Positions 1-64,000 of a stretch of DNA of 64,000 bases are shown here, in pieces (the first letter of the stretch is position 1; every line of letters begins with the position of its first letter). The DNA lies in contig BLSF01000014.1 of assembly GCA_012862575.1 (NCBI GenBank), positions 248,001 to 312,000 of the forward strand. Reading direction: 5' to 3'. The position numbers and the translations under genes were made by a program. The DNA comes from Parietichytrium sp. I65-24A. Its lineage: Eukaryota; Sar; Bigyra; Thraustochytrida; Thraustochytriidae. The notes under the pieces are model-generated. The model made no database searches. It worked only from the letters and a program-made list of their open reading frames with translations, and was not told the origin of the DNA.

Positions 1-242
1 TGGATACGGTATACTCTACTACTTGCGTCGGATGAGTAGCAACGATTTGCAACGACAAAAGAAGAGATTTTAAGACAGAGAGACAAACTGAGACTGGCGA
101 GCCAAGTGCAAAGTAGACGACTGCAAGGAGCTGATAGTGCGCGACGAGGAGGCTGGAGGGGCCCTGAACTTGTTTTCGAGGACGGTTTTGGCGAGGCTCA
201 CACACGCTGTCTGTTTTGAGAACGTCGGAGATAGAGACGGAG
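1..242. other. left-edge non-coding stretch
   Basis: Sequence from the window edge to the first ATG of the acidic protein gene. I see no reading frame or RNA gene. It presumably holds the promoter and 5' leader of the gene starting at 243. Confidence 0.4.
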
Positions 243-881
243 ATGGAGATGGAACGGGAAGAAGGCCAGGAACGGTTGCCGTTCTGGGGTGCCTCGAGAC
301 GCAGCTGGTTTGAGAGGAAGAACGCGCCGCAGGGCGAAGATGTGGCTGAGATTGTGAGTGGCATACGCGCGAGGGAGCCTGGGTTGTCTGTGAAGCAGGT
401 TGCTCACAGATTGAATGCGATGGTGTCCGAGCCGGTTTCCATCAAGGTAGTGGACAAGATCATACACTGCCAGTCAAACAGTGCCCCAGAGGACGACGAA
501 AACTCTCAACTGCATGTGAACCTCGAACGAGGTGCAAGGAAGCAGTACCAGAGCAAACCTTTCCAAGTGAGGGCCACAAAGCGGGTGGTGCTCTCCCCTG
601 AACGGGAAGAAGACGACGAGGACGACGATGATGAGGACGAAGTTGGCGGTCTTCGCATTGGGATCCTGGACAGCCCACGGCTCTCCAAGCGAGTCGCGCG
701 CTCCAATAACCAGAGATGCGCGCAGCTTGCTGAGCAAGCCAAGCTCATCGCCGAGCAGGCCGAGCTTCTAAACGTGGACAATATCGCCCCATACGCTGGT
801 CAAACCATATTGAGCCCAATTATTCCCACCTCTGTCGAAAACGGGGATGATCTTCCGTTGGGAGAGATGGACGACCTGTAA
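243..881 (+). CDS. acidic hypothetical protein
   Basis: A 212-residue protein of unknown function. The frame is open upstream only through a TTG codon, so I take the ATG at 243 (a second ATG lies two codons on, at 249). The N-terminal third is mixed and charged, with a helical stretch around IRAREPGLSVKQVAHRLNAM. That stretch looks like a small helix-turn-helix or bundle, but I cannot assign it to a family. The middle holds a run of Asp and Glu (positions about 607-645), and the C-terminal third has an alanine/glutamine-rich helix (AQLAEQAKLIAEQAELL). There is no signal peptide and no membrane segment. A nuclear or cytosolic role is a guess from the acidic tract. The coding call rests on length and on ordinary codon use rather than on homology. 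Confidence 0.55.
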   Translation: MEMEREEGQERLPFWGASRRSWFERKNAPQGEDVAEIVSGIRAREPGLSVKQVAHRLNAMVSEPVSIKVVDKIIHCQSNSAPEDDENSQLHVNLERGARKQYQSKPFQVRATKRVVLSPEREEDDEDDDDEDEVGGLRIGILDSPRLSKRVARSNNQRCAQLAEQAKLIAEQAELLNVDNIAPYAGQTILSPIIPTSVENGDDLPLGEMDDL

Positions 882-2422
882 CTTCATCTCTCCGTCGACG
901 CAAACCTGCTTTATGTTTATATTGTTATTTTCAGTTCCGCTTTAAAGCAAAGCAAAGCAATTGATCTTGTGCACCTTTGCAACCCTGGATGCCAAGGATT
1001 CGCCTGAATGTGATCTTTATAATCAAAGAAACAAAGCGCTCGCACGTTTGTTTCCAGCGAACAAGCTCCGAGCATCTTTCACAACCTCCCGTACCGGTAA
1101 ATGAGTCACCACGCCAAGAAGTCCTTGTGCGAATCTCGAATCCAGTGCCACCCACGTCATCCCACGTCATCGCTCCCTTTGATGCTACTAGTGCTACTAC
1201 CTTCGAAGCTTGAATTGACGGTGAACCAACTTATTTCATTACTTCGAAGATTGAATCTGACATTTGCAACGAACAAATCACCGCCAACCAACATAGCTCC
1301 TGTACTCGCAAACAGTAACGACACAGCTTGTGCCTTCGATGCAGTCCAAATGACTCCTCCACACTCCAAACATGCACCACACACACACACACTTCCCAAG
1401 AGTCAGAGTCAGAGTCAGAGTCAGGCGCTCTTCACAGGTGGCTCTAATTGGCACCTTGGCCTGTCACTCACTCCTTGCAAGCGAAGCACCTGCGAAAGTA
1501 TAAATTTAAGTTCACAAAAGAAAAGTATTTCGATCGATCCGCCGAAGAGGGGTGACTGCTAGCATCCTTGGCGTCCACAGCGGCTTGCCTTTCTCGCATC
1601 GCATGAATGATGATTAGATGGGCCGTGGACATGGACGTGGACGTGGACGTGTCCATGGACGTCCAAGCTGCCGACACGCGCGCCATCATCGATGATGACC
1701 AGCTCGAGCATTTGCTCAAGGGATATACAGCTTATCAGAGCGCGTGGCACTTTCACTTATCACTTGTCACCTATCTCTTTCTTTCTTGTTTTCTTTCTTT
1801 CTTGTCTTTTTTTTTTCTCTGTTTTCTTTTGCTTTTGCTTTTGCTGTTGCTGTGCAGCACAGTAGGACGGTAACAGTGCAACATTAGAGTTCGGTACAGC
1901 GCAGTAGTTGCTGTTAGTAGGAGTGCGGACTCGTGTGCGATCCCGTGTCCGTGCAAAAGTGAGCAATCGCATACCGGAGCCGGTGTCAGTTCGCGCGTAC
2001 CGAGGCTGTGTGTACGCGCAGTCGTATGTACGTTCATGTGGGAGCGCGCAAGGTTTTCTCCTGAGCCGACGAGGTCAACGTCGCTTTTCCAATACGCTAT
2101 TGGAAACCGCACCCAAGGGACCCAAGGGATCCAAGGGACCCAAGGGGGAGAAAGAGGACGGCATTTGCTCGCTCGCGTGCGCGCCAAAGTAGCTTGGAGG
2201 ACTTGGAGTTTGGAGTTTGGAGTGGCGCAAGAGAGGAAGAGACGGCTGTGAGGCGCAGGAATTGCGGGTCTGACGGCAGCTGCACGCTGGCGATCGCGGT
2301 GCATAAGACGCCCGGCCGCTCGGCCAGCCAAGGGGGGCGGACAAGCGGGTAGAGTATTTTGGTGTGAGGTGGAAAACTCAGCGCTCAGTCAAGTCTTAGT
2401 TGGGTATTGAACGCAAGGAAGG
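882..2422. other. intergenic region with simple repeats
   Basis: About 1.5 kb between two + strand genes. I see short tandem tracts: GAGTCA units near 1400-1424, GGACGT units near 1629-1660, a pyrimidine-rich T/C run near 1770-1850, and CCCAAGGGA-type units at 2111-2146. Small reading frames here are repeat-driven and look non-coding. The right part should hold the promoter of the gene at 2423. Confidence 0.5.
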
Positions 2423-4165
2423 ATGCCGTTCTTGCAGCCCACGGCGACGACGAAGAATCAGGCGAGGTATAAGACGATTGATTTCTGTGAGGATTTCATT
2501 CTGCAAGAGCACAGGTACAGCTTGAGAAAGTCGAGGCATGTGTACTGGGTGCGGGTCATCACGAAGGCGACCAAACCAAAGCTAAAGGTGGCGCACGCAT
2601 TCACGGAGCGAGAGATACGGGCAAGGGAATGGAAGTATATCAGTGAGGATCTGCAGCTCGGAATGCCAAGCTCTTTACAAGCACAGCTTCCTGGAAGCGA
2701 AGACCGGACGAATTGGCTGTTAGATAAACTGATAGCAGTTTGCAGCCAGCTCGGAGATGACGAGCATTTCGACGATGTAGACTATGACTACGAATCAGAG
2801 TACGAGGACGGAGAGCACGAGGAGGTCAAGGATGCAGACACCTCAGTGTTGAGCGAGTCGTACGACGCTTGCTCTGTTGGCGGCTTAGAGCCGTTGGCAG
2901 CACTCCCCACGGAGGGCGTCCAAGGTCGCGTCCGCTCTGCAGACTACACATCGCGCCAACAGAGTGATGACTTTTCTGACGTGCTCAGTCGTCAGCAAGT
3001 GCTGACGCCAAGCAGTGCGGGGCAGCCAAAGTCGAGATTCAACTTTCTCAATTTCCGCTCCAAGGCCTCCAAAAGCGTCGACAGCACCAACAGCTTTTGC
3101 GACTCCGATTACGTGCTTGCGCCATTGTCGACTGCGAGTGGGATGCCCGATATTCCAGGCGGAGCGCCAAGCCCAGTCGCACCCCTGCCTGCGCCGCCTC
3201 CCGTCCAAGAGAGCGACGGTGGAATTAGGCGCCGAGCAAACTTGGGAAGGTTTTTCAGCGACGATCGCAGTGTGGCATCGACAGAATGCGGAGATTCGTC
3301 GGACGACAACGCGCCTTTGGCAGATACTAGGCAAATTGCGCGCCCTATGGAGCGCCAAAACTCGGGAATTTCCCACTTTTCAACACGGACCGTGAAGCAA
3401 TTCACCATTGTCCAGTTCAGGAGCGGTCTTAACGCAATCGGCCTTGGATCTTTCGCAGACACACTTGGAGTGCCTGAAGCGACCGTGTATCAGCCTCATG
3501 ACGAGAACCTTCCTTCGTATTTATTTTCTCAGGCGTCGGATACCGATTTAAGTGCAGCGGCAAAGCGGAAAAAGGAGGTGCTGACGATGGAAAAACTTAA
3601 ACGAGAACATGAAAAGAAGTCAATGGTCAGAGGTATTGCCGCGACTACGCTCATCGCAATGACAATGCGGATGGTGTCTTTTGACGCATTTTTGATTTTG
3701 CTGGTGGCTCTGAATATTACCGTGTGTTATGGGATTCACCATCGACATGCGCTGGTCAAGCAATTCGCTAAAAGCTCCATTCGAAGAAGAGTCAAGTTCA
3801 CGAAACAAGTGTGGAACTCCAGGTGGGGCAAGTCCAAAGCCGGACCAACTGGGGGGCCACCGAACCTCCCAAACGCAATTGGTACTGGCCCGCAGAGAGA
3901 CTACGGCTTTGAAGACCAAGCCGTTGGTGGAAGCAAATCTGTTTCAGCTACTCCACGGAAAATCATGCAGAGATCAGTATCCCAGCCAAGCCAGCAGCAA
4001 AACCCCGCTTTAGAAAGAGTAGCTTCTTCCGGGGCAGCTCTGGAGGGTCCCAGGGCGACTCTGTCTTCGCCTTCGATGTCTCAACAACAGTCGCGACCGA
4101 CAAGTGCTGGGACGAAAACGAAAAAGCGGGTCATCTCGCTGAACATGTCCCAACAATCCATTTAA
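2423..4165 (+). CDS. hypothetical membrane protein with long disordered middle
   Basis: A 580-residue protein starting at a clear ATG; I do not recognise the family. Residues about 15-110 look folded (FILQEHRYSLRKSRHVYWV, then a Trp- and Leu-rich stretch). Residues about 115-380 are low complexity: an acidic Tyr/Asp/Glu segment, then Ser- and Pro-rich sequence. A basic helix (AAAKRKKEVLTMEKLKREHEKK) precedes one long or two short hydrophobic segments at about 402-437 (ATTLIAMTMRM, then FLILLVALNITVCYGI). The C-terminal 140 residues are basic, then Ser/Gln-rich. There is no signal peptide, so it is probably an internally anchored protein with a large cytosolic N-terminus. It is convergent with the esterase gene downstream. 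Confidence 0.65.
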   Translation: MPFLQPTATTKNQARYKTIDFCEDFILQEHRYSLRKSRHVYWVRVITKATKPKLKVAHAFTEREIRAREWKYISEDLQLGMPSSLQAQLPGSEDRTNWLLDKLIAVCSQLGDDEHFDDVDYDYESEYEDGEHEEVKDADTSVLSESYDACSVGGLEPLAALPTEGVQGRVRSADYTSRQQSDDFSDVLSRQQVLTPSSAGQPKSRFNFLNFRSKASKSVDSTNSFCDSDYVLAPLSTASGMPDIPGGAPSPVAPLPAPPPVQESDGGIRRRANLGRFFSDDRSVASTECGDSSDDNAPLADTRQIARPMERQNSGISHFSTRTVKQFTIVQFRSGLNAIGLGSFADTLGVPEATVYQPHDENLPSYLFSQASDTDLSAAAKRKKEVLTMEKLKREHEKKSMVRGIAATTLIAMTMRMVSFDAFLILLVALNITVCYGIHHRHALVKQFAKSSIRRRVKFTKQVWNSRWGKSKAGPTGGPPNLPNAIGTGPQRDYGFEDQAVGGSKSVSATPRKIMQRSVSQPSQQQNPALERVASSGAALEGPRATLSSPSMSQQQSRPTSAGTKTKKRVISLNMSQQSI

Positions 4166-4637
4166 TCAAGCACTGGCAAGACGTCTTCGTCTCCTCTTGG
4201 AAGTGGACTCTAAGCGGCGACGTGTGTTGAACCTTGCTCAATGTATGTGTTTTATACCTTGCGAACAAGTACTCGTGTTGTTTTAATGAAAAAAACTCCA
4301 CAAAGAAAATATTGTAATTCTGATGCGCGCATGATGAGTCATGACGTCCATTTTTTGGAGCATTTGTTTTCAGTCAATCACGTTCGAGGAAAAAATATGG
4401 GTCGTTCAAACGCAGGTGCAACAAAAGCAGGCGAAAAGAAGTGCGGAAAAGTAATTACACAACAATTGAGTTTACTTGGACGATAATGATACTGTTACAG
4501 CGTGGAGGACTGCAAGCTAATGATGTTACTCGTCAGAAAACGCTCTGAGGAGTGTCGTAGAGAAAGGAGAGCTTCCTTCCTTGGGAGGATGCATCGCATT
4601 AGGGTAAAGTATGTCTCTTGACGTGCTCTCTGGACAG
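4166..4637. other. convergent 3' spacer
   Basis: About 470 bp between the ends of two convergent genes. It is A/T-rich in the middle and contains no supported gene. It must include both 3' untranslated regions. Confidence 0.4.
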
Positions 4638-6110
4638 TTAAAGCTTTGAAGCATTTGAGTTGTCTGCGCAGCAGTGGTGGCAGAAAGCAGACATGGCGAG
4701 GGCAAGTGAGACAGAGCGAGGCGATGGAACCACCCCGAACCCATGGCGCGCCCCAGGGAGCTCCACAAACACATCCTTAGCGTTACTCTTGGTGGCTTTC
4801 CTAAGACGTACGATTTTTTCGTGAAAGACGCGGGCATCGTCAAAGGCTGCAAGGTAGTCTTTGGTTCCATGCACAAGCATAATGGGACACAATTCACTCG
4901 TGCTATCGGCAAACTCATCCGTCAGCTCGCTCAAGCTCTTGTCGACAAGGTGCATCGGGCTGGCCGCTTCGAAAGCGTGGGACGTGCTTTCATCAATTTT
5001 CTTCTGAAACACAATCCGCTCCAAGAGCCCGAGGATCCTAGCTCGACGCCCCTTAGCATGGCTCCCGTCCATTTCCCCGTAATGACCTTCGGAGTCCAAC
5101 ATATTATGCACCCCATAGATGTCCACGATACCTCGAATGGAAGTGTCTTGGTCCTGGCTGAACTCTGGGGGATTGTATGCTGGGTTGTTTGCCGTGAGGG
5201 CCATGAGAAGTGTAAGGTGTCCCCCGGCGCTCTCCCCCGCGACGCAAATTTTATTGGGGTCCCCGCCGTGCTTGGAGATGTTCTCCTTGATCCACACTAA
5301 AGCGCGTTTGCAATCGTGCAGTTGAGCTGGAAATTGCGCCTCCGGCGCGAGTCTGTAGTTGATGCTACAGACAACCATTCCCTCTTTTGCTGCAAGATAC
5401 GACACCGTAGCTTGCGAAGAGAAAGCCTTGTCACCGAGCGTCCAGGCGCCGCCATGAATGTACATGAGCACAGGTTTCAGCGGCCCAGATTTGTCCGTAG
5501 GCTCATACAGATCAAGGTTGAGCCACTGTGCCATGCGGCCACGACCGGCCATTGTGGATAGTAGCTTCATTCGCAGCGACGTGAGCTCATTTCTTTCGTA
5601 CAAGGCAGGGTCAACTTCCTTGAGGTTTGCGTACGACTTTGGCGCCTTAACAAAATTTTTGCGTTCTTGTGCGGAAAGGAACGCTCGAATCGGGAACAGG
5701 AGCGACAGGAGCATCGGTACCGTGGTGTTCTGCATCCCTGGAACTCCAGCTCCCTCGAGCGCCTTTTGAAACAGCGGCCCCGCGCTAAAGGCGCTTTTGA
5801 TTCTCCTTGCATGCAGCAGCAGCGCATACAGATTTACTGTTACCAGCGCCTTCCCGGCTTTCGTGCTCGCGTACGCTGGATTCGCCATCATGCAGAGTCC
5901 CACTGCTGCAACCTGCGCCATCGTCGCAGCGTGCACTGCCTCACTAGTGAACATCGCCAGAAAGCCATTATCCTTCGTCACTTTCTCCCACACCAGCGCT
6001 GCCCCGGCCGACAAACCGAGCGTTCCTGCAGTCACCATCTCCTTCCAAAAGTCCCATCGTCCCAAGAGCTCAGCCGCCAGAGGGTGCCAGCTATCTTCTC
6101 CTTTCGACAT
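4638..6110 (-). CDS. alpha/beta hydrolase-3 (HSL-type) esterase, membrane anchored
   Basis: A 490-residue serine esterase, probably hydrolysing carboxyl esters at a membrane. The full catalytic set is visible: the oxyanion-hole motif HGGAW from His219, the nucleophile elbow GESAGG with Ser294, the acid Asp418 in HGTKDYL, and the base His456 in ARHGFG. The HGG box and spacing are those of the hormone-sensitive-lipase/alpha-beta-hydrolase-3 family. The GGDPNKICVAGESAGG stretch also resembles isoprenylcysteine methylesterases and mycobacterial Lip esterases. The first about 150 residues are extra for the family and carry hydrophobic segments (VTAGTLGLSAGAALVW, AAVGLCMMANPAYAS, VPMLLSLLFPIRAFL), suggesting membrane attachment. 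The start is an ATG. It is divergent from the ZUP1-like gene, across 654 bp. The natural substrate cannot be read from the sequence. Confidence 0.9.
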   Translation of the reverse strand: MSKGEDSWHPLAAELLGRWDFWKEMVTAGTLGLSAGAALVWEKVTKDNGFLAMFTSEAVHAATMAQVAAVGLCMMANPAYASTKAGKALVTVNLYALLLHARRIKSAFSAGPLFQKALEGAGVPGMQNTTVPMLLSLLFPIRAFLSAQERKNFVKAPKSYANLKEVDPALYERNELTSLRMKLLSTMAGRGRMAQWLNLDLYEPTDKSGPLKPVLMYIHGGAWTLGDKAFSSQATVSYLAAKEGMVVCSINYRLAPEAQFPAQLHDCKRALVWIKENISKHGGDPNKICVAGESAGGHLTLLMALTANNPAYNPPEFSQDQDTSIRGIVDIYGVHNMLDSEGHYGEMDGSHAKGRRARILGLLERIVFQKKIDESTSHAFEAASPMHLVDKSLSELTDEFADSTSELCPIMLVHGTKDYLAAFDDARVFHEKIVRLRKATKSNAKDVFVELPGARHGFGVVPSPRSVSLALAMSAFCHHCCADNSNASKL

Positions 6111-6764
6111 TTTTCACCACCTACACACCACCGCCGCTCACGCAGACTGGCCACCCACGGTACTGGTACTCAGTACACTTCGCCTTCCCACACCTAATAC
6201 CGTCTCGCAGCCACCGCGGACACCCGGCGCGAAACTCAATATGCACGCAAAACCCGCAAGTCCGAGTCTCCCAATACCGACTCTGAGTTATGTGTGTGCG
6301 GTCTTTTTTTCACCGTGGAGATTGCGACAAACAAAGATCTGAGAAGATCTGAGGAGAGAATATCTGTGGGACTGGCCTGTGAGAGATGTGAGAGATGTGA
6401 GGGATGTGAGAGAGATACTCAGAAGTCAGTGAGTGAGAGTGGGACGAGAGCCTCTTTGTTCCGTTGTTGCCTGGTCGCGCAATCTCGCGCAAACACGTAT
6501 TCAACTTGGTCTCCTAGCGCCGACTTACCTACCTTCCGGTTCTCCGACCGAGAACCCGACATCCACGGGTTCTCCAGGTTCTGCACTGGAGAACCCATGC
6601 GAAACCTTCGAGTCTCCTCTCGGGTTCTACTAGCTACTAGTGTTCTAATAGTTCTAATCAGGTGTAATATAGTGTATGATAAAGTCTAATGAAATGAAAA
6701 AGTAGGACGACATCGCAAAAAGTATGCCGCGTATCAGAGCGACTAGTAAACAAGTACCTAATAG
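6111..6764. promoter_or_regulatory. divergent promoter region
   Basis: A 654 bp spacer between two genes that point away from each other, so it must carry both promoters. It contains a short tandem tract of GTGAGAGAT-like units near 6380-6420. No reading frame here is convincing and no defined promoter motif stands out. Confidence 0.4.
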
Positions 6765-7928
6765 ATGGATAAAGCCGTTGTGGACCTCACCGAGGAGGAG
6801 GAGGAGGACGCGGACAAATACGGAGGGAAGGTACGTGTGGCAACGGAGAAAGAGTTCAACAACAACAGCAACAACAACAACAACAACAACAACAACAGCA
6901 ACAGCAACAACAACAACAACAACAACAACAAAAATAACAACAAAAACAGCAACGGCAACAACAACAACAACAGCAGCAGCAGCAGCAGCGAGAAAGATTG
7001 GGATGGGGAGACGAAGGACGCGAGGCGCATGAAGAGAGCGACGTTGGAGGAGAGAAGCGCGGCGGTTGAGTCGATCGAAGAGCGAAAGACGAAAAGCTCG
7101 CGGGCACTGGGCAAGGTAGAGAGCTTGCTGCTGGCTCGGCTAGAGGAGAACGGCGACGGGAGGGTGCTGGTGGACTGCGCGGTGGAGCATATAAGCCAGG
7201 CGGACAGGAACTCGTGCGGGTACAGATGCGTGCAGATGGTTGTTGCTGCATTGCGGGCTAAGAGCGCGCGGCTGGCCCGTAGACTGCCGGACTTTCCCAG
7301 CTTGGAGGACCTGAGACGTCAGCTTTTGATTGCTTGGGCGCAAGGATTTGACCCCCGCGGGAAAGAGCATTATCTGGGTAGTCAGAGCGCCGAAAGTGCA
7401 ACGGAAGCGATGCTGCGCAATCAGTGGATCGGTGCAGTGGAGGCATCGGTGCTGCTTAGGTCTTTCGGAGTGCGGACTTTGCTGATTGACGTTGAGCACG
7501 GCGTGAAGGACGTTCTCGCGGCGGTAAAGGTGTACTTTTGTGCTGGCCTTACAGAACTCGTCAACCGCGCAAGCGAGCCTGGCGGAGTTCGGAGGGCCGC
7601 AGACGTTCTTGATTTGAAACAGGGAACCACGAAGCGGGGTTTGCCGGTGATGCTGCAGTACCAAGGTCATTCGCAAATAGTGGTAGGCTTAATTGAAGAT
7701 GCCTCAGGACTGTGGTTCGCTGTCCTCGACCCGGGTGTGCGCAAAGAAAAGCTCGCGCTCGCTCTGGAGTCCGGACAAGGCTGGGAACGTTACGTTCGGC
7801 GCGGAGAGAAACAACTCAAAAAACATCCAATGTTTCAACTTCTCGTCGTGGAGCGTTGTGACAAATGTTACGAAACAGTGGAGGATATGATAGAGGCCAT
7901 GCAAGTGACGAGCGTCAAAGTGCGGTGA
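6765..7928 (+). CDS. ZUP1: ZUP1/ZUFSP-type deubiquitinase (peptidase C78)
   Basis: A 387-residue cysteine peptidase of the C78 (UFSP/ZUFSP) family; animal ZUP1 cleaves K63-linked polyubiquitin and acts in genome maintenance. Seen here: catalytic Cys151 in NSCGYRC, His302 in QYQGHSQIVVG, and Asp322 in VLDPG. The 20-residue His-to-Asp spacing and the DPG ending match the ZUP1 branch rather than UFSP1/2. The N-terminus starts VVDLTEEEEED, a good candidate SUMO-interacting motif, followed by a long Asn tract encoded by CAA/AAC-type repeats (about 6855-6970) and a short Ser run. The zinc fingers and ubiquitin-binding helices of vertebrate ZUP1 are not visible, so chain selectivity may differ. It is convergent with the F-box/LRR gene, 114 bp apart. 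Confidence 0.88.
   Translation: MDKAVVDLTEEEEEDADKYGGKVRVATEKEFNNNSNNNNNNNNNSNSNNNNNNNNKNNNKNSNGNNNNNSSSSSSEKDWDGETKDARRMKRATLEERSAAVESIEERKTKSSRALGKVESLLLARLEENGDGRVLVDCAVEHISQADRNSCGYRCVQMVVAALRAKSARLARRLPDFPSLEDLRRQLLIAWAQGFDPRGKEHYLGSQSAESATEAMLRNQWIGAVEASVLLRSFGVRTLLIDVEHGVKDVLAAVKVYFCAGLTELVNRASEPGGVRRAADVLDLKQGTTKRGLPVMLQYQGHSQIVVGLIEDASGLWFAVLDPGVRKEKLALALESGQGWERYVRRGEKQLKKHPMFQLLVVERCDKCYETVEDMIEAMQVTSVKVR
6855..6990 (+). repeat. AAC/CAA trinucleotide tract inside ZUP1-like gene
   Basis: An imperfect trinucleotide repeat that stays in frame and encodes mostly Asn, with Ser and Lys interruptions, then ends in an AGC run coding for Ser. Interruptions such as AAA, ATA and GGC suggest an old, partly stabilised tract. 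Repeat length is likely to vary between strains. Confidence 0.9.
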
Positions 7929-8041
7929 AAACCCACCACTTGGGGGAGGCAAAGCCAAACGTCAATCGACGGATCAAACAACAGGTGCATTTTTTCGAAC
8001 TCTAGCTAGGATATCTATTGATCAAGATCAGAGCCATGAGA

Positions 8042-9553
8042 TCAGTAATCTACTTTGACAAGGTGCTCGCGATTTGCAAACACTCCATTGTCCGAATCAC
8101 AAATCAAGTGGCGGACCGACGGTAGGGAGGCCGGAGCAACTTTTGCAGTGCCTGTGACATCTGCCCAGACCAGTGTGGGAATCAGCCTCAAAACGGAAAC
8201 GTCCCGTATACTCATGCACTTCCAAAGCGAAATGGCGGATAGAGACTTGGCTTGTCGCAACGGACTCAGCGTTCGTAATCGATTGCAGACGGAGAGATCA
8301 AGCTTTTGCAGATTAGGGCACTCCACGCAAGCTGCTACGGACACGATATTAGTGTTGCTAATGTCAAGTGCTGTCAGTGCTTGACAACCTGCGATCGCGT
8401 CAATGTTCTCGAGTAGAGGGCAGGAAGAAGCAACCAAGGTGCGCAGATTAGAACACTTGCTGAGACCGGCCGGAAGTGCTGTCAGGAGGGGAAGCTGTCT
8501 GACAACAAGCTCTTCCAGCGGCAGGCTCTGGAGACCGTCGAGGTCTGATATCCTTGCGCATCGAGACAGATGCAACTGTTTGATGTGCCGACACATATAA
8601 ACAGACAAGAGACTCTCCGTGGATATGTGGTCCAGTCCGCTCAATACGAGCTTCGTCAAGGAGGCGCAATGAGAAATTGCCTGCAGGTCTCGGACCTGGC
8701 GGCAGTCTCTGACTTCGAGAGACTGGAGATGTGTCAGCTGGGAGATTTGTGAAATGTTTTGCAAATAAATGCACCTTCGCAGGGCAACCTTTACAAGCGA
8801 ACGAGAGCAGACAAGTAGAGGCTCTAAGGTGTGAAGAATGGCTAGGTCGTCCACAACTAGCTCCTCCAAGTGGGAATACCTTTCCAGCCGTAGGCCAGCA
8901 ACTATTCTGATACTGTTTTGAGGGAGGCAAAGGCAAGACACTTGCAGAAACTTCAAATTGCTGGGCTCGATGACGGACTCCAAACTTGCGTCCGGTAGAG
9001 AGTCAAGTAAACGTATGCCAGCAATATTCCACTCGCGGTGCAGGTGCCCGTGGCGGGCCCAAGCCTCCGTGGTCTGCGGCTGAAAATAATTTTCCATCCG
9101 CACCGGGTAGCTTCGAATGTAGTTGAGCCACGTGCGACTCAGCAATCGCAGCGTTTGAAGGTCCTCAAATGTAAGGTACTTGACGATCCCATCGACCACG
9201 TTACGATTTATTTGCAGCCCAAACCGCTTTGGTGCATTGTCCTCCTCGCCGTTGAATATACAAAAGTCACAGAACAGTCGCGCAAGATTATCTGTGACGA
9301 CAACTCCTTCGCCATGATCGCTGTTAAACGCTTCAAATGCCGGGCGAACGGGATTGAGCGATAGACACGACATCTCGCTCGCCGCGTCAGATATTGACGT
9401 GTCCAAAGCGTCATCGGCCCGCTCTTTGCACTCGTCGTCATCCTGTTGGGCTCCTTCGGCCTTGCTTTTCCTAGCCGAGTTGCCCATCCCTCGTGAAGGC
9501 GCGACAACCGGGGCTCGTTCGGAGTGCGGCGACCCACACCAACTTCGCACCAT
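8042..9553 (-). CDS. F-box-like leucine-rich-repeat protein
   Basis: A 503-residue protein with an F-box-like motif at about residues 112-150 (NVVDGIVKYLTFEDLQTLRLLSRTW) followed by about 320 residues of leucine-rich repeats (for example LTHLQSLEVRDCRQVRDL and LQKLDLSVCNRLRTL). Proteins of this layout usually are substrate receptors of SCF ubiquitin ligases: the F-box binds SKP1 and the repeats hold the target. The repeats resemble the cysteine-containing and irregular LRRs of FBXL proteins. The start is the ATG at 9553; a second ATG at 9487 (MGNSARKSK) could be used instead. The N-terminal 100 residues are acidic and disordered. It is divergent from the LRR/FAM194 gene. The target is unknown. 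Confidence 0.75.
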   Translation of the reverse strand: MVRSWCGSPHSERAPVVAPSRGMGNSARKSKAEGAQQDDDECKERADDALDTSISDAASEMSCLSLNPVRPAFEAFNSDHGEGVVVTDNLARLFCDFCIFNGEEDNAPKRFGLQINRNVVDGIVKYLTFEDLQTLRLLSRTWLNYIRSYPVRMENYFQPQTTEAWARHGHLHREWNIAGIRLLDSLPDASLESVIEPSNLKFLQVSCLCLPQNSIRIVAGLRLERYSHLEELVVDDLAILHTLEPLLVCSRSLVKVALRRCIYLQNISQISQLTHLQSLEVRDCRQVRDLQAISHCASLTKLVLSGLDHISTESLLSVYMCRHIKQLHLSRCARISDLDGLQSLPLEELVVRQLPLLTALPAGLSKCSNLRTLVASSCPLLENIDAIAGCQALTALDISNTNIVSVAACVECPNLQKLDLSVCNRLRTLSPLRQAKSLSAISLWKCMSIRDVSVLRLIPTLVWADVTGTAKVAPASLPSVRHLICDSDNGVFANREHLVKVDY

Positions 9554-10261
9554 CAGAACTGCTCTCTCTCTTCCTGTCCCTCTTTACTCGACGGCCCATT
9601 CGCCAGTCCCCGCCGGGGACACCCAGATACCAGGCCTGTCTCTGTTCGCGTGAAACGCTGCGTCAGTCGACAGTCTACAGTCCACAGTCGCCACGCTCGA
9701 AACCCCGGCACCTGCCGAGTCGAGCGAGCGCGCTTTCTCGCTTTCCCCACTTGCGGGCCGCCCCCCACACCTGCGACGTCCGAGGCAATCCTGTCCCCTT
9801 TTACCTGTGGGACGCTGGGACGCTGGGACTGTAAGTTGGTCGTTCTTTTTCCTCTTTTCAACCTTCCCTCTCTCTGCTTTTCCTGCTCATTTCCAGTCGA
9901 CCTCTTCTCCCTCTCCCAATCTCTTCTTCCTCTTCCTCCCGGTTAAGGCCATTGATAGGACCTGCTAGAGGCTAGCAGCTTGGTGCTCCCACAAGTAGGC
10001 CTGCGAGACCTGCGAGGAGAGAAAAGGGAGAGGAGAAGGAAGGGGCCAAGAACCGGGGTGCGTTCTTTCCTGTTCTTCCGCAGGTTCCGCGGTTCCTTGC
10101 CTAGCCCCCGATAGGAAGGAGTAGCAGTTTCGCAGGTTCCAGAAACAATCCAATAAGAGTACCGGTATGGTAACCGTAAAGTCTAAGTGTGCCCCTCTTG
10201 TCAGTACCACTTTTGCTGTAATGATGTGGTACCGGTAGTTATGTTGTGTTGAACGAACCTG
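9554..10261. promoter_or_regulatory. divergent promoter region between two LRR genes
   Basis: A 708 bp spacer separating two divergent LRR-encoding genes. It contains pyrimidine-rich stretches near 9845-9945 and several copies of GGTACCGG/ACCGGTA-like palindromes at about 10155-10240. No coding sequence is supported. Confidence 0.4.
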
Positions 10262-12667
10262 ATGAACAACAAAGAACTCTCAACGGAATTTTTTTTCTTT
10301 GGGCGCAGTCAAGACTCGGACGAGAAGAGTGGCCGCAAAAAGTATGTGCGCGGACAGTTCTCTTGCAGGGAGATGTACTCGCTGGTGAGATGGTCGCGTC
10401 GAGAGCTGTGCATCCGCTTCGACGAGGACCCTTTTGCGTCAGAGGAACTGCGTCTTGTGGACTGCGCAGTGGGGGACACGGAGTTGGGTAAACTTGCGAA
10501 CAGCAAAACGGTCGCGCTTAATGTGGCGTTCAACAGATTGAAAGGACTGGGATGGGCGAATGGGTTTGCAATGTTGAAAGTGCTGAACGTCTCGCATAAT
10601 GCTCTGGCTTCGCTGGCTGGTGTTGAGCTTCTGTGTGCTCTGGAAGAGTTGGATTGCTCCCACAACGCTATTGAGGATTTGCTCCCTGTGGCAGAGATGA
10701 AACACCTGAAGATGGTCCGAGCAAACGATAATCGGATTGAAGCAACGAGCCAAGGTCTTACATTGCGAGGTATGGCATCGCTGCGAGCGTTGTTTTTGTA
10801 CAATAATCCTGCCACGTCCCAGCTTTGCGACGCAGATCTCCTGAGGATGCTTGGGCCTACGAACGTTGGTGTATGTGTCTTCCTTTTGGATAGTGAAAGT
10901 CGACCGAAGTCGCTGCGCACGCACTTGCTATCTGAGACTCCGCCTAATACAGAAACGCTTTTGGATTCATTGCAAGAAGGGTCAATCGCTGGTGGAACCC
11001 GCAGCGATGGTGTGATATTGGACCCGAGATGTGATGTGCAAGCCGAGGAGAGGGTGAAGAGCACAGAGCCATCTATCTCGCTGCGGGCATGCCCCTCAAC
11101 GCAACCGTCTGACGAAAGCGCAAATGGATGCAGCAATGAAAGCGTCCATGTGGCCTCCCACATTGCAACTCCACAAGAAGAGCTCCAGGAAGATGACAAT
11201 GCCGGTATGTGCATTTCGCCGCCGATCGACGGCGAGAACGATCGTCACAAAGTACTTGGCACCGATGGAGAGGGGCACTCGGTCTGCATAATTGATTCTG
11301 TGTCTGGGGAGCAAGAGCAAGTTGAGGAGGTGGTGGGAAAAGAAAGCAATGATATAGAAGACGATGGCTCATCAACTCTTGAAGAGGCTTTACGCTCCGC
11401 AGCTATTGCCGCAGATCTCGTGAAAAAAATGCTCGGTGGGAACGATACCATATTGGAATCTCTAAAGCGGCTCTCACAAAGCGAAGCAGAGGTTTCTGAT
11501 CCGAAGCACGACGCCGCAAACTGTGAGGAGACCGAAGTCTTGGAGAATGAGGAGACCGAACTAGTGGAAGTCAGGGGCGAGGAAGGACCGGAAGTAGAAG
11601 CACACGCAAGGGCACCAGAAATTTGTGAAGATGGCGCCGATTCTAGCCAAGGTGAGGCAGCTTGTGATGAGGGTGAGGAGCGCCCTGAAGTCGACGTGGA
11701 AGGCTTAGACGAGGAACACCAAGAAGAGAGCCTGTTAAGGTCCAGAGCGACCAATAACATTGCGCGGAGTCAATCAAACAACCAATCTCCCACAGAGGTA
11801 CATGAGACATTTCGCTCAAATAAGCGTGAGGCGGTTGCAATTCGGAAAGACGGAACATGTATGGCCAGATGGCCAAATGGGAGCATTGCAGTGTCGGTGG
11901 AGTTAGCGAACGGTCGCGCCGATGTAGACGGGTTTAGGACTCTGGTTTTGAGTGAAAAAGGGGTTGTGCTTGCAAGTTTTGATGATAAAGGTTCGGGTTC
12001 GATCAACTACGAAAATGGGAAGACCTTCTTCTCAGTGTCCAGCTCTGGGCACGGCTTGGTTATGTCACGACAAGGGCAAGTAGAGGAAGTTTTCAACCTC
12101 GGAAATAAAGATCTGGGGGAGCGATCTTGGAAGCTTCAAATAGGAGAATCGCTTGCTTTCAAGCTGGAAATCGACAAGCTTCACGACTCGGAGCACAACT
12201 CGCCTGAGAGCGGCGCCGACTCAAAAGGGAAACGTATCAACTTTTGTGTCTTCTACAAAGTAGAGGGGCTGCACTATAAATTCACTAACGGCTTCAATTC
12301 CGCAGAGTGGTGCGCTCTTCGGCCGAAAGAAGGCGGTGCCGAATCTGACTTGTACACTCTGCCATCCATCAAGACTCCAAACCACTCCAGAGAGGAGCCA
12401 AAGATGGTAACCATTCGAGAATTGCATGATACACAAGACAGCGAGTACGCAACGGCTCGCGACGCTGGCGAGGACCGAGAAGAGCGCCGCGCTTGGTCGC
12501 AAGAGAAAGTCGACATCTGGGGCAAAGCAGTTCCCACAATCAACCGGCCGCGAAAGCCGGGGAAAAGCAAGCCACTGCCTAGCATTTCCTCCATAAGCAG
12601 CGCGCTCGATGGGATAGAGATATTGAATCGACATCGTGCTGGGCGTGTTGTGCGCCCACGTCGCTGA
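10262..12667 (+). CDS. LRR plus FAM194 domain protein (ERICH6-like)
   Basis: An 801-residue protein in three parts. Residues about 75-190 are leucine-rich repeats with a capped end (LKVLNVSHNALASL, LEELDCSHNAIEDL). The middle (about 200-515) is highly acidic and Glu-rich. Residues about 520-685 match the FAM194 domain, with its alternating beta pattern: DGTCMARWPNGSIAVSVE, LASFDDKGSGSINYENG, then a poorly conserved strand series ending HYKFTNGFNSAEW. In animals this domain is found in ERICH6/ERICH6B, Glu-rich proteins linked to cilia and sperm, and it is largely restricted to flagellated eukaryotes (family knowledge). The tail is basic. The LRR + FAM194 arrangement is unusual as far as I know. 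It is convergent with the SelW-like gene, 244 bp apart. Confidence 0.75.
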   Translation: MNNKELSTEFFFFGRSQDSDEKSGRKKYVRGQFSCREMYSLVRWSRRELCIRFDEDPFASEELRLVDCAVGDTELGKLANSKTVALNVAFNRLKGLGWANGFAMLKVLNVSHNALASLAGVELLCALEELDCSHNAIEDLLPVAEMKHLKMVRANDNRIEATSQGLTLRGMASLRALFLYNNPATSQLCDADLLRMLGPTNVGVCVFLLDSESRPKSLRTHLLSETPPNTETLLDSLQEGSIAGGTRSDGVILDPRCDVQAEERVKSTEPSISLRACPSTQPSDESANGCSNESVHVASHIATPQEELQEDDNAGMCISPPIDGENDRHKVLGTDGEGHSVCIIDSVSGEQEQVEEVVGKESNDIEDDGSSTLEEALRSAAIAADLVKKMLGGNDTILESLKRLSQSEAEVSDPKHDAANCEETEVLENEETELVEVRGEEGPEVEAHARAPEICEDGADSSQGEAACDEGEERPEVDVEGLDEEHQEESLLRSRATNNIARSQSNNQSPTEVHETFRSNKREAVAIRKDGTCMARWPNGSIAVSVELANGRADVDGFRTLVLSEKGVVLASFDDKGSGSINYENGKTFFSVSSSGHGLVMSRQGQVEEVFNLGNKDLGERSWKLQIGESLAFKLEIDKLHDSEHNSPESGADSKGKRINFCVFYKVEGLHYKFTNGFNSAEWCALRPKEGGAESDLYTLPSIKTPNHSREEPKMVTIRELHDTQDSEYATARDAGEDREERRAWSQEKVDIWGKAVPTINRPRKPGKSKPLPSISSISSALDGIEILNRHRAGRVVRPRR

Positions 12668-12911
12668 ACGACTGAACTATAATGACAACTAAAATCTGAC
12701 AGCCTTTCCGCATGGTTTTGAAACTTTTTGACGACAAGGTTTCAGGGGGAATTTTAAAGGGTGAAAGCTATTTCAATTTAAAAATGTTCAAGAAAACGAA
12801 GCCTGGGAGTCAGTCAGTAAACGTATGGGATACAATGGTGCGTTGCTCGAGCCAAAGGAGCTCTAAAGTCAGCTCAACCTCCTAAATTCTGTTCTGCATG
12901 CTGATGGTTTT

Positions 12912-13196
12912 TCAGACGCCATAGATACTCTTGAGTTTCTTGTGAATATCCTCGATGGACTGTTCACGCTTCGATGCATACTTGCGGAACAGGTTTTTCT
13001 GCGAAGTTGTAAAGATGGCCTTTCCTTCGCCGTCCTTGATGGTCACTTGGATAGGGTACTCATCCAAGCACACGGTGTCAACTTGCGCGTCGGGGAACAC
13101 GTCTCGCACAGCTGAGACTGCAGTTTGCATCTCCTGCCTGCCTCCATCGCAGTTGCTGCAGAACTCCACCGTGAACTTTTTCGGCCCTTCCGACAT
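12912..13196 (-). CDS. SelW/SelT/SelH (Rdx) family redox protein, Cys form
   Basis: A 94-residue thioredoxin-like protein. The CxxC pair is at Cys13-Cys16 (FCSNC) directly after the first beta strand, as in the Rdx family (SelW, SelT, SelH, Rdx12). The later EYPIQVTI strand and a downstream G-x-x-IFTT strand fit the rest of the fold. Both redox positions are cysteine, so this is not a selenocysteine version, and no in-frame TGA is present. There is no signal peptide, so it should act in the cytosol or nucleus. The start is an ATG. Cellular partners are unknown for most members. The protein is short, so homology is moderate rather than certain. Confidence 0.7.
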   Translation of the reverse strand: MSEGPKKFTVEFCSNCDGGRQEMQTAVSAVRDVFPDAQVDTVCLDEYPIQVTIKDGEGKAIFTTSQKNLFRKYASKREQSIEDIHKKLKSIYGV

Positions 13197-15357
13197 TCTT
13201 CCTCGACTTTGCCTTGTGCTGATAAGCGCCGCCTGTACTTTGGATCACTTCGATTCGCTCTTCTCTTCGTCTTCTGCTCGAGTTTGGTGTTTGGTGTTTG
13301 GTGACTGCTGTTGCAAAAGCTGTGCATCACAACGTTGCAAACTAAAAATTATTCGCCGAAAACCTTTTCCCGGACCTCGTTGGATTTTCCGAGACATAAT
13401 TCCGAACTCCGGACCTTCTAGAATGATTAATAGCAGAGCAGTTAAGAAAGGCCATTACCCTTGCACTCGCAGAAACGTAGATTCGCCGGCCGCGGAGTTT
13501 TCAATCCAAACCACCGAGTATTCATGAACAAGGAATATGTTCACCGACATCGCACAACGTTTTGGGAATCCGAAACTGCTACTGTACCAGGTAACAGTGA
13601 GTGTCTTGAATCTCCCATTTTGGTGGTGTCTTGCGACGATTTTCGCGTACCTGGGCAACTCCAGGTGTGCTATGATTAAACACTAGTACCCATAGGTGAA
13701 TGTCACCCTGACACCCTTTGACATCCTCTGAAGCTCTCTCACAAAACTTGAAAGCTAACAGGTTAAGGGGCAAGTAGCTAGTACGGTAAGTGAGGACCGC
13801 ACTGAGACCCTTAAAACCTGCCGTAGTCGGTCGATAGCCAAAACTTTCACAATCTCCTCATCAGCGAAAGACGAAAGATGGCATATAGCTTTGTATTAAG
13901 GAACTAGCAGCTTTACAGGAAACCATTTCCAATCTGAGCGCTCCTACTTCTTCCTCACAAGTGAAGCCATAGTCTCGCTTCGGACAGTGCTATATGTCGT
14001 TGTTCTCCGGCACGGTTAAGTGTTGTTATGATATGTTAATGAGAGGGAGGAAGAGGTTGGATGAGGTGGCCGAGTTGTGTTCGTTGCAAACATCTTGCTA
14101 CGCGAATCGATAGGTAAGCTCGACCAAAAGATCGTGAAGACTTCCCCATTGATCTACTAAATCAGCACTGGTACCAGTAGTGTATCAGCTGTGATCTCTC
14201 TGGACCTTCGTGCAGGCGATTGCTAGCGATTTGTACAATACAGCCATAGGGTTTCAACTCCTCTCCCCTCATAGTCAATGCTCTGAATTCCTTGAAGCTT
14301 ACAAGCTCCTTAGCTGATGAGTACGGCCCTTACTAATTGGGGTCTAAGCGTCGCAAGCCCTCACCACTGTAGTCTTCCTCCCTAATTGTGTTATTGTAAC
14401 AGCTCTTATCTCCCTCTATGCTCTCAGTAGAGCGTGAGTCGTGTCGTATAGGACTTTAGGGAGGACCTCAACTTCCGCCGACCTCTTAACATTCGAATAA
14501 TGTAAACGATAGCGTCGGATATACCACCTCGAACGTTTGCATTTTGGGTGTAGGCCACCCATTTAACAATATATTAGGTTAACTCCCATCGCTAGCAGAG
14601 TACGAGGAATGCAGGAATGCAGGTAGCACGCTGTCTAGTAGGCAAAGCACCAAGATCTCTCTCCCTTCTTCCTCCTTCTCCTTATAACTGTCCTTAGCTT
14701 GGAAGGTTCCCTCCTCCCTTACATTCCCTCTGTATTCTGTTCTGTTCTGATTTCTCCCCTCTTTCTTTCTTTCTTTCTTTCTTTCTTTCCTTCCTTCCTT
14801 CTTTCTCTTTTGTACTCACAAGTCCATCGCAACTACTTCTCTGATAGCTAGCTACTAGAGCCTCCCCTCTCTCATTCCCAATGAATGAATGAATCAATCA
14901 ATCAATTATTCAGTCTATTCATTCAGTCAATCAATCTCACACTCTTGCCCCTCTCTCTGTCTCTCTCTCTTTGTCTCTGTTTCTCTCTGTCTCAGTTTGC
15001 TGCTCACTCTCTGCCTCCCAATCTGTCCACAGACCCCGCGTCCCAGTGTCCTCGCGTCCTCGCGTCCCAGTGCGTTCGAGCGAGAGAGGGCGGCGAGCTG
15101 TGGGTGGTACCATCCTCTGACTCCTCCACTCCTCCAGTCGCCACAGCTGTGTGTGTTTGTTCGTGTTTGTGTGTGTTCCGTGGTGGAGAGAGTTCTTGCG
15201 TGCAAGCAGCAGTCGCTTGTCTTGCTTGGTCGTGCGCTTTGGTTGGGCGTGGTGCTCGCGCCAGTGCTGGTGGTTTGAGGAGCGCGAGGCATTCGTGGCG
15301 GTCGGGTAATTGGCGTTGGGATTGAGGATTGTGGATTGGGGTTTGGGGATTGGGGAG
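13197..15357. other. long intergenic region
   Basis: About 2.2 kb with no supported gene. The middle (13,700-14,650) is unusually free of long frames and of simple repeats. 14,759-14,805 is a CTTT/CCTT microsatellite and 14,881-14,910 is GAAT/CAAT repeats. The last 400 bp are pyrimidine- and GT-rich and probably hold the promoter and 5' leader of the zinc-finger gene. I looked for tRNA B-box-like, U2, U4, U6 and 5S-like sequences and saw none. Confidence 0.5.
14759..14805. repeat. CTTT/CCTT microsatellite
   Basis: Tandem CTTT units grading into CCTT units, in a pyrimidine-rich context. It is non-coding. Confidence 0.9.
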
Positions 15358-18264
15358 ATGCAGAGGAAGGTTGGGAACGGTTATGTGGGCGGCATGGAGC
15401 CTGCCCAGTATCGCTACCAGCCGAACGGGATGAATGGAGACGCACAGCAGAGATACTGGTCGCAGGCTGAAGATGATCAGGGCGGTGCGCCGAATTATGA
15501 TATGTGGATGCGGCAGCAGCAGCAACAACAACAACAACAACGTCAACCCCCGCAGCAGCAGCCGCGAGTGTTGAATTCATATCGCAGCAGCGAAATCTGG
15601 GCTGCTGCTGGAGCGATTGCAAACATGTCGGGGAGCAATCTGTTCCAGCAACAGGACCAACAATATGGCCAAGATTACGGAGAGTTTCTAGAGGATACAG
15701 AGCAAGACAGCTATCACGTCTCGCGAAAACGGCCATTTCAACCGTCGTCATCATCGTCGGATTTGCCGTCACAGAGTCCTTTGACGAGAGACTATTCTCT
15801 TAATAGGGCTGGATCTCTCTCTGAGTCCAATTTCAATTGGGAGCGGATGAATAGTGGAATGTCCTTCAGCAATGAAAGTCTGGGCATTGGCGGTCCTGAA
15901 GATGACGTGTCGCATCAGGGCTCCAACTCCCCCTCACTGGCCGACTCCTCTCTGCAAGATGACGGCGGTGAAAACGAATATGGATACAGCGCATTCAGCA
16001 TTTATTTGGGTATGGTTGAACCGAGTGGCTATGCCGTTGACGTGAGTGTGAACGATGCCTTTTTTTTTGCGGAGGTGGGAAATCTTGCGGAGTGCGGAGC
16101 CCGGGTCGGCGATGTGATCATTGAGATTGACGGAGAGGCGATCAACTACTTTGAATTCTCTGTAAAAGAAGTCCAGCACATGATCAGCGAAGCCCGAACG
16201 GACATTGTCGTACTACGCATGGGCGGAGATTCCCCCGGAGAATCTCCGCCCCAGGAAGATTGGGAGGGCTCTTTGCTTCCGGAGCTTGACCTTGTCGATG
16301 ACGCTCCTGCTGCAAAGAGGCAGAGACGCGACTGCGAGTTCGCAGGATGCAGAAGCAGAGAGATTGGCGGAAGTGGTTTTTGCCGCCAGCACGGTGGAAT
16401 CAAACAATGTTCCTATCCAAATTGCAGGAAGGCTGCTCGTTCAAATACGAATATGTGCATGAGTCATGGTGGCGGCAAACGATGCAGCATGTTGGGATGC
16501 GAAAAGTTGGATGTGGGCAAAGGGTTCTGCCTTGCGCATGGTGGCGGGCGTCGCTGCAAATTCGCAAACTGCAAAAAGGCTGCAGCGTGCTCTACGCTGC
16601 TCTGCAAAGGCCATGGGGGTGGCAAGAGGTGTAAATTTGAAGGTTGCAATAAGGGCGCTCAGGGGAGTGCAGGAGTCTGTGTGGCTCATGGGGGTGGGCG
16701 CCGGTGCCGCAAGGAGGGCTGCGAAAAGCTCGATCAAGGCGGCGGTTTCTGCAAGCTCCATGGCGGCGGTAAACGTTGTAATGTGGAGAATTGCGAAAAG
16801 TCTGCTCAAGGGTCTGGCGGCGTTTGTGTGAGCCATGGCGGCGGAAAGAGGTGCAACCTCGAGGGTTGCACTCGTCACGCCGTCACGAATGGACTCTGCC
16901 GCCGGCATGGAGGAGGGAAAAAGTGTCAAGCAGAGAACTGTCCTCACTTTGCTCAAGGCTCGACAGACTTTTGTAAAGGCCACGGAGGTGGCAGGCGCTG
17001 CCGGTTCGAGAATTGCTCGAGAGCTGCCGTCGGAGCACATCCTCGCGACTTGTGTGTGAGGCATGGCGGTGGCCGCAGATGCGAGCATTCGGACGGGTGC
17101 GCAAAGTCGGCTGTGGGCCGCTCGCGCCTGTGCGTGGCCCACGGAGGAGGCACGAGATGCTCCCAAGATGACTGTCACAAGGCAGCGGTGGGATCCACCA
17201 CGCTGTGCAAGTCTCATGGGGGTGGCAGGCGCTGCAAGCATCCGGACGGCTGCACGCGCAGTGCTGATGGCATCTTGGATCGATGCAAAGCTCATGGTGG
17301 TGGGAAGCGCTGCAAGGTGGACAGCTGCCCACGGTCTGCGAGGGGTAGCACCCCTTACTGCGTCGCTCACGGTGGTGGCGTGCGCTGCAATTTCGAAGGC
17401 TGCACGAAGGCCGCGCAAGGCGTGGCAAAGCTGTGTGTTGCGCACGGAGGCGGGCGGCGATGTAGGATGGAAGGCTGCGAAAAGCTTGATCAAGGTGGCG
17501 GCTATTGCAAATCCCATGGTGGTGGCAAACGCTGTAAGATCGAAGGTTGCTTTAAACCGGCCCAGACGCAGACACAGCTTTGCCAGGCGCATGGTGGGGC
17601 TCGCAAGTGCATCGTCGAAGGCTGCGAACGCCTTGAAAACGTACGTGGCATGTGCCGCTTTCACGGAAAGGTAAAGTGCTGTAAAGCGGAAGGCTGCGAG
17701 AGGTATGATGCTGGTGGCGGCTTCTGCAAACATCATGGCGGAGGCAAGCGGTGCATTTTTGAGGGCTGCACGCGTGCAACAGCTTCTCACAAAACGGATA
17801 ATTGCGTACAGCACGGTGGTGGCCGCAAGTGCACAGCGGAAGGTTGTACGCGAGTGGCTCGCGGCTCTCAGGACCTCTGTGTCGCGCATGGTGGCGGTCG
17901 CCGCTGCCAGGAGCCAGGGTGTACCAAGCACGACGCCGGTCGCGGCAAATGCAAAGCGCATGGTGGCGGGCGGCGTTGTACGTTCGAAGGCTGCGTACGC
18001 TCCGCAACTGGGAATGGCAAAAAGGACCTTTGCATTGCCCATGGTGGAGGCCGTAGATGCGCACAGGCGGGATGTGATACCTCTGCTCGCCACGGGAGCG
18101 ACTATTGCAGGTTTCACAAAGCTGCTGTCGATAAGACTGGGCCATCCCGAGACGGTACTCCTGAGTCCATGGGGAGCGATGGAATTGGAGATATTCGCGA
18201 CTCGCAAAGCCCCATGGTCAAGACAGAGGTTGGCGTCAAGGCAGAAGCACAGGCGTCGTATTGA
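15358..18264 (+). CDS. PDZ protein with 24 tandem CCHC zinc fingers (WRKY19-like)
   Basis: A 968-residue protein. The frame opens at a TTG, but the first ATG is at 15358. Residues about 52-75 are Gln-rich. Residues about 209-286 form a PDZ-like domain (AFSIYLGMVEPSGYAVDV, then ARVGDVIIEIDGEAI). Residues about 321-920 are 24 tandem units of about 25 residues of the type C-x4-C-x(8-12)-C-x2-H-GGG-(K/R)RC. These are the fingers annotated as WRKY19-like in oomycetes, brown algae and other stramenopiles. Some units carry an extra residue between the first two cysteines (CEHSDGC). No WRKY core is present. By analogy the array may bind DNA or protein in the nucleus; this is inference. The short acidic/Ser tail ends in SY. 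Expression may be set by the GC-rich leader. Confidence 0.85.
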   Translation: MQRKVGNGYVGGMEPAQYRYQPNGMNGDAQQRYWSQAEDDQGGAPNYDMWMRQQQQQQQQQRQPPQQQPRVLNSYRSSEIWAAAGAIANMSGSNLFQQQDQQYGQDYGEFLEDTEQDSYHVSRKRPFQPSSSSSDLPSQSPLTRDYSLNRAGSLSESNFNWERMNSGMSFSNESLGIGGPEDDVSHQGSNSPSLADSSLQDDGGENEYGYSAFSIYLGMVEPSGYAVDVSVNDAFFFAEVGNLAECGARVGDVIIEIDGEAINYFEFSVKEVQHMISEARTDIVVLRMGGDSPGESPPQEDWEGSLLPELDLVDDAPAAKRQRRDCEFAGCRSREIGGSGFCRQHGGIKQCSYPNCRKAARSNTNMCMSHGGGKRCSMLGCEKLDVGKGFCLAHGGGRRCKFANCKKAAACSTLLCKGHGGGKRCKFEGCNKGAQGSAGVCVAHGGGRRCRKEGCEKLDQGGGFCKLHGGGKRCNVENCEKSAQGSGGVCVSHGGGKRCNLEGCTRHAVTNGLCRRHGGGKKCQAENCPHFAQGSTDFCKGHGGGRRCRFENCSRAAVGAHPRDLCVRHGGGRRCEHSDGCAKSAVGRSRLCVAHGGGTRCSQDDCHKAAVGSTTLCKSHGGGRRCKHPDGCTRSADGILDRCKAHGGGKRCKVDSCPRSARGSTPYCVAHGGGVRCNFEGCTKAAQGVAKLCVAHGGGRRCRMEGCEKLDQGGGYCKSHGGGKRCKIEGCFKPAQTQTQLCQAHGGARKCIVEGCERLENVRGMCRFHGKVKCCKAEGCERYDAGGGFCKHHGGGKRCIFEGCTRATASHKTDNCVQHGGGRKCTAEGCTRVARGSQDLCVAHGGGRRCQEPGCTKHDAGRGKCKAHGGGRRCTFEGCVRSATGNGKKDLCIAHGGGRRCAQAGCDTSARHGSDYCRFHKAAVDKTGPSRDGTPESMGSDGIGDIRDSQSPMVKTEVGVKAEAQASY
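16330..18120 (+). repeat. 24-unit zinc-finger coding repeat array
   Basis: Tandem units of 69-81 bp encode C-x4-C-x(8-12)-C-x2-H fingers joined by HGGG(K/R)RC. Two unit flavours recur: one with EKLDxGxGFC (units 3, 6, 16) and one with xxAxGSxxLC. The recurrence of the first flavour suggests duplication of blocks rather than single units. Only the first, the seventeenth, the eighteenth and the last unit break the HGGG linker. Confidence 0.9.
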
Positions 18265-18820
18265 TTGCGGAGGATTCACGTGCGCTGTGGTCTTCTTCTT
18301 CTTTTTAATTAAATGTTCTCTCAAATTAAAACAATCATTTCTTTTGTGCCCCTGATTTATTTTCGCTCTGTGAAACGCAGAAAAATCGCAGCGAAAAGTT
18401 AATGGAGCACCAGTCTCGCGCTGGCTTATTTGAAATGAAGTTTCAGTTCAGCATAGGTACTCGTGTTCGCAAATTTTGTTGCAAGTGTCCTGTTTCAAAC
18501 GAACGTCGAACCCTTCCGAGAGCCAGGATGTTTCCACTACAACATGCCGGACAAGAGGATGCCGAAGAGGGAAGAAAGCAGGTATATACAATATACATTT
18601 CAACAGGGACTCGCAGCAAGTGACAGGTCTTCGCGCAATCTCCAAATGATTCAATCGCGTTCGTTGTCATCCAACGGTTGAAGCGGCGTTTTCAAGGACG
18701 TAGAGCACCGCGGGGTACACAAACCCACGTTCGTAACGTGTCATCCGACTGTCGAAGAGGCGTTTTCAAGAAGGTAGAGCACCGCGGGTACGCAAAGCCG
18801 CTGCCCACGTTCGTAACGTG
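18265..18820. other. intergenic region with decayed copies of the next gene's 3' end
   Basis: About 550 bp between two convergent genes. The left 400 bp hold no gene. From 18,667 on, it consists of direct repeats of the neighbouring gene's 3' end (described separately). Confidence 0.6.
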
Positions 18821-18895
18821 TCATCCGACGGTTGAAGAGGCGTTTTCAAGAAGGTAGAGCACGGCGGGGTACACAAAGCCGCCGCCCACGGTGAC
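18667..18895. repeat. three tandem copies of a gene 3' end
   Basis: Three direct copies start at 18,667, 18,741 and 18,821, so unit lengths are 74 and 80 bp. Each carries the string TCATCC-(A/G)AC-x-GT, then GTTTTCAAG, then GTAGAGCAC and a CGCGGGTAC-like block. The third copy is the actual last codons and stop of the − strand gene at 18,821-19,540. The other two lie just beyond its stop and have small indels. Confidence 0.85.
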
Positions 18896-19540
18896 GCCGG
18901 TGAGGAACCACGTGGCGAGAAGCGCCTTGTGCCCGGCGATGGCCGGGTATGCCCACCACCACTCCAGGTCCACCAGCGTGAGCTGATGGACCACGGGTAG
19001 GAGCGCCAGACTGATCCCCAGGTCCAGTCGCCTGGCGTCCACGGCGGGCACAGGCTCTCCCGCATCGATCGCTCGCAGCACCTGGTTCAAATTCTTGTGT
19101 GCCCAGTTGGCCACGGCGAAGACTGCCGCCAGCTCCATCTTGCGCCGCCGTTCCTGTGCCACGTCCCACACCTCCCCGCGTGCCAGTCCCCGACCGCGGG
19201 GACTGCTGCTCCGCGATTCCTGCGCGAGCTTGCTGGCGCGCACGAGTGCGGCGTGCTCTCGGCGCACCTGTCCCTTGCACCACAGCGCGACGCGTCGCGT
19301 GGCGCGCGTGTGCTCGGCCAGCTCGCGTCGCGCGTGCTCGATCTCATCGTCCCCGCGGACCATGCGCCCGTACTCGCCCGAGAGGTCCGCGTCCGCCGCG
19401 CCGCGCTGCACCATGGGCGACCACGCGGACGCCACGCGCACCTTCCGCGCGGACACCCGCCACTCCCCGTACCGCACCAGCAGTCCCTGCACCAGCAGCA
19501 CCGCCTGGTTCGCCACTGCCCCGCGCACGCTCAGCGCCAT
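18821..19540 (-). CDS. hypothetical protein with C-terminal membrane segments
   Basis: A 239-residue protein of unknown family, starting at an ATG. The N-terminal 140 residues are Arg/Ala-rich and predicted helical (EIEHARRELAEHTRATRRVALW, then a basic helix). The C-terminal 100 residues hold two or three hydrophobic segments: ISLALLPVVHQLTLVDLEWWW, then HKALLATWFLTGVTVGGGF and VYPAVLYLL. The gene lies in a GC-rich block whose codons end mainly in G or C, unlike most of the window. Its last about 25 codons are part of a tandem repeat that continues past the stop, so the C-terminus may have been reshaped by recent duplication. It may be a small organelle or ER membrane protein. Confidence 0.55.
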   Translation of the reverse strand: MALSVRGAVANQAVLLVQGLLVRYGEWRVSARKVRVASAWSPMVQRGAADADLSGEYGRMVRGDDEIEHARRELAEHTRATRRVALWCKGQVRREHAALVRASKLAQESRSSSPRGRGLARGEVWDVAQERRRKMELAAVFAVANWAHKNLNQVLRAIDAGEPVPAVDARRLDLGISLALLPVVHQLTLVDLEWWWAYPAIAGHKALLATWFLTGVTVGGGFVYPAVLYLLENASSTVG

Positions 19541-20042
19541 GGCCTCCTGTGTCCTCGACCGTTTCGCCGAACGTTTCGCGAACGTTCTTATGCCGCCGAG
19601 GAACGTTCCGCGTGGGACGACTGTGGGAGGGACGAGGGACCGGGGTGCGCGCGCACCCTTCGCTTTGCCCCCTGCTCTCCGCGGACTCGCACGAGTGGCT
19701 GGGAGGGGCTCTAGCTAGCTAGAGATAGATGCGGACCTGGCTAGCACGGCGCTAACGGAAACGCGGACACCTGCGCGGACACCTGCGCGGACACAGCATG
19801 GGCCGCTGCGGACCTGCCTTCTCCACCGGACGTGCGCCGCGCACAGAGAGGCAGAGGCAGAGGCAGAGACAGAGGCAGAGAGCGAGTGCGCGTGTTGTTT
19901 AGTGTCCGCGTGTCTTGTGTACGCGCGTGAGGAGAAGGCAAGAGTGGGGGTGTCCTCGCGCACCCGTCAGCCACCGTCGGCCACCGTCGGGGGACCGTCG
20001 GCGAGCGTGCCAAAGTGAGTTGGGTCGAAAGGGCAGGCGAAA
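19541..20042. promoter_or_regulatory. GC-rich divergent promoter region
   Basis: A 502 bp spacer between two divergent genes, very rich in CG dinucleotides, with short tandem tracts (GCGGACACCT units near 19,765-19,795 and GAGGCAGA units near 19,850-19,880). It presumably drives both flanking genes. Confidence 0.45.
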
Positions 20043-21278
20043 ATGCCTTCGGGACGCGGCGCGAAGAAGCTGGCGGAGACGGTGTTCGCGCCACCGCAAG
20101 CGTCGAGGTCGTCGCTGCTGCCGGTGCTGCGTCTTCGACTGCGCCTGGAGCGGGAGGCGCTGGCGCAAAGGGCGATTCTGAACCGCTGGCGCGAGACGGC
20201 CGTGGAGGCAAACAGGACGACGCTCAGGAAAGAGGCAGCGGACAAGGCCAGGAGGGCCGCGTTGGAGGTTACCGTGGCGTCGAGAGAGCTAGCGGCCATG
20301 CGCGGACGGGTGTCCGCGGAGGAGTACGCCTACGCGGACGCGGACCTGGCGGCCCTGAAGCGTTACATGGAAAACGTGCATGAAACGGTCAGCGCGGAGC
20401 TCAGCGGCCAAAGGCAGGTCAGCGACGGCACGCAGACCATGGCAGCGCAAGGCTCAACTACTACTGGGATCCGCAATTCATCTGCCGGCCCTCTGCCAGC
20501 CGGAGGGAGGCACACCGCTGACGCACAAAGTAAACCTGGCGCCAAGCCAAGCTTTCCCGAGTTTGTGGACAGGTTCATGAGGGTCAAAGCAGACTCACAG
20601 GGGCCCGTGTTGGCCTCCTATTCTGCATATGCTGCCGTCAAGTCCTCGTGCCCCGAATTCGAAGTGCAAGCTGTTCTCAAAGAGGGCTCCAAGACACTTG
20701 CGAGGGTTGTCAACGCCACTTTTGTGTATGACAGAGACGAGCTGGCCGCATTGATGACACCAGAGTTCTTTCGCCAGCATTGTGAGCTCATTGAAGACCA
20801 AGGCGAAATGGATACCGCAGTCGCGCAGAGCGACCAGATATTGTTCACAACAACTCCGAAGGACGGTGCCTCAGAGCACATCGAGCTCTCAGAAGACATG
20901 AAGTTCCTCAACATGGCAGTGGAGACAGTTCCAAACCGAAGCTCGCATTCCCGAAAAGCACATCTTTGTCACATCACGCTCTGTGCACGCGGTCGCCGTG
21001 CACTCTCTTATCAAACAATCTTTGGCGACCCCATCATGGACACTCTGGTCCATTCTTGGTTCTTAATGACGCTACGAGGCTTGGTTCCTCCATCATCACC
21101 GGGTAGCAATGTTGGCCCACCAGTGGTTGATTGGAAGGTGGCCTGGTACTGCCCTCTGCCTGATCTGCCTCTGGTCCTGGACTGGCGACGGCACAACTCC
21201 CCGCTGACCCCGTATCTGGCCAAAATCCCCCGGAGCCAGCTATGGAAATACCTCCCCGTGTCACCCAACGCCCGATGA
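20043..21278 (+). CDS. hypothetical protein
   Basis: A 411-residue protein of unknown family, starting at an ATG. Residues 1-110 are Arg/Ala/Glu-rich and helical (SLLPVLRLRLRLEREALAQRAILNRWRE and following), and may form a coiled coil. A Gly/Ser/Thr linker follows. Residues about 175-405 look like a globular domain with several Trp and Pro residues (FVDRFMRVKADSQGPVL, ELAALMTPEFFRQHCELI, VDWKVAWYCPLPDLPLVLDWRRHN). There is no signal peptide and no membrane segment. The first third shares the GC-rich composition of the divergent neighbour; the rest returns to ordinary composition. I do not assign a function. Confidence 0.6.
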   Translation: MPSGRGAKKLAETVFAPPQASRSSLLPVLRLRLRLEREALAQRAILNRWRETAVEANRTTLRKEAADKARRAALEVTVASRELAAMRGRVSAEEYAYADADLAALKRYMENVHETVSAELSGQRQVSDGTQTMAAQGSTTTGIRNSSAGPLPAGGRHTADAQSKPGAKPSFPEFVDRFMRVKADSQGPVLASYSAYAAVKSSCPEFEVQAVLKEGSKTLARVVNATFVYDRDELAALMTPEFFRQHCELIEDQGEMDTAVAQSDQILFTTTPKDGASEHIELSEDMKFLNMAVETVPNRSSHSRKAHLCHITLCARGRRALSYQTIFGDPIMDTLVHSWFLMTLRGLVPPSSPGSNVGPPVVDWKVAWYCPLPDLPLVLDWRRHNSPLTPYLAKIPRSQLWKYLPVSPNAR

Positions 21279-22487
21279 CAAAAACGTCCGCATCCTTGCG
21301 CAATAACTTGGGATGCATCTTTGGTATATATAAATACATGCTTTGCGGCTTGCTTGCAACCTTTTCTGGGTTCGCATTCCCACGCGGTCGTTTCCAACCG
21401 ACCAATTTGACACTATAAACACAAACAGAAAAGACTAAAGACTTGGACCACTTGGACACATCATTCATTATGTCATTCATCGATCGGGTCGATCATGGTC
21501 AATCCATCGTCATCGATCCCGCAAAGCGACAGAACAAAGTGAACAAAGAGCTCTTCCCCTCTAGCGAATCGCACGTTGTTCACGATCAACGAGCGACTCT
21601 CTCTCCGCCTCACTACTTCCGCCGTAGCGTCTCCTACCCTGCCTCAGACCACTCGATGGGGATAGGGTTCGGTCACTTTCGGTCAGGGTGTCTTGTAGCG
21701 CCATCTACCCGCCGCGCATGTCACCACATATCCCACCCAACTCCTCTCCCCGGGTGCTACTCTGCGCGTCTACCGTAAACTTGGCACTGCGGTTGGTTGG
21801 TGGAACAGGCAGAAGGAGCAAAATGCGAAGAAAATCCAAGGAAAATCCCCAACAAAATCGGCGCTTAATGTCCACAATCATTCCCGAGACCTCACCACCC
21901 CCATCTCTAGAACATTCCAGTCAATACTCTAACAGTGGGAGAAACCTGGGAGGTTGGGCAGCGGGGCGAGGGAGATACCGATCGAAAGTGACGCCGAGGA
22001 TACTCGCGCAGTGGGACGCTGGGACAGTGGGACAGTGGGACGCAAGTGGGACGCAGTGCGCGCAGGGTAGTAGCGGGGCCAGGTGAGTGCGCAGAGAGCG
22101 GCTGGTGTGGGGAAAGGAAGGAAGGAAGGAAGGAAGGAAGTTTGGAGGAGGGCTGAGCAGGGGACAAGGGATAGGAGATAGATTATCTATAGGGGGCAGG
22201 CGCGAAAGCTGTGCAAAAGCTTGTGCTAGCTGCGGGTGGGACGCTGTTGGTTGCTCTTGGTTGTTGTTGTTGTTGTTGCGGATGGAGTTGTGTGTGAGAA
22301 GAGATGGACGCAATGCAGAGAGTGAAAGCTGACGATGAGTGTTTTTGTGTCTGTCGCAATGGGATATGGTCAACGTTCGATCTTCGGCGTTGCTGGTGCT
22401 GAATGTATGGCGTTGTGGCTGTGTAATATGATTGTTGTCACGTTTTGGATGATGATGATCGTATAGATCGCAGAGAGACAGAGAGAA
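21279..22487. other. intergenic region with GGAA microsatellite
   Basis: About 1.2 kb upstream of eIF2 gamma. It contains GGGACAGTGGGAC-like units near 22,010-22,050, a GGAA tract at 22,117-22,141 and a TTG tract near 22,260-22,280. No gene is supported. The right part should be the eIF2 gamma promoter and leader. Confidence 0.5.
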
Positions 22488-24297
22488 ATGGAGGAACGCA
22501 GAGTAAGCTTTGCGGCCGACGTTGGCGGCGCGGAGAACAGCGCAGCTCCACCACAGGCGCCATCTTCTCAGACGGACGAGTTTGGAAGGCCTCAGCAGGT
22601 GCATTTGGCCAAGCAGGACCTTTCCACTTTGGACCCAGAGAAGCTGACCCCTCTTTCGCCGGAGGTGATCAGCAGGCAGGCGACCATCAACGTGGGAACG
22701 ATTGGACATGTGGCGCATGGTAAGAGTACCGTGGTCAAGTCCCTTTCGGGAGTGAAGACCGTCCGCTTCAAGAATGAGTTGGAGAGGAATATTACTATCA
22801 AGCTCGGGTACGCGAATGCCAAGGTCTACGAGAATATCAGTGGCGAGCCTGGAAAACCAGGTAACTTTTGCTCCAAGAGGTCCAACTGGCCTGACGAGTT
22901 TGAGGACGGCAATGGAAAGTGGGTCTTGCGCAGGCACATTTCTTTCGTGGATTGCCCTGGCCACGACATTCTCATGGCTACTATGTTGAACGGAGCTGCG
23001 GTCATGGACGCCGCATTGCTTCTTGTCGCAGGAAACGAGTCTTGCCCACAGCCGCAGACCTCTGAGCACTTGGCTGCCGTGGAAATCATGAAACTTCAGA
23101 ACATCATTATATTGCAAAACAAGATCGACCTTGTCAAGGAAGAGGCCGCTATTGCTCAGCAGGAGCAGATCAGACAGTACGTTTATGCAGAGAGGAGCAG
23201 AGTTGCGCGTGGCGGGGTTCGGACGGGGTACGGCTGATATCCAAGGCCTTGGGGCTTGGCACATTTCGCGTTGTTCGTTGCGGGTGTGACCTGTGTCCCT
23301 GGAGCCATTTCAAGCAGCCCACATCGAGAAATAGGCGCTACTTGGGGCGCCGCTCTTGTTCCAGTGGCTACAGCATCAATTGTAGTCACTGGTTCGCTGA
23401 GCAAACACTTTTTTTTTCAGTGGAAGGAAGGATGGATGGATGGATTTGATGTTTGAGTGCGAATTCGAGTCCGGATGCTCACTGACCAACTCTCTTCATT
23501 GCGATAATTGTTCGTACAGATTTGTTGCAGGCACCGTCGCCGACAAGGCTCCAGTCGTCCCAATCTCCGCAGTTCTCAACTACAACATAGACATCATCTG
23601 CGAGTACATGTGCAAGCACATTCCTGTACCACCACGTGACTTTACCTCAAGCGCTCATATGATTGTGATTCGTTCATTTGATGTGAACAAGCCTGGTGAG
23701 GACGTGAGGAATCTGAAGGGAGGTGTCGCAGGAGGGTCGATTCTCCGTGGTATAATAAGACTCGGTGACGAGATCGAGGTGAGGCCCGGTATTGTTACCA
23801 AGCAGGCTGACGGATCACAGAGATGCGTGCCAATTGTGTCTAAGGTGGTCAGTCTCTTCGCTGAGGCCAACGACCTGCAGTTTGCCGTTCCAGGAGGGCT
23901 CATCGGTGTGGGTACTTTGATCGACCCTACTCTTACTCGTGCTGATCGTTTGGTCGGACACGTTCTTGGTATCCAGGGCAACTTGCCGGAGGTGTACACT
24001 GAAGTGGAGATTAACTACTACCTTCTCCGCAGGCTTCTTGGAGTCAAGACCTCTGAGGGTGGAAAAGCCGCAAAGGTTTCAAAGTTGCAGAAGAACGAAG
24101 TTTTGCTCTTCAACATTGGCTCTACCTCCACTGGTGGAAAGGTTGTCGGCATGAAGGAGGATCTCGCAAAGATCCAGCTCATGGCACCAGTCTGCACTCA
24201 GCAGGGAGAGAAGGTGGCGCTGTCTCGTCGTGTAGAAAACCATTGGCGTCTTATCGGCTGGGGCCAGATCAGACGAGGCTCCAAGACCACCAACTAG
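22488..24297 (+). CDS. EIF2S3: translation initiation factor eIF2 subunit gamma
   Basis: The GTPase core of eIF2, which brings initiator Met-tRNA to the 40S ribosome. Two exons (22488-23176 and 23520-24297) give 488 residues. Joining them restores the continuous family sequence QEQIRQ then [12 protein letters not shown] motifs are all present: GHVAHGKST from residue 73, DCPGH at 155-159, NKID at 211-214, and ISAVLNYNI after the splice. Domains 2 and 3 follow (IPVPPRDF, then [15 protein letters not shown] and [12 protein letters not shown]). The family's zinc-binding insert after GYANAKVY normally has C-x2-C pairs; here that segment is [20 protein letters not shown] with a single Cys, so the zinc knuckle is lost. 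The N-terminal extension of about 60 residues is Ala/Pro/Gln-rich. Convergent neighbour downstream. Confidence 0.96.
23177..23519 (+). other. intron of eIF2 gamma
   Basis: A 343 bp GT-AG intron. The donor is ACA|GTACGT and the acceptor is TACAG|ATTTG. The split codon CA|A restores Gln before FVAGTV, exactly where eIF2 gamma needs it. In-frame reading through the donor gives non-family sequence and a stop at about 23,235. Confidence 0.92.
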
Positions 24298-24766
24298 ATT
24301 CTTTTTCAGCCCTGTTCCTAACAATACAGCAAAAGCACCATTTTTTTGAAGTAATTTTTATCCTTTCAGCTCTTTCGCCCGGAGCTTTGCCAAACTTGGG
24401 CCATGTATCTTGCTTTGGTTTGGTTTGGTTTGGTTTGGTTTGGTTTGGTTTGGTTTGGTTTGGTTTGGTTTGGTTTGGGGGGTTAGCTGCCCTGAAAGAG
24501 GTCGGAAGAAGCATGTGAAGAGCCAGCCGTAATAGAACAGAGCGGTTGACTGCATTTCTTCACAATCACACAAGTTCGTGAATTTCGTCTCTCTACAAAA
24601 CTAACGAGGTGGAAAACGGAAGATCCGATACTACTCAACATTAAAAAATTATCTGTCGCGCGGCCCGAAAGCATCCCACAAGCTCGCGATATAGCCGTGC
24701 ATGACTTGGAAAAGGTAAATTATAGAAGGAAGAAAGACGAAAGTTGAGAGAAGCCAGTCGGCGACC
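24298..24766. other. convergent 3' spacer with pentanucleotide repeat
   Basis: About 470 bp between the convergent eIF2 gamma and coiled-coil genes. Apart from the TTTGG array it shows nothing coding. Confidence 0.5.
24414..24478. repeat. perfect TTTGG pentanucleotide array, 13 units
   Basis: Sixty-five bases of uninterrupted TTTGG units. It lies in the 3' spacer shortly after eIF2 gamma, so it may be transcribed as a GU-rich or, from the other strand, an AC-rich tract. Confidence 0.95.
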
Positions 24767-25654
24767 TCAAAAGGATCCGTCCGAGTCTAGCTCGAACGAG
24801 TTGTAAAGATCGCTCTGACGCATGCGCGTATCGTGATAATCGTCTGTAAGAACGCTCGCTTGGCTGCTCAAGTTCTGTAGTGTGGAGTAAGAGTCGCAGC
24901 TCTTCAAAGTGTTTCGGGACGACTCCAGAGACCACACTGAGCTTGTAGAGACATTCTGGGGCGAATCTTGAGGCTGCGGCGAGCCAGATCGGCCGCGCTG
25001 TTTTGACGTTTTGGAATTGGAGGCGAAGTACTGTGGCAAGGTGTTGTTCGAGTTTAGCCTCAAGCCCTTGACAGAGTTGCCTTTCCCAGTGCGCTTCTCC
25101 TCTTCGTCCTCGTCGCCAACTCCATCGCTACCCTCGGATTCCTTCCGCTCCATCAGCATTTCGATGGCAGCCCGCTCGTTCGCCTTTGCCGTCTCCTGTG
25201 CCGAGCGCATATCCGACACCAACTTTTCCATTGCAGCAGTGTTGTTGCACATATTCTGAAGCATTTGCTGAAGGGAATCACGCTCTTGCTCAGCTCTTTG
25301 AGACTTACTTGCGGCAGCTTTCAGCTTTGCTTGCAGGCTATCCCTCAGAAGTCTCTCCTCCTCCAGCTTGGCTTGCAGCTTCTCCCTCATTCGCTTATCC
25401 TCCTCGATCTTGTACACCAAATTCTTCTGTTCTTGCTCTAGTCTTCTGGCATGGGATTGAAGCGACCTCGACTTGGACTTTGCGGCCTTGAGCGCGATCT
25501 TCATGGACTCCACATCGCTGCTTCGCCTCTGGACCGCATGCGTCCCGCCCTCCCTGAAAGGCCTCGAGATCTCGTCCTTGGCTCTTTTAAAGAACAACTG
25601 CAGCGTCAGCGCCATGCAGAACGCCATATTGACGAGCACCACGATAAAGTACAT
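24767..25654 (-). CDS. signal-anchored coiled-coil protein
   Basis: A 295-residue protein. The frame is open upstream only from a TTG; the first ATG, at 25654, gives MYFIVVLVNMAFCMALTLQLFF, an ideal N-terminal signal anchor. Residues about 45-165 are a Lys/Glu/Leu heptad-rich coiled coil (LEQEQKNLVYKIEEDKRMRE, then AKLEEERLLRDSLQAKLK). An acidic stretch (SDGVGDEDEEEK) and a Ser-rich disordered tail follow. The layout resembles BAP31-like or tethering proteins, with a short membrane N-terminus and a cytosolic rod, but the sequence does not identify a family. It may lie in the ER or Golgi membrane. The stop is 470 bp from the end of eIF2 gamma, convergent. Confidence 0.65.
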   Translation of the reverse strand: MYFIVVLVNMAFCMALTLQLFFKRAKDEISRPFREGGTHAVQRRSSDVESMKIALKAAKSKSRSLQSHARRLEQEQKNLVYKIEEDKRMREKLQAKLEEERLLRDSLQAKLKAAASKSQRAEQERDSLQQMLQNMCNNTAAMEKLVSDMRSAQETAKANERAAIEMLMERKESEGSDGVGDEDEEEKRTGKGNSVKGLRLNSNNTLPQYFASNSKTSKQRGRSGSPQPQDSPQNVSTSSVWSLESSRNTLKSCDSYSTLQNLSSQASVLTDDYHDTRMRQSDLYNSFELDSDGSF

Positions 25655-28323
25655 TTTCCCGGCTACTTGTCGTCGCCCGCGTCTTGTCCGAATGAGCTGC
25701 AACTGTACACGTCTGCAGCGAGCCCGGCGGACGCGAGCACACAGGCAGGCTCAGGCGCGAATCGCCCGCTCCGTTCGCGTCGACCGCAGTCACCCTCGCG
25801 CGTAACGCAAGCAGCCCCAGTGCCCCCGACCTCTACACACACACACTTCTCGCACTCCCGTTCGCTCCTGTCTCCTGTCTCCTGTCTCTGCGCTAGTCTC
25901 CCCGCCCGTGTCCTCTGCTCATAAGTCTGCGTCCCTCTCGCGCTGACGGTGGTGCGGCCAGACAGCTCTAGCGAAGTAGCGACCAGGTGAAAGACGAAAG
26001 ACGAAAGACAAGAAACAAGAAAGAAACAAGAAGACACTTGCGCAGGAGAGAGTGACAGGAGAGTGTGGAGCTTGTGGAGCTGGATAGGCGCGGATACCGC
26101 CGCGGCTTACGACCTTGGTCTAGTTCTGCTAAGCGCGAGTCTGAGGGCTCTCTCTCCTGTGACTCCTGTGGCCGTGGACCAAAAGCCAAAAGACAGAGAG
26201 AAAGAGAGAAAGAGAGAAAGAGAGAGAGAGGTGAGTGAAAGAGAAAAGAAAGTGCGAAGGAGAGGAGAGGAGAGGGATTGGAATGGAATGGAATGGAATT
26301 CTCCTTGCGCGGACTGGCTGGCTGGCCATGGAAAGTCTGTGCGTTTTTTAATTGCGTAGCGTTATCCGAGTCTGAAATATGAAATAATAAGTGAAGTTTA
26401 AATTAATTAAAAGGTAAAATTCGCAGTCAACTAATTATGTCAATGTTCGGAGCTGAGAGGATTCACGGTCAAGAGAACGCCAGAAGTTCAGAACGCAGAC
26501 TCCAGGCGGACGAAAGTGTGGGCGTAAAACGCGTAAAACGAACAAGCAAACTCCGACGAAATGAGAGAGAGGGAAAAGGAAAAGAAAAAAGAAAGAAAGA
26601 AAGAAAGAAAGAAAGAAGGAAGGAAAAAAGTGGCGTAGACTTTTATTCTAGCTCACTCTGCGCACTCTGCGCGCCAACTTTAGCTCGTCATTACAGTCTC
26701 GCGGAGAGTCGCTACTAGCGTAGCGTTGCGATAGCAGATGATAGCAGGAGCAGATGGGACGACTTGCCTGGCACGTGATATTCTCGTGATGCGTCGATGT
26801 CGATGACGATGACGATGCGGATGGCGGTTCGCCTCATCAGCTCCCGTTCAAAGTTCATCCACCTTGTACGCTAACGCTTCGCTCTTCATTGTACTCACTG
26901 TACATGGTGAGCCACAGGACGCAAAAGCTCTTTGCTTGCACTGGTCACTGGTTGCGCTGTTGTGTAATGCCTCGCTACCTGCGCATACGTCGAGAATTCT
27001 GTGCTGAGACTGGCCGCTTTACCTCCGGTTAAGTCGAGCTGCTAAGAATGGCGGTTGCGAAAATAGGGGTTGGAATCAAGGGCTCCGGCGCTGGCTATTC
27101 AGCACTCCAACCGCTCCGACACGTGGAAAAGCACGAGAGCAAGTCCCGGGCATAAAGGGAACTAATGAGTGAAACACAAATTAATTAGTTGGTCTAGGAG
27201 AGAGGTCGCTCTCCAACGACAGTGNGAGGTGAGTGAAAGAGAAAAGAAAGTGCGAAGGAGAGGAGAGGAGAGGGATTGGAATTGAATGGAATGGAATTAT
27301 ATTTGCGCGGACTGGCTGGCTGGCCATGGAAAGTCTGTGCGTTTTTTAATTGCGTAGCGTTATCCGAGTCTGAAATATGAAATAATAAGTGAAGTTTAAA
27401 TTAATTAATAAAAGGTAAAATTCGCAGTCAACTAATTATGTTTTGGAATGAAGGAATCAATGTTCGGAGCTGAGAGGATTCACGGTCAAGAGAACGCCAG
27501 AAGTTCAGAACGCAGACTCCAGGCGGACGAAAGTGTGGGCGTAAACGCGTAAAACGAACAAGCAAACTCCGACGAAATGAGAGAGAGGGAAAGGAAAAGA
27601 AAAAAGAAAGAAAGAAAGAAAGAAAGAAAGAAGGAAAAAAGTGGCGTAGACTTTTATTCTAGCTCACTCTGCGCACTCTGCGCGCCAACTTTAGCTCGTC
27701 ATTACAGTCTCGCGGAGAGTCGCTACTAGCGTAGCGTTGCGATAGCAGATGATAGCAGGAGCAGATGGGACGACTTGCCTGGCACGTGATATTCTCGTGA
27801 TGCGTCGATGTCGATGACGATGACGATGCGGATGGCGGTTCGCCTCATCAGCTCCCGTTCAAAGTTCATCCACCTTGTACGCTAACGCTTCGCTCTTCAT
27901 TGTACTCACTGTACATGGTGAGCACGGTGAGCCACAGGACGCAAAAGCTCTTTGCTTGCACTGGTCACTGGTTGCGCTGTTGTGTAATGCCTCGCTACCT
28001 GCGCATACGTCGAGAATTCTGTGCTGAGACTGGCCGCTTTACCTCCGGTTAAGTCGAGCTGCTAAGAATGGCGGTTGCGAAAATAGGGGTTGGAATCAAG
28101 GGCTCCGGCGCTGGCTATTCAGCACTCCAACCGCTCCGACACGTGGAAAAGCACGAGAGCAAATCCCGGGCATAAAGGGAACTAATGAGTGAAACACAAA
28201 TTAATTAGTTGGTCTAGGAGAGGTCGCTCTCCAACGACAGTGAGCCTCAAAGCCGCACTAGCCAGCCAAACATTCAGGAAGCTCAGCTCACTGTCAGAAC
28301 GACGTGGTCAGGAATCAAAATAT
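25655..28323. other. gene-poor region containing a 1 kb direct duplication
   Basis: About 2.7 kb between two − strand genes. Apart from the duplication (listed separately), the left part is the promoter side of the coiled-coil gene, with a GAAA/GA tract near 26,203-26,229. No gene is supported in either repeat copy. Confidence 0.55.
26228..28242. repeat. direct tandem duplication of about 1 kb, joined at an N
   Basis: Copy 1 (26,228-27,224) and copy 2 (27,226-28,242) are nearly identical over their length. They differ by point changes (for example ATTCTCCTTGCG versus ATTATATTTGCG), a 16-base insertion in copy 2 after CTAATTATG (about 27,440), a 9-base insertion near 27,920, and the length of a GAAA tract. 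The single ambiguous base at 27,225 sits exactly at the junction. I see no gene inside. Confidence 0.92.
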
Positions 28324-29562
28324 TTAAATATACGCGGAATTGATTTTCGAGACAAGCTCTGGCTCAAAGGTGACGACTCTGGCTCGAGTATAAAAGTCCT
28401 CGCGCGGATTACTGACGCACTCCTTCAAGGTGGCACAGGCAGAGTCAAAATCTTGCTGCAAAAGAATCTCTTTGCGGTCTTGAAGTACAACCAGGCACAC
28501 TGCGAAAAAGCCTTCCCAGCCCTTCTCAAAAAATATGTCCCACACATGCTGCAGCGCGTCAAACGGCATCGAATACGCAAAGAGGGTGGATATCCACTGA
28601 AATGCGAAGAAGTACTCCTCAAACCCAATCTCTTCCAAATGCTCGAACAACGCCGGTTCGCGCACTTTAAGAAGTTCCTGCAATACAGCCGCGAGCCGTC
28701 GCAGGGTCGGAAGACCCTCTTCGAATACTCCGCGAAGATTATATCGCGGGTTTGACAAGAGCTCAAGGCACAGGCGGTGTGCCAAAGCCTCCGTCTTGCA
28801 ATGGAGCACCAAATAGCCGACTAAAAAGTTCATCCCTTGGACATACCCAACCTCTGGACATGTGACGGCAGTTGCACGCAAGATTTTCTGGAGGGACTCT
28901 AACAATGAAGGGTCCTCAAACTCCTCGATACTAGGGTACGTGCGCTCAAGATCAAGTTCGATTTGCCGCTCCTGATCATCTTCTAGTCTCATTTCGTCAC
29001 CCAAAGCAAACGAGATGTCTGCATTTTCGCCCAAAAGTGACGACTCGAGCGCCAGAGCAAACCATTGGCGCCCTTGCGGTTCCATACAGTCCGCCCACGA
29101 CGCCGTTCGCTCCTTCCAGAAAGGCGAGTTTGTGGGTGGAGCATCCAGTCCCAAGGCGCTCTTCTCAGACGACTCCGTGAAAAGCCTTTCAAAAACCTTG
29201 CGTCCGCCCACCTCGGCAGCCTTCTCGATATTGGCACGCACCTCCTGCCGCTTGCTCTTCACCTTCGCCTGGACTTCCCTCTTCGTCCTCACGAGCTGCT
29301 CCGCCACCTGCTCTCCGAGATACCTCCGCAGAATCCCCACCGCCTGCTCCTTCAAAAAAGATCTCTCCGATCTCTCTTCGCTGCTCTCTTCCCGTGCATC
29401 AGAAGAATCGGGCGCACTCTGCTGCCTTCCAGGAATGTTCTCCATGGCTCCAACATCCTCAAAGCTCCCTCCGACGCTCGACCCAGTCGACCCCAAGGAA
29501 GAAGAACTAGAAGCTATGGCGCCGCGCATGGCTATGGCGTCCATCGCCCCGCTGCTCGACAT
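28324..29562 (-). CDS. TBC-domain Rab GTPase-activating protein
   Basis: A 412-residue TBC protein that should speed GTP hydrolysis by a Rab GTPase in membrane traffic. The first in-frame ATG is 29562; the longer frame starts only at a TTG. The N-terminal 60 residues are Ser-rich; residues about 75-125 form a basic helical region (LVRTKREVQAKVKSKRQEVRANIE). The TBC domain spans about 200-390. The arginine finger is Arg207 in IELDLERTYP and the glutamine finger is Gln242 in GYVQGMN, so both catalytic residues are kept. Later blocks (FFAFQWISTLFAYSMPF, VWDIFFEKGWEGFF) are typical TBC helices. It is a compact TBC protein of about the usual size, with no second recognisable domain. The Rab target is unknown. 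Confidence 0.92.
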   Translation of the reverse strand: MSSSGAMDAIAMRGAIASSSSSLGSTGSSVGGSFEDVGAMENIPGRQQSAPDSSDAREESSEERSERSFLKEQAVGILRRYLGEQVAEQLVRTKREVQAKVKSKRQEVRANIEKAAEVGGRKVFERLFTESSEKSALGLDAPPTNSPFWKERTASWADCMEPQGRQWFALALESSLLGENADISFALGDEMRLEDDQERQIELDLERTYPSIEEFEDPSLLESLQKILRATAVTCPEVGYVQGMNFLVGYLVLHCKTEALAHRLCLELLSNPRYNLRGVFEEGLPTLRRLAAVLQELLKVREPALFEHLEEIGFEEYFFAFQWISTLFAYSMPFDALQHVWDIFFEKGWEGFFAVCLVVLQDRKEILLQQDFDSACATLKECVSNPREDFYTRARVVTFEPELVSKINSAYI

Positions 29563-30623
29563 GTCCTCGCCTGCAAAGTGACGGCCAGGACAAGCGAAAC
29601 CGAACGGAACAAAACGGAACAAACCAGAACAGCTGCGCGCACCCTCCTTCAAAAACAGCGTACCAGACAAGTGTCCGCGTACCTTTGCGAGCGTTGCTTG
29701 ACGCGTCCTTTGAAATATATTAGAGCTCGCTTGCCTCTATTTCCTCTCCCGTTCGAGTTCAGAATTCAGAACAAAAGTCACAAGAAAGTCAGAACATCAT
29801 TTCCTTGGAACAGGATGTTAGGCGTGGCTAAGGGAGTGCGTAGGACAGAACGGAGAGTGCGAGTGCGTGACAAACTGTTATGTGTATAGCCTAATAGGCA
29901 GTATTGACACATGATCAAAGAGTGGAAGGAAAGGAAGGAAGTGAAGGAAGGGAGTTTGTCGCGAGTAAGAATGGGTGTAGAGAGCGAGAGTACGGGACTC
30001 CAGGAAACAGGAAATGTTCTCGCTTACTTTGTAATTTACAGTGTTGACAATTTTAGAACATCAAGTGAAAAGAGTTTTGAGTTGAGAAACTTCCAAATTC
30101 CAAAGTAACGTGTTAAAGAGGGCAGAAAAAGCAACAAGATTCAGAACACACTCTCGAAGTTTCAGAAGCTGAAAGTGTAGAGGAGGCTACTGCCATGCAT
30201 TCTCCCAAGATCAAGATTGGTTCTCCATCTTATTCATTTTTATTCTCTCGTTCGTGAGCAAAAAGGAACCTCTCCGAGCGGCTCTCTCCTGTCACTAGTG
30301 GCAGATAGCAACTGCGTTAGAACCTCGTTCAACGGATATGTCGAGGATTGGCAGTGAACAAGTTGCGAGTGATTTCATTCAGAAACCAAGAGAGAGAAAT
30401 CGAGTGAATGAATGAATGAATGAATGAATGAATTGGTGATACTGTACAGTTGTGCGTGAAAAGTGGCAAAGCGAGACGTTGGGAAGGAGAGGCTCAAGTT
30501 GACAGAGTGAATGCAGAGCACAGAGGACCGTGGGCATTGAAAAGGGAGAGCGTGAACCGCGCCGGTGGCACTTCGGGCAGTCGGCAGGTTCGCCAACGCG
30601 CTCGGACATCGAAAGTGGGTGCG
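29563..30623. promoter_or_regulatory. divergent promoter region
   Basis: A 1.06 kb spacer between the divergent TBC and PPP1R42 genes. It has a GGAA-rich tract near 29,925-29,960 and a GAAT repeat at about 30,403-30,432. No gene is supported; it must hold both promoters. Confidence 0.45.
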
Positions 30624-31856
30624 ATGGAGGACGACATGGAAGATGAGGTGCGTAACGGGGCGGAGAGCCGGGGAGCCAGCTTGATGGGCGGCAAGGGCGA
30701 GATCACGGAAGAGATGATCCGCAAGGCGACCACGCTGAGGCAAAGACATGGCGAGACGGACGAGCACTATTTTGAAAGGATCACCAACTTGTCGCTCCAT
30801 GGCAAAGGGATTCGACATATTAGCAATCTAGAGTACTGCTCAAACTTGCGCGTGCTCTTCTTGTACAACAACAACTTGTGGGATATTGAAAACATAAGTT
30901 TTGCCCGCAACCTGACCCATCTGTATCTTGAGAATAACGAGATATCCAGAATAAGGGACTTGTGCGGACTGAGAAATCTCGTCAAACTTTCGCTCGATGG
31001 AAATCGGATCTCTTATTTGGAAGGCTTAGAAGGCTGCACTTCGTTGCAAGAGCTGCATCTCAGCAATCAAAAATTAGACCCTAACGACTCGCTCGGCTTT
31101 GACGTCAGCTCAATGGATGCGATCGCAGATTCGCTCAGAGTTCTTACAATCAGCAACACCAACCTTTCGGAACTATCCCCACTATATTGCCTGATGAACC
31201 TCCAGATCTTGCGAGCGGCTCGGAACCGTGTCGATGATATGCATCAAGTTTCGCATTTGCTTGAAAGTTGCTCCCTTCTCAACGAATTGGATCTTGAGGG
31301 TAATCCCATTTCACAGCTTCCAGATTATCGAGACTACATCATCATGAACTCAGAGCTATTGCAAGTTGTGGACGACAAGCCTATCAAACCAAACCAAAGA
31401 GCATTTCTACAGGCCCGTGCAAGCCGAAGGCAAAAAGAAAGCGACAAGAGGTCCAGGCTCGCAGCGCTTCGAGCAGTGCACTCCAACACTCTGGCTACTG
31501 CGCAAGGTTTCAAGGCTGTTCCAAAGGAAGCAAGGGACAGCACGGAGGAAGACCGGGCCTCCCCAATCCTCTCGGGGAGCCTAAATCACCATACCGGGTC
31601 GCGGGCATCCGTTAACTCTCCTGACCAGAGTCAGAACCCCCGAACGTTCGCAGGAGCTCCGTCTCATTTCAAGCCGCCCACGACCAAGGTCCCCCACTTT
31701 TATCGCGCTCCTGTATATCGACGCCCAACGCAGCAGCAACGAGGATCTTCGTTTTCAACCTTTTTGAGCGTCGGCTCAGTCAGCCTAGTTTCCAATCAAA
31801 GCCGGGCTGACAGCCGAAATTCGTGCGGAAGCCATCCAACATCACAGCTGTTTTGA
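30624..31856 (+). CDS. PPP1R42: PPP1R42 (LRRC67) leucine-rich-repeat protein
   Basis: A 410-residue LRR protein. The first in-frame ATG is 30624. Residues about 50-250 hold SDS22-like repeats: LRVLFLYNNNLWDIENI, LTHLYLENNEISRI, LVKLSLDGNRISYLEGLEG, followed by the distinctive LQELHLSNQKL block, the SMDAIADSLRVLTISNTNL block, and the LDLEGNPISQLPDYRDYII cap. This order and the irregular HLSNQKL insertion match animal PPP1R42, a testis and centrosome protein that binds protein phosphatase 1 and gamma-tubulin. The C-terminal 140 residues are a lineage-specific Ser-rich extension (PPP1R42 is normally about 300 residues). No clear RVxF PP1-docking motif is seen. It points to a cell with centrioles or cilia. 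It is convergent with the PhoD-like gene. Confidence 0.85.
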   Translation: MEDDMEDEVRNGAESRGASLMGGKGEITEEMIRKATTLRQRHGETDEHYFERITNLSLHGKGIRHISNLEYCSNLRVLFLYNNNLWDIENISFARNLTHLYLENNEISRIRDLCGLRNLVKLSLDGNRISYLEGLEGCTSLQELHLSNQKLDPNDSLGFDVSSMDAIADSLRVLTISNTNLSELSPLYCLMNLQILRAARNRVDDMHQVSHLLESCSLLNELDLEGNPISQLPDYRDYIIMNSELLQVVDDKPIKPNQRAFLQARASRRQKESDKRSRLAALRAVHSNTLATAQGFKAVPKEARDSTEEDRASPILSGSLNHHTGSRASVNSPDQSQNPRTFAGAPSHFKPPTTKVPHFYRAPVYRRPTQQQRGSSFSTFLSVGSVSLVSNQSRADSRNSCGSHPTSQLF

Positions 31857-32164
31857 GACCATTGACGTGTGTTTACTATTTTCCTCCTTATTGCCCCCTT
31901 GGACATGTTTGATGGGTTCTAAAGACCTTCGTCCCAGCTTGCCAATTTTTTAGCAGTGTAGAGATAGATATTTGCAAGCATTATTGTTTTTGAGCGCGTT
32001 GCATCTGGTGCAAGCTGGCGCCAAGAAGTAGCCATAGCACGCACTGCTTCAAAAATGGTTTCTTTACTCTGAGCTAAACTAACAAACTGAACATCTGGTC
32101 CAAGGTACAATTACAATGTACAATGATATGCCTAGCTTGGCACCCCAGGGTGCCGCTTGCATCC
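31857..32164. other. convergent 3' spacer
   Basis: About 310 bp between the convergent PPP1R42 and PhoD-like genes. I see no gene in it. Confidence 0.4.
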
Positions 32165-34150
32165 TCAAGGCTCTGCCCACCTGTTGGTACCGTCCAGAAC
32201 CTGCAAGGTGCTTGCAATAACAAACTCGTTCGTTATTTGGCGAATCGGGATATGATAGATCTCCGAGACAACCTTTTCCTTGGAAATCCGGAAAACACCG
32301 TACCCATGCTCCGTTCCCTCAAAATAGCGGAAATGCTCGTTGGCTCCGCGAATGACATAGTTTCCTATCTTGCTTGCAAAGTTTCCTGCCGCAGTCCCTG
32401 GCTCAATGCCCAAAATCTCGTGAAACTTTTCATCTAAATTGCCTCTCGAACCGCTGGTGGCAAGGACCTCAACTCCATAGCGGGTCATATCAGAGTCCTC
32501 CTCGTCCGCATCGTAGCTGAGTAGGCTGAGGTCACTCGACCCGAACCGGAAGACATCGGCCACAATCGTCATGTGCATGTCGCCAGAGGCGAACAAATTA
32601 TTCATGCGCGTTCCTGTCTCATCCAAGAGGTCAAAAAGGGCGTCACGGGACCCAGGGTTGCCCTCCCATGTCTCACTATCCGGGTCCAGATACACGAGGG
32701 TATCTTTGTCCAACTTGACGCGCAAAAAGGCCAATGCGGCAATCCATGAAACTACGCATAAAAACACGGAAAAGCATCCACAGTTGGTGCAGCAGCGCAG
32801 GCATCGAGGAGCGAGCTTGTGCGCTTCCTTGGTTTGCGAGAGGCACCCTGTACCGGGACGGGAACTTTGCTGGTCATCCTTCTTTCCCTCTCCAGTGAAG
32901 CTGTCCAATTCCAGAGTCAGATCGTCTGGTTCGCTCTCTCTCAACTTGTTTAGCTTACATCGCTCCACCCCGAGACAAGTAGTAAAAAAAATTAGAACAA
33001 TGAGCAGAGATACCCCAAATGGCATATTAAACATCAGAGGAGCGTCATTGAATACAAACGGCATAAATTGCTTCGTGGTGCCGAAAACCCTCCACTTTGC
33101 CGTTACCGCGGAGTCAAGCAACTCCTCGTGCAACCAATCCATCTGGCCTTTGCCCAACATTCCATTCTCCTCTGGGTCAGGCTCATAGGTGTAGGTATCC
33201 ATCATGATGACATCAACAAGGCCGTCACCGAACCGAAATCGTCGTAGAGTATTGTAGCTCGGCTCTCCACCCTCAGTGCTATTTTCAATAATGAAGCGCA
33301 TAGGTACCCACTCCATTCCAGCCTGACGCGAACCATCAGAAACGGCACTCCTTCGGCCTTCGAGGTCGTGATTGTCAAATGTGACGATGAAAGGGTGAGC
33401 CGCCCGCGCAGCGCGAAATTTTGGGTCCAACCTGAAAAAATTATGCATCCACCTGTACAAGTGCAAGTCTGAGCCTGTGCAATTCAAGCTCGCGACGTGA
33501 CTTGCGAGGAAAGGATCCGAATTATCTTCTGCAGTTCCGCCGACAATACTTGGGATTCCCTTAAACCATTTGTGCTCGCACATCCCAAAAGGCACACGAT
33601 TGTACTCGTCTTCGTCAATTTGAGGGTAGATGTAGTCGCCGAGGTGGATGACGACATCGATTGAGTCGTCCTCCGCGACTGCTTTGTAAAAGTTGAAGTA
33701 TCCAGACCACACACTCGTGCAAGACATGGTCGCAATGACTACGTCTCCCGAAGCAGACGCCGTCTTTGTCCTCCCAAGCTCCGACTTTCTCCCAGAAGGA
33801 TCCTCAAATTGGTAGTAGTACCTTGTGCCTGCTTCCAGCCCCGTGATGTTGAGCGTCACGGTGTAGTCGTTTGCACCGCTAATGCTCGCAGTTCCTTGCT
33901 GCAGTGGCAGGTCAAACGACTGCGCAGCGCTCGCTGCTTCCCACACCGACCATCGAATACTCGCCACGCTCGGGTCCCCAACCCGAGTCCACAGCAGCAC
34001 GCCGTCCGACACCGGGTCAGCTGACCCAACTCCGTGCAAAAACGGTGCATGATCCGTGTCCGGGTACAGGTCCAGCTCCTCCCAAACGCCTTGGCACAGG
34101 GTCGCCAGCGCCACCACTGCCACCGTTGCTCGCAGCAGTCCCCACGCCAT
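32165..34150 (-). CDS. PhoD-like phosphatase split by a transmembrane hairpin
   Basis: A 661-residue secreted or membrane metallophosphoesterase of the PhoD type. The first ATG, at 34150, gives a signal peptide (AWGLLRATVAVVALATLCQ). A fibronectin-like N-terminal part (YTVTLNITGLEAGTRYYYQFED) is typical of PhoD. Metal-binding blocks are visible: HLGDYIYPQ near residue 171, TFDNHDLEGRR near 257, and SGDMHMTIV near 523. Between FGTTKQFMPF and the SGDMH block lies an extra segment of about 110-130 residues with two membrane spans, about 374-396 (FGVSLLIVLIFFTTCLGV) and 456-478 (CFSVFLCVVSWIAALAFL), plus a charged loop and a CCTNCGC cluster. If the protein crosses the membrane there, both halves of the active site stay on the lumenal side. 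Substrate is unknown; phosphate esters or phosphodiesters are likely. Confidence 0.85.
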   Translation of the reverse strand: MAWGLLRATVAVVALATLCQGVWEELDLYPDTDHAPFLHGVGSADPVSDGVLLWTRVGDPSVASIRWSVWEAASAAQSFDLPLQQGTASISGANDYTVTLNITGLEAGTRYYYQFEDPSGRKSELGRTKTASASGDVVIATMSCTSVWSGYFNFYKAVAEDDSIDVVIHLGDYIYPQIDEDEYNRVPFGMCEHKWFKGIPSIVGGTAEDNSDPFLASHVASLNCTGSDLHLYRWMHNFFRLDPKFRAARAAHPFIVTFDNHDLEGRRSAVSDGSRQAGMEWVPMRFIIENSTEGGEPSYNTLRRFRFGDGLVDVIMMDTYTYEPDPEENGMLGKGQMDWLHEELLDSAVTAKWRVFGTTKQFMPFVFNDAPLMFNMPFGVSLLIVLIFFTTCLGVERCKLNKLRESEPDDLTLELDSFTGEGKKDDQQSSRPGTGCLSQTKEAHKLAPRCLRCCTNCGCFSVFLCVVSWIAALAFLRVKLDKDTLVYLDPDSETWEGNPGSRDALFDLLDETGTRMNNLFASGDMHMTIVADVFRFGSSDLSLLSYDADEEDSDMTRYGVEVLATSGSRGNLDEKFHEILGIEPGTAAGNFASKIGNYVIRGANEHFRYFEGTEHGYGVFRISKEKVVSEIYHIPIRQITNEFVIASTLQVLDGTNRWAEP

Positions 34151-35042
34151 CTCGCGACTTTTGAACCCGTCACCCGCTCTCCCTTCCCGCAAACGCTCGC
34201 ACGAACTCGCCCCAAAGAAGTCTACCAGTCAGACACGACCACGGCCCGTCCTGCGACCAACGTATCCACCACCCAGCTTGGCACCTTCCCAGTTTGCCAC
34301 TCTTCCTTTCTCTCACTCTTTCAACTCACTGCCACTCGGTTGCCTGTGAGCTCATTGATGTATTGATGTATCGATTGATTGATTGATTGATTGATTGATT
34401 TGACTGCGAAAAAGCTTACCCTCTCTCTTTCTCTCTCTTTCAAGTTTCCATCCCCCTCTAACGTGCTCTCAACAAACCTTACTCAGTCACTCAAGTCACT
34501 CACTCAGTCACTCGTGTGCTACGGACGGTGATGCACAAACCTGTACGAGTCTGCACTCTTGGAAAAAAAAAGCGAGATTGAAAATGAGGTATATGGGCTA
34601 GCTATGTATCTTATAGTATTTGGTATCCTCCGACCGTACAGTTTATGAGGAGATGGTTTTGGGGAAAGGAAAAGATTGCAGCGAGGTTAGTGACGTGGTC
34701 TCTTTCAACAACAGTGTCAACACCACCTTCCACCCGCCCATCACATACATTTTTGCCACTCACCCCATCTCGCCCCTTCGTCTGTCCGTCTTCTCCCGCT
34801 CGGGCCTCCTCTGGACAGCAAAGACTGTTGCACAGTTCGCAACGAGGTGCACACCATCCCCATAAGTGGATGTATGCGCGTGTTAGCGATGGCTTAAAAG
34901 TGTTGGAAGGTATCGACTGAGTCCAAGAATCTATAATGATGTTGTGCATGTCGCAGAGCATCGCGAACAGCGCAGCCGTCCGAACTGGCGGGCTTGAATG
35001 GATGGATGCTGAACAAATGCAAAGCTGGCTTTAGGTTCTTGA
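34151..35042. other. intergenic region
   Basis: About 890 bp between two − strand genes. It contains a GATT repeat at 34,373-34,400 and pyrimidine-rich CTCTCTTT sequence near 34,420-34,440. No gene is supported. The left part is the promoter side of the PhoD-like gene. Confidence 0.45.
34373..34400. repeat. GATT tetranucleotide repeat
   Basis: About seven GATT units upstream of the PhoD-like gene. It is non-coding. Confidence 0.85.
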
Positions 35043-37250
35043 TTATGATACACTGGTCAAGTTTTGTTGAATGGCAAGAATCGCATAGACTCGATTGCAA
35101 GGGTCGTCAATATACATGGGGTCCAGACCATCATAGAACCCGCCCCCGATTAAGGTTTTGTTTCCTTCTGCGAGGATGTTGAGGTACAAGTTTTCGGACG
35201 CAAGGCTGCCATCGGTGACTGCAAGTTGGAATCTGCTCTCGGGGTACAAGAGATTTAGCCTCCATGTGAACTCCGTGCTGATGTTGAAGACTTGATTCGC
35301 AAGCATGATTCCGTCAGCGAAAAGCTGAAACCTGTTGACGCCATCGCTAGGGATCAAGGGGTCCCCGTTCTCGAAATCCGACTCGAAACCCCGAAGAAAC
35401 CCACTTAAAAGTAAGCGACGGTCACTGCCTTGTGTCGAGCCGGTTCGAGGAACGGCGGAGACACTCAGCAATCCAGGAAACGATCGAACGGTGGACACGG
35501 TTCTCGTGTCCGTCGCTGCTTCTTCGCCGCTTTCTGATTGCGTCAAATTGGCGACAAATTTTTCCAAGCCTTCATCAGAGCAATTCCACAGACCCGTCAC
35601 CGTTCCCGGGGTGGCCCATGCGAGATCTGCAAACTGCCCCGTGATATTCACGCCTGTGAAGAAAAGTGGATAGCTGGCACTACTACTTCCTCCAGAATAC
35701 AAGTACGCGCTGGATGCGTCATACAGAGGAGCGATGTCCCACACCGTCACCCCATTCACGAAAACGCCGTACATGAGGGCCTGGATAATTATTGAGTATC
35801 GCAGCCTCGGCTGCCCCTGGAAGAGGAGGACACCAATGCTACCGACCATAAAATGGTGGAGATGCAGCTTCAGGTATCCAATGGTTGCAAGCGTCACAAT
35901 GACAACCAGAGCCAACGTGAACAGAATATAAAAAGCTACCTTCCTCATCAGGTCGCCTTTATACAAAAGCACAAGCTGGAAGATGACCAAAGGGATGCCA
36001 ATGATGAGGAAAAGCGCAAAACCGACGATCATCCCGGCAGAGGAGAACGCGGTGGACGAAAACGAGATGTTAATACCGATGTTGGTGAGTGCCTCCATGT
36101 GGATTCCCATCCAAAAAGGGAAAAAGTAAAACAACAGCCCGTCAATTGGGAACTTTTTTGGATCGGGCACTGTCTTCTTGGCCGATGCCTTCCACAAAAA
36201 GTAAGAGACGCTGATGATTGTGAAGAGCTGGGGGGAAGCAGCATTGATGATGTGAATATAGTTGCTCCCAGACACCACATCAGTGGCCAGATACAAGAAC
36301 CCCGTGGTGCCCAAAAAGAGAAACGTGTACCACGCGTCGGGTCTAACGAACAGAAACAGCAGGACCATGACACACACTACATACACATCAATCCAGGGCC
36401 TGACTACGTTACAATCGGAGTTCTCGATCGCTTCAAACTCCATAGACCTTGGAAACCACCCATATGATTCTGAGGTCACTCCGTTTCTCTCAGTCCCTTC
36501 ATAAAACTTTTTCTGGCCAGAGAATTTATATCTGAAACACCCTCCCTGGCCAGCAGGTATAACTCCGGCATGGATGGCAGACGCGCAAATGCGACCGCTC
36601 GCCGCGTAGTAGTTGGTTCCAATTACGGGCTCATCCCATTTGACCAGGCAGTCAGCCGGGCATCTCCCAAGCATCCAATACGAGGTAGAAAACGGATGAC
36701 ATTGGTAGGCGTCCAAGCCGCACGTGTCGTCTGTAGTAGAGCTGTTGGCCCAATACTTGTTGATGCATGTGAACTGTTGCGGCGCAGAGTCAAACTCTGC
36801 GGGTGTGTAGTTGAGGTCCCAATACGTCAATCCGAGAAACCCGCCGAGCGCTATGAAAGAGAATAAGCACAAAAAGTACTTGCCATACTTTTCTCGCCAA
36901 GAGGCAGGCAGCAACTTTAACCTTGCAAGCACGAAAGCAGTTCCCCAGAACGCCCCTCCCAGCTTCGGTAGCGGATCTTTCCGCAAGTCAAAGCACAACA
37001 ACTGTGACTTGTTCACCGCGCAACAGCACTTTGAACACCCTTCTTTGTCCACAAACTCGGGTGCCCACTGTCGCGACGACGCAATTTTCTTGCCCGATTC
37101 TTCCATCGTTGTCTCCGACTCGAACTCCGTCAGCGACTCCTCCGCGTCCGCCTCCACGCTCTTTTCATCGCCTTCTCCGCCCGCGCAAGGCTCCTTGGTC
37201 ATCATCGCCGCAGCCTCGTCTAATCCCACCGGACTGCTCCGCCTTGGCAT
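35043..37250 (-). CDS. LCCL-domain multi-spanning membrane protein
   Basis: A 735-residue membrane protein. The longer frame begins at a TTG; the first ATG is at 37250. Residues 1-90 are acidic and disordered. A membrane segment at about 124-147 (LCLFSFIALGGFLGLTYW) is followed by a lumenal stretch and an LCCL domain at about 190-272, with its hallmark pieces CPADC, VIGTNYYAASGRICASAIHAGVI, and GTERNGVTSESYGW. Seven or so further spans follow (VVCVMVLLFLFV, LGTTGFLYLATDVV, FTIISVSYFLW, IVGFALFLIIGIPLVIFQLVLL, FYILFTLALVVIVTLATIGYL and others). The C-terminal about 230 residues look extracellular, with several Asn glycosylation sites. LCCL plus multiple membrane spans is a layout known from fungi and some protists. 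Function there is unclear; lipid or carbohydrate binding is proposed for LCCL. Confidence 0.85.
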   Translation of the reverse strand: MPRRSSPVGLDEAAAMMTKEPCAGGEGDEKSVEADAEESLTEFESETTMEESGKKIASSRQWAPEFVDKEGCSKCCCAVNKSQLLCFDLRKDPLPKLGGAFWGTAFVLARLKLLPASWREKYGKYFLCLFSFIALGGFLGLTYWDLNYTPAEFDSAPQQFTCINKYWANSSTTDDTCGLDAYQCHPFSTSYWMLGRCPADCLVKWDEPVIGTNYYAASGRICASAIHAGVIPAGQGGCFRYKFSGQKKFYEGTERNGVTSESYGWFPRSMEFEAIENSDCNVVRPWIDVYVVCVMVLLFLFVRPDAWYTFLFLGTTGFLYLATDVVSGSNYIHIINAASPQLFTIISVSYFLWKASAKKTVPDPKKFPIDGLLFYFFPFWMGIHMEALTNIGINISFSSTAFSSAGMIVGFALFLIIGIPLVIFQLVLLYKGDLMRKVAFYILFTLALVVIVTLATIGYLKLHLHHFMVGSIGVLLFQGQPRLRYSIIIQALMYGVFVNGVTVWDIAPLYDASSAYLYSGGSSSASYPLFFTGVNITGQFADLAWATPGTVTGLWNCSDEGLEKFVANLTQSESGEEAATDTRTVSTVRSFPGLLSVSAVPRTGSTQGSDRRLLLSGFLRGFESDFENGDPLIPSDGVNRFQLFADGIMLANQVFNISTEFTWRLNLLYPESRFQLAVTDGSLASENLYLNILAEGNKTLIGGGFYDGLDPMYIDDPCNRVYAILAIQQNLTSVS

Positions 37251-38178
37251 CCGTGGCCTCCTTCTCCAACCGCTCACTAAAACCTTCGTCGCCGTACAAA
37301 CAACCAACCCCTCCGCTCTTCGATCTTTGCACTTGAGTTCCTATCACGCGGCGAAGGCGCCCTTTCCTCCGGGCGTTCCCCTGCCTCACCCTCGATTCTC
37401 CTATCTATGCTTTCACTTGCAATTTCACTTCTTCAATTGCTTGTGCTTGTGCTTTTGCCTTGGACATCGAGTGCGCCAAGTGCACCAAGTTGACCAAGTG
37501 CAACAAATAGTTTCACGTTGGTCTTCTCTTTTCGCACTGTGCACATCTGTGCACTCTGTGCATGCATTCATTCACTCTTTCATTCGTGCACGAGTACATC
37601 TTTACTATTGCATTATCTGTAGTAACAACAGTTCACTCCAGTTGCTTAGCGAGAAGACTACCGTTGCGACTCACCCTCCCTTACTGCTCCTACCACAGCC
37701 CTACGTACTCCATATCATTCTCCGACTAATGCTCTGTATAGTGCTGGTGTAGTACGTCTCTGTATCAGGAAGAGGGACGTTATGGACCGGTCTAATGGAC
37801 TGAACTCGCTGAACGAAGGGGATGTGCAATTGGTTGATTGATGATGTTTAAGGTTCACTTAGGGTCAGGTCAGTCAGTCAAAAAGAAGGATGGGAAAGGA
37901 GAGGTAGGAGAGGTGTCTGAGGTGGAGGACATGGCATCGAGCACAATGAGCTGGCGTGAGGTGACAGTGATGTTTCTTTATATACGACCTCGCAACCTGA
38001 CAGAGCGAGAAAAGAGAGAAAGTGGTTCTCAAAAAGTCATTGGTTCTGATGAAAATTTCTGGAGTGCTAGCTAGTACTGCAAGCTCGGAAAATGCGGAAT
38101 GCGCGGTAGTCAAGTCGATGGTAGTTCAAAGATTTTGGACAGTGCAGCGGTGAGGATTCGATGATTTTTGGGGAAAGG
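37251..38178. other. intergenic region
   Basis: About 930 bp between two − strand genes, upstream of the LCCL gene and downstream of the transporter. I see GCTTGTGCTTTTGC-like and CACCAAGTTGACCAAGTG-like short repeats near 37,440-37,505. No gene is supported. Confidence 0.45.
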
Positions 38179-39549
38179 TTATTGGACGGTGGTGGAGCGA
38201 AGAGTGTAGGCAGAAGCAACAAGGTATATCGCGGAGAGTGAGAGCAGAAAAGCGTAACCTTGCAGGGAATATCCGGTCCCTTGCTCGTTTGGGTGAAACA
38301 GAAGCACTGGGCCCCCAATCATCGGGCCCAACGAGGTCCCAATGAAAGCTCCAACGCCCCAAATTCCAAGGAACCTGGCAGCCTCCTCCTTGGAAGGCAA
38401 TGCGTCAATTGCTAGACTGCCATCCATTGTCAAATATACGCCATTAGCTGCGCCGAGCAAACACGTGACGGCAATCAAGCTAGGTTTTGAGCTCGTAAAA
38501 ATGATCGCAACGTTGGCGATTGCAAGAGCCGCGCACGAAGCATAAATGTATTGCTTGCGTCCATTGCTGAGTCTGTCTGACAGGTAACCAGCGGGAAAAG
38601 CTGTCAAAACACCACAGAGCTGCCCGACAACTGCAAGAACGGCGGTGAAGTTTTCTGACTCTGTTTCTGTAAGCGGCTCGGGCTCCACGATGACATCGCG
38701 GACAAAGTACATCAGGTATGCTTGGCTAGAAATCCCCATATAGTAGAGTGTGCGGCTCACAAGAATGAGGAAAAAGTCGCGATGCTCTCTCGGGGAAACG
38801 GTGAAAGCGCGTTTCACATCGGCGAAGGTCAGTTCCTGTGGATGGCTATTGGTTCGCTGCAAAAACCGATCATCCTCTTCATTGGTGCGAGACCCCCCCT
38901 CTCCATTCCCTAGACTTATGAAAATAGGTCGAAGTCGAGCGGCCTCCAGGAACGTGATCGCCGTTGTGGAAGAAATAATGATAATGTAGTAGAGATACAA
39001 ATCGCCAAAGATGCGAAACGCGATAAAACTAGATACAGCGCCGAGAACGCTGAGCATAGCGATAATTCCATTTGCTTGTCCCACCTGCTCTTCAGGCACG
39101 AAGTCTGCAATTAAGCCGTTCATCGAGGAGTAGATAACATTCAATGCAAGCATGGACACTGTAAATGCCACGACGTAGAGATCCCACAGCAGCTGCATGC
39201 GAGCAAACCACTGAGCACACAATCCGCAGACACCAACGATCCCTCCGTACATGATGAACGGCCTGCGCTTCCCCATTGGGTGCACGCAGCGATCTGACAC
39301 CATTCCCACAATGGGACAGATTAGCTGCGTGATCCCCGCGATCGCGACGAACCCGCCCAAGTAAAGCGCCCCTTCATTCGGACTTATGCGTTTAGACTCA
39401 ATCGGCAGCGTCACAATAAAGTAGCTACTGAGCAGCACCCCGTTACCAAACGAGAACGCGAACAGCCTTGCCAAACTAGTGTACGAAAGCGTCCGCCAGC
39501 CCCCCGCCTGAGACAGCGTCGGCTGCACGTCGGCCTCCAAGTGCAGCAT
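38179..39549 (-). CDS. MFS transporter, GPH/SLC45-like
   Basis: A 456-residue major-facilitator protein with about 12 membrane spans, starting at an ATG. The loop after span 2 reads GMVSDRCVHPMGKRRPFIMYGG, matching the S-D-R-x(5-8)-G-(K/R)-R-R-P-F signature of the glycoside-pentoside-hexuronide and SLC45 sugar:cation symporters. A central cytosolic loop (NEEDDRFLQRTNSHPQELTFADVKRAF) separates the two six-span halves. The second half has the matching loop GYLSDRLSNGRKQYIYASC. Length fits the family. A proton- or sodium-coupled sugar or sugar-derivative import role is likely by family, but the substrate is not readable. It is probably in the plasma membrane. Confidence 0.88.
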   Translation of the reverse strand: MLHLEADVQPTLSQAGGWRTLSYTSLARLFAFSFGNGVLLSSYFIVTLPIESKRISPNEGALYLGGFVAIAGITQLICPIVGMVSDRCVHPMGKRRPFIMYGGIVGVCGLCAQWFARMQLLWDLYVVAFTVSMLALNVIYSSMNGLIADFVPEEQVGQANGIIAMLSVLGAVSSFIAFRIFGDLYLYYIIIISSTTAITFLEAARLRPIFISLGNGEGGSRTNEEDDRFLQRTNSHPQELTFADVKRAFTVSPREHRDFFLILVSRTLYYMGISSQAYLMYFVRDVIVEPEPLTETESENFTAVLAVVGQLCGVLTAFPAGYLSDRLSNGRKQYIYASCAALAIANVAIIFTSSKPSLIAVTCLLGAANGVYLTMDGSLAIDALPSKEEAARFLGIWGVGAFIGTSLGPMIGGPVLLFHPNEQGTGYSLQGYAFLLSLSAIYLVASAYTLRSTTVQ

Positions 39550-40798
39550 ACTCCCAGCTGCGATTCAGACGCCGCTCTTCTCAACTGACTTTCTCCCAGA
39601 CTCTTTAGTCTTGTTGCAGCGGTGCTGCTCTCCGCTTCACAGGGCTCCAACAAAAACCAACAAGAAGAACATGCAGTAAGAAACGCGCCTCCAAGTGAAA
39701 CTTTCAACCCACTACTACTCCACAGTGTCCGCAGAGAGCGACGAAACCGACAATTTCACACGGGCTACTCGCACTCACAGTCCGTCCCACTGGTCCTCGC
39801 GTACAAGGACACGTGTACGTACACGTACGCCTATCTATACACGAGGACATAGGCTATAGATAATCCAGCGCGGTAGGGAACGAATGGAGCAGTAAGTTGT
39901 TCCTCGCCGCACTGGTACTGATGCTAATTTTTGGAGTAGTTACTATCAAAAATAAATCGATCATGGGTCGAAGTTTGTGACGCGCGGGTGTGGCGATGGT
40001 AGACTGTGAGTCGAAAGGTGTCTGCGCTTAGACAATCGACAGTCGACAGCCGAAATTCTGAATTCCGAGGTTGACTAGTCCGTGTGACCCATTTTCCTCT
40101 TTTTTTAAGGCGACCAGCAGTGACCTACTAATTGCTATCGAACTTCACACCTCTTTGATACCGGTCATACCGGTGCCAAAGCAGAAGCGCTGCGACTAAG
40201 AACACTAAGGACGATGGTTTGCAAGATAACTTACAGTTAGTGAGACAGACGACTCGGAAAGTTTCTGAACTGCAAATACTGCTGGTTTTGTGTTTTGATG
40301 CGGCGATGTCTCTAGTAGAATTCTGATAAATTTTACTCTGCAAAGACCAAGGCAGTTGGGGGCGTTGGAAGCGTAAGGAGGGACAAACTCATGAGGTCTC
40401 ACAGTGAACAAGGATGAGCAATTCGATCAGATCGCCTGAGGCAGTAGAGACTGCCTACTCAGGATGATAACCATTCTCATTGAAGAGAGGTGGCCAATAC
40501 ACGCCAATACTAGCACAAGGGGCGTCCAACGGAGTCATCCATTACGTTTGTCACAACTAACCTCACCTCTCCCTTACCGATTACCTATTCTGAAAGTGAG
40601 AGTGAGTGAGTGATTGAGTGGGGTTATTGACACTATCAACTTTAGGGAGAGCCAATACTTGGCTCCAATCAACCAGTACGCGCTTTCTCTCTTCCACGCA
40701 CGCGAACCTTGTGTTTGTTGAACCAAAGCTCAAAGCCCAAATCCCCGTTACGCACTTGTTGAAAGGCTTTGCTTGCCTCGTCGATCAAGTCGCACAAA
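39550..40798. other. intergenic region between divergent genes
   Basis: About 1.25 kb between the divergent transporter and pseudoprotease genes. It contains a palindromic ACGTGTACGTACACGT-like stretch near 39,808-39,828 and TACCGGTCATACCGGT near 40,159-40,174. No gene is supported. Confidence 0.45.
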
Positions 40799-43056
40799 AT
40801 GCTGCCGGGGCCTCTTTCTGGATTTCTTTGCGCAGCGCTGTTGCTGCAGTGCGTTTTCGCAGCGTCAAAGACGGAGTCGGAGTCGATTTTGGGCTTCCCG
40901 TGGCTCGCCTCCGTACGAAGGAACGACGAGCAGGCTTGCAGCGGAACTCTTGTACACACCCAGGCCGTTCTGACCTCGGCTCGATGTAAGTTTTTCCATG
41001 AGATCAAAGCGTTGAAATTAGACTACTGACAGCTCTCCGTCATGTTTCGTATGACACAACCCGCCACGCAGGCCTTCAAGGGAAGTCGCCAACAAGTGTC
41101 GTGTTTCGCCTTTCAGACTCGACTGGGTCCGGCGAGATAGTTGAAAAGGAATACAGCATTCGCAAGCTCATTCGCCACCCAGACTATATTTTCAAGAGCG
41201 TAGAGAACGACATTGCCGTGATTGTCCTTGCATCTGCCGTGGACGATATCGAGCCTCTGGAGTTGACTGATTCAAATGAATATGAAGCCGAGGGCACCAA
41301 CCTCTATGTTTTGAACACCGATTCTGACGACCCAAGTGTGGCAAGTGTCACAAAAGTAACGACTATGTCTGCGGAGACGTGTGCTGAAACGCTCAAGCTC
41401 GATGCTACAAGCGACAAGGTGTTCTGCGGCGATTTTCTCGCTGGAGACAAAGCCTACTGCCCAGGCGACCTGGGAAGTCCAATCGTAGCGCAGAAGAAAT
41501 CAGGATCGTACGTGATGGTGGGAACAACGAATGGCTGCAAAAAGAACCAGTATGGTTACTACTCAAGCGCTTCTTCCTATCTCGCTTTCATCGCGAATCC
41601 AGTTTGCGCTTCGCTTACCGAGCTCGAGTCGACTGGATCCTGGGTATCTTTTTCTGCAAGTGCAGCAGTATCCGAGACGGCTTTTGCATGCTGGAGCTTG
41701 AAATCCAACAAGAAGAGTATTCGGTTCACACTGGAAAGCCTGGACAGCGGCTCTTATGACAACGCAGTCACGCTTCACACCGCTGACGATATATACACCC
41801 CCATTGCAAGGTACTGGGGAGCGCAGTCCTCGGTTGCCCTTGAGCAGCTTCCGCCTGACCTTGTGTTTATTATGGACTTTGCGTCATCCAACGTCGCTGC
41901 ATCATTCTCGGCCAAATTCGATGGAGAAGCAACTGCCGCTACTTCAAAACCTGCCCCCTCGCCGTACGTCGACCCGAAGACCTTGGCCTGCGCGAACGGA
42001 CTCGTTGATCTGAAAGCCAAAACCAATGGAAAAACTACCTCTTTTGACGATGGCTACTCCACGTATCCGGCCAAAATGAGCAAGTGCTGGTATCTGTATT
42101 CCAATGGCGCTGGTGTGCAAGTTTCTTTTACAAACTACGATCTAGAGGATGGATATGACATCGTCAAAGTGTTCGAAGCTGGGGACTGGGAAATCGGTGA
42201 GTTGTTTCCCAAAAATGAACTCCGTAATCTGACTCGTCTTGGGAGCGTCAGCGGTACCTCGAGCAAAACGAAATCATTCGTCGGAGAGACTTTGTTTCTT
42301 GTGATGACTTCCGACAACAATGATCAGAGGTCTGGGTTCGAGGCGACTGTCCAGAAAGTCTCAAAGATTCCCACGCCAGCCCCGACGGCGGCTCCGACGG
42401 GAACAACTTGCAACCTGATCACAGTGCCAACGGACGGGTCTTCTTTGGCATTTGAGGATGGCTATCTGTACTACCCGCAGTTCACTTCTGAGTGCTGGCT
42501 TCTCAAAGCTCTTAACGGCAAGACGATCGAGATTCAATTTACGCTCGTTGATGTTGACGAGCTGCTGGACTACGTTGACGTAGATAGCGTTGCCGACGAT
42601 GGCTCTACAGTCAACTTGGCTTCACTCACTGGAGCGAGTGTGAACCAAGGCCCTTACTCTGGAAAGACTCTCAAAGTCACATTGTCCTCGTCCTCCAGTG
42701 TGCCCAGAATAGGATTCATCGGAAGCGCAAAAATCAAAGACGACTCGGTGACCCCGACAGTCGAAGTATGCTCTGAAGAGAACAAGAAAGCCAAATGCGA
42801 CGCCATCTCTGGTAGCTACGGAATACTCGACCTGCCGTGCAGAGGTTTAGATGACAGCAGTCGCTGTACCTTTCAAGAATGCGCAGCATACTGTAACGAG
42901 CATCCTTTTTGTGAGAAATTTGAGCATTGGCCAACGACCTTAGCGATGGACATTGCTACGACAACTTCCCTGCGTGGCCAGTGCCAGCTATACAGCACGA
43001 ACGAGCAGCTGGCCAAAATTTCATCTGGGACCTGCGCCTCCTTGATTAGCTGCTAG
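40799..43056 (+). CDS. secreted trypsin-like pseudoprotease with CUB domains
   Basis: Two exons (40799-40985 and 41072-43056) encode 723 residues. A signal peptide (GPLSGFLCAALLLQCVFA) precedes a trypsin-fold domain. All key chemistry is lost: LTAAHC is LTSARC (Arg62 for His), GDSGGP is GDLGSP (Leu196 for Ser), the specificity Asp189 position is Ala, and no R-IVGG activation site exists (SILGFPWLASV instead). Only the middle acid, Asp109 in ENDIAVIVL, remains. Two or three CUB-like domains follow (about 242-349, 369-493, 509-618), with a PTPAPTAAPT linker, then a C-terminal Cys-rich PAN/apple-like domain (629-723) shared with the active protease 2.2 kb downstream. The likely role is binding or inhibiting rather than cleaving; this is inference. 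Confidence 0.88.
40986..41071 (+). other. intron of pseudoprotease gene
   Basis: An 86 bp GT-AG intron (donor CGAT|GTAAGT, acceptor CGCAG|GCCTT). Joining rebuilds the Cys63 codon (T|GC) that ends the LTSARC motif, and the reading frame continues to FRLSDSTGSG. Confidence 0.9.
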
Positions 43057-43223
43057 CTCATCTTCCGACCACAGCAATTCAAATTTAAATCTTCTTCTGA
43101 GTTCTGATGTCTTCTTTCACTGATCGTTTCAATTTTCAAATTTACTAAGACGCTCTTGTACCGGCACCAGCAACAGCACGCACTCTTCCAGCAGAAGATT
43201 TAAATTTCCGCACACAAGTTGCG

Positions 43224-43834
43224 ATGGCCACAGGACCTTCGATCGGTTTTTTCCATGGAAAAAGGTTCTTGCCTGAGAAGACAAAAGTAACACCAAAGAG
43301 TGGCAGCGAATCGAGATCGGCGTTCAGGCCCACGTGGGGGAAAGCACAGTTCAAGAATTTCGTGGATGGGCTGTTTGAGACGCTATTGGAAAAGTTCAAG
43401 CAAATTGAAGGGAAGGAGGTGCTCATCGTGCTCGATGGGGCCCCCGAGAAGGATTGCTACAAGAATCTTGCTGCTTTGCCGCACTTTTGTAGTCTTCAAG
43501 AAAAGCTTGAGGCATCCGGCGGAAAGTTGGTGATGCTTAAGGCCCCTTCGGATTCGCCACAACTTAATCTCTGTGAGCATTACAACCGCATTTTTCGTGG
43601 ATGGCCAACGAGATTCGCAACGAACAGAAATATGAGTTGCGTCTTTTCAATGATGCAAAACGTGGAAAAAAACCTGCGAAGCGAATCAAAGTTCTAGAGG
43701 AGATTCTTGATGCTGCCATGGCCCAGCTTTGTTTGCAGGATGCCAGTGTCGTGGTAGTCGATACGCTGACTAGGATTGTCGAAAAAGTTATTGCGGAGGA
43801 TGGCAACCTTGATTTTTCCGCACCGATCTCATAG
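43224..43834 (+). pseudogene. broken DDE (IS630/Tc1-mariner-type) transposase remnant
   Basis: A truncated, frameshifted transposase. The first frame (43224 to about 43590) carries two of the three DDE catalytic blocks: VLIVLDGAPEK (an Asp) and APSDSPQLNLCEHYNRIF (the SP-x-LN-x-x-E signature). Just after it, at a run of five T near 43,593-43,597, the frame slips by one, and the homologous continuation (ANEIRNEQKYELRLFNDAKRG) reads on in the next frame to 43834. The helix-turn-helix half and first Asp are absent upstream. It sits between the two protease genes and has no visible terminal repeats. It is probably a decayed DNA transposon; a captured domain is less likely because of the frameshift. 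Confidence 0.65.
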
Positions 43835-45247
43835 CAGCGGTAACGCCTGCTATAGTAAAAAGTTTGACCTTTGAGAGACAGCTTGGCCATCGCTTTGCTG
43901 CTCTTTTGATCCATTTTTAAAACCGCTCGAATCCGAGATGATGTGCGCTGATGTGCTGATGTCTTCGTTTGGCGCTGTCAGCAGCCACCACGAGTACCGA
44001 TTGTCTCATCGGTCTTCCTCGCTTGCGCCGCCTGCATTCGCTCAGATGAAAGATTTACCAGCTTTACCTCTCAAATCTTCTCTAGAGTAAGGATGTGAAA
44101 ACAAGAATTGAACTTGGCAAGTAAGTAGGCCAGCGGCTGTGACAACTGGCGCAGATGCTCGAATTTTCAGCCATTAGAACGCAACTCCTTCCGCAACCAT
44201 AACTTCTTAGCACCTTCTGGCTTTCAACCCATCTGTAAAAAATTTGCCTGCACTCCACAACAACGTTTCTTTCCACCAGCGACTCTCTGTCGAAATTGAG
44301 GCGACTGACTGCACTTCGCAGAATCGAGGTGCACAGAAACTTTATGCACTTCTACGCTAACTCAACCTTTCCGTTGTCCGGGACTGGGCCAACAAACCGT
44401 TTGCTAGGGTGCGAATACCGATCGCGGTAGGCGACGAGAGAAAGTGGGACTTGGCAGTGCACGCTCCACCTCGATTATTAAGGTCTACTGCCACTACTGC
44501 CTACCTGTTTCGTAATGTGTGTTTGAGCGGGAACAACAGAGACAACTTCAACGGAGCGAGTAGATACACTTTACAGGCTTCCGAACTCATCAAATAGGAC
44601 ATTCTATTCTGAGAATGAGAGCATAAAGATTTTTCGACTGGTGTTATGGACAGAGAAGGTCAGAAGCAGTGCTGACTGTGAGTACTCAGTTGTAGGTAGT
44701 ACTCACAGTCTGTACAGTTGCTGTACGTACACTCACAGTCCGTACCACCATCTCCTTTTCGTGCTTGCCAAATGATAGCTTTCCAGGGACAGGAGCAATC
44801 TGTAGGTACTACATAACCCAAAGGCCGTATTGCTCAAGTTGTGGCGAAAGCAAACGAAACCGTCCGTTGTCGGGGACAGCAAGCACGGCAGCAACGCCTC
44901 ACCCTCCTTTGGGACTGGCGGCGGTTATGGTGGGGGAGCAGTACCAAATCCGCAACCACCAGCACTGGCAACAAAGCAAACGACCCTTGTGTGAAACCAA
45001 GGATAGTGCAAGCGCTTCTGCGCGGTTGCCTCAGATAGCACTGCCCAGCGACCGGTGAATTTGCGCCTGTCTACTGTAAGAAAATAGACATCAAATCTAC
45101 TATTAAAGCTCAGCTCTCTGGTGAAGCAACCTTGCCGGACTGATCCCGAAACTCTGGAGAGGCGGCTCGGTCTTTCTTGCAGTCCGCAAAACCCAAACTC
45201 AAGCAACAGGACACACGCTCGATACTCGTAGTCCGTCGAAAGGTAAT
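43835..45247. other. intergenic region with inverted repeats
   Basis: About 1.4 kb without a supported gene. It contains a perfect 13-base inverted repeat (listed separately) and short related palindromes. It may include non-coding parts of the decayed transposon and must hold the promoter of the active protease. Confidence 0.45.
44674..44710. repeat. 13-base perfect inverted repeat
   Basis: GACTGTGAGTACT (44,674-44,686) and its exact reverse complement (44,698-44,710) are separated by 11 bases. A shorter palindrome (GTACAG/CTGTAC) and a third ACTCACAGTC copy follow within 30 bases. It could be a hairpin in RNA or a remnant of transposon ends. Confidence 0.8.
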
Positions 45248-46807
45248 ATGAAGGTCTTTAGCATTGTTGCGCTGTCACATCTCTTGCTCGCGGTGTGCGA
45301 CTCGGCCGAAATTCGAGGTGCGATCGCAGAGGAAGATGGCAAGGCTCGCAAACTCTTTGATCAGCGCATTGTTGGCGGAGTTATTGCAACGCATAGCTAT
45401 CCATGGATCGCGTCCTTGCGATCCGGCTCTGGTTACCACTTTTGCGGTGGGATGCTAATTGCACCGGACAAAGTCCTGACTGCAGCTCACTGCATCTCCG
45501 CGAACCCGCAAACAGTAGTTTTCAGAGAATACACGATTGGATCCGCGAACCCATCAGGTGAAGACGCCCCAGTCACTAGCCAGGTGGTCGACATCCTGGT
45601 AAACCCGGATTATGACGATGACGAGACCACCTATGACTCTGCAATCCTGGTGATTGATCCACCAATCACCGATATTACGCCCGTGTCGATCGACTATGAC
45701 GGCGAGTTCGAGACCACCGGCACGATGCTCAGCGTCGCTGGTTGGGGAACAACTTCGGAAGATGGAGATGCTTCCGACGAGCTTCGTATTACTGAGGTGC
45801 CGGTTGTAGATAGGACCAAATGTAATAAAGCTCTCGGCATCACGAATACAATGTTCTGTGCCGGCTACGAAGCTGGTGGAAAGGACTCGTGCCAAGGCGA
45901 TAGCGGAGGTCCATTGTTCCACGAGGCTGACGACGGTTCCGTAACCGTAGTTGGTATAGTGTCGTGGGGTGTCGGATGCGCACGTCCAAAGCTGTATGGA
46001 GTGTACAGCAGATTAAGTCGTATGGACTCCTTTTTGCAGGACCCCTTTTCCACGTCAAACTGGTGCAAAACGTCTTCCACAACAATCACGGCAACTTCGA
46101 CCGCTGCAACGATTACAGATGGCAGCGGTAAGTATGGCAACAACTGGAAGAAATGCTGGGCAATTAATAGTGCAAGCGGAACCAAGGTTCAGATCACCTT
46201 CAAGTCTTTCAAACTCGAAGAAAACTTTGACTATTTGAAGATCTTCGAAGACGGCTACACATTCTCCCAACGCTTCACAGGCACCAGCGCAGCCGGAAAC
46301 ACCTACACATTCACTGCCCCAGTGCATATGCAGCTTCAAACGGACAGCTCTGTCACTCTAGACGGATTTGAAGTAGAGGTCATCGCTGTTGATGATTCGG
46401 ACTCGACTGTGTCAGATGTGTCGAAATCCCCAACGACATCGCCCACCAAAGCTCCGACTAGATCTCCCACACTTGCTCCAAGCCGATCCCCGACTTTCAG
46501 CCCGACTGACTTCCCTACGTCCCAGTATGGCACCGAGCAAAAGTGCTTCAAAAAACTGAGCAAGAAGGCATGTAGCAAGTATGGCACTGCGGGAGTGCTC
46601 GATGTGCCTTGCTCCGCAGATGACGGAACCGAGTGCACCAGAGAAGCATGTGCAAACCACTGCGCAGCCGCTGCAAGCTGCATTTCTTTCGACCACTGGA
46701 TCCCGTCCACAAGGAAGACGACTAGCGGAGAAGGCCACTGCGAGCTGCACTCCGCCACGCTGCCGCGGCCCAAGAGCGGTGGTTGCTATGCTCTGGTGGC
46801 GTGCTGA
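45248..46807 (+). CDS. secreted trypsin-like serine protease with CUB domain
   Basis: A 519-residue zymogen. A signal peptide (VFSIVALSHLLLAVCDSA) is followed by a propeptide ending DQR, cleaved before Ile41-VGG. The triad is His81 (LTAAHC), Asp130 (TYDSAILVI) and Ser219 (CQGDSGGP). Asp213 six residues before the Ser is the trypsin specificity residue, so cleavage after Arg or Lys is expected. Tyr250 sits at chymotrypsin position 225 (KLYGVYS), where Pro is usual in trypsin. After the protease come a CUB-like domain (about 272-381), a linker of SPT/APT units (392-422) and the Cys-rich C-terminal domain (432-519) also found in the dead homologue upstream. It is secreted and may act on the cell surface or outside; substrates are unknown. 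Confidence 0.94.
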   Translation: MKVFSIVALSHLLLAVCDSAEIRGAIAEEDGKARKLFDQRIVGGVIATHSYPWIASLRSGSGYHFCGGMLIAPDKVLTAAHCISANPQTVVFREYTIGSANPSGEDAPVTSQVVDILVNPDYDDDETTYDSAILVIDPPITDITPVSIDYDGEFETTGTMLSVAGWGTTSEDGDASDELRITEVPVVDRTKCNKALGITNTMFCAGYEAGGKDSCQGDSGGPLFHEADDGSVTVVGIVSWGVGCARPKLYGVYSRLSRMDSFLQDPFSTSNWCKTSSTTITATSTAATITDGSGKYGNNWKKCWAINSASGTKVQITFKSFKLEENFDYLKIFEDGYTFSQRFTGTSAAGNTYTFTAPVHMQLQTDSSVTLDGFEVEVIAVDDSDSTVSDVSKSPTTSPTKAPTRSPTLAPSRSPTFSPTDFPTSQYGTEQKCFKKLSKKACSKYGTAGVLDVPCSADDGTECTREACANHCAAAASCISFDHWIPSTRKTTSGEGHCELHSATLPRPKSGGCYALVAC

Positions 46808-47552
46808 GCTCTGCAACTCCACTCCAAATGATCTGTAATTGCTTCAACTATTTTCGCACTGGCATCAAACTATGGCCCTTCAATCTCTCCTTCGCTTTTA
46901 TCCCATCTTGTCCTTTCATTCGTTCATGTCCATGATCATGATGGCCCATGAACAGAACTTCATGTTCAATGAAACGAAAACAATTTCCTCGCCAATGTTG
47001 GCCACGACTCCTTATCAACATGACCAGTATGACCTGTATGAGCAGAAAGAGCTCCAATAGTCTCTAGACTAGTCATGACTAGAGTCCCAAAAGAACCTCA
47101 AGTACCCATACTCGTTCAAAATTCAAAAATGACACTGGGCGCTCTACACGTCTTCTATCCTAAACAATAGCTAGCACCTCATACGAGCTTCCATTTTCGA
47201 AGCGCTTAGACAGAGGCAACGCATGACAGTGCACGCGAACGCAAAAGCAGACGCGTGTCGCGTGTGTTGTCGATAAGGCGGACAGTCAGTCAGTCAGTCA
47301 GTCAGTCAGCCACCTTGAGGTATCACGAAACGTTCGGGCCCGTCTTTGGGGAAAGAACAGCTGGGAAAGACAGCGGGAGTGGCGATAGTCGCATGTTGGC
47401 GCAGCGACACTTTGCTCGATCGACGATTCGGGAATACTTGGTGGCATCTGGCCTTTGACGATATTGGCACTCGAGCGTTGTAGAGCTGGGCCGGTGGTGG
47501 GAGAAGAAGCTCGCAAGCAGTTGAGCACGGTGCGAGCAAGGGCGGATGCGGC
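46808..47552. other. intergenic region with CAGT repeat
   Basis: About 745 bp between two + strand genes. A CAGT tetranucleotide tract lies at 47,283-47,309. No gene is supported. The right part is the leader of the large gene at 47,553. Confidence 0.45.
47283..47309. repeat. CAGT tetranucleotide repeat
   Basis: About six to seven CAGT units shortly upstream of the 2054-residue gene. It is non-coding. Confidence 0.85.
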
Positions 47553-50500
47553 ATGGGACCGGAGGCGACAAGTGGGAATGTGGCCGATTTGTTCTGCCCG
47601 AAACGCGTGAGGGCATGGGCAGTGCGGAAGCGGAAGGCCTGGCTGCAGCGGCGCGCTGATCCAGGGGAGTTCTTGTACCATTTCACGGCGACAGGAAGAT
47701 GTAAATTGCAGACTGAGTTCGAGCACGCGGAGAAGGTTTTTCTGGACAAAATGATAAAAATGTTTGTTGCTAGGGATTGGCAGCTGCAGAAAAGAGAATG
47801 GGGCTTTATCTCTGCGTCTGTTCCCGGCGCCGCACGCACAGGGCGACAGTGCAGGGACTACTTTCTGCGACACCCGGTGATTGTGGATGGAATGGATGCC
47901 GAGCAGACCATGTTTGGGGATCAAGACTACGCCTCCTGGCTGGACAACAGCCTCTTGACGGCTCGAGGGGCCCTGTCGAGCTCGTCGTTCAAGCGTTGTG
48001 AGCGAAAAGTACTAAAGGCCATGGCTGAAGGAGCGGATGGTTACGAAAGGCTCAAAGCTACTTCTGACCCAGAAATTAGTGTGTCAACAGAGAGAGATGT
48101 CCGAAACATCGCAAGCGTCAAAAGAAAGAGCTCGCCAGGTAGCGTAGTATCGGTAGAAATGGAACTTGGAGACGACTACGGAAATTCTTCGTCAAGTTCA
48201 GAATCAGACTACGACCCAGAAGTGCTTCGGCAAATCGGTTCGGATCCGGTGGCCAGCGCAGAGAGCGCGAATTCTGAAATATCTGAAGCGAGCGAAACTG
48301 AAGCGGAGTTAGAAGCTTCCAAGCTGCACCTGCGCACTTCTGTGAATACTAAAAAAAGGCTGCGTCTCGGGCGAAAGCGACAGCGGGCAACCTCACTTTC
48401 GTCACTGTCATCATCGTCATCGTCATCTTCCGCGTCATCGTCATCGTCTTCGGGTGCTTTGCTAAGGTCCCAAGCGGACAAAGTTGGCCTCCATAAAGCT
48501 CAAGGAGTCGTTGGCGTTCCAAAGGAACTTTCCTACCTTCTCGCCGAAAGTGGAGACCAGCAAACCAAGATCCCATCAGAAACCTATGACGAAGATCTCG
48601 ATCGCAACTTTTTGAGAGGGTGGGACGATGATGATTTGGCTCAGCGACCAGTCAATATGGGGAAACAGAAATATCAAGAGCTGATGTCACTGCCAGCTGA
48701 TGAATGCCTGGTTGCGCTGAAGGAATATCAAACCACCCTGGAGGAAAAACTGCGCCCCCTCGAAAAGTCTATCCGAGATGGCCGCATCTGTTCTCGTTAT
48801 CTCTCGGTGTCTGATGCAGAGACGCTTGCGCACGCAGTAGAAAATAAACTCCAGCATTCTTTGCTCGACGTGTCGAGGGTCCTGTTGAAGCGAGCCGAAG
48901 ATTTGAATGTTTCGGAGATCAAAATGCTAGTTTTAGAAAACACATATCATGACCACGACAATCGCATCACGAAAGCCATGAAATCAATCCGCGGCGTGAT
49001 TAGACGCGTAGGAACATCGCCAGATAGCGATAGTGAGCCAACGTTCAGTAGCGACAGTAGCATGGAGGAGGAAGAGGAGCGGGGCGCGGGGGGGAAAGAA
49101 CTTGATTTTGAAAAGATCTCGCCTTTTGAGGAGGACTATCAGGCATCAAAAGCCTCGGCGCGGAAAAGTTTACCCACGAGGCAGAACAACCAAATCACGA
49201 GACCAAAGTTAACGAAGCGTGTGACGTCGAGGTCCAGCCCAAAAGCTGCAGATCTTTCAGTGAGCCCAACCTTGCATGAGTCCGTAGACAAGATTGTGGA
49301 CCTGAGTCGCAGTGCCTTGGAGCCTGCTTTCGACGATGAGCAAAGTAGTGTGGAGCGGGAAGAGCTTGAATTAGCAAAAGCCGTTGACACCCTCACTTAC
49401 AGAGCCGAGAAAGCACTTGACAGTAATAACACGTATGACAAAAACAGGCTGTGCGTCAAGCTTCGCTCTTTGCACAAAAGATTCGCACATTTGGCAAGCA
49501 TAGATGGCATTGGGGTCCTGCTCGAGGACCTGCAGCAACTCGAACAGCGGTTGCTTGGGGATGAATTACAAACCCGAATGGAGCTTGATGGGTCGCGCGA
49601 CCCCGATGAAGTGATTGAGATTAGCTCTGAGGAGGAGAGCGGTCCAGAAAATTTTTCGGAGGAAGGTTTCCACTTTCATAAGCAGAGTGTTCCAGGTAGA
49701 ACAGGAGGCAGATCAAAAATTCCAAAGAAAGGGTTGCTTGGGCTATCGAAAGCGACGAGTAAGCATTCGCCAATATTGCAAGGATTTAGTATCGCCAGGA
49801 AGAAAAAGAGGCGGGAAATGGAGTCCGCAAGCGTTGCTGAGGCGAAAACAGTTAACGCAGTATTATCAGACTTCTTCAAAGCCCGAATTCCAAAGAAGTG
49901 TCACACACCTGAACAGTTGCCCGCTTCTGCTGCTAGCAGTCGAGCTCCTCCGTTGTCGTCACTAGAATCTGAGTTCAAAATCAAGAAGAAAACACGCGTT
50001 ATGGCTCCCAAGCCCGCATTGCATTCTAGTGGGTCAGGAGCAACTGCCAGGATGGGAGTGGATGCTTTATTGTCTGCACAGGAGTCTTCGCAGCATGTTG
50101 CGAGAAGACGTCTCGAGCCTGGGCAGGCACGGCCGGTCGGGTGGCCAAGTAGGAGTCCATCTTACAGACTGAAATCGATTTCAGAGTATGGCTCCTTCCT
50201 GAGTGATTTGAATGCTGCGCATCAACCGGATTGGCTGCGATTTAATCCTTTTGCAATTTCCGACGTCAGCGCGCACCTCGCGGAGCTTATGCGATCAAGG
50301 TACGCCGGCGAACACTTCATGGCTATAGAGTACATCCGCAAGCATATTGTGGCTGTTTGGAATGCAGCTCAGCAGATCTCCGAGGAGAATAGAGAATTAC
50401 ACAACTCCACTCGACGCTTCATCGTCGGAATGATCGCAACCTGTGAACAGCAGCCTTGGCCTGGCTCCTGGGTTGAAGTTGTGTCATGGGCATTGTTGGA

Positions 50501-53500
50501 GTGGGCAAAGGCTGTCTGCAGCCGATATGAGCAAGGAATTATCATCTTTGTTTTGTTAGCGGACTGGTTTGACAATGCCGCTAGAAAGTCAGGCTTCGTC
50601 AGTCTTCGAGAGTCTGCATTGTGTTTGCGAATGGTCACATTAATTTACGGCTTAGATGAGAACGAGGCCAACGTGCGCCACACCCTGTGGAAAGCGATAG
50701 GAGTGATCTCGCGTGAGAGTCATCGGGCTCAAGAGGGTCGGACCTTACATCCAGAGTCGCGTGCTACTCTTTTGCGAGAGCTTTTTCACAACAGGGCGAA
50801 CAAAGAGAACAGTCTAGCCGAAGCGCTCCAAAAATTCAAGCTTGTGGTATCGGAGCAGTACAAATCCGCCGAATCTGCCAAGCTATTGACTCGCTACGAA
50901 GCCTTGGAGTGGGGTGAGAGAAGTTGGGATCTCTGTTTTGCGGTGGTTGCTTGTGAGCGCGCATTGGGCATCACACAACGGCATGAGGCCGTGCCAGCTG
51001 ATGCAAATGGACCCAAGGCGCGATCGCAACATCCAGGGTGGAGTTTACTGTCCAACTTGCTCGATTCGTCGCCGCTGAAGAGCTTCACAGTACCTGCAAA
51101 AGCAAAATCGACACTTACCGAGAAGTGGGGAGCCCCGATACATTGGATGAATTCGAGCAGTTCACAGTGGAAAGCGGGTAGTGGAGCTTTGGAGCTTGCT
51201 TATGTAGACAATCTTATCGATAGGGTTTACTTTTTCACGAAAATTTGGGGCCCTTCTAAAGAAGGCTTCTCAGCAAAGTACTGCGCCAGTTACCATATGG
51301 TGCTCAATTTCGAACATGAGAAGCCTTCGATTCCGCAGCTCAGAACCAGCCAGGCAGACGGATTGCTCTTGTCAGACACGATCCCTTCGATCTGCAAGAT
51401 CTTTGAGTGCGAGCTTGAAGAAAGCCACAACCAGCTTGATTTGAGACGACACATCTCCTCCATGGTAGCCTTGTTCCCCCGTGTACAATCGACGTTGAAC
51501 TCGCGCGAAAAATTTCCCCAGATCACGCAATGTACTCCAGATGGGTCGCGATTCAGTCTAGACTTTGGTCTGCCTAAATCGGGGAAGGCGATTTCACCGT
51601 TCAAATCCCACAAAGCCTGGTGGCTGAGTCTCTGTCTTGTTGCTGTCGCGGTTCGCTCGATAAAAAAGTCCGCCATTGCGGACGAAAATTTCAAGCGTAC
51701 TCTGCTTGAAAATCTGGCGAGACAAATTCAAAACCTCCTCTGCCTCGAGCGAAGCGACCCCCTTGCACGCAGACTCCTAGTCCTTTGTCTTGGCTCAGTC
51801 GCTCCAACTATGATGCAGGTTGCCGTTCCATCCGCTTCGGCTATTTTTGACTTGCTTGGGCGTTGTGTTATTGTGAATGTGGATGACTTACGAATAGAAC
51901 TACAGACTTACTCTGAACTCGTCTTGTCGCTGACGCGTACGGATGTCGATTTGCCGAAGCGGCGTGAAGAAATTGACACCCAGCTTAAAATCATCGCTGA
52001 GCTGGTATCCACCTTGACGGAGATGTTTGCGGTCATTCAAACACTTGTAAAAACTGTAGTCGGAAACATTGTTTCTGGGTCAGCAGAGAGGTATGGGGAT
52101 ACCTTGCTCAAGATGGCTGCGGGAGTATCCCGCGTACTTCTCGAGGCAAGACAAGCGGCACTCTTCAATTTAGGTCCTGCGCTGCAGTGCGTCAAGCTCA
52201 TTCTCATTCCCACGTCCGCATTCCTTCGATCGGAATCTCGACTAACATTCCCGGCGCCACCTCGCGACGCTTTTAATCGGGGCCAACAAAACTCTACAAA
52301 CCATGGCAGCAATGACACTATTCATGTTTCCGAAGGGTCGGTTGGGCAAGAGGACGTGATGGGCGAAGATGAGGACGAATTTGATGCTATGCTCGCTACT
52401 CTTGATGTGGATGCATTGGTTAAGAAAAACGACGATCTCAATAGAAAACAGTTCCACCAGCAAGTCGCAACTGTCTGGATGGAGGAGAGGGCCAAGTCGC
52501 CGGCCTCAACTGAAGAGATTCAACAAATTTATGAATGCTTTGGGGAGCTCTTGTCGCCAATACGGATATGCTTGCAAGAGAGGCTTTTGCGCCGTGTCCA
52601 TCGAACCGGGACGGAAGTCTCCCTTGACTCTGCTTTGCTACGACACTCGCAACCAAAATTGGAGAATCGATTTCTTGAGAAGGCATGCAAGGCTTGTGGG
52701 GTGCTGATGGGGTACACTTTGAAAGCCCGGACGGCGCCAGGGATCGATTCAAATCGTTTGCAGGAATTTCGAATTCACATGCTCGACTCAAAAGTGTGGC
52801 AGACAAATGCGCTCTGCACAGAGGCACGTTCGGTCCCCTTACAAGCTTCAGCAAGCTTTTTGGATACCGTCTTCGTGTTGCGATGTCTTGAGGTACATGC
52901 GATGCAAGGATTGCTCGATCAGCTCGTGGTAGTCTGGATCTTCAGCGCTTTGGATAGCCAAGCCAGGCAACCCCGCCAGTCTGTCTTTATTAATTTCACC
53001 AAGCGACTCGGCGAGTATGCCACGTGGCTCACAGCTGTAAAGAACGTAGATAGCTTGTGGGCGGTCATGGCATCTGCTTTGCATGCTTCGGAAGACACAA
53101 GGAAAGCGAAGGACGACTCCGAGAGCATTGTTTTGAACCGTTGGGAAGCGGCCCTACTCGCTGCTGTAGCATGGTTGGACAGATGCAAGTCGATCAAATC
53201 TCGGCAGGGAACTTTAGGCACCGCGAAAAAGCAACTGAATGCTGTATTTACTACTGCTGCAGGCGCCATCGCTGCGTCGCACCTGAGCAGTTCATTTTTC
53301 GCACTCGTTGTCCGCTACCTTGGTCCCGAGGGAGTCCTATTCGCGCCCGGTGGTGCCCGCGACTCCCACGCTCTTTATCACATCATTAAAAAACATGGGG
53401 CGAAGAGTGATAACGTAGACTTCCTCCTGATGCTTTTCGAAAACTCGCTTCGAACAGGACGATCCGAGTTAGTCCACTGCACTGCACTTCGGCTTGCCAC

Positions 53501-53717
53501 ACTGCATCATCGAGAACCCAGTGCGTTCACCTCACCGCAAATACAACGTTTGCTCACAGACAACCGCTATGCTCAAGTCCTTGAGAATCTCGCCGAAATC
53601 AGTGGAAGCAAAACTGGTACTTCAACTCAACAAGAGCTTTTTGGGTTGATTGCTGGCGCCCTCAATAGTGGGCAACTTTCAGAAGAGCGAAGTGAAGTTA
53701 CCTACGACGTTATTTAG
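47553..53717 (+). CDS. giant nuclear-type protein, possible MMS22/Mus7-like
   Basis: A 2054-residue single-exon protein starting at an ATG. Residues about 60-110 resemble a Myb/SANT fold (WQLQKREWGFISASVPGAARTGRQCRDYF). Residues about 240-310 are acidic, then basic (KKRLRLGRKRQRA, a nuclear localisation candidate), then a Ser run. An acidic disordered middle includes EVIEISSEEES near 685, a good SUMO-interacting motif, and further basic clusters (RKKKRRE). From about 870 on (YRLKSISEYGSFLSDLNAAHQPDWLRFNPF) it is all-helical, repeat-like, to the end. A conserved-looking acidic block EDEFDAMLATLDVDALV lies near 1608. Size, disorder followed by a helical repeat region, and SUMO contact would fit a DNA-damage scaffold such as fungal Mus7/Mms22, but I cannot confirm it. 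The function is a guess. Confidence 0.7.
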   Translation: MGPEATSGNVADLFCPKRVRAWAVRKRKAWLQRRADPGEFLYHFTATGRCKLQTEFEHAEKVFLDKMIKMFVARDWQLQKREWGFISASVPGAARTGRQCRDYFLRHPVIVDGMDAEQTMFGDQDYASWLDNSLLTARGALSSSSFKRCERKVLKAMAEGADGYERLKATSDPEISVSTERDVRNIASVKRKSSPGSVVSVEMELGDDYGNSSSSSESDYDPEVLRQIGSDPVASAESANSEISEASETEAELEASKLHLRTSVNTKKRLRLGRKRQRATSLSSLSSSSSSSSASSSSSSGALLRSQADKVGLHKAQGVVGVPKELSYLLAESGDQQTKIPSETYDEDLDRNFLRGWDDDDLAQRPVNMGKQKYQELMSLPADECLVALKEYQTTLEEKLRPLEKSIRDGRICSRYLSVSDAETLAHAVENKLQHSLLDVSRVLLKRAEDLNVSEIKMLVLENTYHDHDNRITKAMKSIRGVIRRVGTSPDSDSEPTFSSDSSMEEEEERGAGGKELDFEKISPFEEDYQASKASARKSLPTRQNNQITRPKLTKRVTSRSSPKAADLSVSPTLHESVDKIVDLSRSALEPAFDDEQSSVEREELELAKAVDTLTYRAEKALDSNNTYDKNRLCVKLRSLHKRFAHLASIDGIGVLLEDLQQLEQRLLGDELQTRMELDGSRDPDEVIEISSEEESGPENFSEEGFHFHKQSVPGRTGGRSKIPKKGLLGLSKATSKHSPILQGFSIARKKKRREMESASVAEAKTVNAVLSDFFKARIPKKCHTPEQLPASAASSRAPPLSSLESEFKIKKKTRVMAPKPALHSSGSGATARMGVDALLSAQESSQHVARRRLEPGQARPVGWPSRSPSYRLKSISEYGSFLSDLNAAHQPDWLRFNPFAISDVSAHLAELMRSRYAGEHFMAIEYIRKHIVAVWNAAQQISEENRELHNSTRRFIVGMIATCEQQPWPGSWVEVVSWALLEWAKAVCSRYEQGIIIFVLLADWFDNAARKSGFVSLRESALCLRMVTLIYGLDENEANVRHTLWKAIGVISRESHRAQEGRTLHPESRATLLRELFHNRANKENSLAEALQKFKLVVSEQYKSAESAKLLTRYEALEWGERSWDLCFAVVACERALGITQRHEAVPADANGPKARSQHPGWSLLSNLLDSSPLKSFTVPAKAKSTLTEKWGAPIHWMNSSSSQWKAGSGALELAYVDNLIDRVYFFTKIWGPSKEGFSAKYCASYHMVLNFEHEKPSIPQLRTSQADGLLLSDTIPSICKIFECELEESHNQLDLRRHISSMVALFPRVQSTLNSREKFPQITQCTPDGSRFSLDFGLPKSGKAISPFKSHKAWWLSLCLVAVAVRSIKKSAIADENFKRTLLENLARQIQNLLCLERSDPLARRLLVLCLGSVAPTMMQVAVPSASAIFDLLGRCVIVNVDDLRIELQTYSELVLSLTRTDVDLPKRREEIDTQLKIIAELVSTLTEMFAVIQTLVKTVVGNIVSGSAERYGDTLLKMAAGVSRVLLEARQAALFNLGPALQCVKLILIPTSAFLRSESRLTFPAPPRDAFNRGQQNSTNHGSNDTIHVSEGSVGQEDVMGEDEDEFDAMLATLDVDALVKKNDDLNRKQFHQQVATVWMEERAKSPASTEEIQQIYECFGELLSPIRICLQERLLRRVHRTGTEVSLDSALLRHSQPKLENRFLEKACKACGVLMGYTLKARTAPGIDSNRLQEFRIHMLDSKVWQTNALCTEARSVPLQASASFLDTVFVLRCLEVHAMQGLLDQLVVVWIFSALDSQARQPRQSVFINFTKRLGEYATWLTAVKNVDSLWAVMASALHASEDTRKAKDDSESIVLNRWEAALLAAVAWLDRCKSIKSRQGTLGTAKKQLNAVFTTAAGAIAASHLSSSFFALVVRYLGPEGVLFAPGGARDSHALYHIIKKHGAKSDNVDFLLMLFENSLRTGRSELVHCTALRLATLHHREPSAFTSPQIQRLLTDNRYAQVLENLAEISGSKTGTSTQQELFGLIAGALNSGQLSEERSEVTYDVI

Positions 53718-54080
53718 TAAAATAGATAGGCCTATACTAGTAGTTCAAAATTGTAACGGATCCAAGTTCGAGACTCTGTGAGTCGTACCATATCCTACCT
53801 GTTCATTAGGTTGTTGTGCGGGTTATTTTATTTTATCGACTGCTTCAACAAGGAGCTAACTCACTGTCAGTAACCCGCCAGAGAGAAGTTGCGGTGCAGA
53901 GTCCCCAAAGCCACAAACTTTCAATACACATAACTTAAGCCTTTGAAACGCTGTCTGAATCGCAAATTTCAGGCGGGCGACGGAAGCAGCAGCGCAGCGC
54001 ATATGCAGTAGTTTCGGAAAGCTCACCAAGCTCCTTCGCACCGATCGGCGCATGCGGATCGAGCGGCTGGAAGCGGCAAG
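53718..54080. other. intergenic spacer
   Basis: A 363 bp spacer between two + strand genes. It must contain the terminator of the large gene and the promoter of the next. No feature stands out. Confidence 0.4.
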
Positions 54081-55568
54081 ATGTTCAAGGCAAGCCTTCT
54101 CACGGGACTGTTGCTCTTGCACGCAACTGCAGTCCATGGCGAGCTGAACGTGACTGGTGTACCGCTTCTGGAAAACTTGGACTTTGGCCACATTGCTCCA
54201 AAGCGAACGACGATCAGCAAAGCGTCCGGCACAATTCAAGGGGAGCTGGTATACTTTGACGCAGTCCTCGGGGAGAAATATTGCAAGCGTAACGCAACAG
54301 ACAACGAATGGGTCGAATTGGCAAACGAATTTCGCAACAAAATTATATTTTTGAAAGGCCGCTTCGATAAGTCCTTTGACTTTGCCGATTGCTGGGGTTC
54401 ATCACGCAGGCACGCCAGTCTTGATTTCATGACAAAATGGTGTAGATTAGGCGAAGGAATCATCTTTGAAGAGCAGTGGATTCCTGGCCTCTTTGCTCTT
54501 GATCAAGACGGGATGAACTACTCCACCATCAAGAATGCATATCCTGAGTTGGCAACCGGCTGTGCTATGCTGGAAGTCTTGTCATCGCCTCAAACGGAGC
54601 TGTTATTAGATGAACTCAAGAAAGGGTCGAGCGTATTTGCTTCTGTGACGATAGAGCCACCGCCATGTGCCCCGGTGTTCGGCTCGGTTTTGACTCAGCT
54701 GTGGATGAGAGGCATTCTGAGCGCGCTACACTTTTACGTCTCAGTAAGTAGTTTCGTTGCGCTTTTTGGAACCACCAGGCGAAAGTCGAACGTGTTTGTG
54801 AGCTCCATCGTGCTAGGTATCAATTGGGCTACAATGTTTTGCCTGGGACTTGCTCTGTTAAATGGCGGGTGGCGGATTTCTTCCGGTGTCTCCATAAATG
54901 TCACAAATTTCTTGGTTCCAGCATTTGTCGGAACACACGGCGCGAGCGATTTCCTCTTGGCACTGCGCTGGAGCGAGATACTGGAGGAATCCAAGGAGGA
55001 AAGATTAAGCTTGACACTGGACCAGATGCCGGCACAGGCCAGAAGAACTTTACTGTTGACTTTGAGTTTCATGATGGTTGTCTGCGATCTAGCGAGTAGT
55101 GTAGTATTCGTCTTTATGACGAACGACTTGCAGATCGTCATAACTATATTGCCGGTCTTCTTGGCGGCCATGCAAACATTTGCACTCGGGTATTTGACCA
55201 TGAAGATCTCGGCGATGATTCGGTTCTTGAAAGACATCGACGAGCAGATTTACAGATCGTTAGACTCCGGGAAGAAGCTGTCCAATCTCATCTTAAAGAG
55301 GCGTCTTGTCGGGCGCCTGCGCTTTTGGGGTTCTGTCTCCATCTGCACTTCGATTTCTTCAATATGTATCCTGGCTTCTTTTATCATCAGCGATAAATAC
55401 CAGAAGTCTTGTGAGAGCTGGGTCATCCATTGGAGTTCATTATTGCTAGCGCAAGTGCTAAACTGTTTGGCTCAGACTCGGTTTTGCAGTCCCACCACAG
55501 GAAGGCCAAGCGGGACCATTATGCCTGTCGATGGCCGTTCACCGGCTGACCAAGAGAGCCATCTGTGA
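54081..55568 (+). CDS. seven-membrane-segment protein with Cys-bearing ectodomain (family member A)
   Basis: A 495-residue receptor-like protein. A signal peptide (SLLTGLLLLHATAVHG) is followed by a lumenal or extracellular domain of about 190 residues with five cysteines (KYC, DCWG, KWC, GCAML, PCAPV) and Asn glycosylation sites. Then come about seven hydrophobic segments: ILSALHFYVSVSSFVALF, SSIVLGINWATMFCLGLAL, VTNFLVPAFVG, LLLTLSFMMVVCDLASSVVFVFM, VITILPVFLAAMQTFALGYL, SICTSISSICILASFII and WVIHWSSLLLAQVLNCLA. A basic cytosolic loop lies between segments 5 and 6. A paralogue with the same cysteine pattern lies at 62,559. I do not recognise the family: it has the layout of a signal peptide-ectodomain-7TM receptor, but no known GPCR motif such as DRY or NPxxY is present. 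Confidence 0.75.
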   Translation: MFKASLLTGLLLLHATAVHGELNVTGVPLLENLDFGHIAPKRTTISKASGTIQGELVYFDAVLGEKYCKRNATDNEWVELANEFRNKIIFLKGRFDKSFDFADCWGSSRRHASLDFMTKWCRLGEGIIFEEQWIPGLFALDQDGMNYSTIKNAYPELATGCAMLEVLSSPQTELLLDELKKGSSVFASVTIEPPPCAPVFGSVLTQLWMRGILSALHFYVSVSSFVALFGTTRRKSNVFVSSIVLGINWATMFCLGLALLNGGWRISSGVSINVTNFLVPAFVGTHGASDFLLALRWSEILEESKEERLSLTLDQMPAQARRTLLLTLSFMMVVCDLASSVVFVFMTNDLQIVITILPVFLAAMQTFALGYLTMKISAMIRFLKDIDEQIYRSLDSGKKLSNLILKRRLVGRLRFWGSVSICTSISSICILASFIISDKYQKSCESWVIHWSSLLLAQVLNCLAQTRFCSPTTGRPSGTIMPVDGRSPADQESHL

Positions 55569-56031
55569 GATGGCTCCGCACCAAACATTTGATTTCGTAT
55601 ATTGCCTGCTTGAAACCCAAAGTCTTCTAAAAAAGTTTCAAAGTGCAAGCTTTAATTGTGATTCTGTCTTTCAATCCATCTCCTCTCTTGTCCATACTGA
55701 CATGAAAAGTTATAATCCTGAAAACTTACGGTCGCAGCCACCTTTCGCGCGACATCCTGAGCGCTCCCATGCTCACAATCCCCACTCACGGAACAAAAAA
55801 CGAAACTAGTAGCCAAGTGCAGCGTCTAATATCCGCCCATCCACAGTAGAACCTAATACACGAATCAATAGAAGTGTTTTTTGATTTTTGAAAAAAATGG
55901 CACACACACCACGTGACACACACATACAAACATACAAAACATACAAAACATACATACATACATGCACCTCTCCTCTCAGAGAGTCTCAGAGTTGGGGGGG
56001 TACTCGAGTACTTGGGCGTACGCTTTAGGGT
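55569..56031. other. intergenic spacer with ACATA repeats
   Basis: A 463 bp spacer between two + strand genes. An A/C-rich ACATACAAA/ACATACAT tract lies at about 55,908-55,962. No gene is supported. Confidence 0.45.
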
Positions 56032-58098
56032 ATGCGCGCTTTGGTTTCAAACGTAACCCGCGTGCGTCTTCCGCGCGACGAGGAGCGCGGCGCCGCGCCG
56101 GCGTGCCCTCTTGCACTGGCGGATGGGAGTTTCGCGCGCACCCTGCGCGGCCGCGCGTGGATCCTCGCGGGCGACAACCCCTCTTGGCGCGCACTGTCCG
56201 CGAGGAACAACCGCGGAGTGGGATGGTCCGCGCACGTGCGCGGAGATACGTGCGCGCTGCTCGTGGGCGGCCCTCTCCGCGCACCGGGCATCGTCCCAGT
56301 GCGCGGGCAAGGCGCGGACAGTTCGACGGCTCTGGCGCAGGCACTGGCGGGTGAGGACGCCAAGTGTGGGGCGGTGATACATACGCAGATTGTGTCTGCG
56401 GATGAGAACAGGTCGACGGACGTGGTCGTGGTGGGGTGCGCGGATGGAAGAGTTTGCGCGGCGCAAATGGGGAGCGAGCGGGGTAAAGTTGAGGCGAGGT
56501 TGGGCACTGCGAAGCTGGTTGTGGTGGGGGAGATTGGGAAGGGAATAGCAGTGGCGGTGGATGAGAGTTGCTCAGCGATTGTGCTTCGGATTGGTGCGGA
56601 CGGAATGGAGGAGGTCCGCAGATGGGACGTGGGACTCGGACACGCGAGCGGCGGGGGCACGCAAGGGTCGAATCTTTTCCTGGTGAGCAAGGGGAGATTG
56701 TTCGTGGTGGATTTGGAAGATGCAATGACGGGGAGTGGGTCGTTCCTCTGTCCGGTTCCAATTCATGTTCCGTTGAAGCGAATGGAAATTGTCTCAATCA
56801 CCGTCTCTCCATTTCCGGTTGGGGACAGCACCAGGGTCCTTGCTGTGAACAACTTTGGCCAAACATTCTCGATTGATGTTTCTTTAGATCATGCACAGGG
56901 ACAAGGAGACAAGGTGGCTGTGGCAGCGCCTGCCGCCGAGCCTGCTTCGCTTCGAGAAATTCTACGGTCATTGGAGCAAGTGGAGTTGGAGAGCGCGAGA
57001 CTTGAGAAACAGGCAGCCGACGCTGACTTGCAGCTCGGCGGCCTCGAGCCTCTACGAGCTCTCATGGGTTCAGAGCCCGGCGATGGGATCTGTACGTTAC
57101 GGCTGGAACTGGAAGCAGTTCCTAGGTGTGGTGCGTCTCGGACTAGCAACCTTCACGAAGCTTTTAGTCGTGACCGGCTTGGTGGTCGTGTTTGGGTCTG
57201 TGTTTCGCTGAATACGGCTGCCGTTTCTGATGAGTGGGCGATTTGCGTTAAGGTGCAGCATTCTGTGCCAGGGTGTGTCTCTTTGGACCGACCTCTCATG
57301 TGCATTGTGACACCACTTCGTGATGGTTTCAACCACGAAGAGGGCAAATGCTGGAATGCGCGCTTCCCTCTGCTCGTCGAGCGCCCATGCGTCGTGTCTG
57401 TTTCCGTAGCCGTTCTGGCAAACTGTTGTGGTTCAAAGGTCTCACATATGGTTGCACGAGAGTCTTATTCGCTCCTGGATTATAGTTTCTCAACGAATGT
57501 TGTGCGAGAGAAAAGCGCAAACCCTGTAAACCACCGATCTTTTCAACACCTTCTAAATCGGACGGAGAAAGAAAATGCGCCTCCGAACCACTCTGAGCAA
57601 TTATACCACTCTATGACTGTACCTGTGCCCGTGAAGGTCAACGCGAACGCGGAAAGCACGCGAGGTGCTTGGTGGTGCGGGGATGAATGCCAAGTCAGGC
57701 ATGAGGCTGCCCCAAGACGATGGAAGTTACAGTCAGAGTTCGAGGGGTTCCGCGTGTTCAGGGTTTCTAGCAAGAAGCTCGAGTTACTCATGGCGATGCG
57801 AGCTTCTTTGTGTCACCAAGCTTATTGTAGAGCAATCCTCGAGCCGAACTCCTTTCAAGGTTCCATGGAAGAGAGGATAATGCTTTTATGGAAGAAACAA
57901 ATTGCGACAGTAGTGGAGGTGGTCCTTTCCCGAAAGCAATCGTTGAGCGCAGCAAACAGCTCGCAAGAAGTCTCGCGCGCCATTTCTAGCGTAGTTGCGA
58001 TGTATATAGACTTCCGGAACTCGCTACTGACTCTAACGTGCAAGTGGCCGACCAGTCAAAGTCAAGTGAATGGACCGCTCCAGCTATTTGCACTGTGA
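56032..58098 (+). CDS. hypothetical protein, propeller-like N-terminus and coiled coil
   Basis: A 688-residue protein starting at an ATG. The first about 290 residues are Gly/Val-rich with recurring hydrophobic beta-like strands (DVVVVGCADGRVCAAQM, KLVVVGEIGKGIAVAVDESCS, NLFLVSKGRLFVVDL, RVLAVNNFGQTFSIDV), as in a beta-propeller of degenerate WD-like blades. A short coiled coil follows (LREILRSLEQVELESARLEKQ), then a mixed domain with several cysteines, and a helical C-terminus (ERIMLLWKKQIATVVEVVL). A propeller followed by a coiled coil resembles FANCB/FAAP100 of the Fanconi anaemia core complex; I raise that only as a possibility. The first about 350 bp are GC-rich. It is convergent with the coiled-coil gene, 103 bp apart. 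Confidence 0.6.
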   Translation: MRALVSNVTRVRLPRDEERGAAPACPLALADGSFARTLRGRAWILAGDNPSWRALSARNNRGVGWSAHVRGDTCALLVGGPLRAPGIVPVRGQGADSSTALAQALAGEDAKCGAVIHTQIVSADENRSTDVVVVGCADGRVCAAQMGSERGKVEARLGTAKLVVVGEIGKGIAVAVDESCSAIVLRIGADGMEEVRRWDVGLGHASGGGTQGSNLFLVSKGRLFVVDLEDAMTGSGSFLCPVPIHVPLKRMEIVSITVSPFPVGDSTRVLAVNNFGQTFSIDVSLDHAQGQGDKVAVAAPAAEPASLREILRSLEQVELESARLEKQAADADLQLGGLEPLRALMGSEPGDGICTLRLELEAVPRCGASRTSNLHEAFSRDRLGGRVWVCVSLNTAAVSDEWAICVKVQHSVPGCVSLDRPLMCIVTPLRDGFNHEEGKCWNARFPLLVERPCVVSVSVAVLANCCGSKVSHMVARESYSLLDYSFSTNVVREKSANPVNHRSFQHLLNRTEKENAPPNHSEQLYHSMTVPVPVKVNANAESTRGAWWCGDECQVRHEAAPRRWKLQSEFEGFRVFRVSSKKLELLMAMRASLCHQAYCRAILEPNSFQGSMEERIMLLWKKQIATVVEVVLSRKQSLSAANSSQEVSRAISSVVAMYIDFRNSLLTLTCKWPTSQSQVNGPLQLFAL

Positions 58099-58164
58099 TT
58101 ACAAACAAACACCTGGGATGGATTGATGGATGGATGACAACGAAATTGCTTGTAAGATTAGTGA

Positions 58165-58175
58165 AATAAAATAAA
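58165..58175 (+). terminator. candidate polyadenylation signal
   Basis: Two overlapping AATAAA hexamers (58,165-58,170 and 58,170-58,175) lie 67-72 bases after the stop of the preceding gene, in a 103 bp convergent spacer. Whether this organism uses AATAAA is not known from the window. Confidence 0.4.
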
Positions 58176-58201
58176 CTGTACAATCCAAATATCCAAGAGC
58201 G

Positions 58202-61024
58202 CTAAAGTTTACTGAGAGTCCGAAGAGTTTGCAGTGACCAAAGTTTTGTGGCATTCTCTTCGGAGTTTGTCTTGTCAATTTCTTGCTGCAAAAGGTTGCA
58301 CTTTCTCTGTTTTTCTTTGTACGCATCCAGAAGATCCTCAAGCTTTTCAGACACTTGAACAAGTTTCAAAGAAAAGGCGTTCGTTCGATCGCCGAAATCA
58401 GAGATGGCGTTCCTCTGACGAGAGAAATCTCTTTCCACCTTCTCTGCTTCTTCGCGTAGCCATGTACTCTCTTGGGAGAATACCGCTTGCACGTTTTGCA
58501 TCTGAATCGACGGACTAGATTGTTGCTCTAGACGCTTCACCAAATCCGATACAACGTCCCGGAGTTTGGCCTTCTCCTCAAGTAATTGAGAACTTTCTTT
58601 GATCAACGTTTCTTTCTCCTGAACAAGAGATTTAATTTCCGCCTCTAGAAAGCGACACTGGGCCCTCTCTTCTACCAAGTATGCTTCGATGTCATCCATG
58701 GAGCGCTTTGCTTGCTCTCGCAGATTCTCCGATTGCTTCTCGATTTGATCCTCAAGCACCGATATCGTGGATTTAAGTTTCGCGATTTGGCCACTCTGGA
58801 CTTCAATTTCGCGACTCAGCTCGGCAATTTGCATGTTCAGTCGAGCCACGCTTGACTGGCTACTCTCCAAATCCGAGTTGAGCGAGTTAGTGCGTGTATC
58901 CCAACGAGTCCGTTCTGCCTCGAACTCCACGGACTGCTGTTTCAAGTCAAGTTTCGCCTTGCTCAGCCTATTTTCGAGCTCGGTCGCTCTCTCTTGCTCT
59001 CTTGCTAACGACCTTGCGGCGTCCGACTTCAAATTCTCGAGCTCTCTTTCCGCAAGAGATTGGCTTTCAAGGTGTTGAGCAATAGTTTGTTCAAACTGGG
59101 AGATTCTCGTAGTCGCAGCTGAGAGATCTTGTTCGAACTGAGACTGAGCTTGTCCAAATTTCTCCAGCCAAACTTTCTCTTGAGCATGGCGAACAGACTC
59201 GAACTCCTCTCTGGCATCCTGAGACCTCTGTTCAGTCTCTGAAATCTTCGTTTTCAAATGGTTAGTTGTAGCCTCAAGCAATTCAATTCGCTCGGAGGCG
59301 GAATTCACCTCTGCTTGCAATATCTTGATGTGCTCGTGGCTCTGCGATAAAGCTTCACTCGATTCTTGCAACTGTGACCGCAAAGTTTCGATCAACGCTT
59401 CCCGGCTCTGAGCCTGCGCACGGAGCTGCTCGCGCTCGGTAGCAAAGTCCTCGTTTGCTTGACTGAGGTCGTCTCTTGCCCTTCCAAGCTGTCCTGTAAG
59501 GTCGTGGAGCGCATCTTTTAGCTGGTTTGTCTCCTCGAGGCGGGACTGCTTCTCCTCGAGCAATCTGGCGCCATGTGTCTCATTCGCACTGTTCAACTCT
59601 TGTTCAAAGCGAACTTTGGCATCCGTTTGCGAGATCAGGCTTTCTTGCAACCTGCTTTCCATATCGTTGAGAGCACCTTGAAGGTCTTGCGCTAAGCTCG
59701 ATTCTTGCTCGAGTTTTGACTCAAGGGATCCAATCATTGTTTGGCTCTCCAATGCCTTGAGTTTCAGCTGCTCCTTCAGCTGATTCACCGCGCTCTCAAG
59801 CTCCTGAATGTGCGCCTGTGAAAGTTGCTTGTCATTCTCAAGCTGATTTTGAGCAGCTTGTGTTGCAGTTTCAATTTCTCTCCTCGCTTTGTGCTGAGCG
59901 GCTTCAAGTTTTTCGCGCCACACAAGCTCTTGCGCAAGACGCACGGCCTCAGACTCCTCCCTAGTGGTCCGAGATCTCTGCTCGAGTTCCGAGATCTCCG
60001 TTTCATGTTGCCTTGCCGCATCGTCTAAACTGGCCTGCAATTGCCTGATGGTAGCTTCAAGCGTCTGGGCTTGCTCAGAGCCAGATTCCACCTCATGTTC
60101 CAGCCCTTTGATACGCTCGCTAACCTGAGATAGAGAGGCGCTCGATGCTTGCAATTGGGATTGTAGGCTGTCAACCAGCCCTTCAAGGCTCTGCCCACGT
60201 GCTTGCAGATGCTCTCGCTCAGAAGCAAAGCTCTCATTCGAGTGTATGAGATCGTTTTGGGCTTCTTCGAGCTGTTTTGAAAGGCCATGAAGCGCATCTT
60301 TCAGCTGATTCGTCTCCTCGAGGCGCGACTGCTTCTCCTCGAACATTAGGGAGCTATGTGCTTCCCGTGCTTCGTCAAGCTCTTGGGTCAGGAGAGACAT
60401 TTTGGCGTCGTAGGAATTTATTGTTTGTCCCAGCTTCTTTTCAGCCGCGTCAAGAGTTGCTCGGAGCTCATTCAGCTCCATAGCGCCTCGCTCGACCTGG
60501 TTCTCGAGCGATTTGATCATGTTGTTGCCTTGCAAGACTTCTGCGCCAGATCGTTCAAGACTGTCTCTCAAACCGTCGATGACAGTCTCGAGTTCTCGAA
60601 TATGGCTTTTCGAAGCTTCGTCATTAGACTGAAGAGACCGCTCGAGCTCACTCGCATCTGCGCGTAGCTTGTCAAACGCCCGACTGCGCTGTACAGCCTC
60701 GAACTCCTTTTCTTCCAGTAGACGATTGCGCGCATGCAGAAGTTTTTCAAGAGAATCCTTGTCGGCCATCCATGCTCGCCTTGCATCTCCAAGTTTCACT
60801 TCCGCTTCACGAACTCGAGCCTTTTCCTCGCTCACTTTGAACTGGAGCTGCTCCCTCTGCTCTCGCAAGACATTCTCATGCCTGATATCATCTCTCTTCA
60901 TGGCGCTCTTCAATAGGCCCACTTCGAGCTCGAGCTGCCTGCGCTTTCGGAGACCATCTTGCAGCTCCACCTCGCATTGTCGCAGCCGCGCAGTCAGCGC
61001 GCATCCAACGACTGCGGTCAGCAT
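58202..61024 (-). CDS. large coiled-coil protein with internal duplication
   Basis: A 940-residue, almost entirely helical protein. The longer frame starts at a GTG; the first ATG is 61024 (LTAVVGCALTARLRQCEVELQ). Heptad patterns rich in Leu, Glu, Gln and Lys run from about residue 20 to the end, without a globular head. A block starting near residue 226 (EEKQSRLEETNQLKDALHGL) recurs near residue 485 (EEKQSRLEETNQLKDALHDL). Homology continues for about 170 residues through QSQLQ-SS-LSQ, EREQL and VRLAQE/VRHAQE motifs. So the rod grew by an internal duplication with an offset of about 259 residues. It may be a golgin, centrosomal or cytoskeletal tether; similarity to myosin tails or SMC arms is likely just coiled-coil resemblance. 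The stop is 103 bp from the convergent neighbour. Confidence 0.8.
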   Translation of the reverse strand: MLTAVVGCALTARLRQCEVELQDGLRKRRQLELEVGLLKSAMKRDDIRHENVLREQREQLQFKVSEEKARVREAEVKLGDARRAWMADKDSLEKLLHARNRLLEEKEFEAVQRSRAFDKLRADASELERSLQSNDEASKSHIRELETVIDGLRDSLERSGAEVLQGNNMIKSLENQVERGAMELNELRATLDAAEKKLGQTINSYDAKMSLLTQELDEAREAHSSLMFEEKQSRLEETNQLKDALHGLSKQLEEAQNDLIHSNESFASEREHLQARGQSLEGLVDSLQSQLQASSASLSQVSERIKGLEHEVESGSEQAQTLEATIRQLQASLDDAARQHETEISELEQRSRTTREESEAVRLAQELVWREKLEAAQHKARREIETATQAAQNQLENDKQLSQAHIQELESAVNQLKEQLKLKALESQTMIGSLESKLEQESSLAQDLQGALNDMESRLQESLISQTDAKVRFEQELNSANETHGARLLEEKQSRLEETNQLKDALHDLTGQLGRARDDLSQANEDFATEREQLRAQAQSREALIETLRSQLQESSEALSQSHEHIKILQAEVNSASERIELLEATTNHLKTKISETEQRSQDAREEFESVRHAQEKVWLEKFGQAQSQFEQDLSAATTRISQFEQTIAQHLESQSLAERELENLKSDAARSLAREQERATELENRLSKAKLDLKQQSVEFEAERTRWDTRTNSLNSDLESSQSSVARLNMQIAELSREIEVQSGQIAKLKSTISVLEDQIEKQSENLREQAKRSMDDIEAYLVEERAQCRFLEAEIKSLVQEKETLIKESSQLLEEKAKLRDVVSDLVKRLEQQSSPSIQMQNVQAVFSQESTWLREEAEKVERDFSRQRNAISDFGDRTNAFSLKLVQVSEKLEDLLDAYKEKQRKCNLLQQEIDKTNSEENATKLWSLQTLRTLSKL
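59150..60346 (-). repeat. intragenic coiled-coil duplication
   Basis: Two related coding blocks inside the coiled-coil gene, starting at about 60,346 and 59,569 on the − strand (offset near 777 bp, a multiple of 3). At the DNA level the string GTCTCCTCGAGGCG-GACTGCTTCTCCTCGA is shared almost exactly at about 60,315-60,342 and 59,530-59,560, which suggests the duplication is fairly recent or kept similar by gene conversion. Confidence 0.8.
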
Positions 61025-61669
61025 CGTGGAGCACTCCGCTCGTCCGCTCTTCCCGTTCCTGCCCCTCACTCCTGCCTTCCTCCTCCTCCTCTCTCAAGAG
61101 GGCAGTTGCAGCAAATTGAATTGTGCTATTATGCTAGTATGCTATTATGCTAGTACACACTCTCAGAAGTACACACTATCACTATCATAGAAGTACACAG
61201 TCACATACGTACGTCTTGTCCCGGCCGCAATCCTCTCTCCCATGCTCTCCATGCTCGCTGCTTTCACTTTCTTCTTTCTTCAAGTTGGCTATAGTTTTCG
61301 TTACGCCCATAGCATCTGTTAGTAGTAGTTGTTCGTTAGTGTACAGTGCACTAACTGTGAGTACCTAATGAACCTAATGAACCTAATGGCAGTGGAAGTT
61401 TCCCCATTTGAAACGGCTGCTGATGATATGTAGCGGCGGTTAACGTCGCTATGCTTGCGGTAGCATGCGGAAGCTAAAAGATATTTCTCAACATTGTTCA
61501 TGTTTTTGGGTGTTGTTGGTCATGTTCATTTTGTTGTCTAACTTAACGAGACTGTTCTGAAGAGAGAGAAGAGGCGAAAGAACGACAGAGGAGGCACCGG
61601 GCAACGAAAGAGAGCAGCAAGGGGTAAAAGGAAGGGAGGGCGAAGGGGCAAGTTTTGGCAGACGGTAAG
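61025..61669. promoter_or_regulatory. divergent promoter region
   Basis: A 645 bp spacer between the divergent coiled-coil and DsbA-like genes. Short tandem units GCTAGTATGCTATTAT and AGAAGTACACA(C/G)T lie near 61,130-61,205. No gene is supported; both promoters should be here. Confidence 0.45.
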
Positions 61670-62353
61670 ATGGTGTCGAGCTCGTGGTTTTACTTGGTGA
61701 GCCTGGTGGTGGCGGCAGTTGCAACGGTAGGCGCAGCCGGTCCGCCGATCCCGGGGCGGCCAGACGGGCTGAGTGTGGGATCAACCAACCCAAAGGTTCA
61801 CGTGGAAGGTTTTTATGATCTCATGTGCCCGAACTGCAAGTCAAGTTGGCCAGAGGTCAAAGCCATGCTCAAGCACTACAGCTCGCCAACATCCAATGTG
61901 CAATTCACGTTACACTTATTCCCGTTGCCGTACCACCGCTACGCGTTCACCGCGGCCCAGATGGCCACTGCGCTAAAGTCGAAGGACTCCTCTTTGGTTT
62001 GGATCTGGCTGGACACTATTTTCGCAGAGCAAGACAGGTTCGGAAATGGTCCTACCGCAAATATGTCTGCCACAAAAGTAATCGATGAGTTTGTGTCCCT
62101 CGCCGCGAAAGCTGTCGGCTTGAGCGAATCAGAGGTGGCAACTGCGCTTTCTTCTCAAGCGGACTCCGACACTAGAGTGTCTTGGAAGTATGGGTGCTAC
62201 AGAAGTGTATTCGGCACTCCGACGTATCTTGTGAATGGCGTGCCTGCGCCAGACGAAGCAGGAAGCTGGAGCGCAAAGCAGTGGATAAAGTTTGTGGAGG
62301 GCATGCTGCATAGCGAAAGCGCAGCGCACCAATTCACGGCTCTCATGTCTTAA
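61670..62353 (+). CDS. secreted DsbA-like thioredoxin-fold protein
   Basis: A 227-residue protein. The frame is open from a TTG; the first ATG, at 61670, gives a signal peptide (WFYLVSLVVAAVATVGAAG). The DsbA/DSBA-oxidoreductase pattern follows: beta strand VHVEGFYDLM, the redox pair Cys53-PN-Cys56 at the start of a helix, the HLFPLPYHRYAF strand, a helical insert of about 80 residues, and the cis-proline loop FGTPTYLVNG with Pro184. It is likely to oxidise or isomerise disulfides in the secretory pathway or outside the cell, and could serve the Cys-rich secreted proteins nearby, though that link is only inference. There is no KDEL-type retention signal; the protein ends ALMS. Confidence 0.85.
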   Translation: MVSSSWFYLVSLVVAAVATVGAAGPPIPGRPDGLSVGSTNPKVHVEGFYDLMCPNCKSSWPEVKAMLKHYSSPTSNVQFTLHLFPLPYHRYAFTAAQMATALKSKDSSLVWIWLDTIFAEQDRFGNGPTANMSATKVIDEFVSLAAKAVGLSESEVATALSSQADSDTRVSWKYGCYRSVFGTPTYLVNGVPAPDEAGSWSAKQWIKFVEGMLHSESAAHQFTALMS

Positions 62354-62558
62354 TGCGTGTCATTGTGGTTGATCGTCTCCTCGGATAAAAACATTGCTTT
62401 TAACTTTTAAAAGGTTGGGCAAGGGCTGGGAAGCAAGAGCACTAGTAGCCATGCTGACTAATACTTGCACAAAACAAACGCCGCTCTTTTTATGTTAAAG
62501 ATTTCTGATTTTTACAGTTAATTAGTTTACTGTTTTAATTAAAAATGGAAAAAACATC

Positions 62559-64000
62559 CTATTCTATTGCTGTCGTCCCTGTTGGCGCGACTACTACAGT
62601 GGATATTGGTGCTTTCGAACGCTGAGCGCAGACCTTTGTTTGACTCAAGATGATGAGCACTTTAAAGAAAAATGCCCACAACCAGAACAAAACCCAATAA
62701 TTACATCCTTGCTCCATCAGTCCAAAGCTAGCAATGGCTCCCAAAGCGAAAATCATCCCAGTCGAGCCAAAGACGTAAACGATGACCCAAAATCGGAGTT
62801 TCGCCATTATGGCATTCTGAGCCAAAAGCCTTTCGGACATTTTGCCTTGAAAAGATTTGTTGGCGATTTCCTGTCTCAACCTGCGCAATGTGTAAAACAT
62901 GGTGACGACTTGGAATGAAAGGTACCCGGTCACCACCATCTGGCACAACAAGAATGTGCCAGGAAGCTTGACAAGGAGCCAGTCTTTGGTACTCTGTTGC
63001 ATGAAAATGAACATTATGGAAGAAGATATATCCGCCACGACTAAAGCAAGGGCAAACAGTAGCACGAAAGAAATGTGCAAGGTAGAGAAGGCCGAAGCGG
63101 TGGTCCCACTCTTTGCAAAGCATTCTCGCTTGATTTGATTATATCTAACCGCCACCAATAAGGACGACGCAGCACTGTGAGGCACAAACACGAAACCAAG
63201 GAATTAGAAAAAACGCGTCGGAACGTGAGCAGTGGAGCAGCAAAACTTACGTGCAGCCGGTGAATAGCGGCGATACAAAGTTGTTGATCTCCATGGAAAC
63301 CTTTTCTGTAATGCGGAAACCTCCATTGAACAAAACATAGCCGAGAAGCAATGACACAAATGAATTCACGGAAAGAACAAAGATACCGACAATCTTACTT
63401 TGACGGCCTCTAAACTTGCTTTTCTCGAGCATTGCTGCAGAATAAACGCCGAGCACACAGAATGAAAACCCTGCAACCCCCCGATACATCGATTGGACTA
63501 GAACGGAATCATACAGCGGGGTGCATTTGTTTGAGTCTATGCTGATTTGACCCGCTAATGTAGTGCCATTTGAAAGATCGCTGGCAAAGCGATACATCTC
63601 CGAGGAACTCTGAACTTCAAGAAATGCGCAATCGTCCACAATCGGATGGCTCGAAATAAGCTCTTTCAAACCGTTTCCGTCAATGTCATAGGTATAGAGG
63701 CCAGGAAAGTACGTCTCCACGATGATCGTCACCTTGCTAAACTTGCACCAGGAGGCATAAAGATCAAAGCTGGTAAAGTGTGGCGAGTCCCCCCAGCACT
63801 CTTGCAGAAAGTAATATTCATTGACGAAAAATCTGTCAATCACAACCGCAGTAAAGTTTCCAAGCCCCAATTGCTCTCGGACTTGCGCGGGGCTTAAATT
63901 TTTGTAGCACCATGTTTCAATGTCTTGGGCCGAGAATAGCCGAAAGTCATAAGTATTCGTGTCGAGGGTCTGCAGGCCAAGGGCCGACTTTCGCGCCACC
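62559..64000 (-). CDS. seven-membrane-segment protein, family member B (5' end beyond window)
   Basis: Partial gene; the N-terminus lies past the right edge. Two exons are visible (64000-63251 and 63174-62559), giving at least 454 residues. The ectodomain keeps all five cysteines of member A in the same order (TWC, ECWG, SWC, DCAFL, KCTPL). Membrane segments also correspond: GFSFCVLGVYSAAM, IVGIFVLSVNSFVSLLLGYVLF, the shared NGG(F/W)RI and INNFVSPLFTG, then LHISFVLLFALALVVADISS, LPGTFLLCQMVVTGYLSF, VIVYVFGSTGMIFALGAI and YWVLFWLWAFFFKVLIIL. The KLRFW string before segment 6 is shared. Member A is on the opposite strand and intronless. It is probably a surface receptor or channel-like protein of an unnamed family. 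It is convergent with the DsbA-like gene. Confidence 0.75.
63175..63250 (-). other. intron of seven-segment family member B
   Basis: A 76 bp GT-AG intron read on the − strand (donor TGCAC|GTAAGT, acceptor CTCACAG|TGCTG). It restores a Thr codon (AC|T) and joins SPLFTGC to AASSLLVAVRYN, matching AFVGTHGASDFLLALRW in member A. Confidence 0.9.

Follow-up and report, generated by a model that had tools for sequence, protein, structure and literature searches.

A clustered family of seven-span proteins with a secreted ectodomain in Parietichytrium sp. I65-24A: candidate GPCR-like chemoreceptors

Orphan families of G protein-coupled receptors (GPCRs) are still turning up in protists, according to a recent account of several of them (PMC12716839), and a survey that includes thraustochytrids describes the domains of G-alpha and of class-C GPCRs as enriched there (PMC6050695). 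The gene family presented here can be set beside several such systems. As that account describes them, RSF and GPRch1-3 are, like our family, seven-span proteins outside the classical classes; they have no domain outside the 7TM region (PMC12716839), whereas our family has a conserved secreted ectodomain, and it is by description only that the two are set apart. The GOST/LUSTR group (GPR107/108, TMEM87, TMEM145 and GPR180) and Hi-GOLD are similar in another respect, having in the same account a signal peptide and a small ectodomain placed directly before the spans, but their head is a GOLD domain (PMC12716839), and our family has no Pfam match to the GOST/LUSTR group. Class-C GPCRs (PF00003) share with the family seven spans, an outside N-terminus and basic inner loops, and there is a weak profile likeness from TM3 to TM5, although the reverse test stands at background; unlike class C, the family has no Pfam match, no cysteine in ECL2 and no Venus-flytrap match, and its head is about 180 aa long. 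None of the open-licence papers covered by our search was seen to describe the family, and a term search of the main text of a proteome study of Aurantiochytrium zoospores found GPCRs unmentioned there (PMC12221091).

The window, by which we mean the whole stretch of 64,000 nucleotides analysed, contains one complete member and most of a second. Gene 1 (P1; 54081..55568, + strand) is a single-exon open frame of 495 aa, in which a signal-peptide-like first hydrophobic segment (residues 1-19, hydropathy 1.27; 54081..54137) is followed by an ectodomain (about residues 21-205; 54141..54695) with cysteines C68, C104, C121, C161 and C196, and then by a region of seven hydropathy segments (about residues 208-467; 54702..55481). 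Gene 2 (P2, − strand) runs past the edge of the window: judged by its frame and splice site, the part of exon 1 lying inside (63251..64000) encodes the ectodomain, TM1, TM2 and the start of TM3, an intron of 76 nt with GT-AG ends occupies 63175..63250, and exon 2 (62559..63174) supplies the rest of TM3 to TM7, the tail and the stop codon. Its start is the ATG at G000:C14:312140, 140 nt outside the window, giving a full length of 501 aa; when the exons are joined the frame stays open and aligns with gene 1 free of gaps at the intron.

The two genes are paralogues, since blastp finds 119/424 identical (28%) and 200/424 positive positions at E 1e-52, far beyond chance. A first-pass annotation had proposed just this, a relationship at low overall identity, together with five cysteines in one order, a set of common strings and about seven membrane segments, and each of these particulars is borne out. 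Hydropathy gives seven segments in either gene, with the signal peptide seen in gene 1; both ectodomains are about 180 aa long and predicted to be secreted; the cysteines follow the order C68, C104-W-G, W-C121, C161-A-x-LEV, C196-(A/T)P; and NGG(W/F)RI, (I/M)xx(T/N)NFxxPxFxG and LRFW occur in both. As marks of the family the strings have a narrower reach, being present in the three genes of this locus and, slightly changed, in the gene on contig C6, but not in the rest of the family.

That there are two members within 10 kb was also correct as far as it went, both being real, but the local set in fact numbers three genes over about 13 kb. Three unrelated frames separate genes 1 and 2, one of 688 aa that has no significant Pfam match, one encoding a long coiled coil and one for a DsbA/thioredoxin-like protein, and the third member adjoins gene 2 outside the window in head-to-head orientation, with starts at C14:313375 and C14:312140 and thus about 1.2 kb apart. 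Just past the window edge, the upstream stretch that this pair shares carries a tandem repeat whose frame gives AIRYPLS again and again (L002:174-554).

Genome-wide, nine seeds located at least 31 family places in the 42.5-Mb own genome, a count that is a lower bound; the ninth seed brought nothing further. The first-pass annotation had looked to a large family as support for novelty, and the family is large. Nine of the places lie on contig C63, five on C111, three each on C14 and C16 and two on C33, with one each on C6, C32, C87, C9, C90, C22, C42, C110 and C114; some genes are thus grouped in clusters, with nine, five, three or two members apiece, and the others are single. The members on C114 and C110 are counted by match with their sequences unread, and that on C114 is supported by one match at E 2.3e-5. 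A typical member is a single open frame of about 500 aa, and introns are apparent in gene 2 and in the C6 and C42 members.

A maximum-likelihood tree was built from 28 of the at least 31 members, the set also used for motif counts (C42, which is partial, C110 and C114 being left out). The genes of C63, C111, C16 and C33 each form their own clade with support of 100/98 or better, while the three C14 genes join the C6 gene in one clade (100/99) without a settled branching order inside it. Terminal branches are long, with a median of 0.96 changes per column, indicating that the duplications are old though the copies stay close; in this the picture drawn from the first pair, of an old family whose copies remain neighbours, extends to the genome, where clusters coincide with clades. 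Intron position was considered as further evidence of descent and set aside: the intron of gene 2 and the C6 intron closest to it are near neighbours in TM3 but apparently fall in different codons.

Constancy across the 28 members is concentrated in a few columns. C68 is present in all 28, G284 in 26, and G46, C104, N248 and D336 in 25 each, whereas the ectodomain cysteines C121 (10/28) and C161 (12/28) are less constant. Fourteen columns are constant in at least 72% of members: G46, C68, C104, F209, N248, G263, G284, W297, D336, Q365, L413, R458, C469 and P471. Faster evolution of the ectodomain, which might have been read as a sign of ligand diversification, was rejected because the cluster identities are inconsistent: mean identity is lower in the head than in the spans for C63 (0.36 vs 0.37), C111 (0.26 vs 0.36) and C14 (0.26 vs 0.30), but higher in the head for C16 (0.61 vs 0.45) and C33 (0.40 vs 0.36).

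Hydropathy, loop charge and sequons agree on a GPCR-like arrangement, with seven spans and an N-terminus that faces outward. The hydropathy average of 27 members, cut at a threshold of 1.0, resolves a signal peptide, peaking at residues 2-17, and seven spans, a count that needs merging since TM5 and TM7 are split peaks (nine pieces in all) and TM7 is the weakest (1.11). Over the same 27 members the loops after TM1, TM3, TM5 and TM7 hold on average 5.0, 5.3, 7.1 and 5.8 Lys plus Arg, as against 1.4, 1.1 and 0.7 after TM2, TM4 and TM6, and this pattern places the N-terminus outside. N-glycosylation sequons occur in the N-terminal part of 28/28 members (84 in 5,958 aa), compared with 14 in 2,658 aa in the inner parts of the 28. 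Median loop lengths, with all bounds set on gene 1, are 11 for ICL1, 14 for ECL1, 23 for ICL2, 5 for ECL2, 31 for ICL3 and 9 for ECL3. The expected topology thus held, and no count other than about seven emerged.

The family is new at the level of sequence, in that it matched no named family in Pfam or PDB as searched here. The Pfam search, at E up to 10, used 31 rows from 29 members (gene 2 and the C6 gene being entered as two exons each) and returned 17 families, each in one row only, with a best E of 0.022; five consensus sequences gave a best E of 0.26. Against PDB, phmmer and hmmsearch with sequences, profiles and consensuses reached E 0.35 at best, which is chance. The profiles compared by hhalign below were made from the same 31 rows, with 29 for the ectodomain and 28 for the spans once too-short pieces had been dropped. 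By tblastn no relative was found in viral contigs with gene 1 and eight C63 members as queries, nor in genomes of bacteria and archaea, where only the eight C63 members served as queries. No Pfam model of LUSTR/GOST (GPR107, TMEM87, GPR180) appears in the hits, which were taken up to E 5 or up to E 10. An identity with LUSTR/GPR107 or another named family, raised at the outset as an alternative to a new family, was accordingly rejected, there being no recurrent Pfam match for the 31 rows or the five consensuses. AlphaFold2 models made from window sequences only were too poor to use, with a mean pLDDT of 39.6 for gene 1 with three rows and 31.8 for its ectodomain with two.

Signature residues of other seven-span proteins are likewise missing. 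Class A (rhodopsin-like) receptors are marked by a DRY motif closing TM3 and by NPxxY within TM7, and the family does not have these marks: a DRY-like triplet in TM3/ICL2 occurs in 0/28 members. The claim that no known GPCR motif is visible therefore holds for DRY in its proper position; [DE]R[YFW] is found outside TM3/ICL2 in 7/28 members, gene 2 included, and NPxxY in 1/28, namely C33a, where it stands at the outer beginning of TM7. Ceramidases and PAQR proteins, membrane hydrolases of the CREST type, conserve the His and Asp of a metal site, and microbial rhodopsins the retinal-binding Lys in TM7; among the 14 conserved columns of the 28 members there is no His and no Lys, so that neither signature is present.

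In proposing a role for the family, we consider it probable, judging from sequence features and genomic context, that its members are GPCR-like surface chemoreceptors acting through G proteins. The signal peptide would direct the protein into the secretory path, and its ectodomain, glycosylated and about 180 aa long, would be displayed at the surface with its conserved cysteines, some perhaps paired as disulphides. After it would come the seven spans, joined by short loops outside and basic loops inside and ending in a short tail; ectodomain and outer bundle together may bind diverse external chemicals, and binding would shift the bundle so that the basic second and third inner loops signal to a heterotrimeric G protein. 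Old local duplications would have produced the sub-clusters, which then diverged as chemoreceptor repertoires do. The own genome contains 17 G-alpha pieces over the cut-off, representing at least 13 genes (11 at single places and two or more on C45). Its class-C 7TM matches number 82, of which 81 pass the cut-off and one does so only with its neighbours; receptor machinery is therefore present. The annotation's phrase, an undescribed receptor family, thus stands for a paralogous family of ectodomain and seven spans without known GPCR motifs, while its receptor function is a matter of inference. Clustering is seen in the class-C 7TM matches too: C71, C19, C85, C10 and C13 each carry several of them within tens of kb, so that both receptor-like families share a habit of local duplication.

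A rather unlikely alternative, which overlaps the chemoreceptor reading and differs from it in ancestry, is that the family is a far-diverged branch of class C (the glutamate/GABA-B type) in which a small ectodomain has taken the place of the Venus-flytrap head; its members would still be receptors. The own genome is rich in class C, and when 28 seven-span rows were aligned by hhalign with five class-C 7TMs, four of them from the own genome and one GABA-B2, the score was 25.9 (P 0.0074), rising to 27.4 (P 0.0039) with gap columns dropped, against 16.3 for the reversed profile. The score of 27.4 was reached by 0/60 shuffles at each of the block sizes 1, 12 and 40 (0/180), and the alignment runs from TM3 through TM5, bringing the Asp of TM4 into register. 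However, the likeness is uneven when class-C sequences are taken singly: L089 scores 26.8 and GABA-B2 17.8, but L086, L087 and L088 only 11.2-14.4, where 38 windows of other membrane proteins give a mean of 13.1 and a maximum of 19.2. In the reverse direction, 28 single members scored with the class-C profile do not rise above background (mean 13.9 vs 14.2, Mann-Whitney p 0.74). The 7tm_3 model (PF00003) has no match at E up to 10 in the 31 rows, nor in the five consensuses, and 0 of its 82 places in the genome fall at a family place. Class-C receptors of the 7tm_3 type carry a disulphide between TM3 and ECL2; with loop bounds set on gene 1, the very short ECL2 contains a Cys in 0/28 members and the usual bond would thus be absent, which speaks against plain class-C membership. 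Conversely, we entertain only tentatively the extension of the chemoreceptor reading to a GPCR class of its own, that is, a lineage-restricted set of chemoreceptors, at least 31 strong, whose ectodomain would have a new fold and whose bundle would do without the TM3-ECL2 bond, standing beside the class-C expansion.

A second alternative, to which we give little credence, is that the ectodomain derives by divergence from a PA (protease-associated) domain, which would make these seven-span proteins with a PA head, perhaps receptors for sorting or adhesion. The idea arose from the pattern of strands, helices and cysteines, which resembles that of the PA domain, and hhalign placed the two in the expected register with a score of 20.0 (P 0.015) that 0/100 column shuffles reached. 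With shuffles in 12-column blocks, however, the score was reached in 3/100 cases (9 PA rows), and with 14 PA rows, scoring 19.1, in 20/60; since such controls reach the score, the signal is carried by one strand motif, and the identification was not adopted. Nor does PA appear in the Pfam search of the 31 rows, and none of the 17 PF02225 places in the genome is at a family place. Least probable, if only by a little, is that these are not receptors but seven-span enzymes, transporters or channels, in which the head would recruit the substrate or select it. Seven spans are by themselves no proof of a receptor and GPCR motifs are absent, but no ceramidase/PAQR-type His stands among the 14 columns that at least 72% of the 28 members keep constant, and no transporter, channel or enzyme family recurred in the Pfam matches.

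A protist receptor family that lacks a model is passed over in domain surveys, and one with no Pfam match, such as this, would be invisible to their counts. If the proteins are true receptors, one protist has at least 31 sensing proteins that have gone uncounted, and the clusters would offer a ready candidate set for what the cells sense. Should the bundle prove GPCR-like without the usual disulphide, the notion of what a GPCR looks like would widen.

Other frames in the window deserve brief mention. Two adjoining trypsin + CUB frames (41101-43056 and 45248-46807, +) differ at one place, which reads GDSGGP in the second and GDLGSP in the first; the substitution makes the first look like an inactive protease copy. 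A 984-aa frame (15310-18264, +) combines 18 WRKY19-type zinc-finger stretches with a PDZ match, and the 627-aa open frame lying over it on the opposite strand (16441-18324) is probably a codon-bias shadow. On the − strand are an LCCL-domain multi-span membrane protein (35043-37307) and a PhoD-like phosphatase (32165-34192), the latter with a long insert containing two membrane-span-like stretches, and a peptidase C78 frame of the UFM1-peptidase type (6765-7928, +) has a long Asn-rich run at its N-terminus.
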